A DNA stretch of 48,953 nucleotides from Nitrospira sp. (GCA_020430245.1 JAGQKG010000002.1:1-48953); one strand, 5' to 3'. Positions 1 to 48,953 are shown, counted from the stretch's first letter. Made by a program: numbers and translations. Notes: a model not told the origin generated them from the sequence alone.

Positions 1-20
1 AACACTCTCCTAAACTTCCT

Positions 21-596
21 ATGCCAAAAAATGCCCTTATTCAGGCTTTCCATCAGCTGGAAGCCTTCAAATGGAACCAGCAAGAAGGCTTTCGGCTCGC
101 CTCAGGGAAAAACAGCCCTTATTATGTTGACTGTCGTATTGTATTGGCTCATCCACACTCACGTCACCTTGTGGCTCAATTAGCCTATCACCTGCTGAAA
201 TCCTTAGAATTCACACTCATTGGCGGGCTGGAAATCGGAGCAATTCCCCTGGCCACCTGTATTTCAGATTATGGCTATAGGGCCGATCCCCAGCGGGAGT
301 GGCGAACGTTCGTTGTGCGCAAACAACCTAAGGATCATGGATTAGGCAAATTAATTGAAGGCACGATTCATTCCGGCGAAACAGCTTTAGTGGTCGACGA
401 CGTGTTAACTACAGGCGGATCATTGATAAAGGCCGCTGAAGCAGCTCGCGCCCATGGCTTAATTGTGACGCATGGGTTAGTGGTTGTGGACCGATCTGAA
501 GATGAAGGAAAAAACAATCTGGCCCACATGGGCATTCAATTACTCCCTCTACTCACTCTGGAAGATTTAAGACAGGCTACTCCCTCTACCCAGTAA
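21..596 (+). CDS. pyrE: Orotate phosphoribosyltransferase
   Basis: Predicted to join orotate and PRPP into orotidine 5'-monophosphate in cytosolic de novo pyrimidine synthesis. The 191-aa product has the family's N-terminal stretch FRLASGKNSPYYVD (residues about 24-37) and the PRPP-binding motif VVDDVLTTGGS (about 123-133). It is a little shorter than the roughly 210-aa enterobacterial enzyme. The ATG lies only 20 bases from the window edge and no convincing Shine-Dalgarno sequence precedes it, so a start further upstream cannot be excluded. No pyrimidine-pathway neighbour follows; the next gene encodes an exported rhodanese. Confidence 0.95.
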   Translation: MPKNALIQAFHQLEAFKWNQQEGFRLASGKNSPYYVDCRIVLAHPHSRHLVAQLAYHLLKSLEFTLIGGLEIGAIPLATCISDYGYRADPQREWRTFVVRKQPKDHGLGKLIEGTIHSGETALVVDDVLTTGGSLIKAAEAARAHGLIVTHGLVVVDRSEDEGKNNLAHMGIQLLPLLTLEDLRQATPSTQ

Positions 597-644
597 ACCC
601 TTAAAAATTTTTCCGCCACGGTCGTACGTCTTACTCAATTCTTA

Positions 645-675
645 AGGCCTCAACGGGTTGGCCTCCTGTTTTTCA
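645..675 (+). terminator. Possible rho-independent terminator after pyrE
   Basis: A short stem (aggcc paired with ggcct, loop of about 10 bases) is followed by cctgttttt. It sits about 50 bases after the pyrE stop and before the rhodanese gene. The stem is only 5 bp, so this is a weak call. The rest of 597-902 shows no gene. Confidence 0.35.
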
Positions 676-902
676 TACACCGTCCAGTTCAGACTGAACG
701 ATGATGACCATTTCATCTTCACAGCCTCGGTCGCACTCTCCTATTCTTGAGGACCTACTTGACCGCCTCTTCTAACCAACCCTACAATTTTAAAATAATC
801 GCTTACCGGATATCAGGGCAATCCTTTTTCCCAAACGGACAACACCATTTTCCTGAATTTTCTCAAGCAAGAAAGCTATTCCCAACACCACGGAGGATAA
901 CC

Positions 903-1322
903 ATGAAACGTTTCTTTCTCTCCTTGGCAGTCGCTCTTCTATTCCTAGGATGGTGGAACCTCGCCATCGTTACCGCTGAGCCCTATCTTTTAACGGTTCA
1001 GCAACTCAAAGCAGGGCTTGAAAGGGCTCCCCAGTCCAAACAGAAAGGATTTGTGCTCGTCGACGTTCGGGGTCCAGACGAACATATGAGTGGCTATATT
1101 CCCGGAACGGATTTCAATATTGATTTTCGGGAAATACAAGAACGCCACCAAGAGCTCAAGGCGAAACTGGATCAGCACATCGTGGTGTACTGCCAATCTG
1201 GACACCGCAGCAATATTGCGGCTGAAACTTTAATGGGGTTAGGCTATCAGCATGTCTATAATGTAGAAGGAAGCATGAATGCCTGGACCGACGCGGGATT
1301 TCCTATCGAATACCCCAAGTAA
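903..1322 (+). CDS. Exported single-domain rhodanese
   Basis: A sulfurtransferase-type domain likely acting in the periplasm. I chose the ATG at 903 because a good Shine-Dalgarno sequence (ggagg, about 891-896) sits just upstream and because translation then opens with a signal peptide (MKRFF, hydrophobic core, cut near AEP). The open frame extends back to 747, but that extension has no signal-like or conserved sequence. The 139-aa product has the rhodanese start VLVDVRGPDEH and the active-site loop CQSGHRS, with catalytic Cys97. Its sulfur donor and acceptor cannot be told from sequence. It stands alone between pyrE and a convergent operon. Confidence 0.88.
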   Translation: MKRFFLSLAVALLFLGWWNLAIVTAEPYLLTVQQLKAGLERAPQSKQKGFVLVDVRGPDEHMSGYIPGTDFNIDFREIQERHQELKAKLDQHIVVYCQSGHRSNIAAETLMGLGYQHVYNVEGSMNAWTDAGFPIEYPK

Positions 1323-1348
1323 TCGGGAACGGCCTACGGTAAAGAATG

Positions 1349-2224
1349 TTAAATTTCCGCCACGGTGGAATAGATGCCATTAAAGTCCTGATGCATCTCC
1401 CGAAAGGCTTCCAAAAGGTGTGGATCAAAATGTGTCGGCTTTGTTCTACCGTTCCCATTTAAGATGATGTCGCATGTCTTCTGATGGGTAAACGCTGGTT
1501 TGTATGGCCTTCGACTCCGTAAGGCGTCGTAAAGGTCACATAGCATCACAATTCGTCCTGTTATGGGAATCTGTGCTCCCTTCAGACCTCGAGGATATCC
1601 ACTTCCATCCCAACGTTCATGGTGAGTCAGCGCGACTTCCTTAGCCATCTCTAGCAAGGGAGACGTCGAGCCATCCAACAAACTCGCTCCCAAAAGAGGA
1701 TGCTGCTTAATCGATTGCCATTCCTCTTCCGTCAAGGGGCCATGCTTTCCAAGAACGGCATCTGGAACCCCGATTTTGCCCACATCATGCATCGGCGCAA
1801 CGGCGAACAAAGAACGAGCACGTGGCGGATCCCAGCCAATAGCCAAAGCAAGCGATTGCGAGTAATGGCTTAACCGCTCAATATGTGCCCCTGTTTCCTC
1901 ATCTTTATAGCGTGACGCACGAGCTAAGCGAAGAATAGTGTCGGCATAGGCCTGCTCCAATTCGCGGTTTTTCTGTTGCTCTGCCTCCAATGAGAGCTTA
2001 AGGTCTCTGGCATAGGCAAGCATTTGAGCATGAGCATTTTTAAGCAGTTGGGTTTTCTTCCCTTCCTGCTCCAACATCTGCTTGAGATCTTTGGCATAGG
2101 CCATGAGTTGCGAGCGGGCCGCCTGGAGTTTCCCTGTGGCAGATCCTTGGGAAGCTTCGGCCTTTGAATCCGTCATTAAGGATGAAGGAGGAATCCCGGC
2201 TTCCTTGGGTTTATCCCCATTCAT
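1349..2224 (-). CDS. HD-GYP domain phosphodiesterase with N-terminal coiled coil
   Basis: Likely hydrolyses cyclic di-GMP. The C-terminal two thirds hold the HD-GYP signature: HDVGKIGVPD for the metal-binding HD pair, then HHERWDGSGYP for the GYP motif, both complete. Residues about 30-100 form a coiled coil with an internal duplication (QLMAYAKDLKQMLEQE and QMLAYARDLKLSLEAE), probably a signal-transmitting dimer helix. No membrane segment is seen, so the protein is cytosolic. Its ATG overlaps the stop of the upstream receiver gene by one base (TAATG), which implies translational coupling. The receiver protein probably controls this enzyme as a split two-component output. Confidence 0.9.
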   Translation of the reverse strand: MNGDKPKEAGIPPSSLMTDSKAEASQGSATGKLQAARSQLMAYAKDLKQMLEQEGKKTQLLKNAHAQMLAYARDLKLSLEAEQQKNRELEQAYADTILRLARASRYKDEETGAHIERLSHYSQSLALAIGWDPPRARSLFAVAPMHDVGKIGVPDAVLGKHGPLTEEEWQSIKQHPLLGASLLDGSTSPLLEMAKEVALTHHERWDGSGYPRGLKGAQIPITGRIVMLCDLYDALRSRRPYKPAFTHQKTCDIILNGNGRTKPTHFDPHLLEAFREMHQDFNGIYSTVAEI

Positions 2225-2598
2225 TAGGCAAGGACCTCCCGAACTTTTTGAATCAACTCTAATGGGCTAAATGGCTTGACCAAATACCCCGCAAGATCAA
2301 GAGAAGCCATCTGTTCACATGCATCAAGCCCATCCCTCGCCGTTAACATGACAATTGGAACTCTAGCCGTGTCGGAGTGTAGGCGAAGCCTTCTTACCAC
2401 CTCACACCCATTTAAACCCGGCATCATCCAATCAAGAATCAATAGGTCGGGAATGTGGGTGCAAACGGCATCCATCGCCGAGCAACCATCCATAGCAGTG
2501 AGAATCCGATACGAGGGGTGTTCGAGAGTAACCTGGACCAGCAGCCTAAGATCTTCCTCATCATCGGCAATGAGGATCGTTTTCACGGGACTCACCAT
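2224..2598 (-). CDS. Stand-alone response-regulator receiver domain
   Basis: A CheY-like receiver with no output domain. It has the acidic pair in ILIADDEED, the phospho-acceptor in LLILDWMMPG, the Thr of MLTARD and the Lys of YLVKPFS. An ATG at 2628 also opens the frame, but I prefer the ATG at 2598 because caggaa lies nine bases before it and translation then begins directly ahead of the first beta strand (MVSPVKTILI). It lies between trmI and the HD-GYP gene and overlaps the latter by one base, so it most likely passes a phosphorylation signal to that enzyme. The cognate histidine kinase is not nearby. Confidence 0.88.
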   Translation of the reverse strand: MVSPVKTILIADDEEDLRLLVQVTLEHPSYRILTAMDGCSAMDAVCTHIPDLLILDWMMPGLNGCEVVRRLRLHSDTARVPIVMLTARDGLDACEQMASLDLAGYLVKPFSPLELIQKVREVLA

Positions 2599-2632
2599 GG
2601 TAATCATTTCCTGCTGGTTGGTCCGCAAGGGC

Positions 2633-3532
2633 TCAGGGAATATCTAACCCATCACCGCCATATTCATCCTCCTTGATGACATGATCGTCTTGCTGAGACA
2701 TAGATTCAATAGCGTGGCATTGCTCAGAATTCCAAATATTATTTTCGACCTTTCTGGCCACGGTAATAAAACCGGAATGGGCAACCATTCGGTGATCCGG
2801 TCGAACACTCCGACCTTTAATATTCCATGTTCGCAACAACGTTTCAAAATTTTGAACCATAGTAAAAACTTGGGTCTTTTCCAATGCCTGTACCGTTTGC
2901 ATCACCTGCGGCACCGTGGGGACATAACTCAAATACAGGCCCCCGGGACGTAATGCGCGTGCCGCATGCGGAACGACTCGCCAGGGCTCTGGAAGATCCA
3001 ACACTATTCGATCAAACATCCAGGAAGACGTCCCTTCCCCAATCTCGATACCTTCGTATGCATTACGAATCTGAAGGAAATGGTTTGGCACCTTTCCCAT
3101 GAACCGTTCAATGTTTTTCGTGGCCGTAGTCGCAAAATCCTCTCGCATTTCATAGCTCACCACACACCCACGATCCCCCACCGCACGCAAAAGAGCCATC
3201 GTTAATGCTCCAGAGCCCACCCCAGCCTCAAAGACCCTGGCTCCTGGATAAATATCCGCCCACATCGGTATGACGGCCAAATCTTTGGGGTAAATCACCT
3301 GAGCTCCTCGAGGCATTTTCAGGGTATACTCCGCCAACGTTGGATGAACGGCTACCATTAACTTTCCATTGGAAAACTTGACCACTGTCCCGTCCGGTTT
3401 TCCAATAATGTCATCATGGCTAATCCGATCTCCACTATGCTGAAAGATTTCTCCGGCTTTAAGTGTGACGGCATACGGCCGTTCTTTCTTATCGATTAAA
3501 TGAACCCGGTCCCCAGATTGAAATATTTTCAT
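2633..3532 (-). CDS. trmI: tRNA (adenine-58-N1)-methyltransferase, TrmI type
   Basis: Uses S-adenosylmethionine to methylate N1 of A58 in the tRNA T-loop. The 299-aa protein starts with the small beta-barrel typical of TrmI and continues into a Rossmann methyltransferase with the SAM motif VFEAGVGSGALT and the conserved KMPRGAQVIYPKD linker. A C-terminal tail of about 40 residues (rich in Glu, Asp and Gln) extends past the catalytic core. It is the first gene of a three-gene minus-strand operon with a receiver and an HD-GYP protein, spaced by a few to about 35 bases. Linking tRNA modification with c-di-GMP signalling may be just operon convenience. Confidence 0.9.
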   Translation of the reverse strand: MKIFQSGDRVHLIDKKERPYAVTLKAGEIFQHSGDRISHDDIIGKPDGTVVKFSNGKLMVAVHPTLAEYTLKMPRGAQVIYPKDLAVIPMWADIYPGARVFEAGVGSGALTMALLRAVGDRGCVVSYEMREDFATTATKNIERFMGKVPNHFLQIRNAYEGIEIGEGTSSWMFDRIVLDLPEPWRVVPHAARALRPGGLYLSYVPTVPQVMQTVQALEKTQVFTMVQNFETLLRTWNIKGRSVRPDHRMVAHSGFITVARKVENNIWNSEQCHAIESMSQQDDHVIKEDEYGGDGLDIP

Positions 3533-3700
3533 AAGGCACGCATTCTAGCAAGGCTTACCCCTCTTTGATACCCACCATAATGATGGAGCTTTCAAAAGGG
3601 AACTGTTGAAGAGAGATGGACCCTATTCATTGGACAGAAATTCTCGAATGAATAAGTGGAATCTTCTGCGGTATATTCCCTTCAACGAAAGGAGCAGAAG

Positions 3701-3991
3701 ATGAGCAAATGACCCCGACGAAACCACTCGCCCGCGTTTAAGGACAAAGTGGCCCTGGCTGCTATCCAGGGTGATCGGACCCTCGCGGAATTAGCAGGGC
3801 AGTTTGATGTCCATCCCAATCAGATGCAGGACTGGAAACAGAAACTGGTCGCCAAGGCGGAAACCGTGTTTGGGGCAGGCGTGGCCGATGCCTCCGATCA
3901 TGCACAGATACAGTAGAAGCTTCATGCCAAGATTGATCAGTTGACAATGGAGAAAGATTTTTTAGCCAACGCGCTTGGGCACGGCCGATGA
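3701..3991 (+). pseudogene. IS3-family orfA (helix-turn-helix subunit), two internal stops
   Basis: A 97-codon frame starting at an ATG preceded by aaaggagcag. It translates into a typical IS3 orfA: FKDKVALAAIQGD, then ELAGQFDVHPNQMQDWK (the helix-turn-helix) and KLHAKIDQLTMEKDFL (the leucine-zipper-like end). Codon 4 is TGA and a TAG interrupts the frame at 3914-3916, so no full product is made without read-through. Its final ATGA overlaps the first codon of orfB, as in intact IS3 elements. Confidence 0.8.
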
Positions 3992-4831
3992 GCGAGCGCA
4001 AAGCCATGATCAAAGGCAACCAACGGATTCCCGTGAGCTGTCAGTATCAACTGTTGGCGGTGCCGTGATCGAGTGTCTATGCTCGCGCCCGGGAAATGTC
4101 AGCCGCAGATCTTATACTGATGCGCCAGCTCGATGAACTCTATCTACAGTGGCCGTTCTAGGGAGCCGGCGCCTGGGCGAAGAACTCCGGCAGCGAGGGG
4201 TGCGGGTCAATCGGAAGCGGGTACGCCGATTGATGCGGCAGATGGGTCTCTGGGCCGTGTCTCCGAACGCACGCACGAGTCAACCAGGGAGAGGACACAA
4301 GATCTCCCCCTATCTCCTCAACGGCCTTACCATTGATCGGCCCAATCAGGTGTGAGCGAGTGATATCTGCGATGTCCCGATGGCCAAGGGATTATGTATC
4401 TGACCGTCATCATGGTTTGGTATTCCAGCCGGGTGCTCGCCTGGCAGGTGTCCAACACGCTGGAGGCCGACCCCTGTATTGCCGCTCTGGAAGAAGCTCT
4501 TGCGCGCTATGGGCCACTGGCGATCTTTAATACCGATCAGGGCGCCCAATATACGAGTGAAGTCTTCACGGCCGTTCTCAGGAGTCAAAACCTCCACATC
4601 AGCATGGACGGCAAAGGCCGGTGGGTCAACAATGGGTTGGTCGAACAGTTATGGCGTAGCGTGAAATATGAGGATATCTACTTGCAGGTCTATGAATCCC
4701 CGGCAGCGCTTCGCCGCAGGCTAGCTCAGTACTTCCAGTTCGATAATGCCCAACGCCGACATCAAACGCTCAACCGCCATACATCTGATGCCATGTATTT
4801 GGGGGAGGCACCCGTGAAGCAGGTCGCATAA
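3988..4831 (+). pseudogene. IS3-family orfB (DDE transposase), frameshifted
   Basis: Begins at the ATG overlapping the orfA stop and ends at the TAA at 4829-4831. The distance is not a multiple of three, and early in-frame stops (for example TGA near 4067) show decay. Recognisable pieces are the N-terminal MSERKAMI, a central segment resembling GSRRLGEELRQRGVRVNRKR in another frame, and an open 3' half. That half contains the catalytic region with NTDQGAQYTSEVF and the GRWVNNGLVEQLWRSVKYE segment that carries the final catalytic Glu. The element therefore cannot transpose by itself. Confidence 0.8.
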
Positions 4832-4879
4832 TGGTACGCAGAAATTTCACTTATCCAGCTGTCCAAAAATCAGGGACCA

Positions 4880-5763
4880 CTTCTCAGTTCCCCACGCCAC
4901 TCATGCTACTGACAATCCCCTGCGTTTGGAGAAACGCTTGAAATTCTTGTGACGTGTACTGGGAGGCCCGGTCGGAATGCAGGATGACCGCCTGGGGAGT
5001 GCTCTTCTGCCACACGGCCATCAGGACGGCTTGAATGACCAGGTCACGTCCCAGTTGTAGCTGCATCGACCACCCAATTACTTGCCGCGAAAATCGAGGA
5101 CGACCGCCAAGTAGAGCCAGCCTTCCTGCGTCGAAATGTAGGTGAGGTCCGTCACCCATTTGGCATTCGGAAGCGGGGCGGTAAAATCCCGGGCGAGCTG
5201 ATTGGTGATCACAGCCGGTCGTTCTCCAGATTTCCACCGCTTCCAGCGTGTGAGAGCCGGAATCCCGCGCAGACCCTCCTGCCGCATGAGCCGGGCAATG
5301 CGATGTTTTCCACACCCTTCGCCTTGTTGGCGCAGTCTCTGCCAGATCTTTGGGCTGCCATAAACCCCCATCACTCTCGGCATGAATGGTGCGAATCGCC
5401 GCCGTCAAGCGTTGACAGTCTGCGCCCAGGGGCTCGGAGAACGGCGCTGCCACTTCTTTTAAAAAATCCCGCTCCCGAGTCACGCGAGCTAATTCCCGCT
5501 TCAAGCGGGCCAGTTCTTGGTCGTGGGGCGTCCCGGTCCCCGGAAAGGCTTTTGGCCCTCGTCGGCCAGCCTCCCAGCACCAGCGCCCCAACATGGCTGC
5601 ATTGATGCCCAAGTCCTTCGCCACTTGGGTAATGGCTCCCCCCGCCTGCTTGGTGAGCTGAACGGCTTCCTGCTTAAATTCTTGACTATACTTTCTCCGT
5701 GGTTCCATGACACACCTCCTCGCCGAGTATGTAGCTTTTTAGATGTGTCCGTAAAATCAGGGA
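4880..5763 (-). mobile_element. Truncated IS3-family element (IS-B)
   Basis: A second IS3-type element on the minus strand. Its intact outer end is near 5744-5763; reverse-complemented it starts tccctgattttacggacac, similar to the ends of IS-A. The opposite end is missing: reading stops in the orfB motif SMSGVGN exactly where IS-A begins. On its other side it interrupts an orfA of a third element. The order of events is thus IS-C, then IS-B into IS-C, then IS-A into IS-B. Confidence 0.75.
4884..5708 (-). pseudogene. IS-B orfA and orfB remnants
   Basis: The first 85-90 codons are a good orfA (RKYSQEFKQEAVQLTKQAGG, then INAAMLGRWCWEAGR and a coiled coil ending FLKEVAA). The frame then runs without a stop into orfB sequence that has lost its N-terminal part and is frame-shifted. 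The true orfB frame between about 5360 and 5090 reads GSPKIWQRLRQQGEG, IARLMRQEGLRGIPALT and WVTDLTYISTQEGWLYLAVV. After a second shift it continues QVIGWSMQ and LHSDRASQYTSQEF. The catalytic C-terminus is absent. The long open frame is an accident of the shifts, not a functional fusion. Confidence 0.75.
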
Positions 5764-5836
5764 AAGACCACCCTCGCTCAATGACCTGCTTGACCGCTTC
5801 CTCTTTGAACTCCTCCGCAAATCGCCCCTCGGTCAT
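5764..5836 (-). pseudogene. 5' stub of a third IS3 orfA (IS-C)
   Basis: About 24 codons, MTEGRFAEEFKEEAVKQVIE, typical of the start of an IS3-family orfA of a different subgroup from IS-A and IS-B. The homology ends exactly at the terminal sequence of IS-B, so IS-B inserted here. The rest of IS-C is not found on the other side within the window. Confidence 0.6.
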
Positions 5837-5880
5837 ACCGTGTCCTCCCATGCTTTATTTTAAAGAATAGGAGTATCTAC

Positions 5881-6058
5881 CGATTCAGAGCAAGTTCAAT
5901 CTTCTGTTGGCGAGCCTTATCTCGCTCTTCCCACAGCGTAGCTTACACAATCAGATGGGTGGGATCCACAAACGTAAACACTTCACTCATGAGGCCGGCA
6001 AATTTGAGCTGAGCCCGCATCGTGGCAAACAGCTGGGACAGTCGATCCTATTATTCAG
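5881..6058 (-). pseudogene. Fragment of a DDE transposase (IS5/IS1182-like)
   Basis: Reading the minus strand gives QLFATMRAQLKFAGLMSE, then VFTFVDPTHLI, a TAA stop (near 5938), then ATLWEERDKARQQKIELAL. This matches the middle of transposases whose usual motif is a GLM-EVFTFVDATHLI segment followed by a LWEERD block. Only about 60 codons remain, with a stop inside and no ends recognised. The assignment to IS5 or IS1182 type is from memory of the motif and is tentative. From 6060 to 6367 I see no gene, only the upstream region of trkA. Confidence 0.55.
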
Positions 6059-6367
6059 CAATCCCATAAGGGAACTGACACAGCAAAAAATCGAAATTAT
6101 CTCAATTTGATCATTCTTGACACCCTCCCTATTGAGACGTATGATTAAGCGTCTTCAGTCGTCACATACCTAGCGCCACCAATTCTCCTAACTATTCCGA
6201 TCTTATAATTTTACAAGTGGCTCTTGTGCGAATATTCTCAACATACAAAAAACCGAAACACCTGTTATGGTAGGGATCAGAATGGATTTCTTTACCACTG
6301 CACTCTTGGCTAACGCTGATCTAGGAGTAGTCGCATGGTGAGAGCGGTGACCGTTGCCTAATCTATT

Positions 6368-7057
6368 ATGAAACGCCTTTTCACAGTTATCGGACTGGGA
6401 CGCTTCGGTTATAGCGTGGCACAAGGATTGGTAACCAAAGGATGCGAAGTCCTTGCAATTGATAAGGATGAGGAAAAAATCCAGGCGATCAGTGACATTG
6501 CGACCTTTGCCGTCCAATGCGATGCAACTGATGAACGAGCGTTAAAAGCGGTCAGTGCTCAAAACGTTGATGTCGCAGTCGTCAGTATCGGTGAAAATAT
6601 TGAAGCCAGCATTCTTATTGTTCAAACACTCAAGGAAATGGGAGTAAAATCCATTGTGGCGAAAGCCGTGGCCCCAATTCAGGGGAAAATTTTAATGAAC
6701 CTAGGAGTCGATGAGGTCATCTACCCTGAAAGAGATGCGGCCATCCGTCTCGCACACAGACTGGTCTCACCGAGCGTACTCGAATACTTAGAATTGGCCC
6801 CAGGCTTTAGTGTAGAAGAAGTATCCGTTTCAGAGAGCTTGTCCGGATTGAGTCTCGAGGATGTTAAGGTACGGGGAAAGCATAACTTGAATGTGATTGG
6901 GATTAAAAAACAAGTTACCAGAATGGTCAAAGGGCGTATGATGAAGGAAGAAATATTTAATTTTACCCCAAAGCCCGATGACGTCATTGAAAAGGGTGAT
7001 GTCTTGGTCATGATTGGCCGAGAAGAAGATTTAGACCGTTTTTGCAATAACGTGTAG
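6368..7057 (+). CDS. TrkA/KtrA-type potassium-channel regulatory subunit
   Basis: A cytosolic RCK protein that gates a Trk/Ktr potassium transporter by binding nucleotide. The 229 residues include an N-terminal Rossmann RCK_N domain (FTVIGLGRFGYSVAQGL, with the glycine-rich loop at 9-14 and an acidic residue after strand 2, AIDKDEEK) and a C-terminal RCK_C domain ending GDVLVMIGREEDLDRF. Its length fits single-unit KtrA/TrkA proteins. No TrkH/KtrB membrane subunit is adjacent. The upstream side is the IS graveyard, so the partner may have been lost or displaced, or may lie elsewhere. No clear ribosome-binding site precedes the ATG. Confidence 0.88.
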   Translation: MKRLFTVIGLGRFGYSVAQGLVTKGCEVLAIDKDEEKIQAISDIATFAVQCDATDERALKAVSAQNVDVAVVSIGENIEASILIVQTLKEMGVKSIVAKAVAPIQGKILMNLGVDEVIYPERDAAIRLAHRLVSPSVLEYLELAPGFSVEEVSVSESLSGLSLEDVKVRGKHNLNVIGIKKQVTRMVKGRMMKEEIFNFTPKPDDVIEKGDVLVMIGREEDLDRFCNNV

Positions 7058-7472
7058 GAAATATAACAGTTCCGTCAATTTCCTCTCCACTTTTCAACTT
7101 CCTCGCTCCCCTCCCTCCTTTATAAATTGTAAGTTTTCCCCTTTCGCACTATCCAGGGAATGCGATGGGCTACCGATTTCCTTAATAGCTCCACTATCTT
7201 TCTAAAGGTAGGAGAGTATTCACAGATCGCGGTTTTTATCCTTATGTTTCCTTTTGTTATCCAATTCATGAAATGAGAGATCCTTATCAAACCAACAAAA
7301 TGAAGGAAACCCAGCCCTTCCCCAAAAGCCATTGAGTTACTTTCCCGTGATGGTTGAATGGCCCTAAACGTATCATTGGCTTGTTTTTTGCTTTTATAGC
7401 ATTATTAAGATTCACCAAGATGATGTTGAAAACTAAAGGCACCGGAAACCTGAACTACCAGGGGACACTATT
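7058..7472. other. Non-coding gap before the sigma-factor gene
   Basis: About 415 bases, AT-rich in the second half, with no convincing gene on either strand. It should carry the promoter of the following sigma-factor gene, but I could not choose a -35/-10 pair with confidence. The only regulatory mark seen is the ribosome-binding site caggggac before the ATG at 7473. Confidence 0.4.
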
Positions 7473-8618
7473 ATGGAATACCAAACTGTTTTGGATGAGC
7501 CCGCCGAGACCGAACTCGCTACCGTAAAAACTGAGGGGGTCAAGCCTTCGATCAGAGGATTCGGGCCAGCTCTCGAATCATTATATTTCCGATCATTTGG
7601 CAGCAGGCCTCTTCTCAATAAAGATTCCGAGACCGAATTAGCGAAGGAGATTGACCAGGCGTCCAGAGCAATTCGGGTCATTATCAAGGAGGGCCTTCAT
7701 CTCACACAGTCATTAAAGAAGGGACCAGAGAGAGAAGAAACTCTTGCTCTGCTGAAGGAAACATTTGCCTTAAGCGGTTTTTCGACTCCAGCACTTGAAA
7801 AATTGCATTCCGTTCTGTTGGCTTTAGGCCAAACGCATCCCTCCGTGTACTCACCTATTCAGGACTTCTGCCAACAACTTCAAAAAGCTAAATTCCAATT
7901 AGAAAAAGCAAAATCCGAACTCGTTCAGCGAAATCTTCGCCTAGTTGTGGACATCGCAAAACGATATACGGGTCACGGACTGGCCTTTTTGGACTTAGTC
8001 CAAGAAGGCAATATTGGGCTCATGAAGGCGGCTGAACGCTTCCAATATCGCAAAGGGTTTAAATTCAGCACCTATGCCACATGGTGGATTCGACAAGGGA
8101 TTACGCGCTCACTCGCCGACCAATCTAGAACCATTCGTGTCCCTGTGCATTTAAATGAAATTTCAAATAAGATTGCTCGTGCCTCCAAACGTTTGACACA
8201 ACAGTATTCCCGCCCGGTTCAGTTGGATGACATTGGACATGCACTCAAACTGAGCGTGGAAAAAGTGCATGACACCATCCAAGCCTTTCAGGATCCTATA
8301 TCGTTAGAGACTCCGGTTGGGGATGGAGAAACCTTTCTCACAGACTTCATTCCAGACATGGGAACGTTAACGCCCGATGGACCTGTCTCGCGCCAGGAAA
8401 CGAACCAACAAGTCGAACGGATTTTGGATTCGCTGACTCCAAGGGAACAAATGGTGATTCGCCTCCGTTTTGGCATTGGCCAGGACGAGCCCTGGACCCT
8501 TGAAGAAGTCGGGCAAAGTATGTCGGTTACCCGAGAACGTGTCCGTCAAATTGAAGCAAAAGCTCTTCAAAAATTAAAAGAACCTGCTATGAAAGATATG
8601 CTATCTTCCATTAAGTAA
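7473..8618 (+). CDS. RNA polymerase sigma factor, sigma-70 family (RpoD/RpoS-like)
   Basis: Directs RNA polymerase to promoters. The 381-aa protein has region 1.2 (LLNKDSETELAKEIDQA), a spacer of about 70 residues, then region 2 with NLRLVVDIAKRYTGHGLAFLD and GFKFSTYATWWIRQGITR (2.3/2.4). Region 3 (RTIRVPVHLNEISNKI) follows, then region 4 (MVIRLRFGIGQ, then TLEEVGQSMSVTRERVRQIE). It lacks the long 1.1 region and the non-conserved insert of a housekeeping RpoD, which suits a group 2 (RpoS-like) alternative factor. A ribosome-binding site (aggggac) precedes the ATG. No anti-sigma factor is adjacent. Confidence 0.9.
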   Translation: MEYQTVLDEPAETELATVKTEGVKPSIRGFGPALESLYFRSFGSRPLLNKDSETELAKEIDQASRAIRVIIKEGLHLTQSLKKGPEREETLALLKETFALSGFSTPALEKLHSVLLALGQTHPSVYSPIQDFCQQLQKAKFQLEKAKSELVQRNLRLVVDIAKRYTGHGLAFLDLVQEGNIGLMKAAERFQYRKGFKFSTYATWWIRQGITRSLADQSRTIRVPVHLNEISNKIARASKRLTQQYSRPVQLDDIGHALKLSVEKVHDTIQAFQDPISLETPVGDGETFLTDFIPDMGTLTPDGPVSRQETNQQVERILDSLTPREQMVIRLRFGIGQDEPWTLEEVGQSMSVTRERVRQIEAKALQKLKEPAMKDMLSSIK

Positions 8619-8759
8619 AATTCACTGCATTCCTTTCCTCGGGAACCCTTGCATTCAACCATTTCTTCTTTGTGGATTTTATAAGCAAGGACTTGTCAAG
8701 CGACCAATCACCGCCTTAACATAGGTGTTCCTGTTTCATCTATGTAAAGACCATCCCCA

Positions 8760-9161
8760 TTGTTGCTCGCAGACTCTATATCCAGACTCCGACAAGAATT
8801 CAGAGGCCATCTTGAAGAATTCTACACCCATCTGAATTTGGCCCCTCCGTACCATAGTATTGAAAAAGCGGTACAACATTTTTCCAATACACTCAGAACC
8901 AAACCTGAAGAATTCTCCCAGGGACTATTACAAGATGAGTCAAAAAAATGGGCCGTATTTCAGGAAATTTTCTTAGCCTCAGGCTTACAAAAAAAGCATC
9001 GAGGAATCATTGAACAATTAGCCCTATCTCATTCTTTTTTAGCTGATTCCCCAGAATCGCGTCGCTTCCTTGAAAATTTTTCAACAAATTCCCCAAAATC
9101 CACTTCTGAGCAAGCAAGTCATTCACCTCAGGCCGATTCTTCCACCCCTACCAACCGCTAA
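8760..9161 (+). CDS. Hypothetical protein, predicted helical
   Basis: A 133-aa open frame from a TTG start; no upstream ATG is usable because a TAA follows the one at 8742. I do not recognise the family. The sequence looks like a soluble helical protein (SRLRQEFRGHLEEFYTHL, IEKAVQHFSNTL) with a Ser/Pro/Thr-rich tail after residue 105. No signal peptide or membrane segment is seen. It lies between the sigma-factor gene and lpxC on the same strand. The lack of a clear ribosome-binding site keeps confidence moderate. Confidence 0.5.
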   Translation: MLLADSISRLRQEFRGHLEEFYTHLNLAPPYHSIEKAVQHFSNTLRTKPEEFSQGLLQDESKKWAVFQEIFLASGLQKKHRGIIEQLALSHSFLADSPESRRFLENFSTNSPKSTSEQASHSPQADSSTPTNR

Positions 9162-9311
9162 CAACGATTTAGTGGAAAAAGTCTACATTTGTTTTGTTTC
9201 TGCAACACTCAAAAACAAAAATGGCTTTTTTCAACTAAAAACACAGCTTTTCTCTGAATCATCAAGTAGTACAAATTTTGCATGATAAATTATAAAGATT
9301 CACAGTTTCTT

Positions 9312-10259
9312 ATGCGTCATCAACAAACACTCGAAACAGCATCATTTTTATCTGGCATTGGTTTGCATTCTGGCAACCCCGCCTCAATCGCCATTCATCC
9401 AGCTCCAGTGAACACCGGCGTGGTCTTTGTGAAGCATGTAGCCGACCAGATTCAGTCATGCCCAGCTAGCATTGCCTTTTTAGGCCAAACAGATCATTGC
9501 ACCACACTGCAAGTAGGGGATCTTGACATACAGACGGTTGAGCATGTGTTAAGTGCACTAGCCGGCTTGGAAATCGACAACGCCTACGTGGAATTGCTCG
9601 GCAGTGAAATCCCGGCAGCAGACGGAAGCGCCACTCCATTTGTCGACATGGTTTATCAAAGCGGCATTCTCGCCCAGAAAGAGCCACGCAAATACCTTAA
9701 AATAGTTCAACCAATTATCGTGGAGGATGGACACCGATCAATCAAAGTTCTTCCCTCGGCGCTCCCCCAAATAACATATTTCATTGATTTTCCACATCCC
9801 CTTATACAACAACAAGAATATCACCATTTTTGTACCCCCCATGACTATGGCAAAAATATTGCCGGAGCCCGTACATTCGCTTTTCGAAAAGAAGTCGAAT
9901 TTTTATGGTCGCGTGGACTGGGGCTCGGTGGTTCACTACACAACACGGTCGTCTTCGCTGATACCGCTTTGGTCAATGATGACGCCTTACGCTTCTCGGA
10001 CGAATGCGTTCGGCATAAAGTTCTCGACCTCATTGGCGATCTGTCATTATTAGGAATCCCCGTTATTGGTCACTTCTTCGCAAAATGCGCGGGACACGCG
10101 CTTCATACTCAGTTAGTCCAAGCTATCATGCATAATCCTGACAAGTGGATTTTGTTAAATGCTGGAGAAACGGGAAAGGATGGCATCCCCAACAGAAAGG
10201 TCTCCTCCAATTCAACTATTCACCTACCTGAACTCCAACCTGCCTTTCACGCGTTCTGA
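9312..10259 (+). CDS. lpxC: UDP-3-O-acyl-N-acetylglucosamine deacetylase
   Basis: Zinc deacetylase catalysing the committed step of lipid A synthesis, which marks a cell with lipopolysaccharide. I place the start at 9312 (MRHQQTLETASFLSGIGLHSG), matching the usual N-terminus; the frame is open back to 9282. Visible family motifs are TVEHVLSALAGL (catalytic Glu and zinc His), the SEIPAADGSATPFV segment, HKVLDLIGDL (zinc His and Asp) and the final GHALHTQ His. The length of about 315 aa is normal. No other lipid A gene is adjacent. Confidence 0.95.
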   Translation: MRHQQTLETASFLSGIGLHSGNPASIAIHPAPVNTGVVFVKHVADQIQSCPASIAFLGQTDHCTTLQVGDLDIQTVEHVLSALAGLEIDNAYVELLGSEIPAADGSATPFVDMVYQSGILAQKEPRKYLKIVQPIIVEDGHRSIKVLPSALPQITYFIDFPHPLIQQQEYHHFCTPHDYGKNIAGARTFAFRKEVEFLWSRGLGLGGSLHNTVVFADTALVNDDALRFSDECVRHKVLDLIGDLSLLGIPVIGHFFAKCAGHALHTQLVQAIMHNPDKWILLNAGETGKDGIPNRKVSSNSTIHLPELQPAFHAF

Positions 10260-10383
10260 CTCCCTTCTCCCATTCCCTATTGCATGCACTCAACTCTCTT
10301 TGTAATTCCTATCTCTTTCTCCATAACTAGGAAGAAATCTTCCTCTACATTGTCTTCATCCCCCGCGCGTGATAGCTTCTGAC

Positions 10384-10935
10384 ATGACCATGAGACTCCA
10401 ATCATTTGCCGGCCCCTATCATACAAGCAGCCTTGGAATAATTTTCATAATTTGCTTTTGCCTGCTCCCGTGGACACCAGTCTTAAGCGCTACATCAATT
10501 GAAAATGATCCCAAAGGGTTCTTCGGCAGCCTCTGGGGCCATTCTCTCCAGGATCGGTCAGACCTAAAAGCAATTGACTCTATTGATTCCTTGCATATCT
10601 ATACAATTAAATGCGCCCCCCCCCTACTTGAATCCATTGAGATGGAATCCGTCAAACTTTATACCGTAGATGGGAAGTATGCTCGGGCCCTCTTTCATTA
10701 CCAGGGGGAAGCTATCCACAACGCCATCCTACAATACCTGAGAAATGAGTTTGGAAAAAATAACGAGCGGTATGGATCCATGATCCGGGGATTAAGTCAA
10801 CAGTACACCTGGCGCGGACCAGAAACCGAAATCACAGTTACGTATCATGGATTTCGAGAGCGGGGAACTTTAACTGTCGAGGGTCGGATCTATGCACCAC
10901 TGTTCCTTGACACACTTTCTGAAAATTCCTATTAA
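10384..10935 (+). CDS. Exported hypothetical protein
   Basis: About 183 aa with an N-terminal hydrophobic stretch (SSLGIIFIICFCLLPWTPVLSA) that looks like a signal peptide, so the mature protein is probably periplasmic. The start DPKGFFGSLWGHSLQDRSDL resembles small exported proteins that share an F-G-x-x-W-G opening, but I cannot name a family. A GTG at 10369 could also initiate; I prefer the ATG at 10384. A run of nine C residues (10616-10624) in the Pro codons of KCAPPLLES is unusual and could slip. Confidence 0.6.
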   Translation: MTMRLQSFAGPYHTSSLGIIFIICFCLLPWTPVLSATSIENDPKGFFGSLWGHSLQDRSDLKAIDSIDSLHIYTIKCAPPLLESIEMESVKLYTVDGKYARALFHYQGEAIHNAILQYLRNEFGKNNERYGSMIRGLSQQYTWRGPETEITVTYHGFRERGTLTVEGRIYAPLFLDTLSENSY

Positions 10936-12125
10936 TAGTTAATTTTCCTTAACCATTAACAATAAATTTTCAGAAATTGTGATAACCCTAAGCAGACCTC
11001 ACACCGAGCCGGTCATGTGCTTTTTAGTTTACCTCTTCTTTCAGTTATGAGAACGCCAGCAACCCTCTCACACTATTCCAACCAACGATTTAATAGTCTT
11101 TTCATCGATAAAGGGCCAAAGGAAAAATAATTTCAAGGAGACGATTGGCTCCCTATAATCAGTGTGTCGATAACATTCGGTCAGTGTGAGTATCACTCCA
11201 TGCCTGGCCATACTTTCCGTCTGATCTGGTGGACCTTGTAGCAAACCCAGATATTCTTTGCTTTGAACGCAAATTAGTCTAGAAACGTAAGAAGCAAACC
11301 CTGGCTTATGAAAATCCATTCCAAGCGAATCTGCCAATAAATAAAGGGATCGAAATGTTCTTACAGACCCCAACAAGGCAGGCCTAATCCAAGGACTGAA
11401 GCCTAATGGATTTACATCAAAGGGATAGTGAGTAACGATGGACCATGCCTGTCTATGAAATCCACATGAATATGGGAACGATAAGGCAGAAAAAAATCCT
11501 ACATGAAGTCATTCCGCAACATTGCCATACCCTGGATATCATCTAGGCAGAATGCATCAGTTGTCCTCAGAGTGGCAATCATGCCTACGATTTATCGATC
11601 CACTTGTAGGCCGCCTAGAGCTTGTGCGCGAAACACCTTACCATTAATCTCATTATGAATAGTGGTGGGAATGGGATTAAGATTATAGCTCCTACAATCC
11701 CCCCTGCACTCTTGGAATAAGGTTAATGGTTGCTATCGCTAGCAAACACCACGCTCCATGGAACCAGGGAGTCATTTCGTTAGGCTCAATTTATGCCCTA
11801 CAAAGTGGTCCTCATTGCACAAAAAGTAAACATCCCGCCAGCTTGCTCAGGATCATAGCCTAAACTTTGAGTCACCATGTCGACTACTTCCACCTATGCT
11901 TAACCGACCCGGTGTCTATATTCATCCCGCGCCAAATTCGGGATATAGACTGAAACGAACAAGACACCGAAAAGAGAAAAAATCCTGACGTGGGAACAAC
12001 ATTTTTAAGGCAATCATTCTCTATCCAGGACAATTTTATGTAAAACCCTTGACTCCTCTTGAAACAAGGTTCACTATAGGCCCGTTTTTTTAACGTCATC
12101 CTAGCCGAATACCCACAGGGACTCC
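10936..12125. other. 1.2-kb stretch without a recognisable gene
   Basis: No convincing coding region, RNA gene or element is visible. A 102-codon minus-strand frame (11068-11376; SLGMDFHKPGFASYVSRLICVQSK) reads somewhat like a protein but has no family I know and no good ribosome-binding site. Short frames elsewhere are interrupted by many stops. The region may be decayed coding sequence. Confidence 0.5.
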
Positions 12126-12899
12126 ATGTCCAATCTCATTCGCTCGGATCTTCTCGCCCTCAATCCCCACCAAACCATATCAATTCAGCACGTTGGACTA
12201 GGACACCATCAGGTCGTAATCGTGGATAATTTCTATCAATATCCTGAGGAAATACTCCAAGTTGCCTTAAACCTTCCCTACACCGACCGGTTCGAGATCG
12301 TGGGGAATTTCCCCGGAGTTCGAGCCCGCCTCGATCATGAGCATCAAAAACTGGTGGATGCCATGAGCGCCCTTTGGGGATGTCCCCTCTATACATTTTT
12401 CTCGCCCCAACCAGTTGTCTTTCAAGGCATCAAGACTGATAACTACCGACTAAACGTAGGGCAACGACAACCTCATATCGATCAGGATATTACCGCCATG
12501 GTCTACCTAAATCCTGCAGATTCTTGTACAGGTGGAACTGGTTTATACCGCCATCGACCGACTGGACTCGAACGCGTACCACCGATACCTGACGCAACAA
12601 TCCAACGCCTTGCGAACCAACTGGAACTGAGCGACGAATTTTTCACCAGCCCGGAAGGATATGAAAACTTCCAAAACAGCATGATTTTCAATCCACTCTT
12701 CGCTTGTCGAGACAATAGGTACATCAACGAGGGAAATGAATATTGGGAATTACTGGAACTTATCGAAATGCGTCCAAACAGATTAATGATGTTTGATGGA
12801 CGGTGTTTTCATTCTCAGTATATCCAATCGGGCCACTACAACCAGGCATTTCGGGTAAATCAAATTCTGTATCTTAGTCAAAAGAAAAAAGTGCCGTGA
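12126..12899 (+). CDS. DUF6445-like protein, putative Fe(II)/2-oxoglutarate oxygenase fold
   Basis: A 257-aa protein with the pattern of the DUF6445 family: an N-terminal VVIVDNFYQYPEEI segment, a central HIDQD that could be the His-x-Asp metal pair, GGTGLYRHRPTG, and a C-terminal block with FDGRCFHSQY that could supply the distal His. An Arg follows in FRVNQILY, where 2-oxoglutarate oxygenases bind co-substrate. These features suggest a cupin-type oxygenase, but the reaction and substrate are unknown. The family assignment is from memory. No biosynthetic cluster is seen beside it; the next genes are a peptide transporter and a TonB receptor. Confidence 0.7.
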   Translation: MSNLIRSDLLALNPHQTISIQHVGLGHHQVVIVDNFYQYPEEILQVALNLPYTDRFEIVGNFPGVRARLDHEHQKLVDAMSALWGCPLYTFFSPQPVVFQGIKTDNYRLNVGQRQPHIDQDITAMVYLNPADSCTGGTGLYRHRPTGLERVPPIPDATIQRLANQLELSDEFFTSPEGYENFQNSMIFNPLFACRDNRYINEGNEYWELLELIEMRPNRLMMFDGRCFHSQYIQSGHYNQAFRVNQILYLSQKKKVP

Positions 12900-13088
12900 T
12901 TCATTCCCTTCCTCTTCCATACCGCCGTCGCTACTTCAGGGTTTTTCCAGATTTCTCTCTCCTTCTTGTCAATACTTAATTTTACTGCAAATCTGCATAA
13001 GGCTTATTGTCCGGATCTAGTTTACAGAGAGGGAGAGAATATTCATCATCATAATAGGAAGCATCAGAACCTTGATCCTCTGGTCAGA

Positions 13089-14435
13089 TCATCTCCTTCC
13101 TGTTCCCTGCAAATATGTTTCTTCTTCGTAACCTTTTACCACCAGGAGAAACAGACAGGCTACAAGAAACATGATGCCCGCAAAAAACCAATAGTAGTCC
13201 GGGCCTGATAACTCAACAGTCCCATCTGAATTTTGAATCCAAAAATTTACAAAGGCCGTAAACCCGTTTCCTAAAGACACCGAGAGCAAAAATAAGCCCA
13301 TCAGGAGCGATTTCAGTTTAAGCGGAGCCTGGGTATAGGAAAATTCAAGACAGGTAATAGATACCATGACCTCTGCAGCTGTAATCACCATGAAGGCCAA
13401 TAATTGCCAGCCAATCGCCGGTTTCAGTCCCAAATCAATTTGTTGTTCAATATAGGCTGAGATCAGAAACGCCGCAACCGTCATAAAAAAGCCTATGGCC
13501 ATTTTTCGCAATGATGTGAGGAGAACCATTCTATTCAAAACCGGATAGATCACATAAGTAAACAAAGGAATAAACAACATGATCAAAACGGGATTCACTG
13601 CTTGAATTTGCGAAGGCAGCCATTCCACACCCATCCACATACGGTTCATGTGTTGAGCCTGGAGAACCCATGCTGAAGCCGTTTGGTCATAGAGAGACCA
13701 AAAGAAGGCGACAAACACATAAATACCCGCCAACTTCCCGATCGCACGCCAAGCCTTTGAACTAGAAAGGGCTTGACGCACGCCTAAACGGTCAGGAGGA
13801 ATATGAACATAATGCGCCCGTCCAGCCCAGAAGATAAGCGTCGCCAAAAACATCAAAATCCCAGGTACTCCAAACGCTAAACTGGGGCCATAATGTTCCA
13901 ATAGCCAGGGGGTGAGCATCACGGATCCAAAAGCTCCCACGTTGATAGCAAAGTAAAACCAGGCAAAAGCCTTGCTTAAAAGATGCCCATTGGCAAAACC
14001 AAACTGATCACCCAAATTAGCTGATACACAAGGCTTAATACCCCCGGAGCCGATCGCAATTAAAATCAACCCAGCAAGTAGGCCGAATCGGGTGTGATCG
14101 AAAGCCAAAATGACGTGACCGCCACAATAGACAAGAGAAAGGAGAATGATGGTTTTATATTTCCCTAAAAAAGCATCGGCCAAAATCGCCCCCAAAAAAG
14201 GGAAAAAGTACACTGCCGACGCAAACAGATGAAAATAACTTTTCGCTTCGGCCTCGCCCATGGGATCCAAGCTTCCCTGGGCATTCAGTAACATCCCGGT
14301 CATAAACACGACCAGAATGGAACGCATGCCATAGTAACTAAATCGCTCAGCGCCTTCATTGACAACTAAATGCACGACTCCCGATGGCATGGAAGCCGTC
14401 GTCAATGGCTCGATTCGCCATTTGTGTTTTTTCAT
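13089..14435 (-). CDS. POT/PTR-family proton-dependent oligopeptide transporter
   Basis: An inner-membrane symporter of the major facilitator superfamily that usually imports di- and tripeptides with protons. The N-terminal helix carries the family signature NEGAERFSYYGMRSILVVF, equivalent to the E-x-x-E-R-F-x-Y-Y proton and peptide motif, and loop 2-3 shows FLGAILADAFLGKYKTI. About twelve hydrophobic segments fill 448 residues. The ATG at 14435 (MKKHKW) is preferred over the in-frame TTG at 14441. It is divergent from the TonB-dependent receptor gene about 120 bases away, so the two may share a control region and act in uptake of related compounds; that link is inference. Confidence 0.88.
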   Translation of the reverse strand: MKKHKWRIEPLTTASMPSGVVHLVVNEGAERFSYYGMRSILVVFMTGMLLNAQGSLDPMGEAEAKSYFHLFASAVYFFPFLGAILADAFLGKYKTIILLSLVYCGGHVILAFDHTRFGLLAGLILIAIGSGGIKPCVSANLGDQFGFANGHLLSKAFAWFYFAINVGAFGSVMLTPWLLEHYGPSLAFGVPGILMFLATLIFWAGRAHYVHIPPDRLGVRQALSSSKAWRAIGKLAGIYVFVAFFWSLYDQTASAWVLQAQHMNRMWMGVEWLPSQIQAVNPVLIMLFIPLFTYVIYPVLNRMVLLTSLRKMAIGFFMTVAAFLISAYIEQQIDLGLKPAIGWQLLAFMVITAAEVMVSITCLEFSYTQAPLKLKSLLMGLFLLSVSLGNGFTAFVNFWIQNSDGTVELSGPDYYWFFAGIMFLVACLFLLVVKGYEEETYLQGTGRR

Positions 14436-14558
14436 AAACAAACTTTCATCTGTAAGAAGTGGACAAGTCTTGAAAATTGATATAGAGCACCATCCGGTGA
14501 GAACTGCTGGGGCAGTCGGACAAGTAATCTTCGATCACCGCCGGAATATCATTGTATA

Positions 14559-16526
14559 ATGCCGCCCCATTTCCCGCCATTCCCAGGCATGATCCTTTTG
14601 ATGAGGCTTTCAGCTCTATGCATGTTGGTTTCTAACCCGGTTCAGGCCCAGGAATCATCTGTCACGACCCTTGATACGATGATTGTCACGGGCTCCGCCC
14701 AGCCCACCCAACCCCACCAAGCAACTCAGAGCGTTACCGTACTCAACGCTGGACAGTTTGCTCCCCTTCAGCCTAATCGGGTTACCTCCATACTCCAACA
14801 AGTCCCAGGGCTCCATACCGATGAAATGAGCGGGAGAAGTGGAATCAGCTCACTATATCTCAGAGGAGCCGACCCCAACTTCACCTTAGTTATGCTGGAT
14901 GGTATCCCCATGAATGACACAACGAACCAACGAGGAGGATCCGTTGATCTTTCCACAATTCCCATGGATCGAATCGATCGGGTAGAAATTGTTCGGGGGC
15001 CTCTCTCGGCATTTTATGGATCTGAAGCCATGGCGGGAGCGGTCAATTTTATTACCAAGCCGGCTTCCACGGTTCCTTTTCTTCGCTTACTGGGCGAAGG
15101 CGGTCGATTCGATTATTCCAAAGGGCTTTTGCAAACCGGAGGAACTGTTGGACCGTTATCCACCAATATTTCCCTATCCCATACCCAACATGGAGAGCAA
15201 ATCGAGCAAGATTCATTTTCAATGGATTCAGTTGGATGGAATTTTTCCATACATACAGATTCCAACTTTGACATGCAACTAAACGGGCAATATACAGACT
15301 CAACGGTCCGGAGTTTTCCAGAAGGCAGCGGTGGTTCAGAGTTCGCTTTGCTCCGAGAAACCGAACGACGAAAAACCCGAGAATTCTTATCCGGTGTCTC
15401 CGCCTCTTTTCACAATGCTTCAGGTTGGCACCATCAGGTATTTCTGAGTATGACTCGGAGACTCCAAGACGTCTCAAATCCCGGAATTCTTGCGACTCCA
15501 ACCCTCTTTGCCCTGCCACCGTCGGACTTTGAAACCCTCTATACCCGTGTTCAAACACGTATGACGACAACCTGGACAATCAGTCCCCAATGGAAGATTT
15601 CACTTGGTGAACAGTTAACGCATGAACGTGGAAGACGAAACGGAACACAAGATCTGAGTTCCTTCGGAGGCTCCTCTGACCAACCAGATGACTTCGCTAT
15701 TCGGCGAACACTCGGAGGGACCTTTGCCGAACTGACGTCAGTTTGGTGGCAAAAACTGACCGTGAACTCCGGTGTCCGTACCGATATCTCGCAGGGATTT
15801 CAACCAAAGGTGAACCCTAGGATTGGGGCAAGCTATCAACTTCTATCCTCAATGCAGATTCGAGGTGGCTATGGAAAAGGGTTCAAATTGCCCAGCTTAT
15901 CCAGTTTAGGAGACCCCTTGATTGGAAACCCTTCATTACAACCCGAAACCAGCATCGGGTGGGATCTTGGCCTAGATTATCACACAGCCGATGAAGGATT
16001 TACCGCAACTATAGAATACTTTCACAGCCGGTTCAGGAATCTTATTGACCTTGACCCCGATCTCCTTAATCAAGGAATTATTCGCCTCGCCAATATTGAT
16101 GAGGCGGTAGCCAAAGGTTGGAATATTTCCCTGTCATTCACGCCAAACCCTACGGTTTCTTTTCAGTCTAGTCTCACACACCTCACCACTCGAGTGACGG
16201 AAACGGGAGCTCCACTAAGAAACCGGCCAAAATGGCGAGGATGGCTTGGGGTCGAGATGAGGCTTTCTTCGACTGTCAATGTTAAAAGCCAAGTCACATG
16301 GGTCGGTTCCAGTTTTGATTTTCAAGTTCCGACCCAAATCACACGAGTAGGAGGATTTGTCAAGGCAGACATCACGCTCAATTACCATCCCTCAACCACA
16401 TGGAGCTGCTATGCAGCTCTTGAAAACGTCACCAACTCCTCGTATGAACAGTTTGCCGGATTCCCAGCTCCGCCCTTCACCTTTCGTTTGGGATTGGAAT
16501 ACCGGCCGGAATTTTTAGGGCAGTAA
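14559..16526 (+). CDS. TonB-dependent outer-membrane receptor (BtuB/siderophore type)
   Basis: Active importer across the outer membrane, 655 aa. A signal peptide ends near VQAQ, then a TonB-box-like TLDTMIVTG. The plug domain includes SILQQVPGLHTDEMSG, LYLRGADPNFTLVMLDGIP and RVEIVRGPLSAFYGSEAMAG, and a 22-strand-type barrel ends in FTFRLGLEYRP. The plug motifs are closest to BtuB and related receptors, but no cobalamin riboswitch could be recognised upstream, so the ligand is open. The ATG at 14589 is an alternative start that gives a more usual signal peptide. The divergent POT transporter may handle the product in the inner membrane. Confidence 0.9.
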   Translation: MPPHFPPFPGMILLMRLSALCMLVSNPVQAQESSVTTLDTMIVTGSAQPTQPHQATQSVTVLNAGQFAPLQPNRVTSILQQVPGLHTDEMSGRSGISSLYLRGADPNFTLVMLDGIPMNDTTNQRGGSVDLSTIPMDRIDRVEIVRGPLSAFYGSEAMAGAVNFITKPASTVPFLRLLGEGGRFDYSKGLLQTGGTVGPLSTNISLSHTQHGEQIEQDSFSMDSVGWNFSIHTDSNFDMQLNGQYTDSTVRSFPEGSGGSEFALLRETERRKTREFLSGVSASFHNASGWHHQVFLSMTRRLQDVSNPGILATPTLFALPPSDFETLYTRVQTRMTTTWTISPQWKISLGEQLTHERGRRNGTQDLSSFGGSSDQPDDFAIRRTLGGTFAELTSVWWQKLTVNSGVRTDISQGFQPKVNPRIGASYQLLSSMQIRGGYGKGFKLPSLSSLGDPLIGNPSLQPETSIGWDLGLDYHTADEGFTATIEYFHSRFRNLIDLDPDLLNQGIIRLANIDEAVAKGWNISLSFTPNPTVSFQSSLTHLTTRVTETGAPLRNRPKWRGWLGVEMRLSSTVNVKSQVTWVGSSFDFQVPTQITRVGGFVKADITLNYHPSTTWSCYAALENVTNSSYEQFAGFPAPPFTFRLGLEYRPEFLGQ

Positions 16527-16698
16527 TTCTGTCATACAAAAAATCACACATCATCAACCCATATTTCCATACAAATCTATCGCAAAGACCTGCTTAAGCC
16601 CTTACGCGTTTTGACCGAAAAAAAGGAAAGACGTTAAAGAAGCCACCGAAGAGGTAATCACTATCGCTTCCTTCCTTCATTAGCACTAGGATTTTTTC

Positions 16699-17685
16699 AT
16701 GCAACTAACACTTCCATTAGATTCCGTTCGGGACGAAGAGGTTTCCACGATTTTTGAGAGAATTAAAGGCTGTAAATCCTTGCCTATTCTGTCTCCCCTG
16801 GCCTCGACCATTCTCAAAATGTGCCAAAATGAAGAAACTGACGCCTCGGAGTTGGCCACGATCATAAGCCAGGATCCGGGCATGGCGGCTCAGATTTTAT
16901 TTATGGCGAATTCGGGGTATTACGGAGGGTCTCGACACAAGGTAACCACTATCGGACAGGCTGTAACCTTGCTCGGATTTTCAACGATAGCCAATCTGGC
17001 CCTGTCTTTTTGTTTTTATCGTTTAATTAAGGACATGAAAGAGATCTCAAATTCGGGAATTGACCATGTAAAATTTTGGCGGCGATCCATTCTGGCCAGT
17101 GTTGCAGCTCGTGGCATTGGAAAACACTTCTCCTTTCCTGACGTAGAACTCATGTTTCTTGGTGCCCTGCTTCAGGATATCGGACTATTGGCACTAAACG
17201 AGGTGGCGACAGAAGAAATTGCCTTACTCCATGAGCACCATCAGGACAATCATGCCACATTACACCAGTATGAACTTGAACGCTTGGGAGTTGATCATTC
17301 ACAGGTGGGAGCCTGGCTGGCTCAGCACTGGCAACTTCCTGAGGAATTTCAAGTGGCCATTCTCTATAGCCATACTCCTGAATTATTTGAGACTCCGTTG
17401 GACTTTCAATCCCTGGTGGATACGGTCGCACTCTCGGGCATCATTGCCGACATCTGGATCAATCCCGATACTGAAGCCGCGATTGCTTTGGCGCGTAAGA
17501 TCGGTCAAGGTCGATTACCCGTGCAACCGGAAGATTGGGAACCAATTCTTGGGCACATCATGACCGGCATTCCACAAATTGCCAGTTTTTTCCACAGCCG
17601 GATTGGCAACTTCGAAGACATGGCCCACATCCATCAATTAGCCTTACAACAGCTGACCTCCACTGATCTTAAGCTTTTCAACTAA
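16699..17685 (+). CDS. HDOD domain signalling protein
   Basis: 328 aa, cytosolic. The HDOD domain is clear: LPILSPLASTILKMCQNEE, ELATIISQDPGMAAQILFMAN, TIGQAVTLLGFSTIANLALS and FLGALLQDIGLLAL. HDOD proteins are HD-like folds that usually lack the catalytic metal pair and act as signalling adaptors, often in stress or c-di-GMP circuits. Here the HD position reads QDIG, so no phosphohydrolase activity is expected. It is convergent with a GGDEF gene 26 bases away. A second HDOD gene lies at 47557-48423. Confidence 0.88.
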   Translation: MQLTLPLDSVRDEEVSTIFERIKGCKSLPILSPLASTILKMCQNEETDASELATIISQDPGMAAQILFMANSGYYGGSRHKVTTIGQAVTLLGFSTIANLALSFCFYRLIKDMKEISNSGIDHVKFWRRSILASVAARGIGKHFSFPDVELMFLGALLQDIGLLALNEVATEEIALLHEHHQDNHATLHQYELERLGVDHSQVGAWLAQHWQLPEEFQVAILYSHTPELFETPLDFQSLVDTVALSGIIADIWINPDTEAAIALARKIGQGRLPVQPEDWEPILGHIMTGIPQIASFFHSRIGNFEDMAHIHQLALQQLTSTDLKLFN

Positions 17686-17711
17686 ACCAGGACAACACCT
17701 ACTCCTCTGGA

Positions 17712-18869
17712 TCAGTCTTTCTTCCCCATTCCGGCACTTTCAGTGGCCAGGCACAATTGATTTCGCCCATGGTCCTTCGCTCGATACAATGCACGATCTG
17801 CACGCTCAAGCCATGACTGCGCAGTTTCACCAGGATGTAACTCCGCCATACCGATGGACGCCGTGACTGGAATGTGTATATCTTGATAGGAAAATTTCTC
17901 TCGCCTCACGGCATCCAGCAACCGCTCGCCCAGTCGTTGGCTAAGTGCCCGATCGGCCCCCTGAAGCAAGACACAAAACTCTTCCCCTCCATATCTAGCA
18001 ATAAAATCGGTTTTTCTGGGAAAGGTCGACACTAGACAATTAGCCAGCTGCTGTAACACCGCATCACCAGCCGGATGGCCAAAGGTATCGTTCACATGCT
18101 TAAAATGATCGACATCAACCATCAAAATACAGGCCGACGTCCCGGAGAAAAAGCTCATACCGGCCGTTCGTTCTAATTGAAGATCCAATGCTCCACGGTT
18201 ATACAGCTGAGTCAGAGAATCCAGCGTCATTTGCTTTCGTGCGCCTCCCAGCTCCTCTTCAACGATACGCAATTTTTCTCCAAGATTTTCCAATCGCTGT
18301 TGCTGACGCTCTTTTCGTTCATTTACGAGGGCACTGATACCTTCGACCACAGTCAACAAAGCCTGCTTCACATCCTGAAAAGTACCGTCTTCGGTTGCCG
18401 TACGTAATTGGGTCAGATGGTTCGTCACTTTCTGATCAGTTTCCTGATCCTCCACAAACGCGCGTCCCATGATATTGGTAAATTCGCACAGAACAGTTCG
18501 CATATCTTGAAGATTGCGTGTCACATAGGATTTTTCCTGTTGGCGATGTCCATTGACAAATTGGGCAAGTGCCCCCCAATCACGGCGTGGGCTCGTGTCA
18601 TGTTTTCCCACATCGTCTGAAGCAATCTGAGCGCCCACCAACACATATCTCGCCCACCGGTCAAACTCTTTTTCAATAGCCTCTTCCGACAATTGGTCGA
18701 GTTCAAACGCATGACGACCCAGAATTCGCAATACTCTGGCTAAGGACTCCAAGGCCTTGTCGGATTCACCCGATACCTGTTGAACCCCAGATCCTTTTGC
18801 GTTCTGCTCATCATGTGTCCTATTTTTATAAGGATGATCTTTTTTCCCGATAGACCAAGATCCTAACAT
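17712..18869 (-). CDS. GGDEF diguanylate cyclase
   Basis: Makes cyclic di-GMP from two GTP. The C-terminal GGDEF domain is complete: LDSLTQLYNRGALD, ILMVDVDHFKHVNDTFGHPAGD and the active-site loop RYGGEEF. An inhibitory site (RKTD) stands five residues before the loop, so product feedback is likely. The first about 200 residues are helical, with a coiled coil (RKERQQQRLENLGEKLRIVE) joining the sensor part to the cyclase. I recognise no named sensor domain and no membrane helix. The ATG is preceded by gaggagg. It opposes in function the HD-GYP protein at 1349-2224. Confidence 0.92.
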   Translation of the reverse strand: MLGSWSIGKKDHPYKNRTHDEQNAKGSGVQQVSGESDKALESLARVLRILGRHAFELDQLSEEAIEKEFDRWARYVLVGAQIASDDVGKHDTSPRRDWGALAQFVNGHRQQEKSYVTRNLQDMRTVLCEFTNIMGRAFVEDQETDQKVTNHLTQLRTATEDGTFQDVKQALLTVVEGISALVNERKERQQQRLENLGEKLRIVEEELGGARKQMTLDSLTQLYNRGALDLQLERTAGMSFFSGTSACILMVDVDHFKHVNDTFGHPAGDAVLQQLANCLVSTFPRKTDFIARYGGEEFCVLLQGADRALSQRLGERLLDAVRREKFSYQDIHIPVTASIGMAELHPGETAQSWLERADRALYRAKDHGRNQLCLATESAGMGKKD

Positions 18870-19094
18870 ATCTTCCTCCTCTTCAACTCACTTCCGCATA
18901 TGTTGGTGTCGGTAAACAATTCAGCGAATGCATAGAGAGAAACAGGGTAACGGTTTGATGCAGTTTTCGGCATTTCCTCTATGTCTCTTGAGTCACTTTT
19001 TGGTATGCTTTTCGCCGATAGCGACAAAGAGTGTTCCTTAACAAATTCCTTGATATTCCATTCAATCGTTCACTCCCATTTTTTCTGAAGCCTC

Positions 19095-19862
19095 GTGAAT
19101 CAACGATACCCGATCTCCAGCAGACAAAATTCCCATTTTAAAAGATGGGTATCATTACTGGACTCTCATGGGATAAAGCGTCATCACCTCTGCCTTGTTT
19201 CTGGGAATAAACTCCGAAGGGAAATCGGGACGCATGCCGGGGTAACCGTCCATGAAATCTTGTTTCCCCCATCCTGGACCTCCAGGGAGGATTTCCCCTC
19301 TCACGCCTTTCACTATGAACTGTCCTATTCGCTGTTTCAGGAGTTAGACGTGTTTGGGACGAAAGAACCGCTCTTGGTCTGCGTCGTCCCCGAAATGTCT
19401 CGTAGAGATCTCAGTCTGGCCCCAAACGGATTGGAGGTTCTGTGCCCGATTGGAGACCCGGGAAACCTTGGAGCCTTACTCCGGTGTTGTCGAGCCTTTG
19501 ACGTGCGAACGGTTGTGTTGCTTCAGGAAGCCGTTCATCCATTCCATCCGAAGGTCATTCGTGCCAGTAGCGGTGCGGTGTTTGTCCAGGCCTTGCAATG
19601 GGCAGACTCCATTACCGCCCTGGATACCCCCGAAACATTGCAATGGATTACCGCATTAGATCTACACGGGACAAATTTGTCTAGGGTACAATGGTCTAAA
19701 CATGTTCGACTCCTTATTGGAGAGGAAGGGATAGGTGTTCCACCCTTTCAGTTTTTGGAACGCCTGTGTATTCCCCAGATTCATCCATCGATCCCATTAA
19801 ATGCAACAGTCGCAGGCAGCATAGCTCTCTATGCGTATCGCCAACACCACTCACAACCCTAA
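19095..19862 (+). CDS. SpoU/TrmH-family RNA 2'-O-methyltransferase
   Basis: A knotted SPOUT methyltransferase acting on tRNA or rRNA with SAM. Its three SpoU motifs are visible: IGDPGNLGALLRCCRAFDV, LLIGEEGIGVPPF and IPLNATVAGSIALYAYR. The N-terminal part (SSRQNSHFKRWVSLLD) resembles the short substrate-binding domain of the family. The frame opens at a GTG; an ATG is not available nearby. The exact target nucleotide cannot be given. The DUF1653 gene follows on the same strand after 80 bases. Confidence 0.85.
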   Translation: MNQRYPISSRQNSHFKRWVSLLDSHGIKRHHLCLVSGNKLRREIGTHAGVTVHEILFPPSWTSREDFPSHAFHYELSYSLFQELDVFGTKEPLLVCVVPEMSRRDLSLAPNGLEVLCPIGDPGNLGALLRCCRAFDVRTVVLLQEAVHPFHPKVIRASSGAVFVQALQWADSITALDTPETLQWITALDLHGTNLSRVQWSKHVRLLIGEEGIGVPPFQFLERLCIPQIHPSIPLNATVAGSIALYAYRQHHSQP

Positions 19863-19942
19863 CCTATGACGATCGAACCATTTACCAGGGGCTCTATAAC
19901 CGGTTGTGGCATCACTCAACTGAAACAACACTCATCCATCTT

Positions 19943-20251
19943 ATGAACACCCCACTGCCGCCTCAAGACCAGACCCTTACGATAATTCAACCCGGTAGAT
20001 ATCGTCACTATAAAGGGAAAGAATACCAAGTGATTGGCGTCGCCAAACATTCGGAAACAGAAGAAGATTTCGTGGTCTACCGGACACTCTATGGCGCAGG
20101 TGACCTTTGGATCAGACCGGCAAAGATGTTTAAGGAGAAAATTGAAATGGAGGGGAAACTAGTCTTCCGATTTGAATGGATCGACGATGCCAAGGCTGAG
20201 ACAGACCCCACGACCATCAAAGCGCAAAAAGACTCGCCTGAATCTGTCTAG
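19943..20251 (+). CDS. DUF1653 family protein
   Basis: About 102 aa. The core matches DUF1653: GRYRHYKGKEYQVIGVAKHS, then VVYRTLYGAGDLWIRPAKMF. This is a small beta-rich fold of unknown function, often found in bacteria as a stand-alone gene. I start at the ATG at 19943 because the open frame upstream of it overlaps the SpoU gene and has no conserved sequence. The C-terminal 20 residues are charged and probably disordered. Confidence 0.8.
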   Translation: MNTPLPPQDQTLTIIQPGRYRHYKGKEYQVIGVAKHSETEEDFVVYRTLYGAGDLWIRPAKMFKEKIEMEGKLVFRFEWIDDAKAETDPTTIKAQKDSPESV

Positions 20252-20470
20252 TCAGATAGGATACCTTTCCAGTTTGGTTACTAGTCCGGCGATTCACATC
20301 AGGGCACCCATCCCTCAAACAGGAATGGGTTCCCTTGGAAACGTCTTATTGGCCAGCCGAACACAATTTATGATTCCACTTCGAGAGGCTCCTGTGAAGT
20401 TACCTCATCTTGCACCGTGCCGATCCTGCACCGTATTCCAGAAAACATCTCTTTAATGCTCCATGGCCCC

Positions 20471-20959
20471 TCACAACTGCTCTGCCAACACAGCACGCGT
20501 TTGTTCTTCTCGATAGGCTTGCAACCGTTTGGAGAGGGAAGCATCCGCCAATGCTAAAATCGCAGCAGCCAACAACGCCGCATTCACGGCACCCGCGCTC
20601 CCTATCGCCAAGGTTCCTACAGGAATACCTTTGGGCATTTGAACAATCGACAAGAGGGAATCGAGGCCTTGCAGGGCCTTTGATTGCATGGGAACACCCA
20701 ACACCGGCAATTGCGTTTTTGCGGCAATCACCCCGGCTAAATGGGCAGCCCCTCCAGCCCCAGCAATAAACACCTGCGCTCCACGAGCTTCCGCCTCATT
20801 AATATACTCCACCAACGCATCTGGAGCCCTATGCGCAGAAAGGACCCGACTTTCATGTGTTATTTGGAGCTTGGTAAGGGTCTCACTGGCTAATCTCATA
20901 GTATCCCAATCAGATTTGCTTCCCATAATAATCGCGACCCGAAGTGATGACTCAGCCAT
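20471..20959 (-). CDS. purE: N5-carboxyaminoimidazole ribonucleotide mutase
   Basis: Class I PurE, which converts N5-CAIR to CAIR in purine synthesis in the cytosol. The 162-aa chain has [11 protein letters not shown] for the phosphate site, VLSAHRAPD with the catalytic His, and [17 protein letters not shown], all intact. A ribosome-binding site (aaggag) precedes the ATG. The usual partner purK is not adjacent, so it would have to lie elsewhere. The 219-base gap to the DUF1653 gene shows nothing I can name. Confidence 0.95.
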
Positions 20960-21210
20960 ACGTTCTTGTACTCCTTTTTATTTTTCTATTCTTCTTAAAT
21001 GACAATGGATGGGGGAAAAATCCATGTCCCGGATAGCCGAGCTTACGATAGCGCATCTGGACCCAAGTTGACCATATAGCGGGAACTGCCTTACACTAAA
21101 ATACCTCTGAATTTTTGAAAAAATCCCAATGAGAGCCAACAAACTTTCTCACGGGTTTTTCCCCTGGGAGATATTATTATTCACTTTATTCATCATGGGA
21201 GAGAAATATT

Positions 21211-21846
21211 ATGGCAATACGTCTGGGAGATGAAGCACCAAATTTTACAGCAGAAACGACACAAGGCACCGTGAATTTCCATGAGTGGCTTGGGAACGGA
21301 TGGGGTATCCTCTTTTCACACCCCAAGGATTTTACGCCAGTATGCACCACGGAATTGGGCACCATGGCGAACATGACGGAAGAGTTTAAAAAACGAAACG
21401 TGAAAGTACTGGCGATAAGCGTGGATCCGCTCGACTCCCATACCGGTTGGATCAAGGACATCAATGAAACCCAACACTGCACGGTGAATTATCCTATTAT
21501 TGCCGACCCCGAAAAAAAGGTCGCGAACCTCTATGATATGATTCACCCTAATGCCCTCGATAATATGACTGTTCGCTCGGTATTCGTGATCGGACCAGAT
21601 AAAAAAGTCAAATTAACTCTCACTTATCCGGCCTCAACTGGAAGAAATTTCAACGAAATTCTTCGTGTGGTCGACTCACTACAATTAACGGCCAAACATA
21701 AAGTTGCCACACCGGCCAATTGGAAAGACGGAGAGGATTGTATCATTACTCCAGCTGTGACGGATGCAGAAATCCCCGCGCTGTTCCCGAAAGGTCATCG
21801 TGCGGTGAAACCCTATCTGCGTTTCACCCCGCAACCCAATCGCTAG
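21211..21846 (+). CDS. 1-Cys peroxiredoxin (Prx6 type)
   Basis: Reduces peroxides. The 211-aa protein has the active-site motif HPKDFTPVCTTELG with peroxidatic Cys45 and the extended C-terminal domain of Prx6 enzymes (ATPANWKDGEDCIITPAV, then PYLRFTPQP). No second resolving Cys is at the position used by 2-Cys enzymes. A Shine-Dalgarno-like gggagag lies upstream. No dedicated reductase gene is next to it, and no OxyR-type site was recognised. Confidence 0.92.
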   Translation: MAIRLGDEAPNFTAETTQGTVNFHEWLGNGWGILFSHPKDFTPVCTTELGTMANMTEEFKKRNVKVLAISVDPLDSHTGWIKDINETQHCTVNYPIIADPEKKVANLYDMIHPNALDNMTVRSVFVIGPDKKVKLTLTYPASTGRNFNEILRVVDSLQLTAKHKVATPANWKDGEDCIITPAVTDAEIPALFPKGHRAVKPYLRFTPQPNR

Positions 21847-21864
21847 AGCTTCTGAAAAAGTTGA

Positions 21865-21892
21865 GGCAGCGCCACCCATGGGTGGCGCTGCC
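21865..21892 (+). terminator. Perfect 28-base palindrome after the peroxiredoxin gene
   Basis: The sequence ggcagcgccaccca followed by its exact complement forms a 14-bp hairpin or cruciform 18 bases after the stop. It lacks a clear T-tract (tgttatgc follows), so it may be a rho-independent-like terminator, an mRNA 3' stabiliser or a protein site. The remaining bases to 22232 hold no gene I can support. Confidence 0.6.
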
Positions 21893-22232
21893 TGTTATGC
21901 ATCCAATCTTTCATTCCCCCATCTCCTCCGATTTGCTGAATTTTTGTCTCTCACAAGGCTTCTGGTGCCTTATGACTCTTGCCCACGACTATTCCAGGGT
22001 TAGAGGTACGTACAGAATCGCAAGTGTCTTAGGACCACACAATGCCAGAAGAACACGTATACCCAAATTTTGCACGAGGGTGGGTGAGAGCACCGACAGA
22101 CAAATTAAATATCCCCACCCGGATTCACTTCCGTGCATCCCTTCTCAGAAGGCGCTCCTAATAGAGGAACAGCTGTGGGTATTCAAGGAAAAAATTGAAA
22201 AGGGACGAGAACGAATTGCGGGAAGAGAGCCG

Positions 22233-22643
22233 TCAAGATTGATGAGTCTCAAATAGGGCCACATCCAACCCATAAGTGCGATGACAGGATCCACATCTGA
22301 ATTCTACGGCAGACTGTTCGATTTGGACCAAGCTGACCCGGACATCGTTGGGATGGGTCTGAACACATCCTTGAAGCAGGAACAGCTCATGGCTATCACT
22401 CGTGGTATTCTCTCCTGATGAGGCGTTCGCCTGCGGAAGGGTTAAACGATGGCGCATCCGACAATTCGTACAAAGCACACCGACAATTTGCGGGGGAGAA
22501 ACAAGTTTAATATTCAGACACAGCGGATGTACCGAGAAACATTGCTGAAGAAAGGCTCCGCTTTTATGGACGCTCATACGGTTGATCCCAACAATTGCCT
22601 TGTGTAAAAATTTACTTTTTGACCCAAAGGATCTCTTGCTCAT
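22233..22643 (-). CDS. Hypothetical protein with two Cys pairs (zinc-ribbon-like)
   Basis: About 136 aa from the ATG at 22643. Two Cys pairs, CTNCRMRH and CGSCHRTY, are spaced like a zinc ribbon split by a segment of about 60 residues. The rest has no named domain. A longer frame runs back to 22730, but that part overlaps the upstream lipoprotein gene. Position and strand suggest that it is the last gene of the ettA operon. Function unknown; a nucleic-acid or protein-binding zinc module is only a guess. Confidence 0.5.
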   Translation of the reverse strand: MSKRSFGSKSKFLHKAIVGINRMSVHKSGAFLQQCFSVHPLCLNIKLVSPPQIVGVLCTNCRMRHRLTLPQANASSGENTTSDSHELFLLQGCVQTHPNDVRVSLVQIEQSAVEFRCGSCHRTYGLDVALFETHQS

Positions 22644-22663
22644 TCCTGCTGAATGAATCCGGC

Positions 22664-23116
22664 CTAGCCAGAAAGTCCGCGTTGAAACGGGTCCGGGGGT
22701 TGGGGAATTGGGCAAATCTCCCGCTCCCAATGACGCAAGATCCCCTCTTTATCAAAGGTCAAAATATACATAAAACAAAATACCTTTTCACGCGGGCCAC
22801 CTTGAGCCCCGCCCATCAGACTTCCAGCCTGCTTTCCCAAGGCTTTTACTCCGGACGGATCCAATTCGCTTTCAGACATGGCAAACCTGTAGGTCCAAGT
22901 GGTCTTGTCTGAAAGCAACGGATCTTTGACCATATGAGGTTTTCCCAACTTCCCTTTGACATCCGATTGCGTTAATACCCCAACACCATTGTCGAAATAA
23001 CTATCACGCCAGTGAGAACAGGCCACAAGCGCGAGACAGAGCATAAAAACCACACATGGAATTAATTGGTTCACAACAAGACGATGAGGCGTCACACTGC
23101 TGGATGACTCAATCAT
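22664..23116 (-). CDS. Putative lipoprotein, SmpA/OmlA-like
   Basis: 150 aa. The N-terminus has a charged start, a hydrophobic core and a lipobox-like LVAC, so it is probably a lipoprotein, with Cys near residue 33. The mature part begins like small outer-membrane lipoproteins of the SmpA/BamE type (VGVLTQSDVKGKLGKPHMVK, FDKEGILRHWE), where a linker of this kind precedes a two-strand sheet. The match is weak and it may be another small lipoprotein family. It overlaps the upstream membrane-protein gene by four bases (ATGA). Confidence 0.65.
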   Translation of the reverse strand: MIESSSSVTPHRLVVNQLIPCVVFMLCLALVACSHWRDSYFDNGVGVLTQSDVKGKLGKPHMVKDPLLSDKTTWTYRFAMSESELDPSGVKALGKQAGSLMGGAQGGPREKVFCFMYILTFDKEGILRHWEREICPIPQPPDPFQRGLSG

Positions 23117-23388
23117 CCCCCCTTGCCTTGTGAACTGACAAAACAGGCCTTCACTAATGCAAACACTTGAGCAACTAAGCCTGTCGCGATGATCCCTAAG
23201 GCGGTCGGAAGCATAGGAGACCCCGGATGTTCCAAGCCATGAATACCCAGCATAAACCCTGCCGCAACAAACAGCATGCCTATGACCCTGGCAATCATGA
23301 CCGAACTACGTTTCCCGGCCGATCTTGAAGGAGAAGGAGCTTCCCCTGAGGAAGATGGTATTTTGAAAGGTTCTCTTGGCATCCGCAT
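23113..23388 (-). CDS. Small two-helix membrane protein
   Basis: 91 aa. The first 30 residues are polar and Ser/Pro-rich, followed by two hydrophobic segments (MIARVIGMLFVAAGFMLGI and ALGIIATGLVAQVFALV) joined by a short loop. I recognise no family. The ATG sits 4 bases after the ettA stop, and its own stop overlaps the next gene, so it is translated within the ettA operon. An inner-membrane location is inferred. Confidence 0.6.
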   Translation of the reverse strand: MRMPREPFKIPSSSGEAPSPSRSAGKRSSVMIARVIGMLFVAAGFMLGIHGLEHPGSPMLPTALGIIATGLVAQVFALVKACFVSSQGKGG

Positions 23389-23392
23389 TCTT

Positions 23393-25078
23393 TCAGGATT
23401 TGGTCAGTTTTCTGTATCGGATTTGATGGGGGCGATCTGCAACCTTCCCTAATCGCTTTTTTCGATTGGCTTCGTATTCACTGTAATTGCCTTCATACCA
23501 GCTCACCTGGCTGTTCCCTTCAAAGGCTAATATATGGGTGGCTACCCGATCTAGAAACCAACGGTCGTGACTACTGATCACCGCACATCCTCCAAAATGA
23601 TCCAATCCCTCCTCTAAAGCCCGCAGCGTGTTGACATCCAAATCGTTCGTCGGCTCATCCAGCAACAACAGGTTCGCACCTTCCTTCAGCGTGCGGGCTA
23701 AATGAACCCGGTTGCGTTCCCCACCGGATAAGTCCTTAACCATTTTTTGTTGATCAGATCCGGAAAAATTAAATCGGGACACATACCCACGTGAATTCAC
23801 TTCCACCTTTCCTAATGTCACAGTTTCTTTTCCATCGGAAATACATTCCCAGACGTTCAAATTGCCATCAATCTGACGATTCTGATCTACATAGCCCAGT
23901 GTAACAGTTTCCCCCAAAGTGAGAGTGCCCGTATCCGAGTGAACCAACCCGGCAATAATTTTAAACAGGGTGGACTTTCCCGCCCCATTTGGGCCAACCA
24001 CACCAACGATACCGCCTTTGGGCAATGAAAACGAGAGATTATCAAACAGGAGGCAATCCCCATAGCTCTTCGAGAGATTAATGGCTTCCACCACGACATC
24101 ACCAAGGCGAGGGCCAGAAGGAATATAAATCTCTAAATCCTCAGTTTGTTGACTCTGCCCTTCACTTACTAATTGCTCATACTTCGTCACGCGGGCTTTC
24201 CCTTTGGCTTGGCGGCCTTTGGGAGACATGCGAATCCATTCCAGTTCCCGCTCCAACGTTTTTTGTCGTTTCGACTGGGATTTTTCTTCCTGCGCCAACC
24301 TCGCCTGTTTCTGCTCCAACCACGAAGAATAGTTGCCCTGGAAGGGAATCCCTTGCCCACGGTCCAACTCCAGGATCCACCCAGCCACATTGTCTAGAAA
24401 ATACCGGTCATGGGTCACCGCAATCACGGTGCCCTTATATTCCTGAAGGTGTTGTTCCAACCACCCTACCGTTTCCGCATCTAAATGGTTTGTGGGCTCA
24501 TCAAGCAGCAAGATGTCGGGTTCCTGGATCAGCAACCGGCACAAAGCCACCCTCCGACGTTCGCCCCCGGACAAGTGGTCAACTTTGGTATCCGGTGGTG
24601 GACAGCGAAGGGCATCCATGGCGATTTCCAACTGATGTTCCAATTCCCACCCATTGACCGCTTCGATTTGCTCTTGCAGCCTGCCCTGCCGTTCGAGCAA
24701 CTTTTCCATCTCTTCGGGACTCACATCTCCGGAAAAAGCCTGACTGATCTCTTCGTAATCTCGAAGCAATTTGGCAACCTCGGCCCGCCCTTCTTCAACG
24801 ACTTCTTTCACCGTTTTCCCAGGCTCCAAATACGGCTCCTGTTCAAACAGTCCTATGGAATACCCCTTCGAGAAGGTAATGTTCCCGATATAGTTGGTAT
24901 CCACGCCGGCAATAATTCTGAGAAGGGTACTCTTTCCCGATCCATTCAATCCCAATACACCGATTTTTGCCCCGTAAAAAAATGACAGGTAGATATCTTT
25001 CAAGACCTGCTTTTTCGGGGGATGGATGCGGCCCACACCCACCAAAGAAAATATAATTTGTCGATCATTCGTACTCAT
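23393..25078 (-). CDS. ettA: ABC-F translation factor EttA
   Basis: A soluble twin-ATPase that binds the ribosomal E site and gates entry into elongation according to ATP supply. The 561-aa chain holds NBD1 (Walker A GLNGSGKST, signature LSGGERRRVALCRLL, Walker B ILLLDEPTNHLD), the arm and linker region typical of EttA, and NBD2 (GPNGAGKST, LSGGERNRVHLART, LLLLDEPTNDLD). It ends with the family's YRKLTKS tail. The length fits the E. coli protein closely. It leads a minus-strand operon with a small membrane protein, a lipoprotein and a Cys-rich protein. Confidence 0.95.
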   Translation of the reverse strand: MSTNDRQIIFSLVGVGRIHPPKKQVLKDIYLSFFYGAKIGVLGLNGSGKSTLLRIIAGVDTNYIGNITFSKGYSIGLFEQEPYLEPGKTVKEVVEEGRAEVAKLLRDYEEISQAFSGDVSPEEMEKLLERQGRLQEQIEAVNGWELEHQLEIAMDALRCPPPDTKVDHLSGGERRRVALCRLLIQEPDILLLDEPTNHLDAETVGWLEQHLQEYKGTVIAVTHDRYFLDNVAGWILELDRGQGIPFQGNYSSWLEQKQARLAQEEKSQSKRQKTLERELEWIRMSPKGRQAKGKARVTKYEQLVSEGQSQQTEDLEIYIPSGPRLGDVVVEAINLSKSYGDCLLFDNLSFSLPKGGIVGVVGPNGAGKSTLFKIIAGLVHSDTGTLTLGETVTLGYVDQNRQIDGNLNVWECISDGKETVTLGKVEVNSRGYVSRFNFSGSDQQKMVKDLSGGERNRVHLARTLKEGANLLLLDEPTNDLDVNTLRALEEGLDHFGGCAVISSHDRWFLDRVATHILAFEGNSQVSWYEGNYSEYEANRKKRLGKVADRPHQIRYRKLTKS

Positions 25079-25308
25079 GCCGTTCGCTCCAATCAGTTTT
25101 CATACGATTCAAGATTTGTCAGGGTTGCAAGAAGACACATGCAGACGCCAACCTTACCAAAGGAATACGAAGATTCACAATGCAGGGCCGCAAATGGGCC
25201 CCTTTCCTTCAAATTATGACTGGGATATGCTGCCCATAAAGAAAAGGATCCGTTGTGAGCACGCCATTGAATTAGAGCCGAGACAGAGTATGATAAAGAA
25301 AGGCACAC

Positions 25309-25959
25309 ATGACGCGGGTCTTTCAGATCATGGAACACGCTCAAGTATCTCGCTCAACAATCTGTCCACCTAAACTCAGATCTACCACCTTGCCCAACAA
25401 CATCAAATACTGTGCTCAATGTGGAAACCTAGTTGAAGAAAAAATTCCTTTGGGTGAAACCCTCCTCAGAGCCGTATGTCCATCCTGCCGTACCATTCAC
25501 TATGAAAATCCCAAAATCGTGGCGGGAAGTATTCCCGAGTGGGACGGTAAAATTCTCTTATGCCGGCGAGCCATTGAGCCTCGGTTAGGGCTCTGGACCT
25601 TCCCGGCTGGATTTATGGAATTAGGTGAGAGCACCGAAGAGGCGGCAGCCCGGGAAACCCTGGAAGAAGCCCACGCAGAAATCAGCATTCATAGCTTATT
25701 TGGTATATTTAGCCTTCCGCATGTCTCTCAGGTCTACGTGGTCTACCGGGCCCATCTACAAAACCTGAACTTTAAACCCGGCCCGGAAAGCCTGGATGTC
25801 CAACTGATTTCCCTAGCCGACATCCCCTGGAAGGATCTGGCCTTCCCGGTCATCCACGAATCGTTAACCCGATACGTCAATGACATCCAAGCAGCCACAC
25901 CGCAAACCCATTCCGCCGTCGTCCCTACCCAAAAGCCACCTTCCTTTTATTCATCCTAA
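25309..25959 (+). CDS. NUDIX hydrolase with N-terminal zinc ribbon
   Basis: Likely cleaves a nucleoside-diphosphate derivative such as ADP-ribose or NADH. A zinc ribbon comes first (YCAQCG and CPSC about 40 residues apart, then the NPK motif HYENPKIVAGSIPEWDGKILL), followed by the NUDIX box GFMELGESTEEAAARETLEE. The catalytic Glu pair is kept; the usual Gly after the box is His. The start is uncertain: the ATG at 25309 or the later one at 25330 (MEHAQ) would both fit. A Pro/Ser-rich C-terminal tail follows. It stands alone on its strand beside the retroelement region. Confidence 0.88.
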   Translation: MTRVFQIMEHAQVSRSTICPPKLRSTTLPNNIKYCAQCGNLVEEKIPLGETLLRAVCPSCRTIHYENPKIVAGSIPEWDGKILLCRRAIEPRLGLWTFPAGFMELGESTEEAAARETLEEAHAEISIHSLFGIFSLPHVSQVYVVYRAHLQNLNFKPGPESLDVQLISLADIPWKDLAFPVIHESLTRYVNDIQAATPQTHSAVVPTQKPPSFYSS

Positions 25960-26040
25960 CCATTGGCCAATGAGACCGTGTAGATGTCCTGATGGGACCT
26001 CTCTACGAACTGCCACGCCAAGCTGATTATTTTCCACCGT

Positions 26041-26097
26041 AGTGACGTTCCGGTGGAACGTCGTCTTTCCCTCCTCGTCATGGGAAATGAAATTCGG
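26041..26097 (+). repeat. Left flanking repeat of the DGR cassette, with hairpin
   Basis: A segment with the hairpin gacgttcc-ggt-ggaacgtc followed by a conserved tail (tcgtcatgggaaatga). It is about 80 percent identical, in direct orientation, to 30690-30747 on the other side of the cassette. A shorter, weaker copy (gacattccggacgaacgtcg) lies at 26168-26188. Between 26098 and 26472 the sequence also shows a repeat-like frame (FSHVVIPAGCLSEFHF on the minus strand) that I take for interspersed-repeat sequence, not a gene. Confidence 0.75.
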
Positions 26098-26472
26098 ACA
26101 AACAACCGGCTGGAATGACAACATGGGAAAATTCCGGCGGGGGCGGCCTATCCGACGGGTCTTTTGTGGACATTCCGGACGAACGTCGTTTTCGCGCTTG
26201 GGAGAAGGCTGCGGGGGATGACATCCTTGCGTTGAGGCATTGGTTGATGATGCTCACTTCGCCATTTTTCCGAACGCGTCCTCTCAAAACCAAGTGGCGT
26301 CCGGGGCCGTAGGCACGTGACCTAGCAGCCCCGAGTCGCCTCACCCCAGACCCTCTATTTGGCGTTCCCTGTTGAAAGGAGGCCGAGAAGCAGGCCCATG
26401 GACACCCGCTGTCTCACCCGAGCTGTCCCTACACAGCCCGGCTCCAGACCGGCCACTTGCCGTGCAGGTAGA

Positions 26473-26587
26473 CTGGACCAACCGGAATCCGAGATTGTTG
26501 TTCCGGTTGTCGGTGGTATTCCTGTTCCGGTTTGATGTCCGCAGATTGTCGGGATTGTTGTTCCACGACCCGCCACGTATCATCCGC
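26473..26587 (-). repeat. DGR template repeat (TR)
   Basis: Template for adenine-specific mutagenic retrohoming. On the minus strand it would encode RGGSWNNNPDNLRTSNRNRN and then TTDNRNNNLGFRLVQST, with eleven AAC/AAT codons, the classic signature of a DGR template. It aligns without gaps to the VR at 27870-27984. I count 22 mismatches in 115 bp, 19 of them at template A positions (t on the plus strand). The first 19 plus-strand bases (ctggaccaaccggaatccg) are identical and match the expected initiation-of-mutagenic-homology end. It overlaps the last codons of the RT pseudogene. It is transcribed rather than translated. Confidence 0.92.
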
Positions 26588-27437
26588 TCCCCACCATATG
26601 GCCTGCTCCCCTGATGAACCCAGCCTGGAAGAAGATAACTTTCTGCAGCCCCTCGGTATCCGCATGCCTGGCATGGCCAGCCAACTCTGCGCCGAGGCCA
26701 CGACCGTTGTCCATTCCAGGTTCCCCGCTTCACATGCGCGAACCAGGCGACGGAGTTTCTGGGCAAACCGATGCCCGTTATCGGTTTGCAGTCGACGGCG
26801 GGCGGGATACACCACATAGCCCAACACATTCAGACCATTGGAGACGGGAGAGACATGAGCCTTGCGGGGCTGAAGCCGCAAGCGCTCTACATCAAGCCGC
26901 TCGCGAACCCATGTCCGGATCTCGGCCAATCGCTGTTTGTCCTGGTCCAGGACGATGATATCGTCCACATAGCGCAAGTAAGGCCGAACCATCCATACCA
27001 GCTTGATCTCATCATCGAAATCGTACAGGTACAGATTGGTAAAAAACTGACTTGTCAAATGGCCAATGGGAAGCCCTAAACGCCATTCAAGCCGAAAAAT
27101 AAATCATCCTCGAAAAAATACTCCGGCTTCCGGTCCATGCCAGGTGAGCCGTCGATCAGTTGCTCCAAGAGTTGCATCACCTGCCTATCCCCGATGCCTC
27201 CACGAAGTTTTTCCTTCAAAAGGTTACGATCAATGGATGGAAAATACTGCTAAACATCCATCTTTAAGACATACCTATAGGTCTGCGCCCACGCTTGCTT
27301 CCGATCCCCCCCCTGCATAGCCCCCCTTGTTCAGCCGACAGGCATAGGAGTCGGCAAGAAAGGTCCGGTCTCGCAGATGTTCGATACAATTCATAACCGC
27401 ATGGTGCACGACGCGGTCGCGAAAGGGAGCAGTTTAC
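26580..27437 (-). pseudogene. DGR reverse transcriptase, inactivated
   Basis: Retron/DGR-class reverse transcriptase that would copy TR RNA into mutated cDNA. Pieces in order are [17 protein letters not shown] and [10 protein letters not shown], then YRYVLKMDV, an in-frame TAG (27250-27252) and QYFPSIDR. Next come RLGLPIGHLTSQFFTNLYL, the catalytic RYVDDIIVL (26960-26971) and, after another shift, LAGHARHADTEGLQKVIFFQ up to the TGA at 26580. At least three frameshifts (near 27306-27325, 27080 and 26680) and a stop disrupt it. The N-terminal about 60 residues are missing and replaced by avd sequence. Some shifts lie at C runs, so sequencing errors could contribute, but not to the stop codons. 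Confidence 0.88.
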
Positions 27438-27683
27438 CTCGTGGGCCAGTCGCCAGACGTGTCGCAACACCTCCAATTTAACATTGGCCTGTTTCAACAA
27501 GGCCGTCTTATTGTGGGTATAGGCAGCCTCAACCAAGAGTTCCAGCACTGTGAGCAACACCGTTTTCACGCGTTCTTCCAAGGTGAACCGCCGGGCACAA
27601 GGAAATTTATTCACCTGCGGGATCATCTAGAGGAGCAGGTCGTGACAAGACTGAACGGCTTGGGGCACATTGGAAGGAGACAT
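27437..27683 (-). pseudogene. avd: avd, DGR accessory four-helix-bundle protein, truncated
   Basis: Avd binds the reverse transcriptase and TR RNA during mutagenic retrohoming. The frame begins MSPSNVPQAVQSCHDLLL, hits TAG (27627-27629, where Trp would be expected) and continues IPQVNKFPCARRFTLEERVK, then LELLVEAAYTHNKTALLKQA and LEVLRHVWRLAHEV. That is the four-helix bundle up to roughly helix 3. At about 27437 the sequence switches to RT sequence out of frame, so the avd C-terminus and the RT N-terminus were lost together in one deletion. Confidence 0.8.
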
Positions 27684-27857
27684 GAAATTCTCAACGATCT
27701 TTCCACCTGGGTGGGATGGCCCACCTTATGTGTCCCTTCTTGGGGTAGCGACATGTCGATGACACGTCTTTGAAAAATGGAAACGGGGGCGCCTCACCGG
27801 GGCGGCTCTACAAACAATTCGGAAGAGGAAAAGGGTAAAAGGATAGAGGACAAAGGT

Positions 27858-30554
27858 CTAAGGGGTATCCTGGACCAACCGGAATCCGCGACTACTGCCC
27901 CGGTCGCCGGTGGCATCCCCGTCCCGGCTTGACGCCCGCAGATTGGCGGGATTGCTGTCCCACGACCCGCCGCGCAGCACCCGCAATGAACAATCCCCGC
28001 CATCGGCTTTCAACCAGGCCGAACCATCTACTGGCGCATTGTTGTAGCTCCCATGGCTACAATCCTCCACCCATTCCCAGACATTCCCGCTCAAATCATG
28101 CAGGCCAAATGCATTCGGTTGTTTGTCACCAACCACGGCCGTGTGGTTTCCCGAGTTGGCCAGGTACACCGCATAGTCCCCAAGCTGGGATTTTTCGGAT
28201 GTGCCGGCCCAGGCCTCTTGTTTGTCCCCGCTGCGAGCCGCATATTCCCATTCTGATTCCGTCGGCAGACGATAGCCTTTGCCGGTCTCCTTGGACAGCC
28301 AGGCCGCAAAGGCCTTTGCATCGTCCCACGACACATTCATGATTGGGCGCGGCCCCCGTCTCCAGCCTTGATCACTGGGAAACTCCCGATTGGTCGCAAT
28401 GGCAAACCGGTCGTATTCTTCAAACGTGACTTCATATTTACCCATGGCAAACGGTTGAATATTCACCTCGCGAACAGGGTTCCGCCATGGCTCCCCCAGT
28501 TTCTCGACATCGCCTTGGCGAAACGTGCCGCCGGGAATAGGCACCATCTTCGGCGGCACATGAATGCTCACAACCAGGGATTGCACTTTCAATAGGGCCT
28601 GCTCGACGTCATAGCCCTTTTGCCACAGCCAGGTGACTCCACCCAACAGCAGCAGCATGACAACCCCGCCTCCCATCCAAAGCCATCTTGCCTGGCGGCT
28701 GGCTTGGAGAAATTCTTTGGTGAGGCCCCCGGCATTCGCCCCGGCTTGTTGAAAATCGTGATATTCCCGCCCCGTGGCCAACCCACTGAGCCGGGGCTTG
28801 CCCATGTCGTGCCATTTTTTGGCGCGGCTTTCCAACAGCGTACGATCCACCAGCGCTTTTTTGTGGTGCTCAACATAGAGCTTCAAGGCGGGCCAGGCCT
28901 CAAAGAGTTTTTCATGGCTGATCGAGACCGTGGCCTCCTGACCTTCGCCTTCGGTGCGGAAGAGACGTTCGGTAACCAACCGATCGATCACGGGGCGAAG
29001 GGAAACCGGAAATTCTGTTTTCTTTTGACGATTTCGGGTGGGGATGCTCTCCTCCTTCTGCACTTTGGCCAGGGCGTGAAACAGGACAGGCAACGCCTCC
29101 GCGACCTTCACGCCCAATTTGCGCTCAAGCGTATCTTCCACCTGCTTCACATGAGCGCCTATGGCACCCGTCACACCACCCAACGTATCGTACACCGTCT
29201 CGCTTAAGACCGAATCGGTGCGTTGTTGAAAGAGACGGTCCAGGACAAAGGCCAACAGCGGGAGGTTGGTCGACTCTGCTTCGGTATCATGGATAAGTCG
29301 CTTGGCGAAGGTCTCGGTCATCGTAAGACCGGCCGCCTGAGCCGGTTTCAGAATCATATCCTCCATCATGTACCCTTTGACAGGGCCGAGGGCATAATGG
29401 CCTTTGCCGTTCAGCACCTTCACCATGTCCGGATGGCGGTGACAATAGTGGAGGTGATCGCTTCGAATGGTGCCCACCACCCACAAGGCCTGCTCGCCCG
29501 CGGCCTGATACAGCGAGGATAAAAAGCGGTTGGCCAGTTCCACATCGTGGAGAGTGAAAAGTTCTTCCATTTGATCGATGAACAGCAGGAGCGTGCGGGT
29601 CGGATCGGCTCGTTTCATGATCGTCGTGATCTGCGCGCCGAGCGTGTCCGGGGCCTGGGTCAGCTCTTCCAGCAACGTATCCGGATTGAGACCTGCCTGA
29701 GTCACCAGAGCGCCGAGAGCACTTAGCATGGCCTCCAACGGCTGCTGGCGTTGACTGGGCAGCATGCGCACACGGAGACAGGACTGTCCGCCAGGAATCC
29801 CACCATTTTCCAAGATCGTCAGGAGGCCTGCATCCACCACCGACGATTTGCCGACCCCTGAGTCACCACTGATGATCATGAAACGACTGTCGGTTTCCCG
29901 CAGACGGTCCAGGATTTCACGCACCTCGGCGTCGCGGCCGAAAAACACCGGCGCAAACTTGCGTGTGAAATGGAAGAGACCGGGATACGGTGAGCCCTCT
30001 TGTTCGATATCCCAGGTGACGGTTGTCCGTTGGTCCGGTTCTTTGACTTGGAGGACTCCCGGCTCTCTCGTGTCCTCCAGATACTTTGCAACAGCCGCAA
30101 GCACAAGGGTAGATAGTTCGTGGGGAGACGAAAAGGCACTCGCCAGTTTCTCAGTCAACAAATACTGCCGTAGGGTATTGATGCGTTCGCCTTTGTCCTC
30201 TTCCGTACGGGCGTCATCGTAGGAACGAAGCCAGGCCGTGGTGTCGCTCACGACAAAGGTCAAACAGGCTTTCTTGAGGGCTTCGGCGCGGCGAAATTCC
30301 AACTCGGTGATTGACAGTTTCTTCGGGTTATCATGTGCCTCAGGGGGTACGTAGCCGTACCGAAAGGCGAACAGACCAACGTAGAGATCGGCTTTCTCGA
30401 CATCCTTGAGGCATTTTTCGACGGGCCGTTGGTCTGACGCAACATAGTCCTCCATCGCAATAACCTGGTGGCCAGCCTTTCGAAGAGCCTCGAAGACAAC
30501 CTGCCGATAGTCTTTCAGATCTTGGTAGGTGGAGGAGAGATAGATGGTCGGCAT
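27858..30554 (-). CDS. DGR target: DUF4062 - STAND-like NTPase - TM - FGE/C-type-lectin protein
   Basis: About 898 aa from the ATG at 30554 (MPTIYLSSTYQDL); the frame is open to 30623 and an ATG at 30563 is also possible. Order: DUF4062 (residues 1-90, TIYLSSTYQDLKDYR and DLYVGLFAFRYGYVP), often a signalling or effector head. Then a STAND-type NTPase with Walker A GDSGVGKSS (about 230) and Walker B LLLFIDQMEEL, winged-helix and helical parts, and one membrane helix (WLWMGGGVVMLLLLGGVTWLW, about 623-645). The end is a formylglycine-generating-enzyme (SUMF1) domain (MVPIPGGTFRQGD to GFRLVQ). Residues about 857-895 are the DGR variable repeat. The gene is intact. A ligand-sensing conflict or defence receptor is inferred from the architecture. 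Confidence 0.88.
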   Translation of the reverse strand: MPTIYLSSTYQDLKDYRQVVFEALRKAGHQVIAMEDYVASDQRPVEKCLKDVEKADLYVGLFAFRYGYVPPEAHDNPKKLSITELEFRRAEALKKACLTFVVSDTTAWLRSYDDARTEEDKGERINTLRQYLLTEKLASAFSSPHELSTLVLAAVAKYLEDTREPGVLQVKEPDQRTTVTWDIEQEGSPYPGLFHFTRKFAPVFFGRDAEVREILDRLRETDSRFMIISGDSGVGKSSVVDAGLLTILENGGIPGGQSCLRVRMLPSQRQQPLEAMLSALGALVTQAGLNPDTLLEELTQAPDTLGAQITTIMKRADPTRTLLLFIDQMEELFTLHDVELANRFLSSLYQAAGEQALWVVGTIRSDHLHYCHRHPDMVKVLNGKGHYALGPVKGYMMEDMILKPAQAAGLTMTETFAKRLIHDTEAESTNLPLLAFVLDRLFQQRTDSVLSETVYDTLGGVTGAIGAHVKQVEDTLERKLGVKVAEALPVLFHALAKVQKEESIPTRNRQKKTEFPVSLRPVIDRLVTERLFRTEGEGQEATVSISHEKLFEAWPALKLYVEHHKKALVDRTLLESRAKKWHDMGKPRLSGLATGREYHDFQQAGANAGGLTKEFLQASRQARWLWMGGGVVMLLLLGGVTWLWQKGYDVEQALLKVQSLVVSIHVPPKMVPIPGGTFRQGDVEKLGEPWRNPVREVNIQPFAMGKYEVTFEEYDRFAIATNREFPSDQGWRRGPRPIMNVSWDDAKAFAAWLSKETGKGYRLPTESEWEYAARSGDKQEAWAGTSEKSQLGDYAVYLANSGNHTAVVGDKQPNAFGLHDLSGNVWEWVEDCSHGSYNNAPVDGSAWLKADGGDCSLRVLRGGSWDSNPANLRASSRDGDATGDRGSSRGFRLVQDTP
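27870..27984 (-). repeat. DGR variable repeat (VR) at the 3' end of the target gene
   Basis: Encodes RGGSWDSNPANLRASSRDGD and then ATGDRGSSRGFRLVQDT, the final lectin-fold segment of the FGE domain. Against the TR, Asn codons have become Asp, Ser or Gly, and Asp and Thr have become Ala or Gly. Seventeen of the nineteen adenine-site changes are A to G on the coding strand and two are A to C. Three other mismatches are not at template adenines. Only four codons follow the VR-matched end before the TAG at 27858-27860. Confidence 0.9.
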
Positions 30555-30689
30555 AGCGTTCATGGAGGAAGGGTGGAGCCGGCTATGATCCGTTCCCTTT
30601 AATGGATCTATTTGCCAGAACAAGTCAAAAACCGCAACTCTTTTCTCGGAAACACGGCCCTTGAAGCCTAAGAGACCAACTCGATTAAT

Positions 30690-30747
30690 AGCGACGTTCC
30701 GGAGGAACGTCGCCTTTACTTCATCGTCATAGGAAAAGAAGTTCCGG
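30690..30747 (+). repeat. Right flanking repeat of the DGR cassette, with hairpin
   Basis: Contains the hairpin cgacgttcc-gga-ggaacgtcg (9-bp stem) and a tail (atcgtcataggaaaagaag) that parallels the left copy at 26041-26097. The direct repeats enclose the TR, RT, avd and target gene. They may be interspersed REP-like elements that happen to sit here or boundaries of a mobile cassette. From 30555 to 30856 no gene is seen. Confidence 0.7.
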
Positions 30748-30856
30748 CCAAGGCCTGACCGGCATAAGATGAGAGTGCAGTCAGAGAAAGGTTAAGATGT
30801 CAGACACTTTAAGGACACCGGTTGTCGCCTATTCAAAACAACCTCTAGCGATCGAT

Positions 30857-31390
30857 CTACAAAAGGTTCTTGCCGGTTTGGTGTTGTTCCAATTCCAACA
30901 AGGCGGTTTTGATGGGCAGTCCGCCTCCGTAACCGACTAGTTTTCCATTTGCCCCGATCACCCGATGGCACGGCACAATAATAGAGACAGGGTTTTGGCC
31001 ATTGGCGGCTCCTACAGCTCGTGAGGCCTTTGGGCTGCCGATCTGGTGAGCAATTTTCCCATACGACACGGTTCTGCCATAGGGAATAGATTGGAGAGCC
31101 TTCCAGACCTGACATTGAAAGGGAGTCCCTTGAAGGTTCAATGCGATCTGAAACCGTGTCCGGGAACCGTCAAAGTATTCCTGCAGTTGATCCAGCACAG
31201 GACGAAACGGCTCACACGATTTTGTCCATGTCGGCTGGATGTCGAGGGGGTGAGCTCCATCTTGAAACTGCAGGGCCTGCAACCCATCTGGGCTTCCCAC
31301 CAATAGAAGCCGGCCAACCGGACTTGGACTAATCCAGTAAGATATCCAAGAATCCTCGGAGGCTTGTTTGGGCACTGGTGGCTTCGCCAT
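30857..31390 (-). CDS. ogt: Methylated-DNA-[protein]-cysteine S-methyltransferase
   Basis: Suicide repair enzyme that takes the methyl group from O6-methylguanine. The C-terminal domain is typical: FQCQVWKALQSIPYGRTVSY, RAVGAANGQNPVSIIVPCHR with the acceptor Cys, then VIGANGKLVGYGGGL. I start at the ATG at 31390 (MAKPPVP), because the longer frame to 31555 would run into the divergent XRE gene and is not conserved-looking. The product of about 177 aa is normal for Ogt. The divergent regulator next door may or may not control it. Confidence 0.92.
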   Translation of the reverse strand: MAKPPVPKQASEDSWISYWISPSPVGRLLLVGSPDGLQALQFQDGAHPLDIQPTWTKSCEPFRPVLDQLQEYFDGSRTRFQIALNLQGTPFQCQVWKALQSIPYGRTVSYGKIAHQIGSPKASRAVGAANGQNPVSIIVPCHRVIGANGKLVGYGGGLPIKTALLELEQHQTGKNLL

Positions 31391-31483
31391 CTTGATCTTC
31401 ACGCTTGTAGCAGGTGAAATAGCCTGGTGTGGGACAAAAATTGAAGATGGACAGGCCCACGAACATTTTTCTATGATCGAATC

Positions 31484-31951
31484 ATGTCCATTCAGCAACA
31501 CTTGAGTCATTGGTGTCAGCACAGAGGTCTCTCTCTGGCCGACCTCAGTCAACAAACGGGAGTGCCTCTAACAAAATTACAGGATTTCCAAAAGGGAACC
31601 TGGGACCCTCCGCTTTCCACTATAGCTTTGATTGCTCAATCCTTAGATGTGCCTGAGTCCTGGCTCCATCATGATCCACGGACCCTACTGCGATTATGGA
31701 ACGACCCTGACGAGGAAAATCCGGAACTTCCGAACACCTCTTCTTCCGATCCACTATTCCAACGAATTATCCAAACCAGCCGTGACTACCAGGACCTCTT
31801 CGTCTTGCTCACAAGCCTACTTCACCACGGTGACCCCAAGTTAATTCGCGCCGCGCAGGTCAACCTCCAGAGCCTTTTCAAGCAGGTGCGCCCCACCACT
31901 GTCCCCTGGGGGTCGAGACCTCCAGGACACTTCGAACCTCCCAACGATTAA
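31484..31951 (+). CDS. XRE-family helix-turn-helix protein
   Basis: 155 aa. An N-terminal Cro/C1-type domain is clear: LSHWCQHRGLSLADLSQQTG, then LQDFQKGTWDPPLSTIALIA and AQSLDVPESWL. The C-terminal half is helical (DPLFQRIIQTSRDYQDLFVL) without a known domain; it may bind a ligand or form dimers. It is divergent from ogt. As a lone regulator with a non-canonical C-terminus its targets are unknown. No operator repeat was identified in the 93-base intergenic region. Confidence 0.78.
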   Translation: MSIQQHLSHWCQHRGLSLADLSQQTGVPLTKLQDFQKGTWDPPLSTIALIAQSLDVPESWLHHDPRTLLRLWNDPDEENPELPNTSSSDPLFQRIIQTSRDYQDLFVLLTSLLHHGDPKLIRAAQVNLQSLFKQVRPTTVPWGSRPPGHFEPPND

Positions 31952-32040
31952 CCACCCAGCCTTTCCGACCCAAAGGTCGAGTGGAGCAAAAAGAGAAGTG
32001 CCTGTTATAAAAATTGAGCAGGAACGGAAGAAAAACCGAC

Positions 32041-32409
32041 TTAATGTACCAAAACCCTTTGCACGGTTTGGAGAAGCTCATCAACAGTAAAGGGTTTTTG
32101 TAAGGTACAGATCGGCTGAAATAATTGGTGAGGGCCCTTCATCGTTCCACCAGATGCAGGAATATTTCCCGTCAGTGTAATTATCGGAATACGAGAAGGT
32201 TGTTCAGAAACTGGCCCAGTGGGTTCATCTTCTCTCTCTTCCATCGCCACCACATCCATAATAATCAGAGACGCTTGGAAGTTTTCATGATTTTGAAGGC
32301 CTTCCTGACAGGACCCTGCGGCCATGACCGTATACCCAGCTGACTCCAAAGAAAGAGAAACGGACTCCCTCACTTGGATATCATCATCTATCACCAAAAT
32401 TCTATTCAT
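32041..32409 (-). CDS. Stand-alone response-regulator receiver domain
   Basis: 122 aa, CheY-like. It has the acidic pair in ILVIDDDIQ, the phospho-acceptor in LIIMDVVAME, the Thr in IITLTGN and the Lys in LQKPFTVDELL. Two loops carry extra residues (EEREDEPTGPVSEQPS; PASGGTMKGPH), longer than in CheY. No output domain and no kinase neighbour is present, so the partner must be elsewhere. The flanking 32410-32713 region holds no supported gene. A strong aaggagg at 32595-32601 precedes only a tiny open frame of 17 codons. Confidence 0.85.
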   Translation of the reverse strand: MNRILVIDDDIQVRESVSLSLESAGYTVMAAGSCQEGLQNHENFQASLIIMDVVAMEEREDEPTGPVSEQPSRIPIITLTGNIPASGGTMKGPHQLFQPICTLQKPFTVDELLQTVQRVLVH

Positions 32410-32713
32410 TCAGTTAGCCTAAAGTTATACACCAATAAAAATACTCGTTAACATTGAAAAAGATACTGTTTTCTTGACCACATAAATACGAGCAATTTAT
32501 GTTCCTTCCAAAATCAAATTGCCTCACAAATAATTTTTCATATAAAATCAACATGTTACGCCATAAATTCAGCAATAATTTGCTGATAGACATGAAGGAG
32601 GAAACATTCAATATGCAGGGATTACCATTCACTGCTTTCCCCATACTCTCCCTGATGAACCTTTAGACAACCTGGCTGATCCTAGAGCAACCCGACCACC
32701 ACACGAAAACTCT

Positions 32714-34045
32714 TTAAGAATTTTGTAAGTGGACATTAAACCTGCGACTGTTTCTCCATAGCCACCCTAGTTGAAAACACAAGCCGGTCAGCATCGCGGC
32801 CAACCCAACATATAACCCAGTCACGTGCCCATAAAGAACCCCGGCCAGTAAGAAAATGGAACTTCCAAACAGGTACAAACAGACAGCTTGAGTAATGATG
32901 GAAGTGATCCCACGATGAACGAACTGGCCCTGAAAAAAACTTTCCCATGGACTCAAAGCGGGGAAAATTACCATGAGCCAGAGTCCTGTCGAGGCCAACA
33001 GAGTCAGCTCAGGAGTTAAAGCCGCGCCCCATTCAAACCAGAGCGTGGAGAGCGGGGTGGCAGCAATCATGAAAAGGATTCCGCTCGTACCGATTGAAAC
33101 CATGATCACAAATTTCTTCAGGTTGACCAGAAAATGCGGCCGGTCATAAAGGGCAACAACCACCTCCTGCATCGCCAATCCTCCACTCCGAAACACAAAC
33201 GAGAGGCCACCTAACACCGGCCACACAGCCAAGGACTCTATCGCGTTCGGCATCCGACTAATGGCCGCACTGACAATCGGTAAATTCCCAAGAGAAATGA
33301 GTGGAGTAAATGCGAGAGGCCAATAAAACACGCTTAATTGTTTAAGCGTGAGAGGCGATGGATGCACAGGACTCATTTTAAGATTGGCGAGGATCGGACG
33401 CACGAAAAACAAAATAAAGCCAGCCTCGACCATTGCGCCAGAAGACATCGCAACCGTGGCCACGACAATACCCGGGAAACTCTGTAAAACCAATCCGCAA
33501 AGTAAGACCGCACTGCTTACGAATAAACGGACCAGGGTTCCCAGCCCAATCAGGCGTGTCTGGCCTGCCCGGATGACCACTCCCTGAAAAAACCTTCTTA
33601 CCGCAATCGAGAGCGTCCATGGCGTCATGCATTGAAGACCGATTCTAGCCGGTTCCACAATAATATCAGGAACACCCAACACATCCTGTACGATCATCCC
33701 GTACACCGGAGTAAAGGCTACCACGACATGAACGACTGTTAGCAGACTCCCCAAAACCACAATAAAATTTCGAATAAGTTGGTAAGCCAACCAATCCTTG
33801 CACAAGGCGGTAGACGCAACCAGAATCATAATGACGGGAGCTTCGATCAACAACGAGAGAGGAAAAACCACTCCACCATAAGCTGCTAAATGGACCTCTG
33901 GATCGCTAAGACGAGAAACCGTGGCGGTGACAAGTGGAAACTCCAAACCCATGAGCATCCAGCTTGCAGCCAAAGGCCACCACATGCGGAAAATCGTGAA
34001 GAAGGGTGAAGCAGGAACGAGTAGAACCGGCGAGTTAGCAGCCAC
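32714..34045 (-). CDS. Polytopic membrane protein, MOP/MATE- or ANKH-like
   Basis: 443 aa with about twelve hydrophobic segments. The opening FRMWWPLAASWMLMGLEFPL, then VSRLSDPEVHLAAYGGVVF and SLLIEAPVIMILVASTAL, resembles bacterial relatives of the ANKH and MATE flippase/exporter superfamily, where two six-helix bundles form the transport path. The internal repeat (FYWPLAFTPLISLGNLPIV in the second half) supports two homologous bundles. Substrate unknown; citrate, pyrophosphate, drugs or lipid-linked sugars are all handled in this superfamily. No partner gene is adjacent. Confidence 0.6.
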   Translation of the reverse strand: MAANSPVLLVPASPFFTIFRMWWPLAASWMLMGLEFPLVTATVSRLSDPEVHLAAYGGVVFPLSLLIEAPVIMILVASTALCKDWLAYQLIRNFIVVLGSLLTVVHVVVAFTPVYGMIVQDVLGVPDIIVEPARIGLQCMTPWTLSIAVRRFFQGVVIRAGQTRLIGLGTLVRLFVSSAVLLCGLVLQSFPGIVVATVAMSSGAMVEAGFILFFVRPILANLKMSPVHPSPLTLKQLSVFYWPLAFTPLISLGNLPIVSAAISRMPNAIESLAVWPVLGGLSFVFRSGGLAMQEVVVALYDRPHFLVNLKKFVIMVSIGTSGILFMIAATPLSTLWFEWGAALTPELTLLASTGLWLMVIFPALSPWESFFQGQFVHRGITSIITQAVCLYLFGSSIFLLAGVLYGHVTGLYVGLAAMLTGLCFQLGWLWRNSRRFNVHLQNS

Positions 34046-34258
34046 GAACCGACAAGTGGCTCAAAATGAACATGTCTGCACAGTTTCCGACATGGTCATG
34101 AAACCTGAGACAAGGCAAAAGGACACAATCATATACAATTACATCCAGTGTATTGCTTGGGTAAGTACAGCAGAAAGTCATTCACGAAAGGGAGAGTCCC
34201 TTTCGTGAAGAGCCTACAGTATCATAAAGGCGAGCTGATCCGCCAAAAGGTTCGATTT

Positions 34259-36844
34259 TTACAAGAAAGACTTGAGAGGATTTATAGAGGGATGAGACTC
34301 GCCTCGAATCGCAGGAGTAACAAATTCCTGGTCTTCATGCCTTGCCCCTTTCGCAGAATCGGGTTCTGAAGCAAAACGGCCCGCGTGGCTTTCCTCTGAG
34401 CATTCTTCCGGAATTTCCTTTTCTTGGAGATCTTCTTGATTAACGCAAGAAGGCTTCCAGGTCGACGCTTCTATTTCACACTCTTCTCCGGGATAGAAAC
34501 GCAGTGAATCCCAATGCGTCACCCAACTCTTTACGTATTTCCGCATACTGGTTCCCGGGACTATTTGGGCCGGCCCATTTGCCGCATTTCCCCACATATG
34601 CCACCCATGCCCTTTCAGGTGAAGCGATCGAATCGTCTGATAGCTTTCTTGAATAATGTCGTTCGGTGGCTGCCCCAGGGGAATACGTTGGGACTCCAAT
34701 AAGCCCATGCCTTTCTCCGCCTTGTCGGCTAATATCCGGTCAGTCTCCGTATTCTTGGCGCGAAGTTTCTCCAAGAGTTTGACCTTATCACCTTTTTTTT
34801 CCAAGACCTCTTCTCGAAAGTCATTGGTTAATGCCAGCACAACACCCAATCCCGGCAGAGTAGGACCGCCATCTAAATTCATGAGGCGAGCCACTTCGGC
34901 ATAGGATTTGGCCCGCTGATTCACCGAATAGCGGCCAATCAATTCGGCTTCATCGATCAGCAAAATCCATCCGGCATATCCTGCGGCTTGCATCAGACGA
35001 GCAGCAAACTGAAAGCGTTGAAGCGCCAACTCTGCAGCCGATATCTTTCCAAACGCATACCGCTCACCAAACCCGGCCTCTTGCAAGTACTTTTTTAGAT
35101 CGCCGATCCCGATGGGATCTCCAGTCCAAAAGCGAGTCATTCGATGGCCTAATTCCATATCGGAGCTCAATCGTTCATACAGCATCAGAGTCGCCGCAAA
35201 CCGGGCATCAATCTGACTCTCCGGATTATTCACCCACGTAACAAGATTCTTATAGCGAGGAGCCCAGACATCACATTGACCAGCGATTTCTGAAAATACT
35301 TCCCCTCGTTTATCAGGGATGACTGCAGCTTCAATCGCGGAATAATACAGACGGACAGGGTGATACAGAGGTGTCTCTTTACTGATCACAATCCTGCTAC
35401 AGATGAAATTGGCATCCAGCGCTAGATTCTGGAGATACCCCAGGATATGCGATTTCCCACTGCCAAACTCGCCCTCGATTACCATGCCACGAGGGCACGG
35501 TCCCATAGTAATGTTTTGCTGTGTAGCTTCTAATAATCGCCGAAAGCGTCCCTCTATCTCCGGCTGGAGACATCCGAGCGCCGTCACCACATGACGATTG
35601 GGAACCCCTGCCCGAAGGCCTTCAATGACACGACGGGCTTCTTCATCAGGCACCATTCTCCTTGGTATGGCGGTGGAAGAACCCTTCTCATCTTCAGGAA
35701 CCGGCTCATGCTCATATTGAATCCTGACCAAAGAAGCCAATGGGTTCTGGCGATGTTTCGGACGAACGTCATCCCATACTCGTAATTTCAAAGCCTCGTA
35801 CCGATCCACACCACGGCGGGAATCGGTCAGAAACTCTTGTGGAGCCAATACCACCATCAGCAAACCTTCCATCTCATCAGCCGAATCAATAAATTGACGA
35901 AGCAACTCATACAAATCCATGGTGGCCGAAGGAGAAAATGACAGAGAGCCATCATTCGGCAAGGTATCCTTTTGCATAAAATACCGAGAGATATCAAGTG
36001 AGAGAATAAGGCCTCCCTGTCCGGTTAATCGAAGCCAGCGAGTTAAAGAAGACAGCATGTACCGTGCATTATGACGCGAGATTTTTTGATAAATGAGAGC
36101 CTTTTTGACTCCTGTGACAAGACGAAGGTCTCCACACAACCACTCTTTCACGGCGGTGGCCAGGACACGATCCGAATCGCCAGCATCCAACTGAGCCATG
36201 CACAGCCGGATCATCGCCATTCGAAATTCACGACACAGGCCAGAATCACCTTCAATCGATTTTTCCATCCATGTTTGAATATCCCGACGGAGCATCGGCT
36301 CCTTCCGTTCATTCAACATTGCAACCTGCCGCAACGAGAATTCTTGTCGGTCTGAAGGAATTTGATGCCCATGCTCTTCGAGCAACCTTTGGAGAAACCG
36401 ATAGGCGAGTTCATCCCAATCTATTTGTTTCGCAATTTTCTGAAACAACCGCTCGACCATGTGGGATTTGGTGTATCGCGCGTCGACTTTTGCCAACACA
36501 TACCCTTCACGTTTGGCCAGTCCCTCTAATTCCTGTTGGCAGATTTTCAATATACCTTCACCCGGAAACACCGCAACTTTGACTGCCCCCCCCCCCTCAC
36601 GAATGAAACCCCCAAGATATTCATGGTGAAGGATGCCCAACCATTCCCGAAGAGCCAGATTAAATCGTGGACTCTCCTCGGAATGAATCTTTTGCTTTGG
36701 GGATGGCCTCGAATCTAGTCGATTGGGTTGCACACAGTCCGGCTCGACCGTCCGTGAGTCATTAAGCAAAAGGGGGGAGGACGGCAGTCCCTCTTCTGTT
36801 CTCACGGACTGTAAATGATTTAAAGCCTCAATTAATTTGCTCAT
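34259..36844 (-). CDS. BrxC/BrxD-like tandem P-loop ATPase (DUF2791 type)
   Basis: 861 aa, no membrane helix. The C-terminal half is an intact AAA-like ATPase: linker RRVIEGLRAGVPNRHVVTAL, Walker A GEFGSGKSH (about 457-465), VISKETPLYHPVRL and Walker B GWILLIDEAELIG (about 626). The N-terminal half repeats the pattern in decayed form: FIREGGGAVKVAVFPGEGIL where a Walker A would be, then GQGGLILSLDISRYF and LYELLRQFIDSADEMEGLL. This suggests a fused, catalytically dead copy. The last about 90 residues are acidic and disordered. The ATG has aagga upstream. BREX partners (pglX, pglZ, brxL) are absent within the window. It follows a DUF6499-like gene. Codons 83-86 hold an 11-G run. Confidence 0.75.
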   Translation of the reverse strand: MSKLIEALNHLQSVRTEEGLPSSPLLLNDSRTVEPDCVQPNRLDSRPSPKQKIHSEESPRFNLALREWLGILHHEYLGGFIREGGGAVKVAVFPGEGILKICQQELEGLAKREGYVLAKVDARYTKSHMVERLFQKIAKQIDWDELAYRFLQRLLEEHGHQIPSDRQEFSLRQVAMLNERKEPMLRRDIQTWMEKSIEGDSGLCREFRMAMIRLCMAQLDAGDSDRVLATAVKEWLCGDLRLVTGVKKALIYQKISRHNARYMLSSLTRWLRLTGQGGLILSLDISRYFMQKDTLPNDGSLSFSPSATMDLYELLRQFIDSADEMEGLLMVVLAPQEFLTDSRRGVDRYEALKLRVWDDVRPKHRQNPLASLVRIQYEHEPVPEDEKGSSTAIPRRMVPDEEARRVIEGLRAGVPNRHVVTALGCLQPEIEGRFRRLLEATQQNITMGPCPRGMVIEGEFGSGKSHILGYLQNLALDANFICSRIVISKETPLYHPVRLYYSAIEAAVIPDKRGEVFSEIAGQCDVWAPRYKNLVTWVNNPESQIDARFAATLMLYERLSSDMELGHRMTRFWTGDPIGIGDLKKYLQEAGFGERYAFGKISAAELALQRFQFAARLMQAAGYAGWILLIDEAELIGRYSVNQRAKSYAEVARLMNLDGGPTLPGLGVVLALTNDFREEVLEKKGDKVKLLEKLRAKNTETDRILADKAEKGMGLLESQRIPLGQPPNDIIQESYQTIRSLHLKGHGWHMWGNAANGPAQIVPGTSMRKYVKSWVTHWDSLRFYPGEECEIEASTWKPSCVNQEDLQEKEIPEECSEESHAGRFASEPDSAKGARHEDQEFVTPAIRGESHPSINPLKSFL
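36586..36596 (-). repeat. 11-base G tract (C on plus strand) inside the ATPase gene
   Basis: A homopolymer of eleven G on the coding strand, spanning Glu-Gly-Gly-Gly-Ala near residues 83-86. It is in frame here. Poly-G tracts of this length slip during replication and cause on/off phase variation in other bacteria; a change of one base would end the protein early. Confidence 0.9.
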
Positions 36845-36954
36845 TGTGCAGTTCCTTCCCCATGGACATCCTGAGGTTTTCAGATTTTCAACACTTCATA
36901 CTTGATTCATGACCATGCAAATTCTCTGACAGGCTTCCAAATCCTTGAATACCC

Positions 36955-37695
36955 TTATACAGGAAAATGCACACTGATTTGGCAGGCACGTTTATACAAT
37001 TGATTGACTCGCGCTTCGCATATTTCATCATCCTGAAGATTGAATAAGGTCCGCCCGATTTCCTGAAACGGCACACCGAGATCCACGGCATCCAACACGC
37101 GGAGATACATCGGCCATTCATCACGACATTTTCGCCGTTCGAGATTTCGACCCACTTGATGCTTTTGCCACTCCATTAGATCTGATTTGACTTTTTCCAC
37201 TTGACCCAACAACGGCTTTTTCAGATCAAATACGGCCGCCATTCGCCATTCCGACAAACACAAAGTCACCTCCTCCCCTCCTCCCAGCCAATCCGGTCCC
37301 TGTCCGAAATAGATCCGACCGTAATTCGAATCAAATGACAACATCCAGGGCTTGGAGATGGCGGGATTAGGAAGCCCACTGAGATGGTATTTTTCTAATG
37401 AATTCGGCATTCGAGCTTTAAACGCTGGATGATCGGGCATGAAAACTTTTTTACGATATCGGGTAGGATACTGAGGATCTTTGGCACAGGACAGATCAAA
37501 ATCATATGTTTGCAGGTAATGTTGCTCCCAATCCTTTCGATAATCCGCACGCCGACGGAGAAACTCCCACCGCCAAAATGTATCGTTTAAACCCTGGGGG
37601 GAAGGATAGGTATCCTCCATCTTCCAATTGGGAACGACCCCTAACACTTGGGGATGACCTTGTGTTTCCTTGGGCGGTCGCTTACTACTCGACAT
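36955..37695 (-). CDS. DUF6499-like putative regulator, partner of the BrxC/D-like ATPase
   Basis: About 246 aa from the ATG at 37695, preceded by an excellent aggagg nine bases away. The longer frame to 37722 lacks such a site. The N-terminal part contains WRWEFLRRRADYRKDW, the hallmark of the transcriptional-regulator-like DUF6499 domain. The C-terminal part, KPLLGQVEKVKSDLMEWQ and EWPMYLRVLDAVDLGVPFQE, resembles the DUF2285-type region often attached to it, and could be a helix-turn-helix. The assignments are by remembered patterns. The ATPase gene starts 110 bases downstream on the same strand, so the two probably form a unit. Confidence 0.6.
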   Translation of the reverse strand: MSSSKRPPKETQGHPQVLGVVPNWKMEDTYPSPQGLNDTFWRWEFLRRRADYRKDWEQHYLQTYDFDLSCAKDPQYPTRYRKKVFMPDHPAFKARMPNSLEKYHLSGLPNPAISKPWMLSFDSNYGRIYFGQGPDWLGGGEEVTLCLSEWRMAAVFDLKKPLLGQVEKVKSDLMEWQKHQVGRNLERRKCRDEWPMYLRVLDAVDLGVPFQEIGRTLFNLQDDEICEARVNQLYKRACQISVHFPV

Positions 37696-38565
37696 CTCGA
37701 AGGACCTCCTAGCCGGGAGCATTCAAGGGTAGATCATAGGGAATAGGTGCTTGCTGGCAGGAAGATAACCAAAGACAGGAATCCCGGCTTACGCCACATT
37801 CCAACAAACAACCTCAAGCCCGCAGGCACTCAGGAATACTGATACCCCGTCAAAAAAAAGAATTGCGTCGATTCTTAAACTACGGCACGACCAATAGAGG
37901 CAGGCGTCGGAAGGGGAGATGAAGGATTTTCATTCATGATGAGGAGAACAGGTTTTGCGCCTTGACCAAGACACTCCATGGACCCATCCAAACCAGGAGA
38001 GCACCGTCACGCAGCAAGCTAAAGCAATCATGGCCAAAACAAAACAAATTTTCCCTAACATGTTGAAGACCCCCACGAAAGCGGTTCTTCATTCCTGCCA
38101 ATACTTTCTGTATCGGCAGAGTATTTAAAGGGCTTTACTAGATGGCTAGAAAAACATACCCTTTCTTTAAGAAAATAACTCCAAATATTCTACAAAACAA
38201 TGGGCAAGACTTGCCTCTCGTTAAATTCATTTTTTTCATATACAACAATAATTATTTTTGGCCGATCAACCTTAAAATTAACTGCATATACTCTATAACT
38301 ATTTGTTTTTATTTACTAAAATTCACGTTTGAATTTAAGTCGACAACCCTCTCCAAAGCTAATATTCACGCTCCAGCTAAGGCTTTAAACGGATCAATAC
38401 CCCCCTTTCAGCTGAAAAGTAATGGAAAATCTTACAAAAAACACAGCCCAGTTGGGTGTTGCCCCCTCATCGGTTGGGTTGGGATTGGATTAGAAACCTA
38501 AAAACGAGCCATGGAGACAATTCTCTTTAAGAATCAACACCTTGGAATAGAAGGAACCGAAAGCT
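37696..38565. other. Long intergenic region upstream of the ATPase unit
   Basis: About 870 bases with no gene that I can firmly support. It becomes strongly AT-rich from about 38100 to 38350, with poly-A/T stretches. It should contain the promoter of the DUF6499/ATPase unit and that of the RluE gene in the opposite direction. Confidence 0.5.
37930..38061 (-). CDS. Possible 43-aa single-helix membrane peptide
   Basis: A short frame from ATG at 38061 reads a hydrophobic helix (KICFVLAMIALACCVTVLSW) followed by a basic, Cys- and His-containing tail ending KTCSPHHE. A G-rich stretch (gtgggggt) upstream is a poor ribosome-binding site. It may be a small membrane protein or chance. Confidence 0.28.
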   Translation of the reverse strand: MLGKICFVLAMIALACCVTVLSWFGWVHGVSWSRRKTCSPHHE

Positions 38566-39267
38566 GTGAAATCCTTACGACAAGGACCACCAGAGATCTC
38601 GAATTTCTTCATCGGATTTGATTCCACCGAAAAATTAGCCATGCTTGACTTCAAAAAATCGGTTACAAGAGTAAGGTCTTCTCGTTTGGCACAAGGCAGC
38701 GTCATCCTATTCCATAAGCCCAAAGGGTATCTGGTGACTCGAAAGGATGAGAGGGAGAGAAAGACAGTCTATCATATCCTACCGCCTTTCCTATTGCGCG
38801 AAGGCTGGGTACCAATCGGCCGATTGGACAAGGACTCCCGTGGCCTCCTCCTCTTCACTCAAGATGGAACATTGGTTGACCGGCTCACAGAGCCAGGCGG
38901 ATGCGACAAAACCTATGAGGTTGAGATCCGGGGAAGAATTTCAGACGATGACTTATCCCGGGTGTTGCAGGGAGTTTCCACTTCCATCGGAATATTAAAA
39001 GTACACAGGGTTACAAAAAAAAGAGAAGTCGGGCCCAAAACACAGCTAGAGGTCATCTTACAGGAGGGGAAGAACCGGCATCTCCGTCGGATCTTTCATG
39101 CCCTGAAAGATCCAAAATTTCATACGCCACTCAAAGTTCTCGATCTCAAACGCGTACAAATCGGGCCTTTGGCCTTGGATATCCCCGTAGGAACATGGAG
39201 ATTTTCAACACCCGACGAGGAGATGCAATTGTTGGCTATTTTCAAAATACCAAGACATCGGGGTTGA
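38566..39267 (+). CDS. Pseudouridine synthase, RsuA/RluE family without S4 domain
   Basis: Isomerises uridine in rRNA (RluE acts on 23S rRNA). The catalytic motif GRLDKDSRGLLLFTQDG carries the essential Asp. Other family motifs are ILFHKPKGYLVTRKD, DKTYEVEIRGRIS and EGKNRHLRRIF. There is no N-terminal S4 domain, as in RluE. A GTG at 38566 opens the frame; the ATG at 38641 (MLDFKKS) is an equally likely start and would remove 25 poorly conserved residues. It is convergent with glnS, with 19 bases between stops. Confidence 0.88.
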   Translation: MKSLRQGPPEISNFFIGFDSTEKLAMLDFKKSVTRVRSSRLAQGSVILFHKPKGYLVTRKDERERKTVYHILPPFLLREGWVPIGRLDKDSRGLLLFTQDGTLVDRLTEPGGCDKTYEVEIRGRISDDDLSRVLQGVSTSIGILKVHRVTKKREVGPKTQLEVILQEGKNRHLRRIFHALKDPKFHTPLKVLDLKRVQIGPLALDIPVGTWRFSTPDEEMQLLAIFKIPRHRG

Positions 39268-39286
39268 CCCCCTGATGAAAGAACTC

Positions 39287-40975
39287 TCACTTCTTTTCAA
39301 TTTTCGCCCATGTATCTCGAAGAGGTACCGTCCGGTTAAACACCAAACGATCCCGAGTAGAATCCGGATCAAGACAAAAATATCCCTGCCGCTCAAACTG
39401 AAACCGACTACCTGATGGCACTCCGTTGAGACCGGGTTCGACCTGGCAATCAGACAACACAGTCAAGGAATGTGGATTGAGCAGGTGGTGGAAGTCCTGA
39501 GAGTCACTCACCAAACCTGGATTCGGTTGAGTCAACAAGGCCTCATACAGTCTTACTTCGGCAGGAAGGGCATGCTGAGCAGAGACCCAGTGGAGAGTCC
39601 CTTTCACCTTTCGACTTGATTGACTCCCGCCACTTTTCGTTTCAGGATCGAAAGTACATCGTAAAGCCGTCACTTTCCCGGTTTCGGGATCCTTCTCGAC
39701 ACCGATACAGCGAATAATATAGGCGTAGCGCAGACGTACTTCCTGCCCTGGAGATAAGCGAAAAAACTTTTTAGGTGGATCTTCCCGGAAATCGTCTTGT
39801 TCAATATACAGCTCACGAGAAAAAGGGATTTCCCGTTTGCCTTGAGTAAGATCTTCAGGATTATTGATCGCTTCTAAGACCTCAACCTGCCCATCCGGAT
39901 AATTTTCAATAATGACTTTCAGAGGATGCAATACCGCCATCACCCGTGGCGCCGACCGGTTCAAATCTTCTCGAATAGCATGCTCCAACAGAGCCATTTC
40001 AATTACACTGTCACGTTTCGCCACCCCCACCCGCTCACAAAAATTTCGAATCGCTTCAGGGGTGTAACCCCGACGCCGAAGCCCTTTCAAGGTGGGCAAC
40101 CGAGGATCCCCCCACCCGTCCACATGGTTTTCTTCCACCAACTGGTGCAGTTTGCGTTTACTCATCACAGTATGCCCGAGATTCAAACGGGCGAATTCTA
40201 TTTGCTGGGGATAACACGAAACCTCACAGACCCGAAGCAACCAATCATATAAGGGACGGTGATCCTCAAACTCCAGCGTACACAACGAATGAGTAATGCC
40301 CTCCAATGAATCGGAAAGAGGATGCGCAAAGTCATAGGTTGGATAGAGGCACCAGTCATCACCAGTCCGATAGTGCGTGGCATGTCGAATACGATACAAG
40401 GTAGGATCTCGCAGATTCATATTAGGAGAGGCCATGTCAATTTTGGCCCGCAATACATGGGCCCCGTCCTCAAATTCTCCAGACCGCATTCGAGTAAATA
40501 AGGCCAAATTTTCTTCAATGGTACGATTGCGGTACGGGCTATCCTTCCCTGGCTCAGTCAGCGTCCCTCGAAAAACCCGGATCTCCTCGGCCGTTAAACT
40601 ATCCACATAGGCATGGCCGGTTTGAATCAGTCGCACCGCGAATTGATACAGCTGCTCAAAATAGTCTGAGGCAAAAAAGAGGCGATCATCCCAATCAAAG
40701 CCCAACCACCGAACATCTTCCTGAATTGAAGAGACATATTCCATGTTCTCCTTGGTCGGATTCGTATCATCGAAACGAAGATTACACAGCCCACCGAATT
40801 CCTGGGCAATACCAAAATTCAAACAGATGGATTTCGCATGACCAATATGTAAATGCCCATTAGGTTCAGGGGGAAAACGGGTATGCACTCGTTTGCCAAT
40901 AGTCTGGTTTTCCAAGTCTGCCATAACCTTGGCTCTGATAAAATCGATCGTAACATGTTGGTCTGGTGACGACAT
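39287..40975 (-). CDS. glnS: Glutaminyl-tRNA synthetase
   Basis: Charges tRNA-Gln directly. The 562-aa chain has the class I signatures [12 protein letters not shown] (HIGH) and VMSKRKL (KMSKS-equivalent), the acceptor-binding region and the C-terminal anticodon-binding barrels ([21 protein letters not shown]). Length and motifs are those of bacterial GlnS. The ATG at 40975 (MSSPDQH) is preferred to the in-frame TTG at 40984. Bacteria with GlnS need not use the GatCAB route for Gln. Confidence 0.96.
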
Positions 40976-41690
40976 AATGAACAAGCTTTCAGAAAATTAA
41001 ATAAAAAAAACTTCCAGTGACTCGCATCTTCAAAACAAGCCTCGGGCTGTTTGATTCCCGTTTCTAGGCATAGAGAATGTCCGAAAAGGTCCGAGGACGG
41101 CCTTTCCTAACAACTTTTCCAAACGACCTGTGGGTTATTCGCCAGGCGTGGAGAGTACAGTTGCCCCCACGCTACCATGAGTCGCGCCAACTCTCAACAC
41201 GAGCAAGACAATATTCGATCCTTGAGAGTTAAACCCGTCAAACCGGATCCAGCCAGTGAAGGCATGAGCGCCGCAACTCTCAAGAATAACAGGCATAACG
41301 GCTAGAGAAAAAATGAGGATCCCAATCTGCAGTCTTCTCTTGGTTCGGATCTCAGGAAAGAAATGAAGAATCCCTTGTTTATGGCGCAGGGGTAAATTCA
41401 ATCCGGCGTCCGGAGACAGATTGGCAAGCCCCCAGTATTTAATCGATTCGTATGGTGGATTCGAATCAAGAACCTTGGATTGGCGCATGGAAGGGATGAC
41501 AGGGAGTGAAAAGCACTTCAATGCCCTTCAGGAGAGTCATTCCCTATTGCATGTATTGGAGATGAGGGGGAGGAATAGAAAAAACGGCTACCAGCTGACG
41601 GACCGCAACCGGATTTTAGGAAAAGGTTTTGGTATACACAAAATTCTGACGCACAGAGACTCCATCTTTGCCCACTGCAGCCGGTTTTCC
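40976..41690. other. Gap without a supported gene
   Basis: About 715 bases. A 128-codon minus-strand frame (41135-41521) and short plus-strand frames look like chance or decayed coding sequence: none shows a family motif or ribosome-binding site. A gattcgaatc near 41460 is reminiscent of a tRNA T-loop, but no acceptor or D arm can be built around it. Confidence 0.45.
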
Positions 41691-42293
41691 CTATGGGGCT
41701 GCGCCCTTCTCTTTTGGCCCTTTCGAGCCTTCCTCATGGTTCGCGTTCAACTCAGCGAACTCCGATCCCTTCGCAGCTTTCGATTCGCCACCCTCGTCCT
41801 GACCCTTTTTCAATTGCCTGGCCCACAGGTTGGGCTGACAAACAAGGTGAAAGTTTGGAGCAGGGACGGAATCATCAATGCGCCATAACTCAAGTTCAGC
41901 GCCATAGAATGTCACTTCATCACGGGAAACGCCATTCAGCCAATCCAAAGTTTGGCGAATCTCCGCAGAAATACTCTGGGCCACACACACCACCGTCTTC
42001 GCATCGAGGCCCGCAGCATACATAATCAGTTTACCCAGCGCGTCGGGATCAATGCCCTCCAAGTGACCCAACACAATCACGCAACTCCCAGTTTTCGAAT
42101 CTTTGGCGAGGACGCCTCCGGCCAAAATACTGAAAGGAATGTCACTCCCAGCCGGCTTGAGGGGGCGCTCGATCGTCTCCCCCAATATGTCTAAAATTTC
42201 CTCCTGCTGAAGCCATGAAGCAAACCCGTCGGCCTCATTTCCCCACACTTCACTTAAATTTATTTTTCGAAGTTTTCCAACTGGTTTTGCCAT
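41691..42293 (-). CDS. DUF4268-like / PD-(D/E)XK-related protein, short form
   Basis: 200 aa. The pattern WGNEADGFASWLQQEEILDI, then GKLIMYAAGLDAKTVVCVAQ, RQTLDWLNG, YGAELELWRI and APNFHLVCQPN resembles proteins with a nuclease-like N-terminal domain annotated as DUF4268. In those the middle contains an E-N-Q type element before the helix; here it reads CVIVLGHLEGIDPDALG, so the catalytic Glu/Gln appear changed. The C-terminal about 45 residues are low-complexity and charged. Function unknown; it may be a binding relative of a restriction-type nuclease. Confidence 0.65.
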   Translation of the reverse strand: MAKPVGKLRKINLSEVWGNEADGFASWLQQEEILDILGETIERPLKPAGSDIPFSILAGGVLAKDSKTGSCVIVLGHLEGIDPDALGKLIMYAAGLDAKTVVCVAQSISAEIRQTLDWLNGVSRDEVTFYGAELELWRIDDSVPAPNFHLVCQPNLWARQLKKGQDEGGESKAAKGSEFAELNANHEEGSKGPKEKGAAP

Positions 42294-42578
42294 AACAACC
42301 TCAACCGCAAAAAATTATTGTTTTCTGCTTACTATTCCAATGAGACGTACTAGTCTTATCGACAGGTATTCAAAAAAGTTAAGACAAAAAACACAAAAGG
42401 CACCACCTCCCCATGAACAGAGTCATACCTCGTCATACCGACCGACAACAACACGACCATTTACCGGGAAGACTTCATCCAAAATGCCCGCTGTCCTGAG
42501 CCATCCCTGGATTTTCCGGTTTCAATCAGATCAATAGTCTGGCAAGATATTCACGTAAAAAAAATTACCTACTGATTA

Positions 42579-42606
42579 TTGATCTTTCTTCAAATTAGAG
42601 TACAAT
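42579..42606 (+). promoter_or_regulatory. Candidate sigma-70 promoter for the lipoprotein gene
   Basis: TTGATC (42579-42584) and TACAAT (42601-42606) are separated by 16 bases, a near-consensus pair, in an AT-rich upstream region. A leader of about 130 bases would follow before the ATG at 42743. No other gene is seen in 42294-42742. Confidence 0.45.
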
Positions 42607-42742
42607 AGATTAAGTTCATTCACGCGTGAATTGGTCCTCGTACCCCATTCAACCCCTTCTCCAGATTCGAAAACCCCTCTGGAACGAGGGACCAAAAGGA
42701 TGGACAGCAGGTGTTTCCCAACTTTAACAGGAGGTTTCTGCT

Positions 42743-43009
42743 ATGAATCGATTATCCCTAGTAGGGCTGAGTCTCGTCTGTGCGCTTGGACTGATGGCTT
42801 CCCTCTCAGGGTGCGGGGAAACGGAAGGTCCTGCCGAAAAAGCTGGGAAGACCCTTGATCAAGCGGCAGAAAAAACAACCGAATCCGTCAAAGACGCGAT
42901 GAAAAGCACAGAGGAAGCCATGGACAACGCGGCCGAAAAAACCGGAGAAGCCTTCAACGAGGCCATGGAAAATACAAAAAAAATGGCAGAGGATACTGCG
43001 AAACATTAA
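42743..43009 (+). CDS. Small lipoprotein with an amphipathic Lys/Glu/Ala repeat
   Basis: 88 aa. A signal peptide with lipobox LSGC (Cys about residue 28) is followed by a long amphipathic helix of repeated 11-residue-like units (DQAAEKTTESVKDAMKST, DNAAEKTGEAFNEAMENT). The mature part resembles apolipoprotein- or LEA-like helices in small envelope lipoproteins. It probably lines the periplasm or outer membrane and may be stress-linked; the exact role is unknown. A good ribosome-binding site (acaggaggt) precedes the ATG. Confidence 0.8.
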   Translation: MNRLSLVGLSLVCALGLMASLSGCGETEGPAEKAGKTLDQAAEKTTESVKDAMKSTEEAMDNAAEKTGEAFNEAMENTKKMAEDTAKH

Positions 43010-43259
43010 AGAGTGTAACCTTAACTCATGTCTCTTGAGAGTGCCTGAAACCCTCAACAAGGTTTCCGGCTCGTGCTGACAACGGCCGGTAGGAGAGGGG
43101 GTAAAAGATTTCATCTCCCTTTTTTTCAGAAGGGAGGTGAATGAGTTTGAACAAAAACGGCACCTTCAACACTGATAACCAAGGGATGATCCGGAAATAA
43201 GGGAAAGGTGAGTCCCATGGCTCACACAACCCATTTAACAAAGAGGAAAACGAGACCTG

Positions 43260-43787
43260 ATGGTCGATAAGTGGGTAAAAACGATCATAGCCCTCTTAGC
43301 CCTCCTTTTTGCGCTCTCAGTAGGCAGTCCTTCCGTACGTGCGGAAAACAAGTGGGGGCTTGGAACGGATATCGGTTTCCTGTCAGGTACCACCGACGAC
43401 ACCGTGTTCACGCTCAGTTTCCAGGGAGACTATTTTCTCAACTCACAAGCCTCTGTTGGCCCACAACTCTTGTTTTCTCCCGCCGGAGACCTCACTCAAG
43501 TCACCTTCGCCGGAATCGGTCGGTATCACATTCCCCTCGGTGCTGTCACCATCATTCCATTTGGCGGAATTGGGTTTGTCTATGCAGATTTGGAAGAAGG
43601 CCGTCGTGATGACAGCGATGTCAGTTATAGCTTACCTTTTGGGGCTACCGCAGCCTTCAAGATCAATCGGACCGTTGATCTATCAAGTACACTCATATTT
43701 ACATTCCAAGATATTGAACTGAATAATCGGAAAAGTAGCGACAATTTCAACATCGGTATGTTATTCGGCTTTCGATTCCAACCCTAA
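43260..43787 (+). CDS. Outer-membrane beta-barrel-type protein
   Basis: 175 aa, with a signal peptide (IIALLALLFALSVGSPSVRA) followed by alternating beta strands: GLGTDIGFLSGTTDD, SFQGDYFLNSQASVGPQLLF, VTIIPFGGIGFVYADLEEG, and a final aromatic-ended strand GMLFGFRFQP. This matches small eight-stranded barrels (OmpW/OmpX/Ail class or outer-membrane-like DUF proteins) placed in the outer membrane. No ligand can be deduced. It follows the lipoprotein gene on the same strand, 250 bases apart, so they may be co-regulated. Confidence 0.72.
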   Translation: MVDKWVKTIIALLALLFALSVGSPSVRAENKWGLGTDIGFLSGTTDDTVFTLSFQGDYFLNSQASVGPQLLFSPAGDLTQVTFAGIGRYHIPLGAVTIIPFGGIGFVYADLEEGRRDDSDVSYSLPFGATAAFKINRTVDLSSTLIFTFQDIELNNRKSSDNFNIGMLFGFRFQP

Positions 43788-43937
43788 TACCCTCACACCA
43801 CCATTTAAGACGGCAGGCGATCGTACTGTTGGATAACCATCACCGTGGCAACGGACGTGCTCAAAGGGGTTAGAAGAGAGTACTCCCACAATAGACGAAT
43901 TGATGCGTTCACGTCGTGTGAAGCTGCCCGAAACTTG

Positions 43938-44492
43938 CTACTCCTTTACGTTTTCTAAATACTCAGCCATTCGATCCAACGCCATCGCATTGAGCCGCTT
44001 CCCATACCATCGGGGCATCACCCGATCGGAGTATCCGGGGACCACGTACGCGCCTGGATTCAAAATCGACTCCTGGACATATTCACGAACTGTTGTCGCT
44101 GTCCCGTGATATTGAGGGTCCGCCAATCGAAGCGGTCCATTCGTTCCTAAGACTAACCGAGGACCCTCACGCCCCAGAGCAGGAGCAATACCTGGAATGG
44201 TATGACACACCGCGCAGCCGGATTGCACAAACAACTTTTCCAGGGGCTCGGTGCCGGTAGCCAGTGGCACATCGGTCAGCTCCACAGAGCGGACTTTGAC
44301 GGAAGGGGACTCTGGTTGCTCCGGACTGGTGGATTCCCCCACGCCGGCTTCGCTAGGATCCGAAGCCGAGTGATTGAACAGATTCACTGAAAGGGTCGCC
44401 ATAATCCCGCAGGCCACCACAATAAAAATGAGAAACGTTTCCCGGCTTCCTGAAGATTGTGAAGACCTCGGTTTTTTTATAGACACTTTCAC
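43938..44492 (-). CDS. Membrane-anchored mono-heme cytochrome c
   Basis: 184 aa. An N-terminal hydrophobic anchor (FLIFIVVACGIMATLSVNLF) precedes a periplasmic domain with the heme site CAVCH (in VQSGCAVCHTIPG) and a candidate axial Met in YSDRVMPRWYGKRL near the C-terminus. The linker between them is Ser/Pro/Glu-rich. It should act as an electron carrier, donor or acceptor on the periplasmic side; the partner oxidase or dehydrogenase is not in the window. It is convergent with the beta-barrel gene. Confidence 0.85.
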   Translation of the reverse strand: MKVSIKKPRSSQSSGSRETFLIFIVVACGIMATLSVNLFNHSASDPSEAGVGESTSPEQPESPSVKVRSVELTDVPLATGTEPLEKLFVQSGCAVCHTIPGIAPALGREGPRLVLGTNGPLRLADPQYHGTATTVREYVQESILNPGAYVVPGYSDRVMPRWYGKRLNAMALDRMAEYLENVKE

Positions 44493-44720
44493 GATCCTAC
44501 GGTAAAGATTGACGGAGTAAGGCCAAACAAGATGAGGTGGTCTACCGAAAGTTCCCGTGCCCTGTCAAATAACTACTTTGCGTACAACGTGATCACACCG
44601 ACTCCATTGACCACTCCTTACACAATTCCCTTGTCCGGGCTTGTCTCCCACACAGGAGTTTTGGTATCCCAATTGTGAGAGACCACCGAAATGCCATCCT
44701 AAGCCTCATCCTGCTCACCC

Positions 44721-45728
44721 ATGGTTAAACATTGTTTGTGGCCGTCCCAACCATTTGCTCCACATCCATGGTTAAAGGGTCCCCACCGTATGACTCTGCT
44801 CCCGCGCTGGTGGCCCCGTGGAAATTTCCCATCCGGAATGCCCACACAAGTCCGTATCTTTCAGGTCACTCCCGAGGTAGGCATACTCACAAAATGTCAT
44901 TGGCAACCTTCCCCCTCACAACACCCCACCATCCTGATGATCCATGGACTTGAAGGATGCACCGAATCACACTACATGAGAGGTCTGGCCAGGAAATGTT
45001 GGGATGCAGGATGGAATAGCATTCGCATCAATCAACGGAATTGTGGGGGATCCGAACATCTCACTCCCACTCTCTATCACAATGGGCTTAGCCAGGATTA
45101 CGGAAAGATTATTCAAGAAATTACCGAAGAGGGTAGCTGCACTGCGGTGTGGCTCATTGGGTATTCCATGGGAGGCAATCTTGCCCTCAAATTAGCTGGC
45201 GAGCTTGGAACCACCCTCCCCTCCCTTCGTGGAGTCGCAGCCGTTTGTCCCAACATCCAACCCGCAGTCTGCGTACGCGCACTGCAACGTCCCTCCAATT
45301 GGCTCTATCATCGCTATTTCCTGAAAAGCTTAACAGAGAAATTACGCAAAAAAGCCCGGCTCTTTCCAGGTCGGTGGGACCTCTCACACCTCTCTCGCAT
45401 CCGGACTATGTGGGAATTTGACGAGATCTATACCGCTCCGGACGGAGGGTATCGAGATGCCGCAGACTATTACGAACAAAGCGCTGCTCGAAATACGCTG
45501 TCTACCATCACCATCCCATCCCTCGTCATCACAGCCCAAGACGACCCGTTTATCCCCTACCACATGTTTGCCGACCCTGCTCTCGACGCTAATCTCTTCA
45601 TCCAGCTTGAAGCGCCAGCCCATGGGGGCCATTGCGGATTTTTTCAACGGCACCAAGATCATGAGGATCCTTTTTGGGCCGAAAATCGTCTATGCGACTG
45701 GATTCATGCTCAACTCAACTCGGCATGA
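44721..45728 (+). CDS. Alpha/beta hydrolase, YheT/ABHD family
   Basis: 335 aa. A hydrolase fold with MIHGLEGCTESHYMRGLAR, the nucleophile elbow GYSMGGN, the Asp-containing TAQDDPFIP and the His-containing APAHGGHCGF. The RINQRNCGGSE segment is typical of the YheT subgroup of lipid or ester hydrolases. The first 20-30 residues are not conserved, and an ATG at 44790 (MTLLPRW) is a plausible alternative start. The substrate is unknown. Confidence 0.85.
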   Translation: MVKHCLWPSQPFAPHPWLKGPHRMTLLPRWWPRGNFPSGMPTQVRIFQVTPEVGILTKCHWQPSPSQHPTILMIHGLEGCTESHYMRGLARKCWDAGWNSIRINQRNCGGSEHLTPTLYHNGLSQDYGKIIQEITEEGSCTAVWLIGYSMGGNLALKLAGELGTTLPSLRGVAAVCPNIQPAVCVRALQRPSNWLYHRYFLKSLTEKLRKKARLFPGRWDLSHLSRIRTMWEFDEIYTAPDGGYRDAADYYEQSAARNTLSTITIPSLVITAQDDPFIPYHMFADPALDANLFIQLEAPAHGGHCGFFQRHQDHEDPFWAENRLCDWIHAQLNSA

Positions 45729-45904
45729 CCACGATCGGTTCCCGAAGTCATTCTCTTGGAAGGCCATCCCATCCCCTCAAATACTCCACGCCCTCCACTC
45801 CTAATTCCCTACTTGCTAGAGACCTCCCAGGTAGGGTAGAACTCTGTTCAAATGAGTAGCCAATCCTTTCAGTCACGTTTCCAACCACAAGTCTTCACGC
45901 AATC

Positions 45905-47302
45905 ATGAAATTAAAACCCGGATCCCCAGGAAAAGGCATTCTTCGCCAAATGCATAAGGCGCAAGAAAAATATTTGGAAGGCTGGTTGGATGTTCCCGCC
46001 CATGTGCATCACACAGCCTATCGTATGGCGAACCCGGCAGCTGAACGCCCTCAAAGTCGAAAAGAGTTTCAACAGCTTCTAGCCTGCTTGGAGATCGATC
46101 CCACCCACGCCGTCATGGAAGACAAAGTTGGATTCGGAGTCAAGAAAGGAACGAATGGGGACAAACTCATTGCCATCTGGGAGGCCCACACTGAATATTA
46201 CAGCTACCAGGTTTGGCATATCCCCACTGACACGACTCAACCATTGGGATTCGGACCGTTAGGATTTCCCGGATATGTGTTTCCCTTTTCTCCGTTGGGC
46301 ATCCAAGTCAATGCGTTGGATCTGTTGGTCATCCCTGCGCGTACCTACGACCAGGAGGAATTGGGTACCCTGCTCCCTGGGCCACAAATGTATGCCAGCA
46401 AGGTTCTCGGGGAAGACATCTCCGTCGCCACCAGTTTTACTCCCGATGAACATGATCGAGAACGATATCTCATTTGGGCTCCTGATCCTGTTTTGCTACG
46501 CCAAAAACTAGCCAGACTCATTGCCATTCTGACCACACTTGAAAATTACACCCATCTGATTTTATTGCCCTATCCAGCATTTTCCCGCTCAGTCGATCAG
46601 GTTCAAATCTTCGAACAGCGTCATCTCTATCAACGAACTCTTATCACGAAAGAACTGAACCGAGCGACCCATAGCACGCTCCAACAATGGCTGGAAGGGT
46701 TAACCCATGACTTCCTTGAAGTGGGGCGATTGACCGCTTCACTGCGTTATCGCCTTTCAGCGTCAGTCCCCTACGATCGAATTGTGCACAGTAATACCCT
46801 GGCACTCCAGGAACTTCCCCTGCCCTACGGTCGAACGCTCATCGATTATTTTCAATGGAAGATTACAGGGGTGTCCGATGGGTATCAGCAATTACTTACC
46901 CGCATCCAGGCCTTGGAGCAGGACTTTGAGGGCACCATTGCGGTCCTGCGCACCAAGGTGGAACTCCTTTTACAAGAGCAAAATTTGGCGCAACAAGATC
47001 AAAACGTGAATCTTCTGGCCAGCTTGGATAAGACCACAAAAAGCCAAGTCGTCTTGCAACATACCGTAGAGGGCCTCTCCGTAATCGTGATTGCTTATTA
47101 CCTGAGTGGCCTAGCCAACTATCTCTTTAAGGCCCTGCACGAACTCGGTTGGCTAAACAAGTATGAATTGGCCTCCGGGATTTTTGTGCCCATCGCCCTG
47201 GGCCTCTCATTTGCCATCATCACATGGGGGAGAAACCGAATCCATAAAAAAATTTCAACGACATCCTCGGCCTCCATTTCTCATATCCCTGATCGGTCCT
47301 AA
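45905..47302 (+). CDS. DUF3422 family membrane-anchored protein
   Basis: 465 aa. The central part and the C-terminal stretch LQHTVEGLSVIVIAYYLSGL, followed by a second hydrophobic segment (GIFVPIALGLSFAIIT), match DUF3422, whose members have a large soluble part and two membrane helices at the end. The soluble part has a long helical region (QNLAQQDQNVNLLASLDKTT). The function of the family is not known. It starts 176 bases after the hydrolase gene on the same strand and may be in one operon with it and the HDOD gene. Confidence 0.8.
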   Translation: MKLKPGSPGKGILRQMHKAQEKYLEGWLDVPAHVHHTAYRMANPAAERPQSRKEFQQLLACLEIDPTHAVMEDKVGFGVKKGTNGDKLIAIWEAHTEYYSYQVWHIPTDTTQPLGFGPLGFPGYVFPFSPLGIQVNALDLLVIPARTYDQEELGTLLPGPQMYASKVLGEDISVATSFTPDEHDRERYLIWAPDPVLLRQKLARLIAILTTLENYTHLILLPYPAFSRSVDQVQIFEQRHLYQRTLITKELNRATHSTLQQWLEGLTHDFLEVGRLTASLRYRLSASVPYDRIVHSNTLALQELPLPYGRTLIDYFQWKITGVSDGYQQLLTRIQALEQDFEGTIAVLRTKVELLLQEQNLAQQDQNVNLLASLDKTTKSQVVLQHTVEGLSVIVIAYYLSGLANYLFKALHELGWLNKYELASGIFVPIALGLSFAIITWGRNRIHKKISTTSSASISHIPDRS

Positions 47303-47556
47303 TCGTTTTTCCCATATTGCTCCTTTCTTCCCCAGAATGGAAAAAAGCTGTCCCTGACAAGACAGGGGCAGAATTCCTTCTGCTTTTTCACGGACAATCC
47401 GTTCGACAATCAACTCCACCCTGCGACACATGGCCAACAACCACCTCCGACCAGGAAAGGATTCCTTTTAAGAACCACAAAGAAATGTCCGAGAACTACA
47501 AGAAAAGGGAAAAGTTGTGGCCACTGAAGCCCAGAGCTGCACCAGAAGGAATCATC

Positions 47557-48423
47557 ATGCTAACAGCCGAAGAACTGGTAAAAAATTGTACGAAACTCTT
47601 TACGCTGCCGGAAGTCTATCTCCAAGTCAAAAAGGTCATCGATAATCCAGAGTCCACCATGGCCGATCTGTCCAGGGCGATCAGCATTGATCCTGGCATG
47701 ACCGTCGCTGTCCTTAAATTAGTGAATAGTGCATTTTACGCCATGCCGCGAAAAGTCGAGACCATTTCTCGGGCTGTTGGAATCCTTGGTATGCAACCTC
47801 TCCATGATTTGACGCTCGCCATCTCGGTCACCAAAACCTTCTCAGGCCTGAACCAACACGTGATGAGCATGAGCGTGTATTGGTCCAACAGCTTCTTTAG
47901 TGGACTGGTCGCACGTGAATTGGCAAGAAAATGTTTTCTGGTGGATAGTGAACGGATGTTTGTGGAGGGTCTGTTGAGAGATATTGGGCATCTCCTCCTC
48001 TATGAGCAACTCCCAGAACCATCGGAACAGGTGTTACGAGAGTCGGCCGATTCAGGGACTCCCATTCATATCTTAGAACAACGGATGTTGGGATTTGATT
48101 TTACCGAAGTGGGGCAAACACTTATCGAGGAATGGCAACTACCAAAAAATTTCGGGGTCGCTATTCGGTATCAGAACAAGCCATCCGGCACCAAGGATCA
48201 CGGATTTGAAGCGGCGCTTCTCAATATGACCAGTGCACTCACGGAAGGGTTCCAAGCACCAAATGGAAATGCACCTTGGCAACATCTGGTAGCTCCTGAA
48301 TCGTGGAAATTAACAGGGTTGGATGAGGATGGCCTCAAAGAATGCATGATAGAAGCGGGCAAGCAACTCTCCGGCATGTTAGACCTCATGAAAGAAGCCC
48401 ACCAACCCGTAACAGCCGGTTAA
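47557..48423 (+). CDS. HDOD domain signalling protein
   Basis: 288 aa from the ATG at 47557, chosen because agaagga stands seven bases before it and the earlier in-frame start at 47317 gives a tail without homology. The HDOD core is plain: LPEVYLQVKKVIDNPESTM, DLSRAISIDPGMTVAVLKLV, ISRAVGILGMQPLHDLTLAI and FVEGLLRDIGHLLLYEQ. The HD position reads RDIGH, so a phosphohydrolase activity is unlikely. It is similar in layout to the HDOD protein at 16699-17685; the two may be paralogues. Confidence 0.86.
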   Translation: MLTAEELVKNCTKLFTLPEVYLQVKKVIDNPESTMADLSRAISIDPGMTVAVLKLVNSAFYAMPRKVETISRAVGILGMQPLHDLTLAISVTKTFSGLNQHVMSMSVYWSNSFFSGLVARELARKCFLVDSERMFVEGLLRDIGHLLLYEQLPEPSEQVLRESADSGTPIHILEQRMLGFDFTEVGQTLIEEWQLPKNFGVAIRYQNKPSGTKDHGFEAALLNMTSALTEGFQAPNGNAPWQHLVAPESWKLTGLDEDGLKECMIEAGKQLSGMLDLMKEAHQPVTAG

Positions 48424-48953
48424 AGGCCTCACGGACACAATTTGGGACCAACTCTTGCTCAACAAATAGAGAGAAGTCCTCCCCTGGTGCCACGTGGCCG
48501 AAGCCATGAAAGCCACGCACATCGGAGTGGTGATGGGTCTAAATGGTGGTAGTCCTGGTGTGCATCCGACATGCACTCGTTCCGATGACGCAACTAATCC
48601 AAACGGGCTATTTGATCGATCATGATTTCCTTATGAATGGACAATATGCAATAGATATTTTGAAAAGATAGGACTCAACCTTTTAAAACTCTCCTATTGC
48701 CACAATATGGACTCTTGCAAGTGTGTAAAATAGAGCAAAATTCCAACCCAAATTATTAGACCAACCCAAAAACTGACCTCTCTATATGGCAGTTCGCTTT
48801 TAAGGGCCTCCTTTTTAAGTTGAGGTCGATAATACCCTAAGCTCAAAATACCAAGAAAAAGTTCTCCAGTTAAAAGAAAGGGGCTGTCGTAGATTAGGAC
48901 GATTATCTATGATGGCTTATGGGCGTAAAGCGGTGTAAATTAGCGAATAAAAC
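48424..48953. other. Gene-free right end of the window
   Basis: No coding region, RNA or repeat recognised. The last 300 bases are AT-rich, with short interrupted frames. A gene may begin beyond the edge. Confidence 0.4.

What the first reader, a model, noticed from the sequence alone, without database searches (positions are those of the whole stretch)
34259..37695. Orphan two-gene unit: DUF6499-like protein plus BrxC/D-like tandem ATPase
An 861-aa ATPase with an intact C-terminal P-loop domain of BrxC/D (DUF2791) type follows a DUF6499-like protein in the same direction. No methylase, PglZ phosphatase or Lon-like protein is within about 10 kb on either side. This looks like a stand-alone system that borrowed the BREX motor, possibly a defence or DNA-control module.
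Basis: partly seen in the sequence, partly recalled or inferred. Interest (0 to 1): 0.72.

Follow-up and report, generated by a model that had tools for sequence, protein, structure and literature searches.

The report
Fixed Nitrospirales relative of phage-defence ATPases
A Nitrospirales bacterium carries, in its ordinary core chromosome, a two-in-one ATPase related to motors of the anti-phage systems BREX and Shango, in which one half has lost its ATP site but kept the motif that would complete the other half's site, together with a regulator and a tiny membrane protein; it looks domesticated rather than like a mobile defence system.

Summary
In detail: an intact 861-aa tandem ATPase (34259-36844, minus) follows an intact regulator-like protein (start 37695). 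Pfam confirms BrxC/BrxD (2e-31); PF20109 is sub-threshold but recurs in all orthologues, with a RovC-type DNA-binding C-terminus in four of twelve. No PglZ was found in the genome.

The gene is not an orphan: two fused paralogues sit about 35 kb away, next to a 297-aa protein. It is not mobile: orthologues lie in the same core neighbourhood across the genus, and dN/dS (0.10-0.14) resembles the neighbouring GlnRS gene. It is neither BrxD nor Shango: the N half groups with the first ATPase, and the C half with the second, of a four-gene operon (hypothetical-ATPase-ATPase-BrxHI-like helicase). Nitrospirales lost the helicase, fused the ATPases and duplicated them.

(2) A conserved 43-aa membrane ORF lies upstream. 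(3) An FseA-box-like inverted repeat occurs wherever the regulator does (17/17 loci) and is absent from three loci without it.

Biological function is unproven; defence is possible but not favoured.

The parts
34259..36844 (-). Tandem AAA+ ATPase (861 aa): N half about 60-398 is a pseudo-ATPase, C half about 399-800 an intact ATPase; conserved N-terminal peptide MSxLIxALNRLQ
   Evidence: PF10923 2e-31; alignment of 22 homologues; motif counts
36955..37695 (-). Regulator-like protein (246 aa from the conserved start): DUF6499/Trans_reg N-terminus with RWEFLRRR, RovC/DUF2285-like C-terminus LRVLDA
   Evidence: Arg57 and Asp211 invariant in 12 orthologues, at the places of FseA Arg37/Asp210 (PMC10359603)
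37930..38061 (-). Small ORF, 43 aa (MLGKICFVLAMIALACCVTVLSWFGWVHGVSWSRRKTCSPHHE), predicted single-pass membrane protein by inspection
   Evidence: Found in every upstream-complete orthologous locus examined, exactly 43 aa in g1/g7 and 42 aa in g5; dN/dS 0.05-0.10
38094..38120 (-). Inverted repeat TCTGCC-N15-GGCAGG, candidate operator of the regulator
   Evidence: 17 of 17 loci with P0002 have it (spacer 15-18, arms also exchanged to CCTACC/GGTAGG), 3 of 3 loci without P0002 lack it; the only match of CTGCCGATA-N4-14-GGCAGG in the genome, control 0
38111..38137 (-). TAAAG-N15-GCCGATA, sigma-28(FliA)-like promoter element, tentative
   Evidence: Fixed spacing in all 17 loci; flagellin of a congener has TCAAG-N14-GTCGATAC; spacing is 1 bp longer than the FliA consensus; genome-wide pattern not enriched
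32714..34045 (-). 443-aa membrane protein, conserved downstream neighbour in g1, g5 and g7; membership in the unit uncertain
   Evidence: Synteny; no Pfam match
32041..32409 (-). Single-domain response regulator, conserved next neighbour; probably not part of the mechanism
   Evidence: PF00072 1.5e-9; synteny

Best explanation
This is a chromosomally fixed, lineage-specific descendant of a helicase-loader-like ATPase pair. An ancestral operon (A protein, ATPase-1, ATPase-2, BrxHI-like helicase) lost its helicase in these Nitrospirota. ATPase-1 lost its P-loop, the two ATPases fused, and the fusion was duplicated; one copy (this one) settled about 35 kb from the others and, in two genera, took up an FseA/RovC-type regulator. 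Mechanism: P0001 works as an ORC/Cdc6-like AAA+ dimer in one chain with a single ATP site. ATP binds the C half (Walker A K464, Walker B D631/E632), and the N half, which cannot bind ATP normally, supplies the trans-acting arginine(s) of the RRGVDRYEALKLR motif, in the same or a neighbouring chain. The ATP state would switch its grip on DNA or on a partner. P0002 binds the inverted repeat ahead of the unit and controls its expression. The 43-aa protein is a likely membrane partner. Shown by sequence: gene order, losses, fusion, conservation, complementary motifs, co-occurrence of repeat and regulator. Inferred: the composite site, DNA binding, autoregulation, membrane link and a cellular rather than defensive role.
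For: Complementary motif loss: N halves P-loop 0/26, Walker B glutamate 0/26, RGxxxYxALxxR 20/26; C halves 26/26, 26/26, 0/26 (alignment). Tree: C halves with ATPase-2 of the four-gene operon (96/91), N halves on the other side with ATPase-1, SngB and BrxD. Unfused A-N-C precursor genes in sister genus g2 and family f21. Homologues in all 21 genomes of the genus, two or more copies each; the orthologue itself in 18, the three others being 66-84% complete. Same core neighbourhood in independent MAGs and a complete genome. dN/dS 0.10-0.14. Inverted repeat present in 17/17 loci with the regulator, absent in 3/3 without, and built like the FseA box: inverted hexamers 15-16 bp apart (PMC10359603). 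BrxD is classed as an ORC-Cdc6 AAA+ ATPase and proposed as a loader of BrxHI (PMC12839542).
Against: The arginine-finger assignment rests on motif position, not on a structure; the AlphaFold models were poor (pLDDT 40 and 48). N and C sit on long branches, so their placement with ATPase-1/ATPase-2 may be partly attraction (tree warnings). Homology of protein A to the four-gene operon's 279-aa protein is weak (hhalign E 0.0024). Loss of the repeat and of the regulator is one evolutionary contrast (g1/g7 against g5), not three. Every characterised relative is an anti-phage component.
Confidence: 0.6

Rival explanations
1. A stand-alone anti-phage system: P0001 is a fixed immune ATPase that senses or remodels invading DNA, with P0002 as its regulator.
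For: PF10923 relatives with known roles are BREX type-2 BrxD and Shango SngB, both in anti-phage systems (PADLOC BrxD 2.6e-26, SngB 2.4e-11; PMC10250203). The four-gene relative in Aulosira lies directly after a BREX-2-like set on a conjugative plasmid.
Against: No effector (nuclease, methylase, phosphatase, helicase) beside it; core and syntenic in the genus instead of patchy; ordinary purifying selection; no defence island and no mobile borders.
Confidence: 0.22
2. A motility-regulon gene set: the unit is transcribed by sigma-28 and serves flagellar or surface behaviour.
For: TAAAG-N15-GCCGATA with fixed spacing in all 17 g1/g7 loci; sigma-28 consensus TAAA-N15-GCCGATA (PMC5200910, PMC4183435); FliA in all g1, g5 and g7 genomes tested, flagellin in 20 of 21 g1 genomes.
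Against: Spacing is one base longer than the consensus and than the genus's own flagellin promoter; not found at g5 loci or ahead of protein A; pattern not enriched genome-wide (7 sites, reversed control 12); the -10-like part overlaps the inverted repeat, which alone could explain part of its conservation.
Confidence: 0.15
3. A remnant of an integrated mobile element: P0002 is an excision or transfer regulator and P0001 an element ATPase.
For: PF20109/DUF2285 regulators are mobile-element regulators in proteobacteria (PMC10359603); a P0002 relative (35% identity, E 1e-15) sits beside a D5-type primase and a phage integrase in a congener.
Against: No integrase, primase or attachment-site-like border beside the unit; conserved at one place between GlnRS and membrane-protein genes across the genus and, without P0002, in genus g5.
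Confidence: 0.05

Closest known systems
BREX type-2 BrxD (NF033438, PADLOC BrxD)
   Same: ORC/Cdc6-type AAA+ ATPase; both halves of P0001 are BrxD-like by profile
   Different: 93.9 bits against a cut-off of 350; two fused domains, one dead; no BrxHI helicase, PglZ, PglX, BrxC or PglW beside it; no PglZ in the genome
Shango SngB (SngABC: TerB protein, ATPase, helicase)
   Same: PF10923 ATPase; P0001 has a weak SngB match (2.4e-11)
   Different: No TerB protein and no SngC helicase; SngB is single-domain with both motifs. True Shango exists in other Nitrospirota (L119: SngA 1e-69, SngB 4e-180, SngC 4e-272)
Unnamed four-gene operon, hypothetical 279-282 aa, ATPase-1, ATPase-2, BrxHI/SngC-like helicase (Desulfomonile pDESTI.01, Aulosira plasmid3, Nitrospirota G286)
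   Same: Same order A-ATPase-1-ATPase-2; C halves group with ATPase-2; ATPase-2 likewise lacks the finger motif
   Different: Helicase missing in Nitrospirales; ATPase-1 there still has its P-loop; ATPases separate
FseA / RovC regulators (DUF6499 + DUF2285)
   Same: Same domain order, WEFLRR motif, Arg-Asp pair conserved, inverted-hexamer repeat upstream
   Different: Sub-threshold Pfam scores; single ORF without the frameshift; sits before an ATPase, not before rdfS; repeat overlaps a promoter-like element instead of preceding it

Membership tests
BREX type-2 BrxD | Sequence over the curated BrxD cut-off | tested here: not met
   93.9 bits against 350
BREX type-2 BrxD | Encoded with PglZ, BrxHI helicase and other BREX genes | tested here: not met
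   No PglZ in the genome; none of these among the window ORFs or neighbours of orthologues
PF10923 ATPase superfamily (BrxC/BrxD) | Pfam profile over the gathering score | tested here: met
   109.8 bits against 22.2
Shango | TerB protein + SngB + SngC helicase in one operon | tested here: not met
   No such neighbours in the window or at C199; SngB match only 2.4e-11
Four-gene operon (A, ATPase-1, ATPase-2, helicase) | ATPase-1 and ATPase-2 side by side after protein A | tested here: inconclusive
   Met at the paralogous and unfused loci; protein A homology weak; P0001 itself has P0002 or nothing in A's place
Four-gene operon (A, ATPase-1, ATPase-2, helicase) | BrxHI-like helicase downstream | tested here: not met
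   Absent at all Nitrospirales loci read; only weak helicase matches (23-29% identity) elsewhere in the genome
FseA/RovC regulators | DUF6499 N-terminal domain with AWEFLRRN-like motif | tested here: met
   RWEFLRRR invariant; PF20109 in 12/12 but under the cut-off for P0002 itself
FseA/RovC regulators | DUF2285 (RovC_DNA-bd) C-terminal domain | tested here: inconclusive
   4 of 12 orthologues, best E 0.0028; key Asp invariant; fold search with a poor model gave nothing
FseA/RovC regulators | Binds an inverted-hexamer repeat | not testable with these tools
   A repeat of matching build is present and co-occurs with the gene; binding needs an experiment
Sigma-28 regulon | TAAA-N15-GCCGATAA ahead of the first gene | tested here: inconclusive
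   TAAA-N16-GCCGATA in 17/17 loci, but spacing +1 and no genome-wide enrichment

The most novel reading that the evidence does not exclude
A helicase-loading ATPase pair of anti-phage type has been domesticated in Nitrospirales: reduced to a single composite ATP site (pseudo-ATPase half giving the finger, live half giving the P-loop), fused into one chain, triplicated, tied to a 43-aa membrane protein and put under an FseA-like regulator and possibly sigma-28, to serve a cellular task such as motility or chromosome or surface organisation.
Probability: 0.25. Interest if true: 0.7.

Novelty: new variant of a known kind. Interest (0 to 1): 0.5.

Why it matters
If right, it shows an anti-phage-type motor turned into a core cellular component, with the intermediate steps (separate genes, P-loop loss, fusion, duplication, helicase loss) still visible in living relatives. 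It also offers a simple way to test how BrxD/SngB ATPases, whose role is unknown, divide labour: here one half should bind ATP and the other should only complete its site. The FseA-like regulator with its own inverted repeat extends a family described as proteobacterial to Nitrospirota and to a non-mobile gene set.

Tried and rejected
AlphaFold of P0001 and P0002 with the permitted shallow alignments: pLDDT 40.5 and 48.5, unusable; Foldseek of the P0002 model: nothing. PDB sequence search with P0001, P0002 and protein A profiles: nothing relevant. P0002 homologous to protein A: rejected (hhalign E 0.67). Rfam for 30000-45000: nothing. The inverted repeat as an RNA hairpin: not excluded, but the arms alone are conserved, the interior is not, and it tracks the regulator. 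Sigma-28 as firm fact: reduced to a tentative lead after the genome-wide count. Phage homologues: none. Literature for DUF2791 or a BrxD pseudo-ATPase: none in the library.

Full report
CHECK OF THE OBSERVATION. The two ORFs are real and intact. P0001 is 34259-36844 (-), 861 aa; P0002 is the ORF 36955-37722 (-), whose start conserved in orthologues is 37695. P0001 matches PF10923 BrxC_BrxD at 2e-31 (109.8 bits, cut-off 22.2), NCBIfam BrxD at 93.9 bits (cut-off 350, so not BrxD), and PADLOC BrxD 2.6e-26 and SngB 2.4e-11. P0002 matches PF20109 below its cut-off (E 8e-4), but all 12 orthologues match it (best 7.9e-5), and four also match PF10074 RovC_DNA-bd. PglZ was not found in the own genome, which is 88% complete.

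IT IS NOT AN ORPHAN. The own genome holds a second PF10923 locus on contig C199: a 297-aa protein (A), then two ATPases of 758 and 774 aa, each with the same two-domain build as P0001, then a histidine kinase and a response regulator (named by eye). In the complete relative G253 the two loci are about 35 kb apart on one chromosome. The genes between them match the window's genes in order, so the window's left part runs toward the C199 locus. All 21 genomes of the genus have at least two homologues. The orthologue of P0001 itself is seen in 18; the other three are 66-84% complete.

IT IS CORE, NOT MOBILE. In 15 further Nitrospirota loci the neighbourhood is largely the same as far as the contigs reach: GlnRS, pseudouridine synthase, P0002, P0001, 443-aa membrane protein, response regulator and so on (G253). 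dN/dS against five relatives is 0.10-0.14 for P0001 and 0.11-0.16 for P0002, against 0.08-0.11 for GlnRS. No phage record matches, and plasmid matches are distant BrxD/SngB-type proteins.

WHERE IT COMES FROM. In sister genus g2 (L055-L057) and family f21 (L058, L060) the genes are separate: protein A (about 265 aa), an N-half ATPase (about 320 aa) and a C-half ATPase (about 420 aa). Desulfomonile, Aulosira and Nitrospirota genome G286 have a four-gene operon in the order hypothetical protein of 279-282 aa, ATPase-1, ATPase-2, helicase; the Desulfomonile and G286 helicases match BrxHI and SngC. A tree of 63 ATPase domains puts the C halves with ATPase-2 of Desulfomonile and Aulosira (96/91) and the N halves on the other side with ATPase-1, SngB and BrxD. 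The tree program warns of long branches, so this agrees with, but does not prove, the orthology suggested by gene order. Protein A resembles the 279-aa protein over its last about 156 positions only weakly (hhalign E 0.0024). No helicase lies near the Nitrospirales loci read, apart from an HrpB-like one (named by eye) 7.5 kb downstream on C199; the Desulfomonile helicase finds only 23-29% matches elsewhere in the genome. Reading: helicase loss, P-loop loss in ATPase-1, fusion, then duplication.

THE TWO HALVES ARE COMPLEMENTARY. In 26 N halves the P-loop pattern occurs 0 times and the Walker B glutamate 0 times, while RGxxxYxALxxR occurs 20 times. In 26 C halves the counts are 26, 26 and 0. 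SngB and ATPase-1 keep a P-loop together with an RG-type motif, SngB in full and ATPase-1 in full or in part; ATPase-2 of the four-gene operon has a P-loop but not the motif. [quoted passage not shown] That it is the finger is inference. The simple reading is one ATP site per N-C pair, bound by the C half and completed by the N half.

THE REGULATOR. P0002 has the DUF6499-DUF2285 order of FseA. Its Arg57 (WEFLRRR) and Asp211 (LRVLDA) are invariant in 12 orthologues and correspond to FseA Arg37 and Asp210, whose contact is needed for activity (PMC10359603). P0002 occurs only in genera g1 (16 of 21 genomes) and g7. A relative (35% identity, E 1e-15) lies beside a D5-type primase and an integrase in a congener, so the family is mobile-element-borne here too. 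Genus g5 keeps the ATPase in the same place without P0002.

TWO UNANNOTATED FEATURES UPSTREAM. (a) A 43-aa ORF (37930-38061, -) lies upstream in all the orthologous loci examined, g5 included (42 aa there), with dN/dS 0.05-0.10. It is hydrophobic, then basic: a likely single-pass membrane protein by inspection. (b) An inverted repeat CCTGCC-N15-18-GGCAGG (38094-38120 here) is present in all 17 loci with P0002, some of which are one genome held in two collections. In one locus it changes on both sides to CCTACC/GGTAGG. It is missing from the three g5 loci without P0002. The FseA box consists of inverted hexamers 15-16 bp apart (PMC10359603). The motif CTGCCGATA-N4-14-GGCAGG has a single match in the genome, control 0. 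This makes it a good candidate operator, with the caution that the contrast is one evolutionary event.

SIGMA-28. The same stretch reads TAAAG-N15-GCCGATA with fixed spacing in all 17 loci, close to the FliA consensus TAAA-N15-GCCGATA (PMC4183435, PMC5200910). These genomes have FliA and flagellin. But the spacing is one longer, the genome-wide pattern is not enriched (7 against 12 in the control), and the element overlaps the repeat. It is kept as a tentative lead only.

VERDICT. It is best read as a domesticated, lineage-specific derivative of the BrxD/SngB-type ATPases, not as a stand-alone defence island. Its biochemical scheme is testable; its biological task is not established. The structure predictions were too poor to help.

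Noticed in passing
window 26467-26587 and 27864-27984, with ORFs 26429-27058 (-) and 27858-30623 (-): Looks like a diversity-generating retroelement: two 121-base copies at 80% identity, with the differences mostly at A of the template on the coding strand, a reverse-transcriptase-like ORF (YVDD) and a 921-aa DUF4062/AAA/FGE-like target ending in the variable copy; a possible Avd-like ORF at 27264-27626 (family names by eye). The stretch is absent from G253 between the same flanks.
   Followed up: partly
L071:9165-14591, L074:6145-11539, L118:4765-10171: Unnamed four-gene operon (279-282-aa protein, two PF10923 ATPases, BrxHI/SngC-like helicase) in Thermodesulfobacteriota, Cyanobacteria and Nitrospirota, once directly after a BREX-2-like set: a candidate defence system between Shango and BREX type 2.
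   Followed up: partly
L119:6141-12233: A complete Shango system (SngA 1e-69, SngB 4e-180, SngC 4e-272) in a Nitrospirota genome of family f2, distinct from the finding.
   Followed up: yes
L009:2498-8255 (contig C199): Three-gene locus with protein A (297 aa, no Pfam family) and two fused N-C ATPases, followed by a histidine kinase and response regulator; conserved across much of the family.
   Followed up: partly
L088:1918-8370: Integrated element in a congener with a 342-aa P0002 relative, NrS-1/D5-type primase and tyrosine integrase.
   Followed up: partly
L058:3-937: Two further small genes (188 aa and at least 123 aa, no Pfam family) follow the unfused A-N-C genes in family f21; the first also appears to follow them in L056.
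   Followed up: no
window 4394-5851: Transposase fragments (IS3-like by eye), broken reading frames.
   Followed up: no
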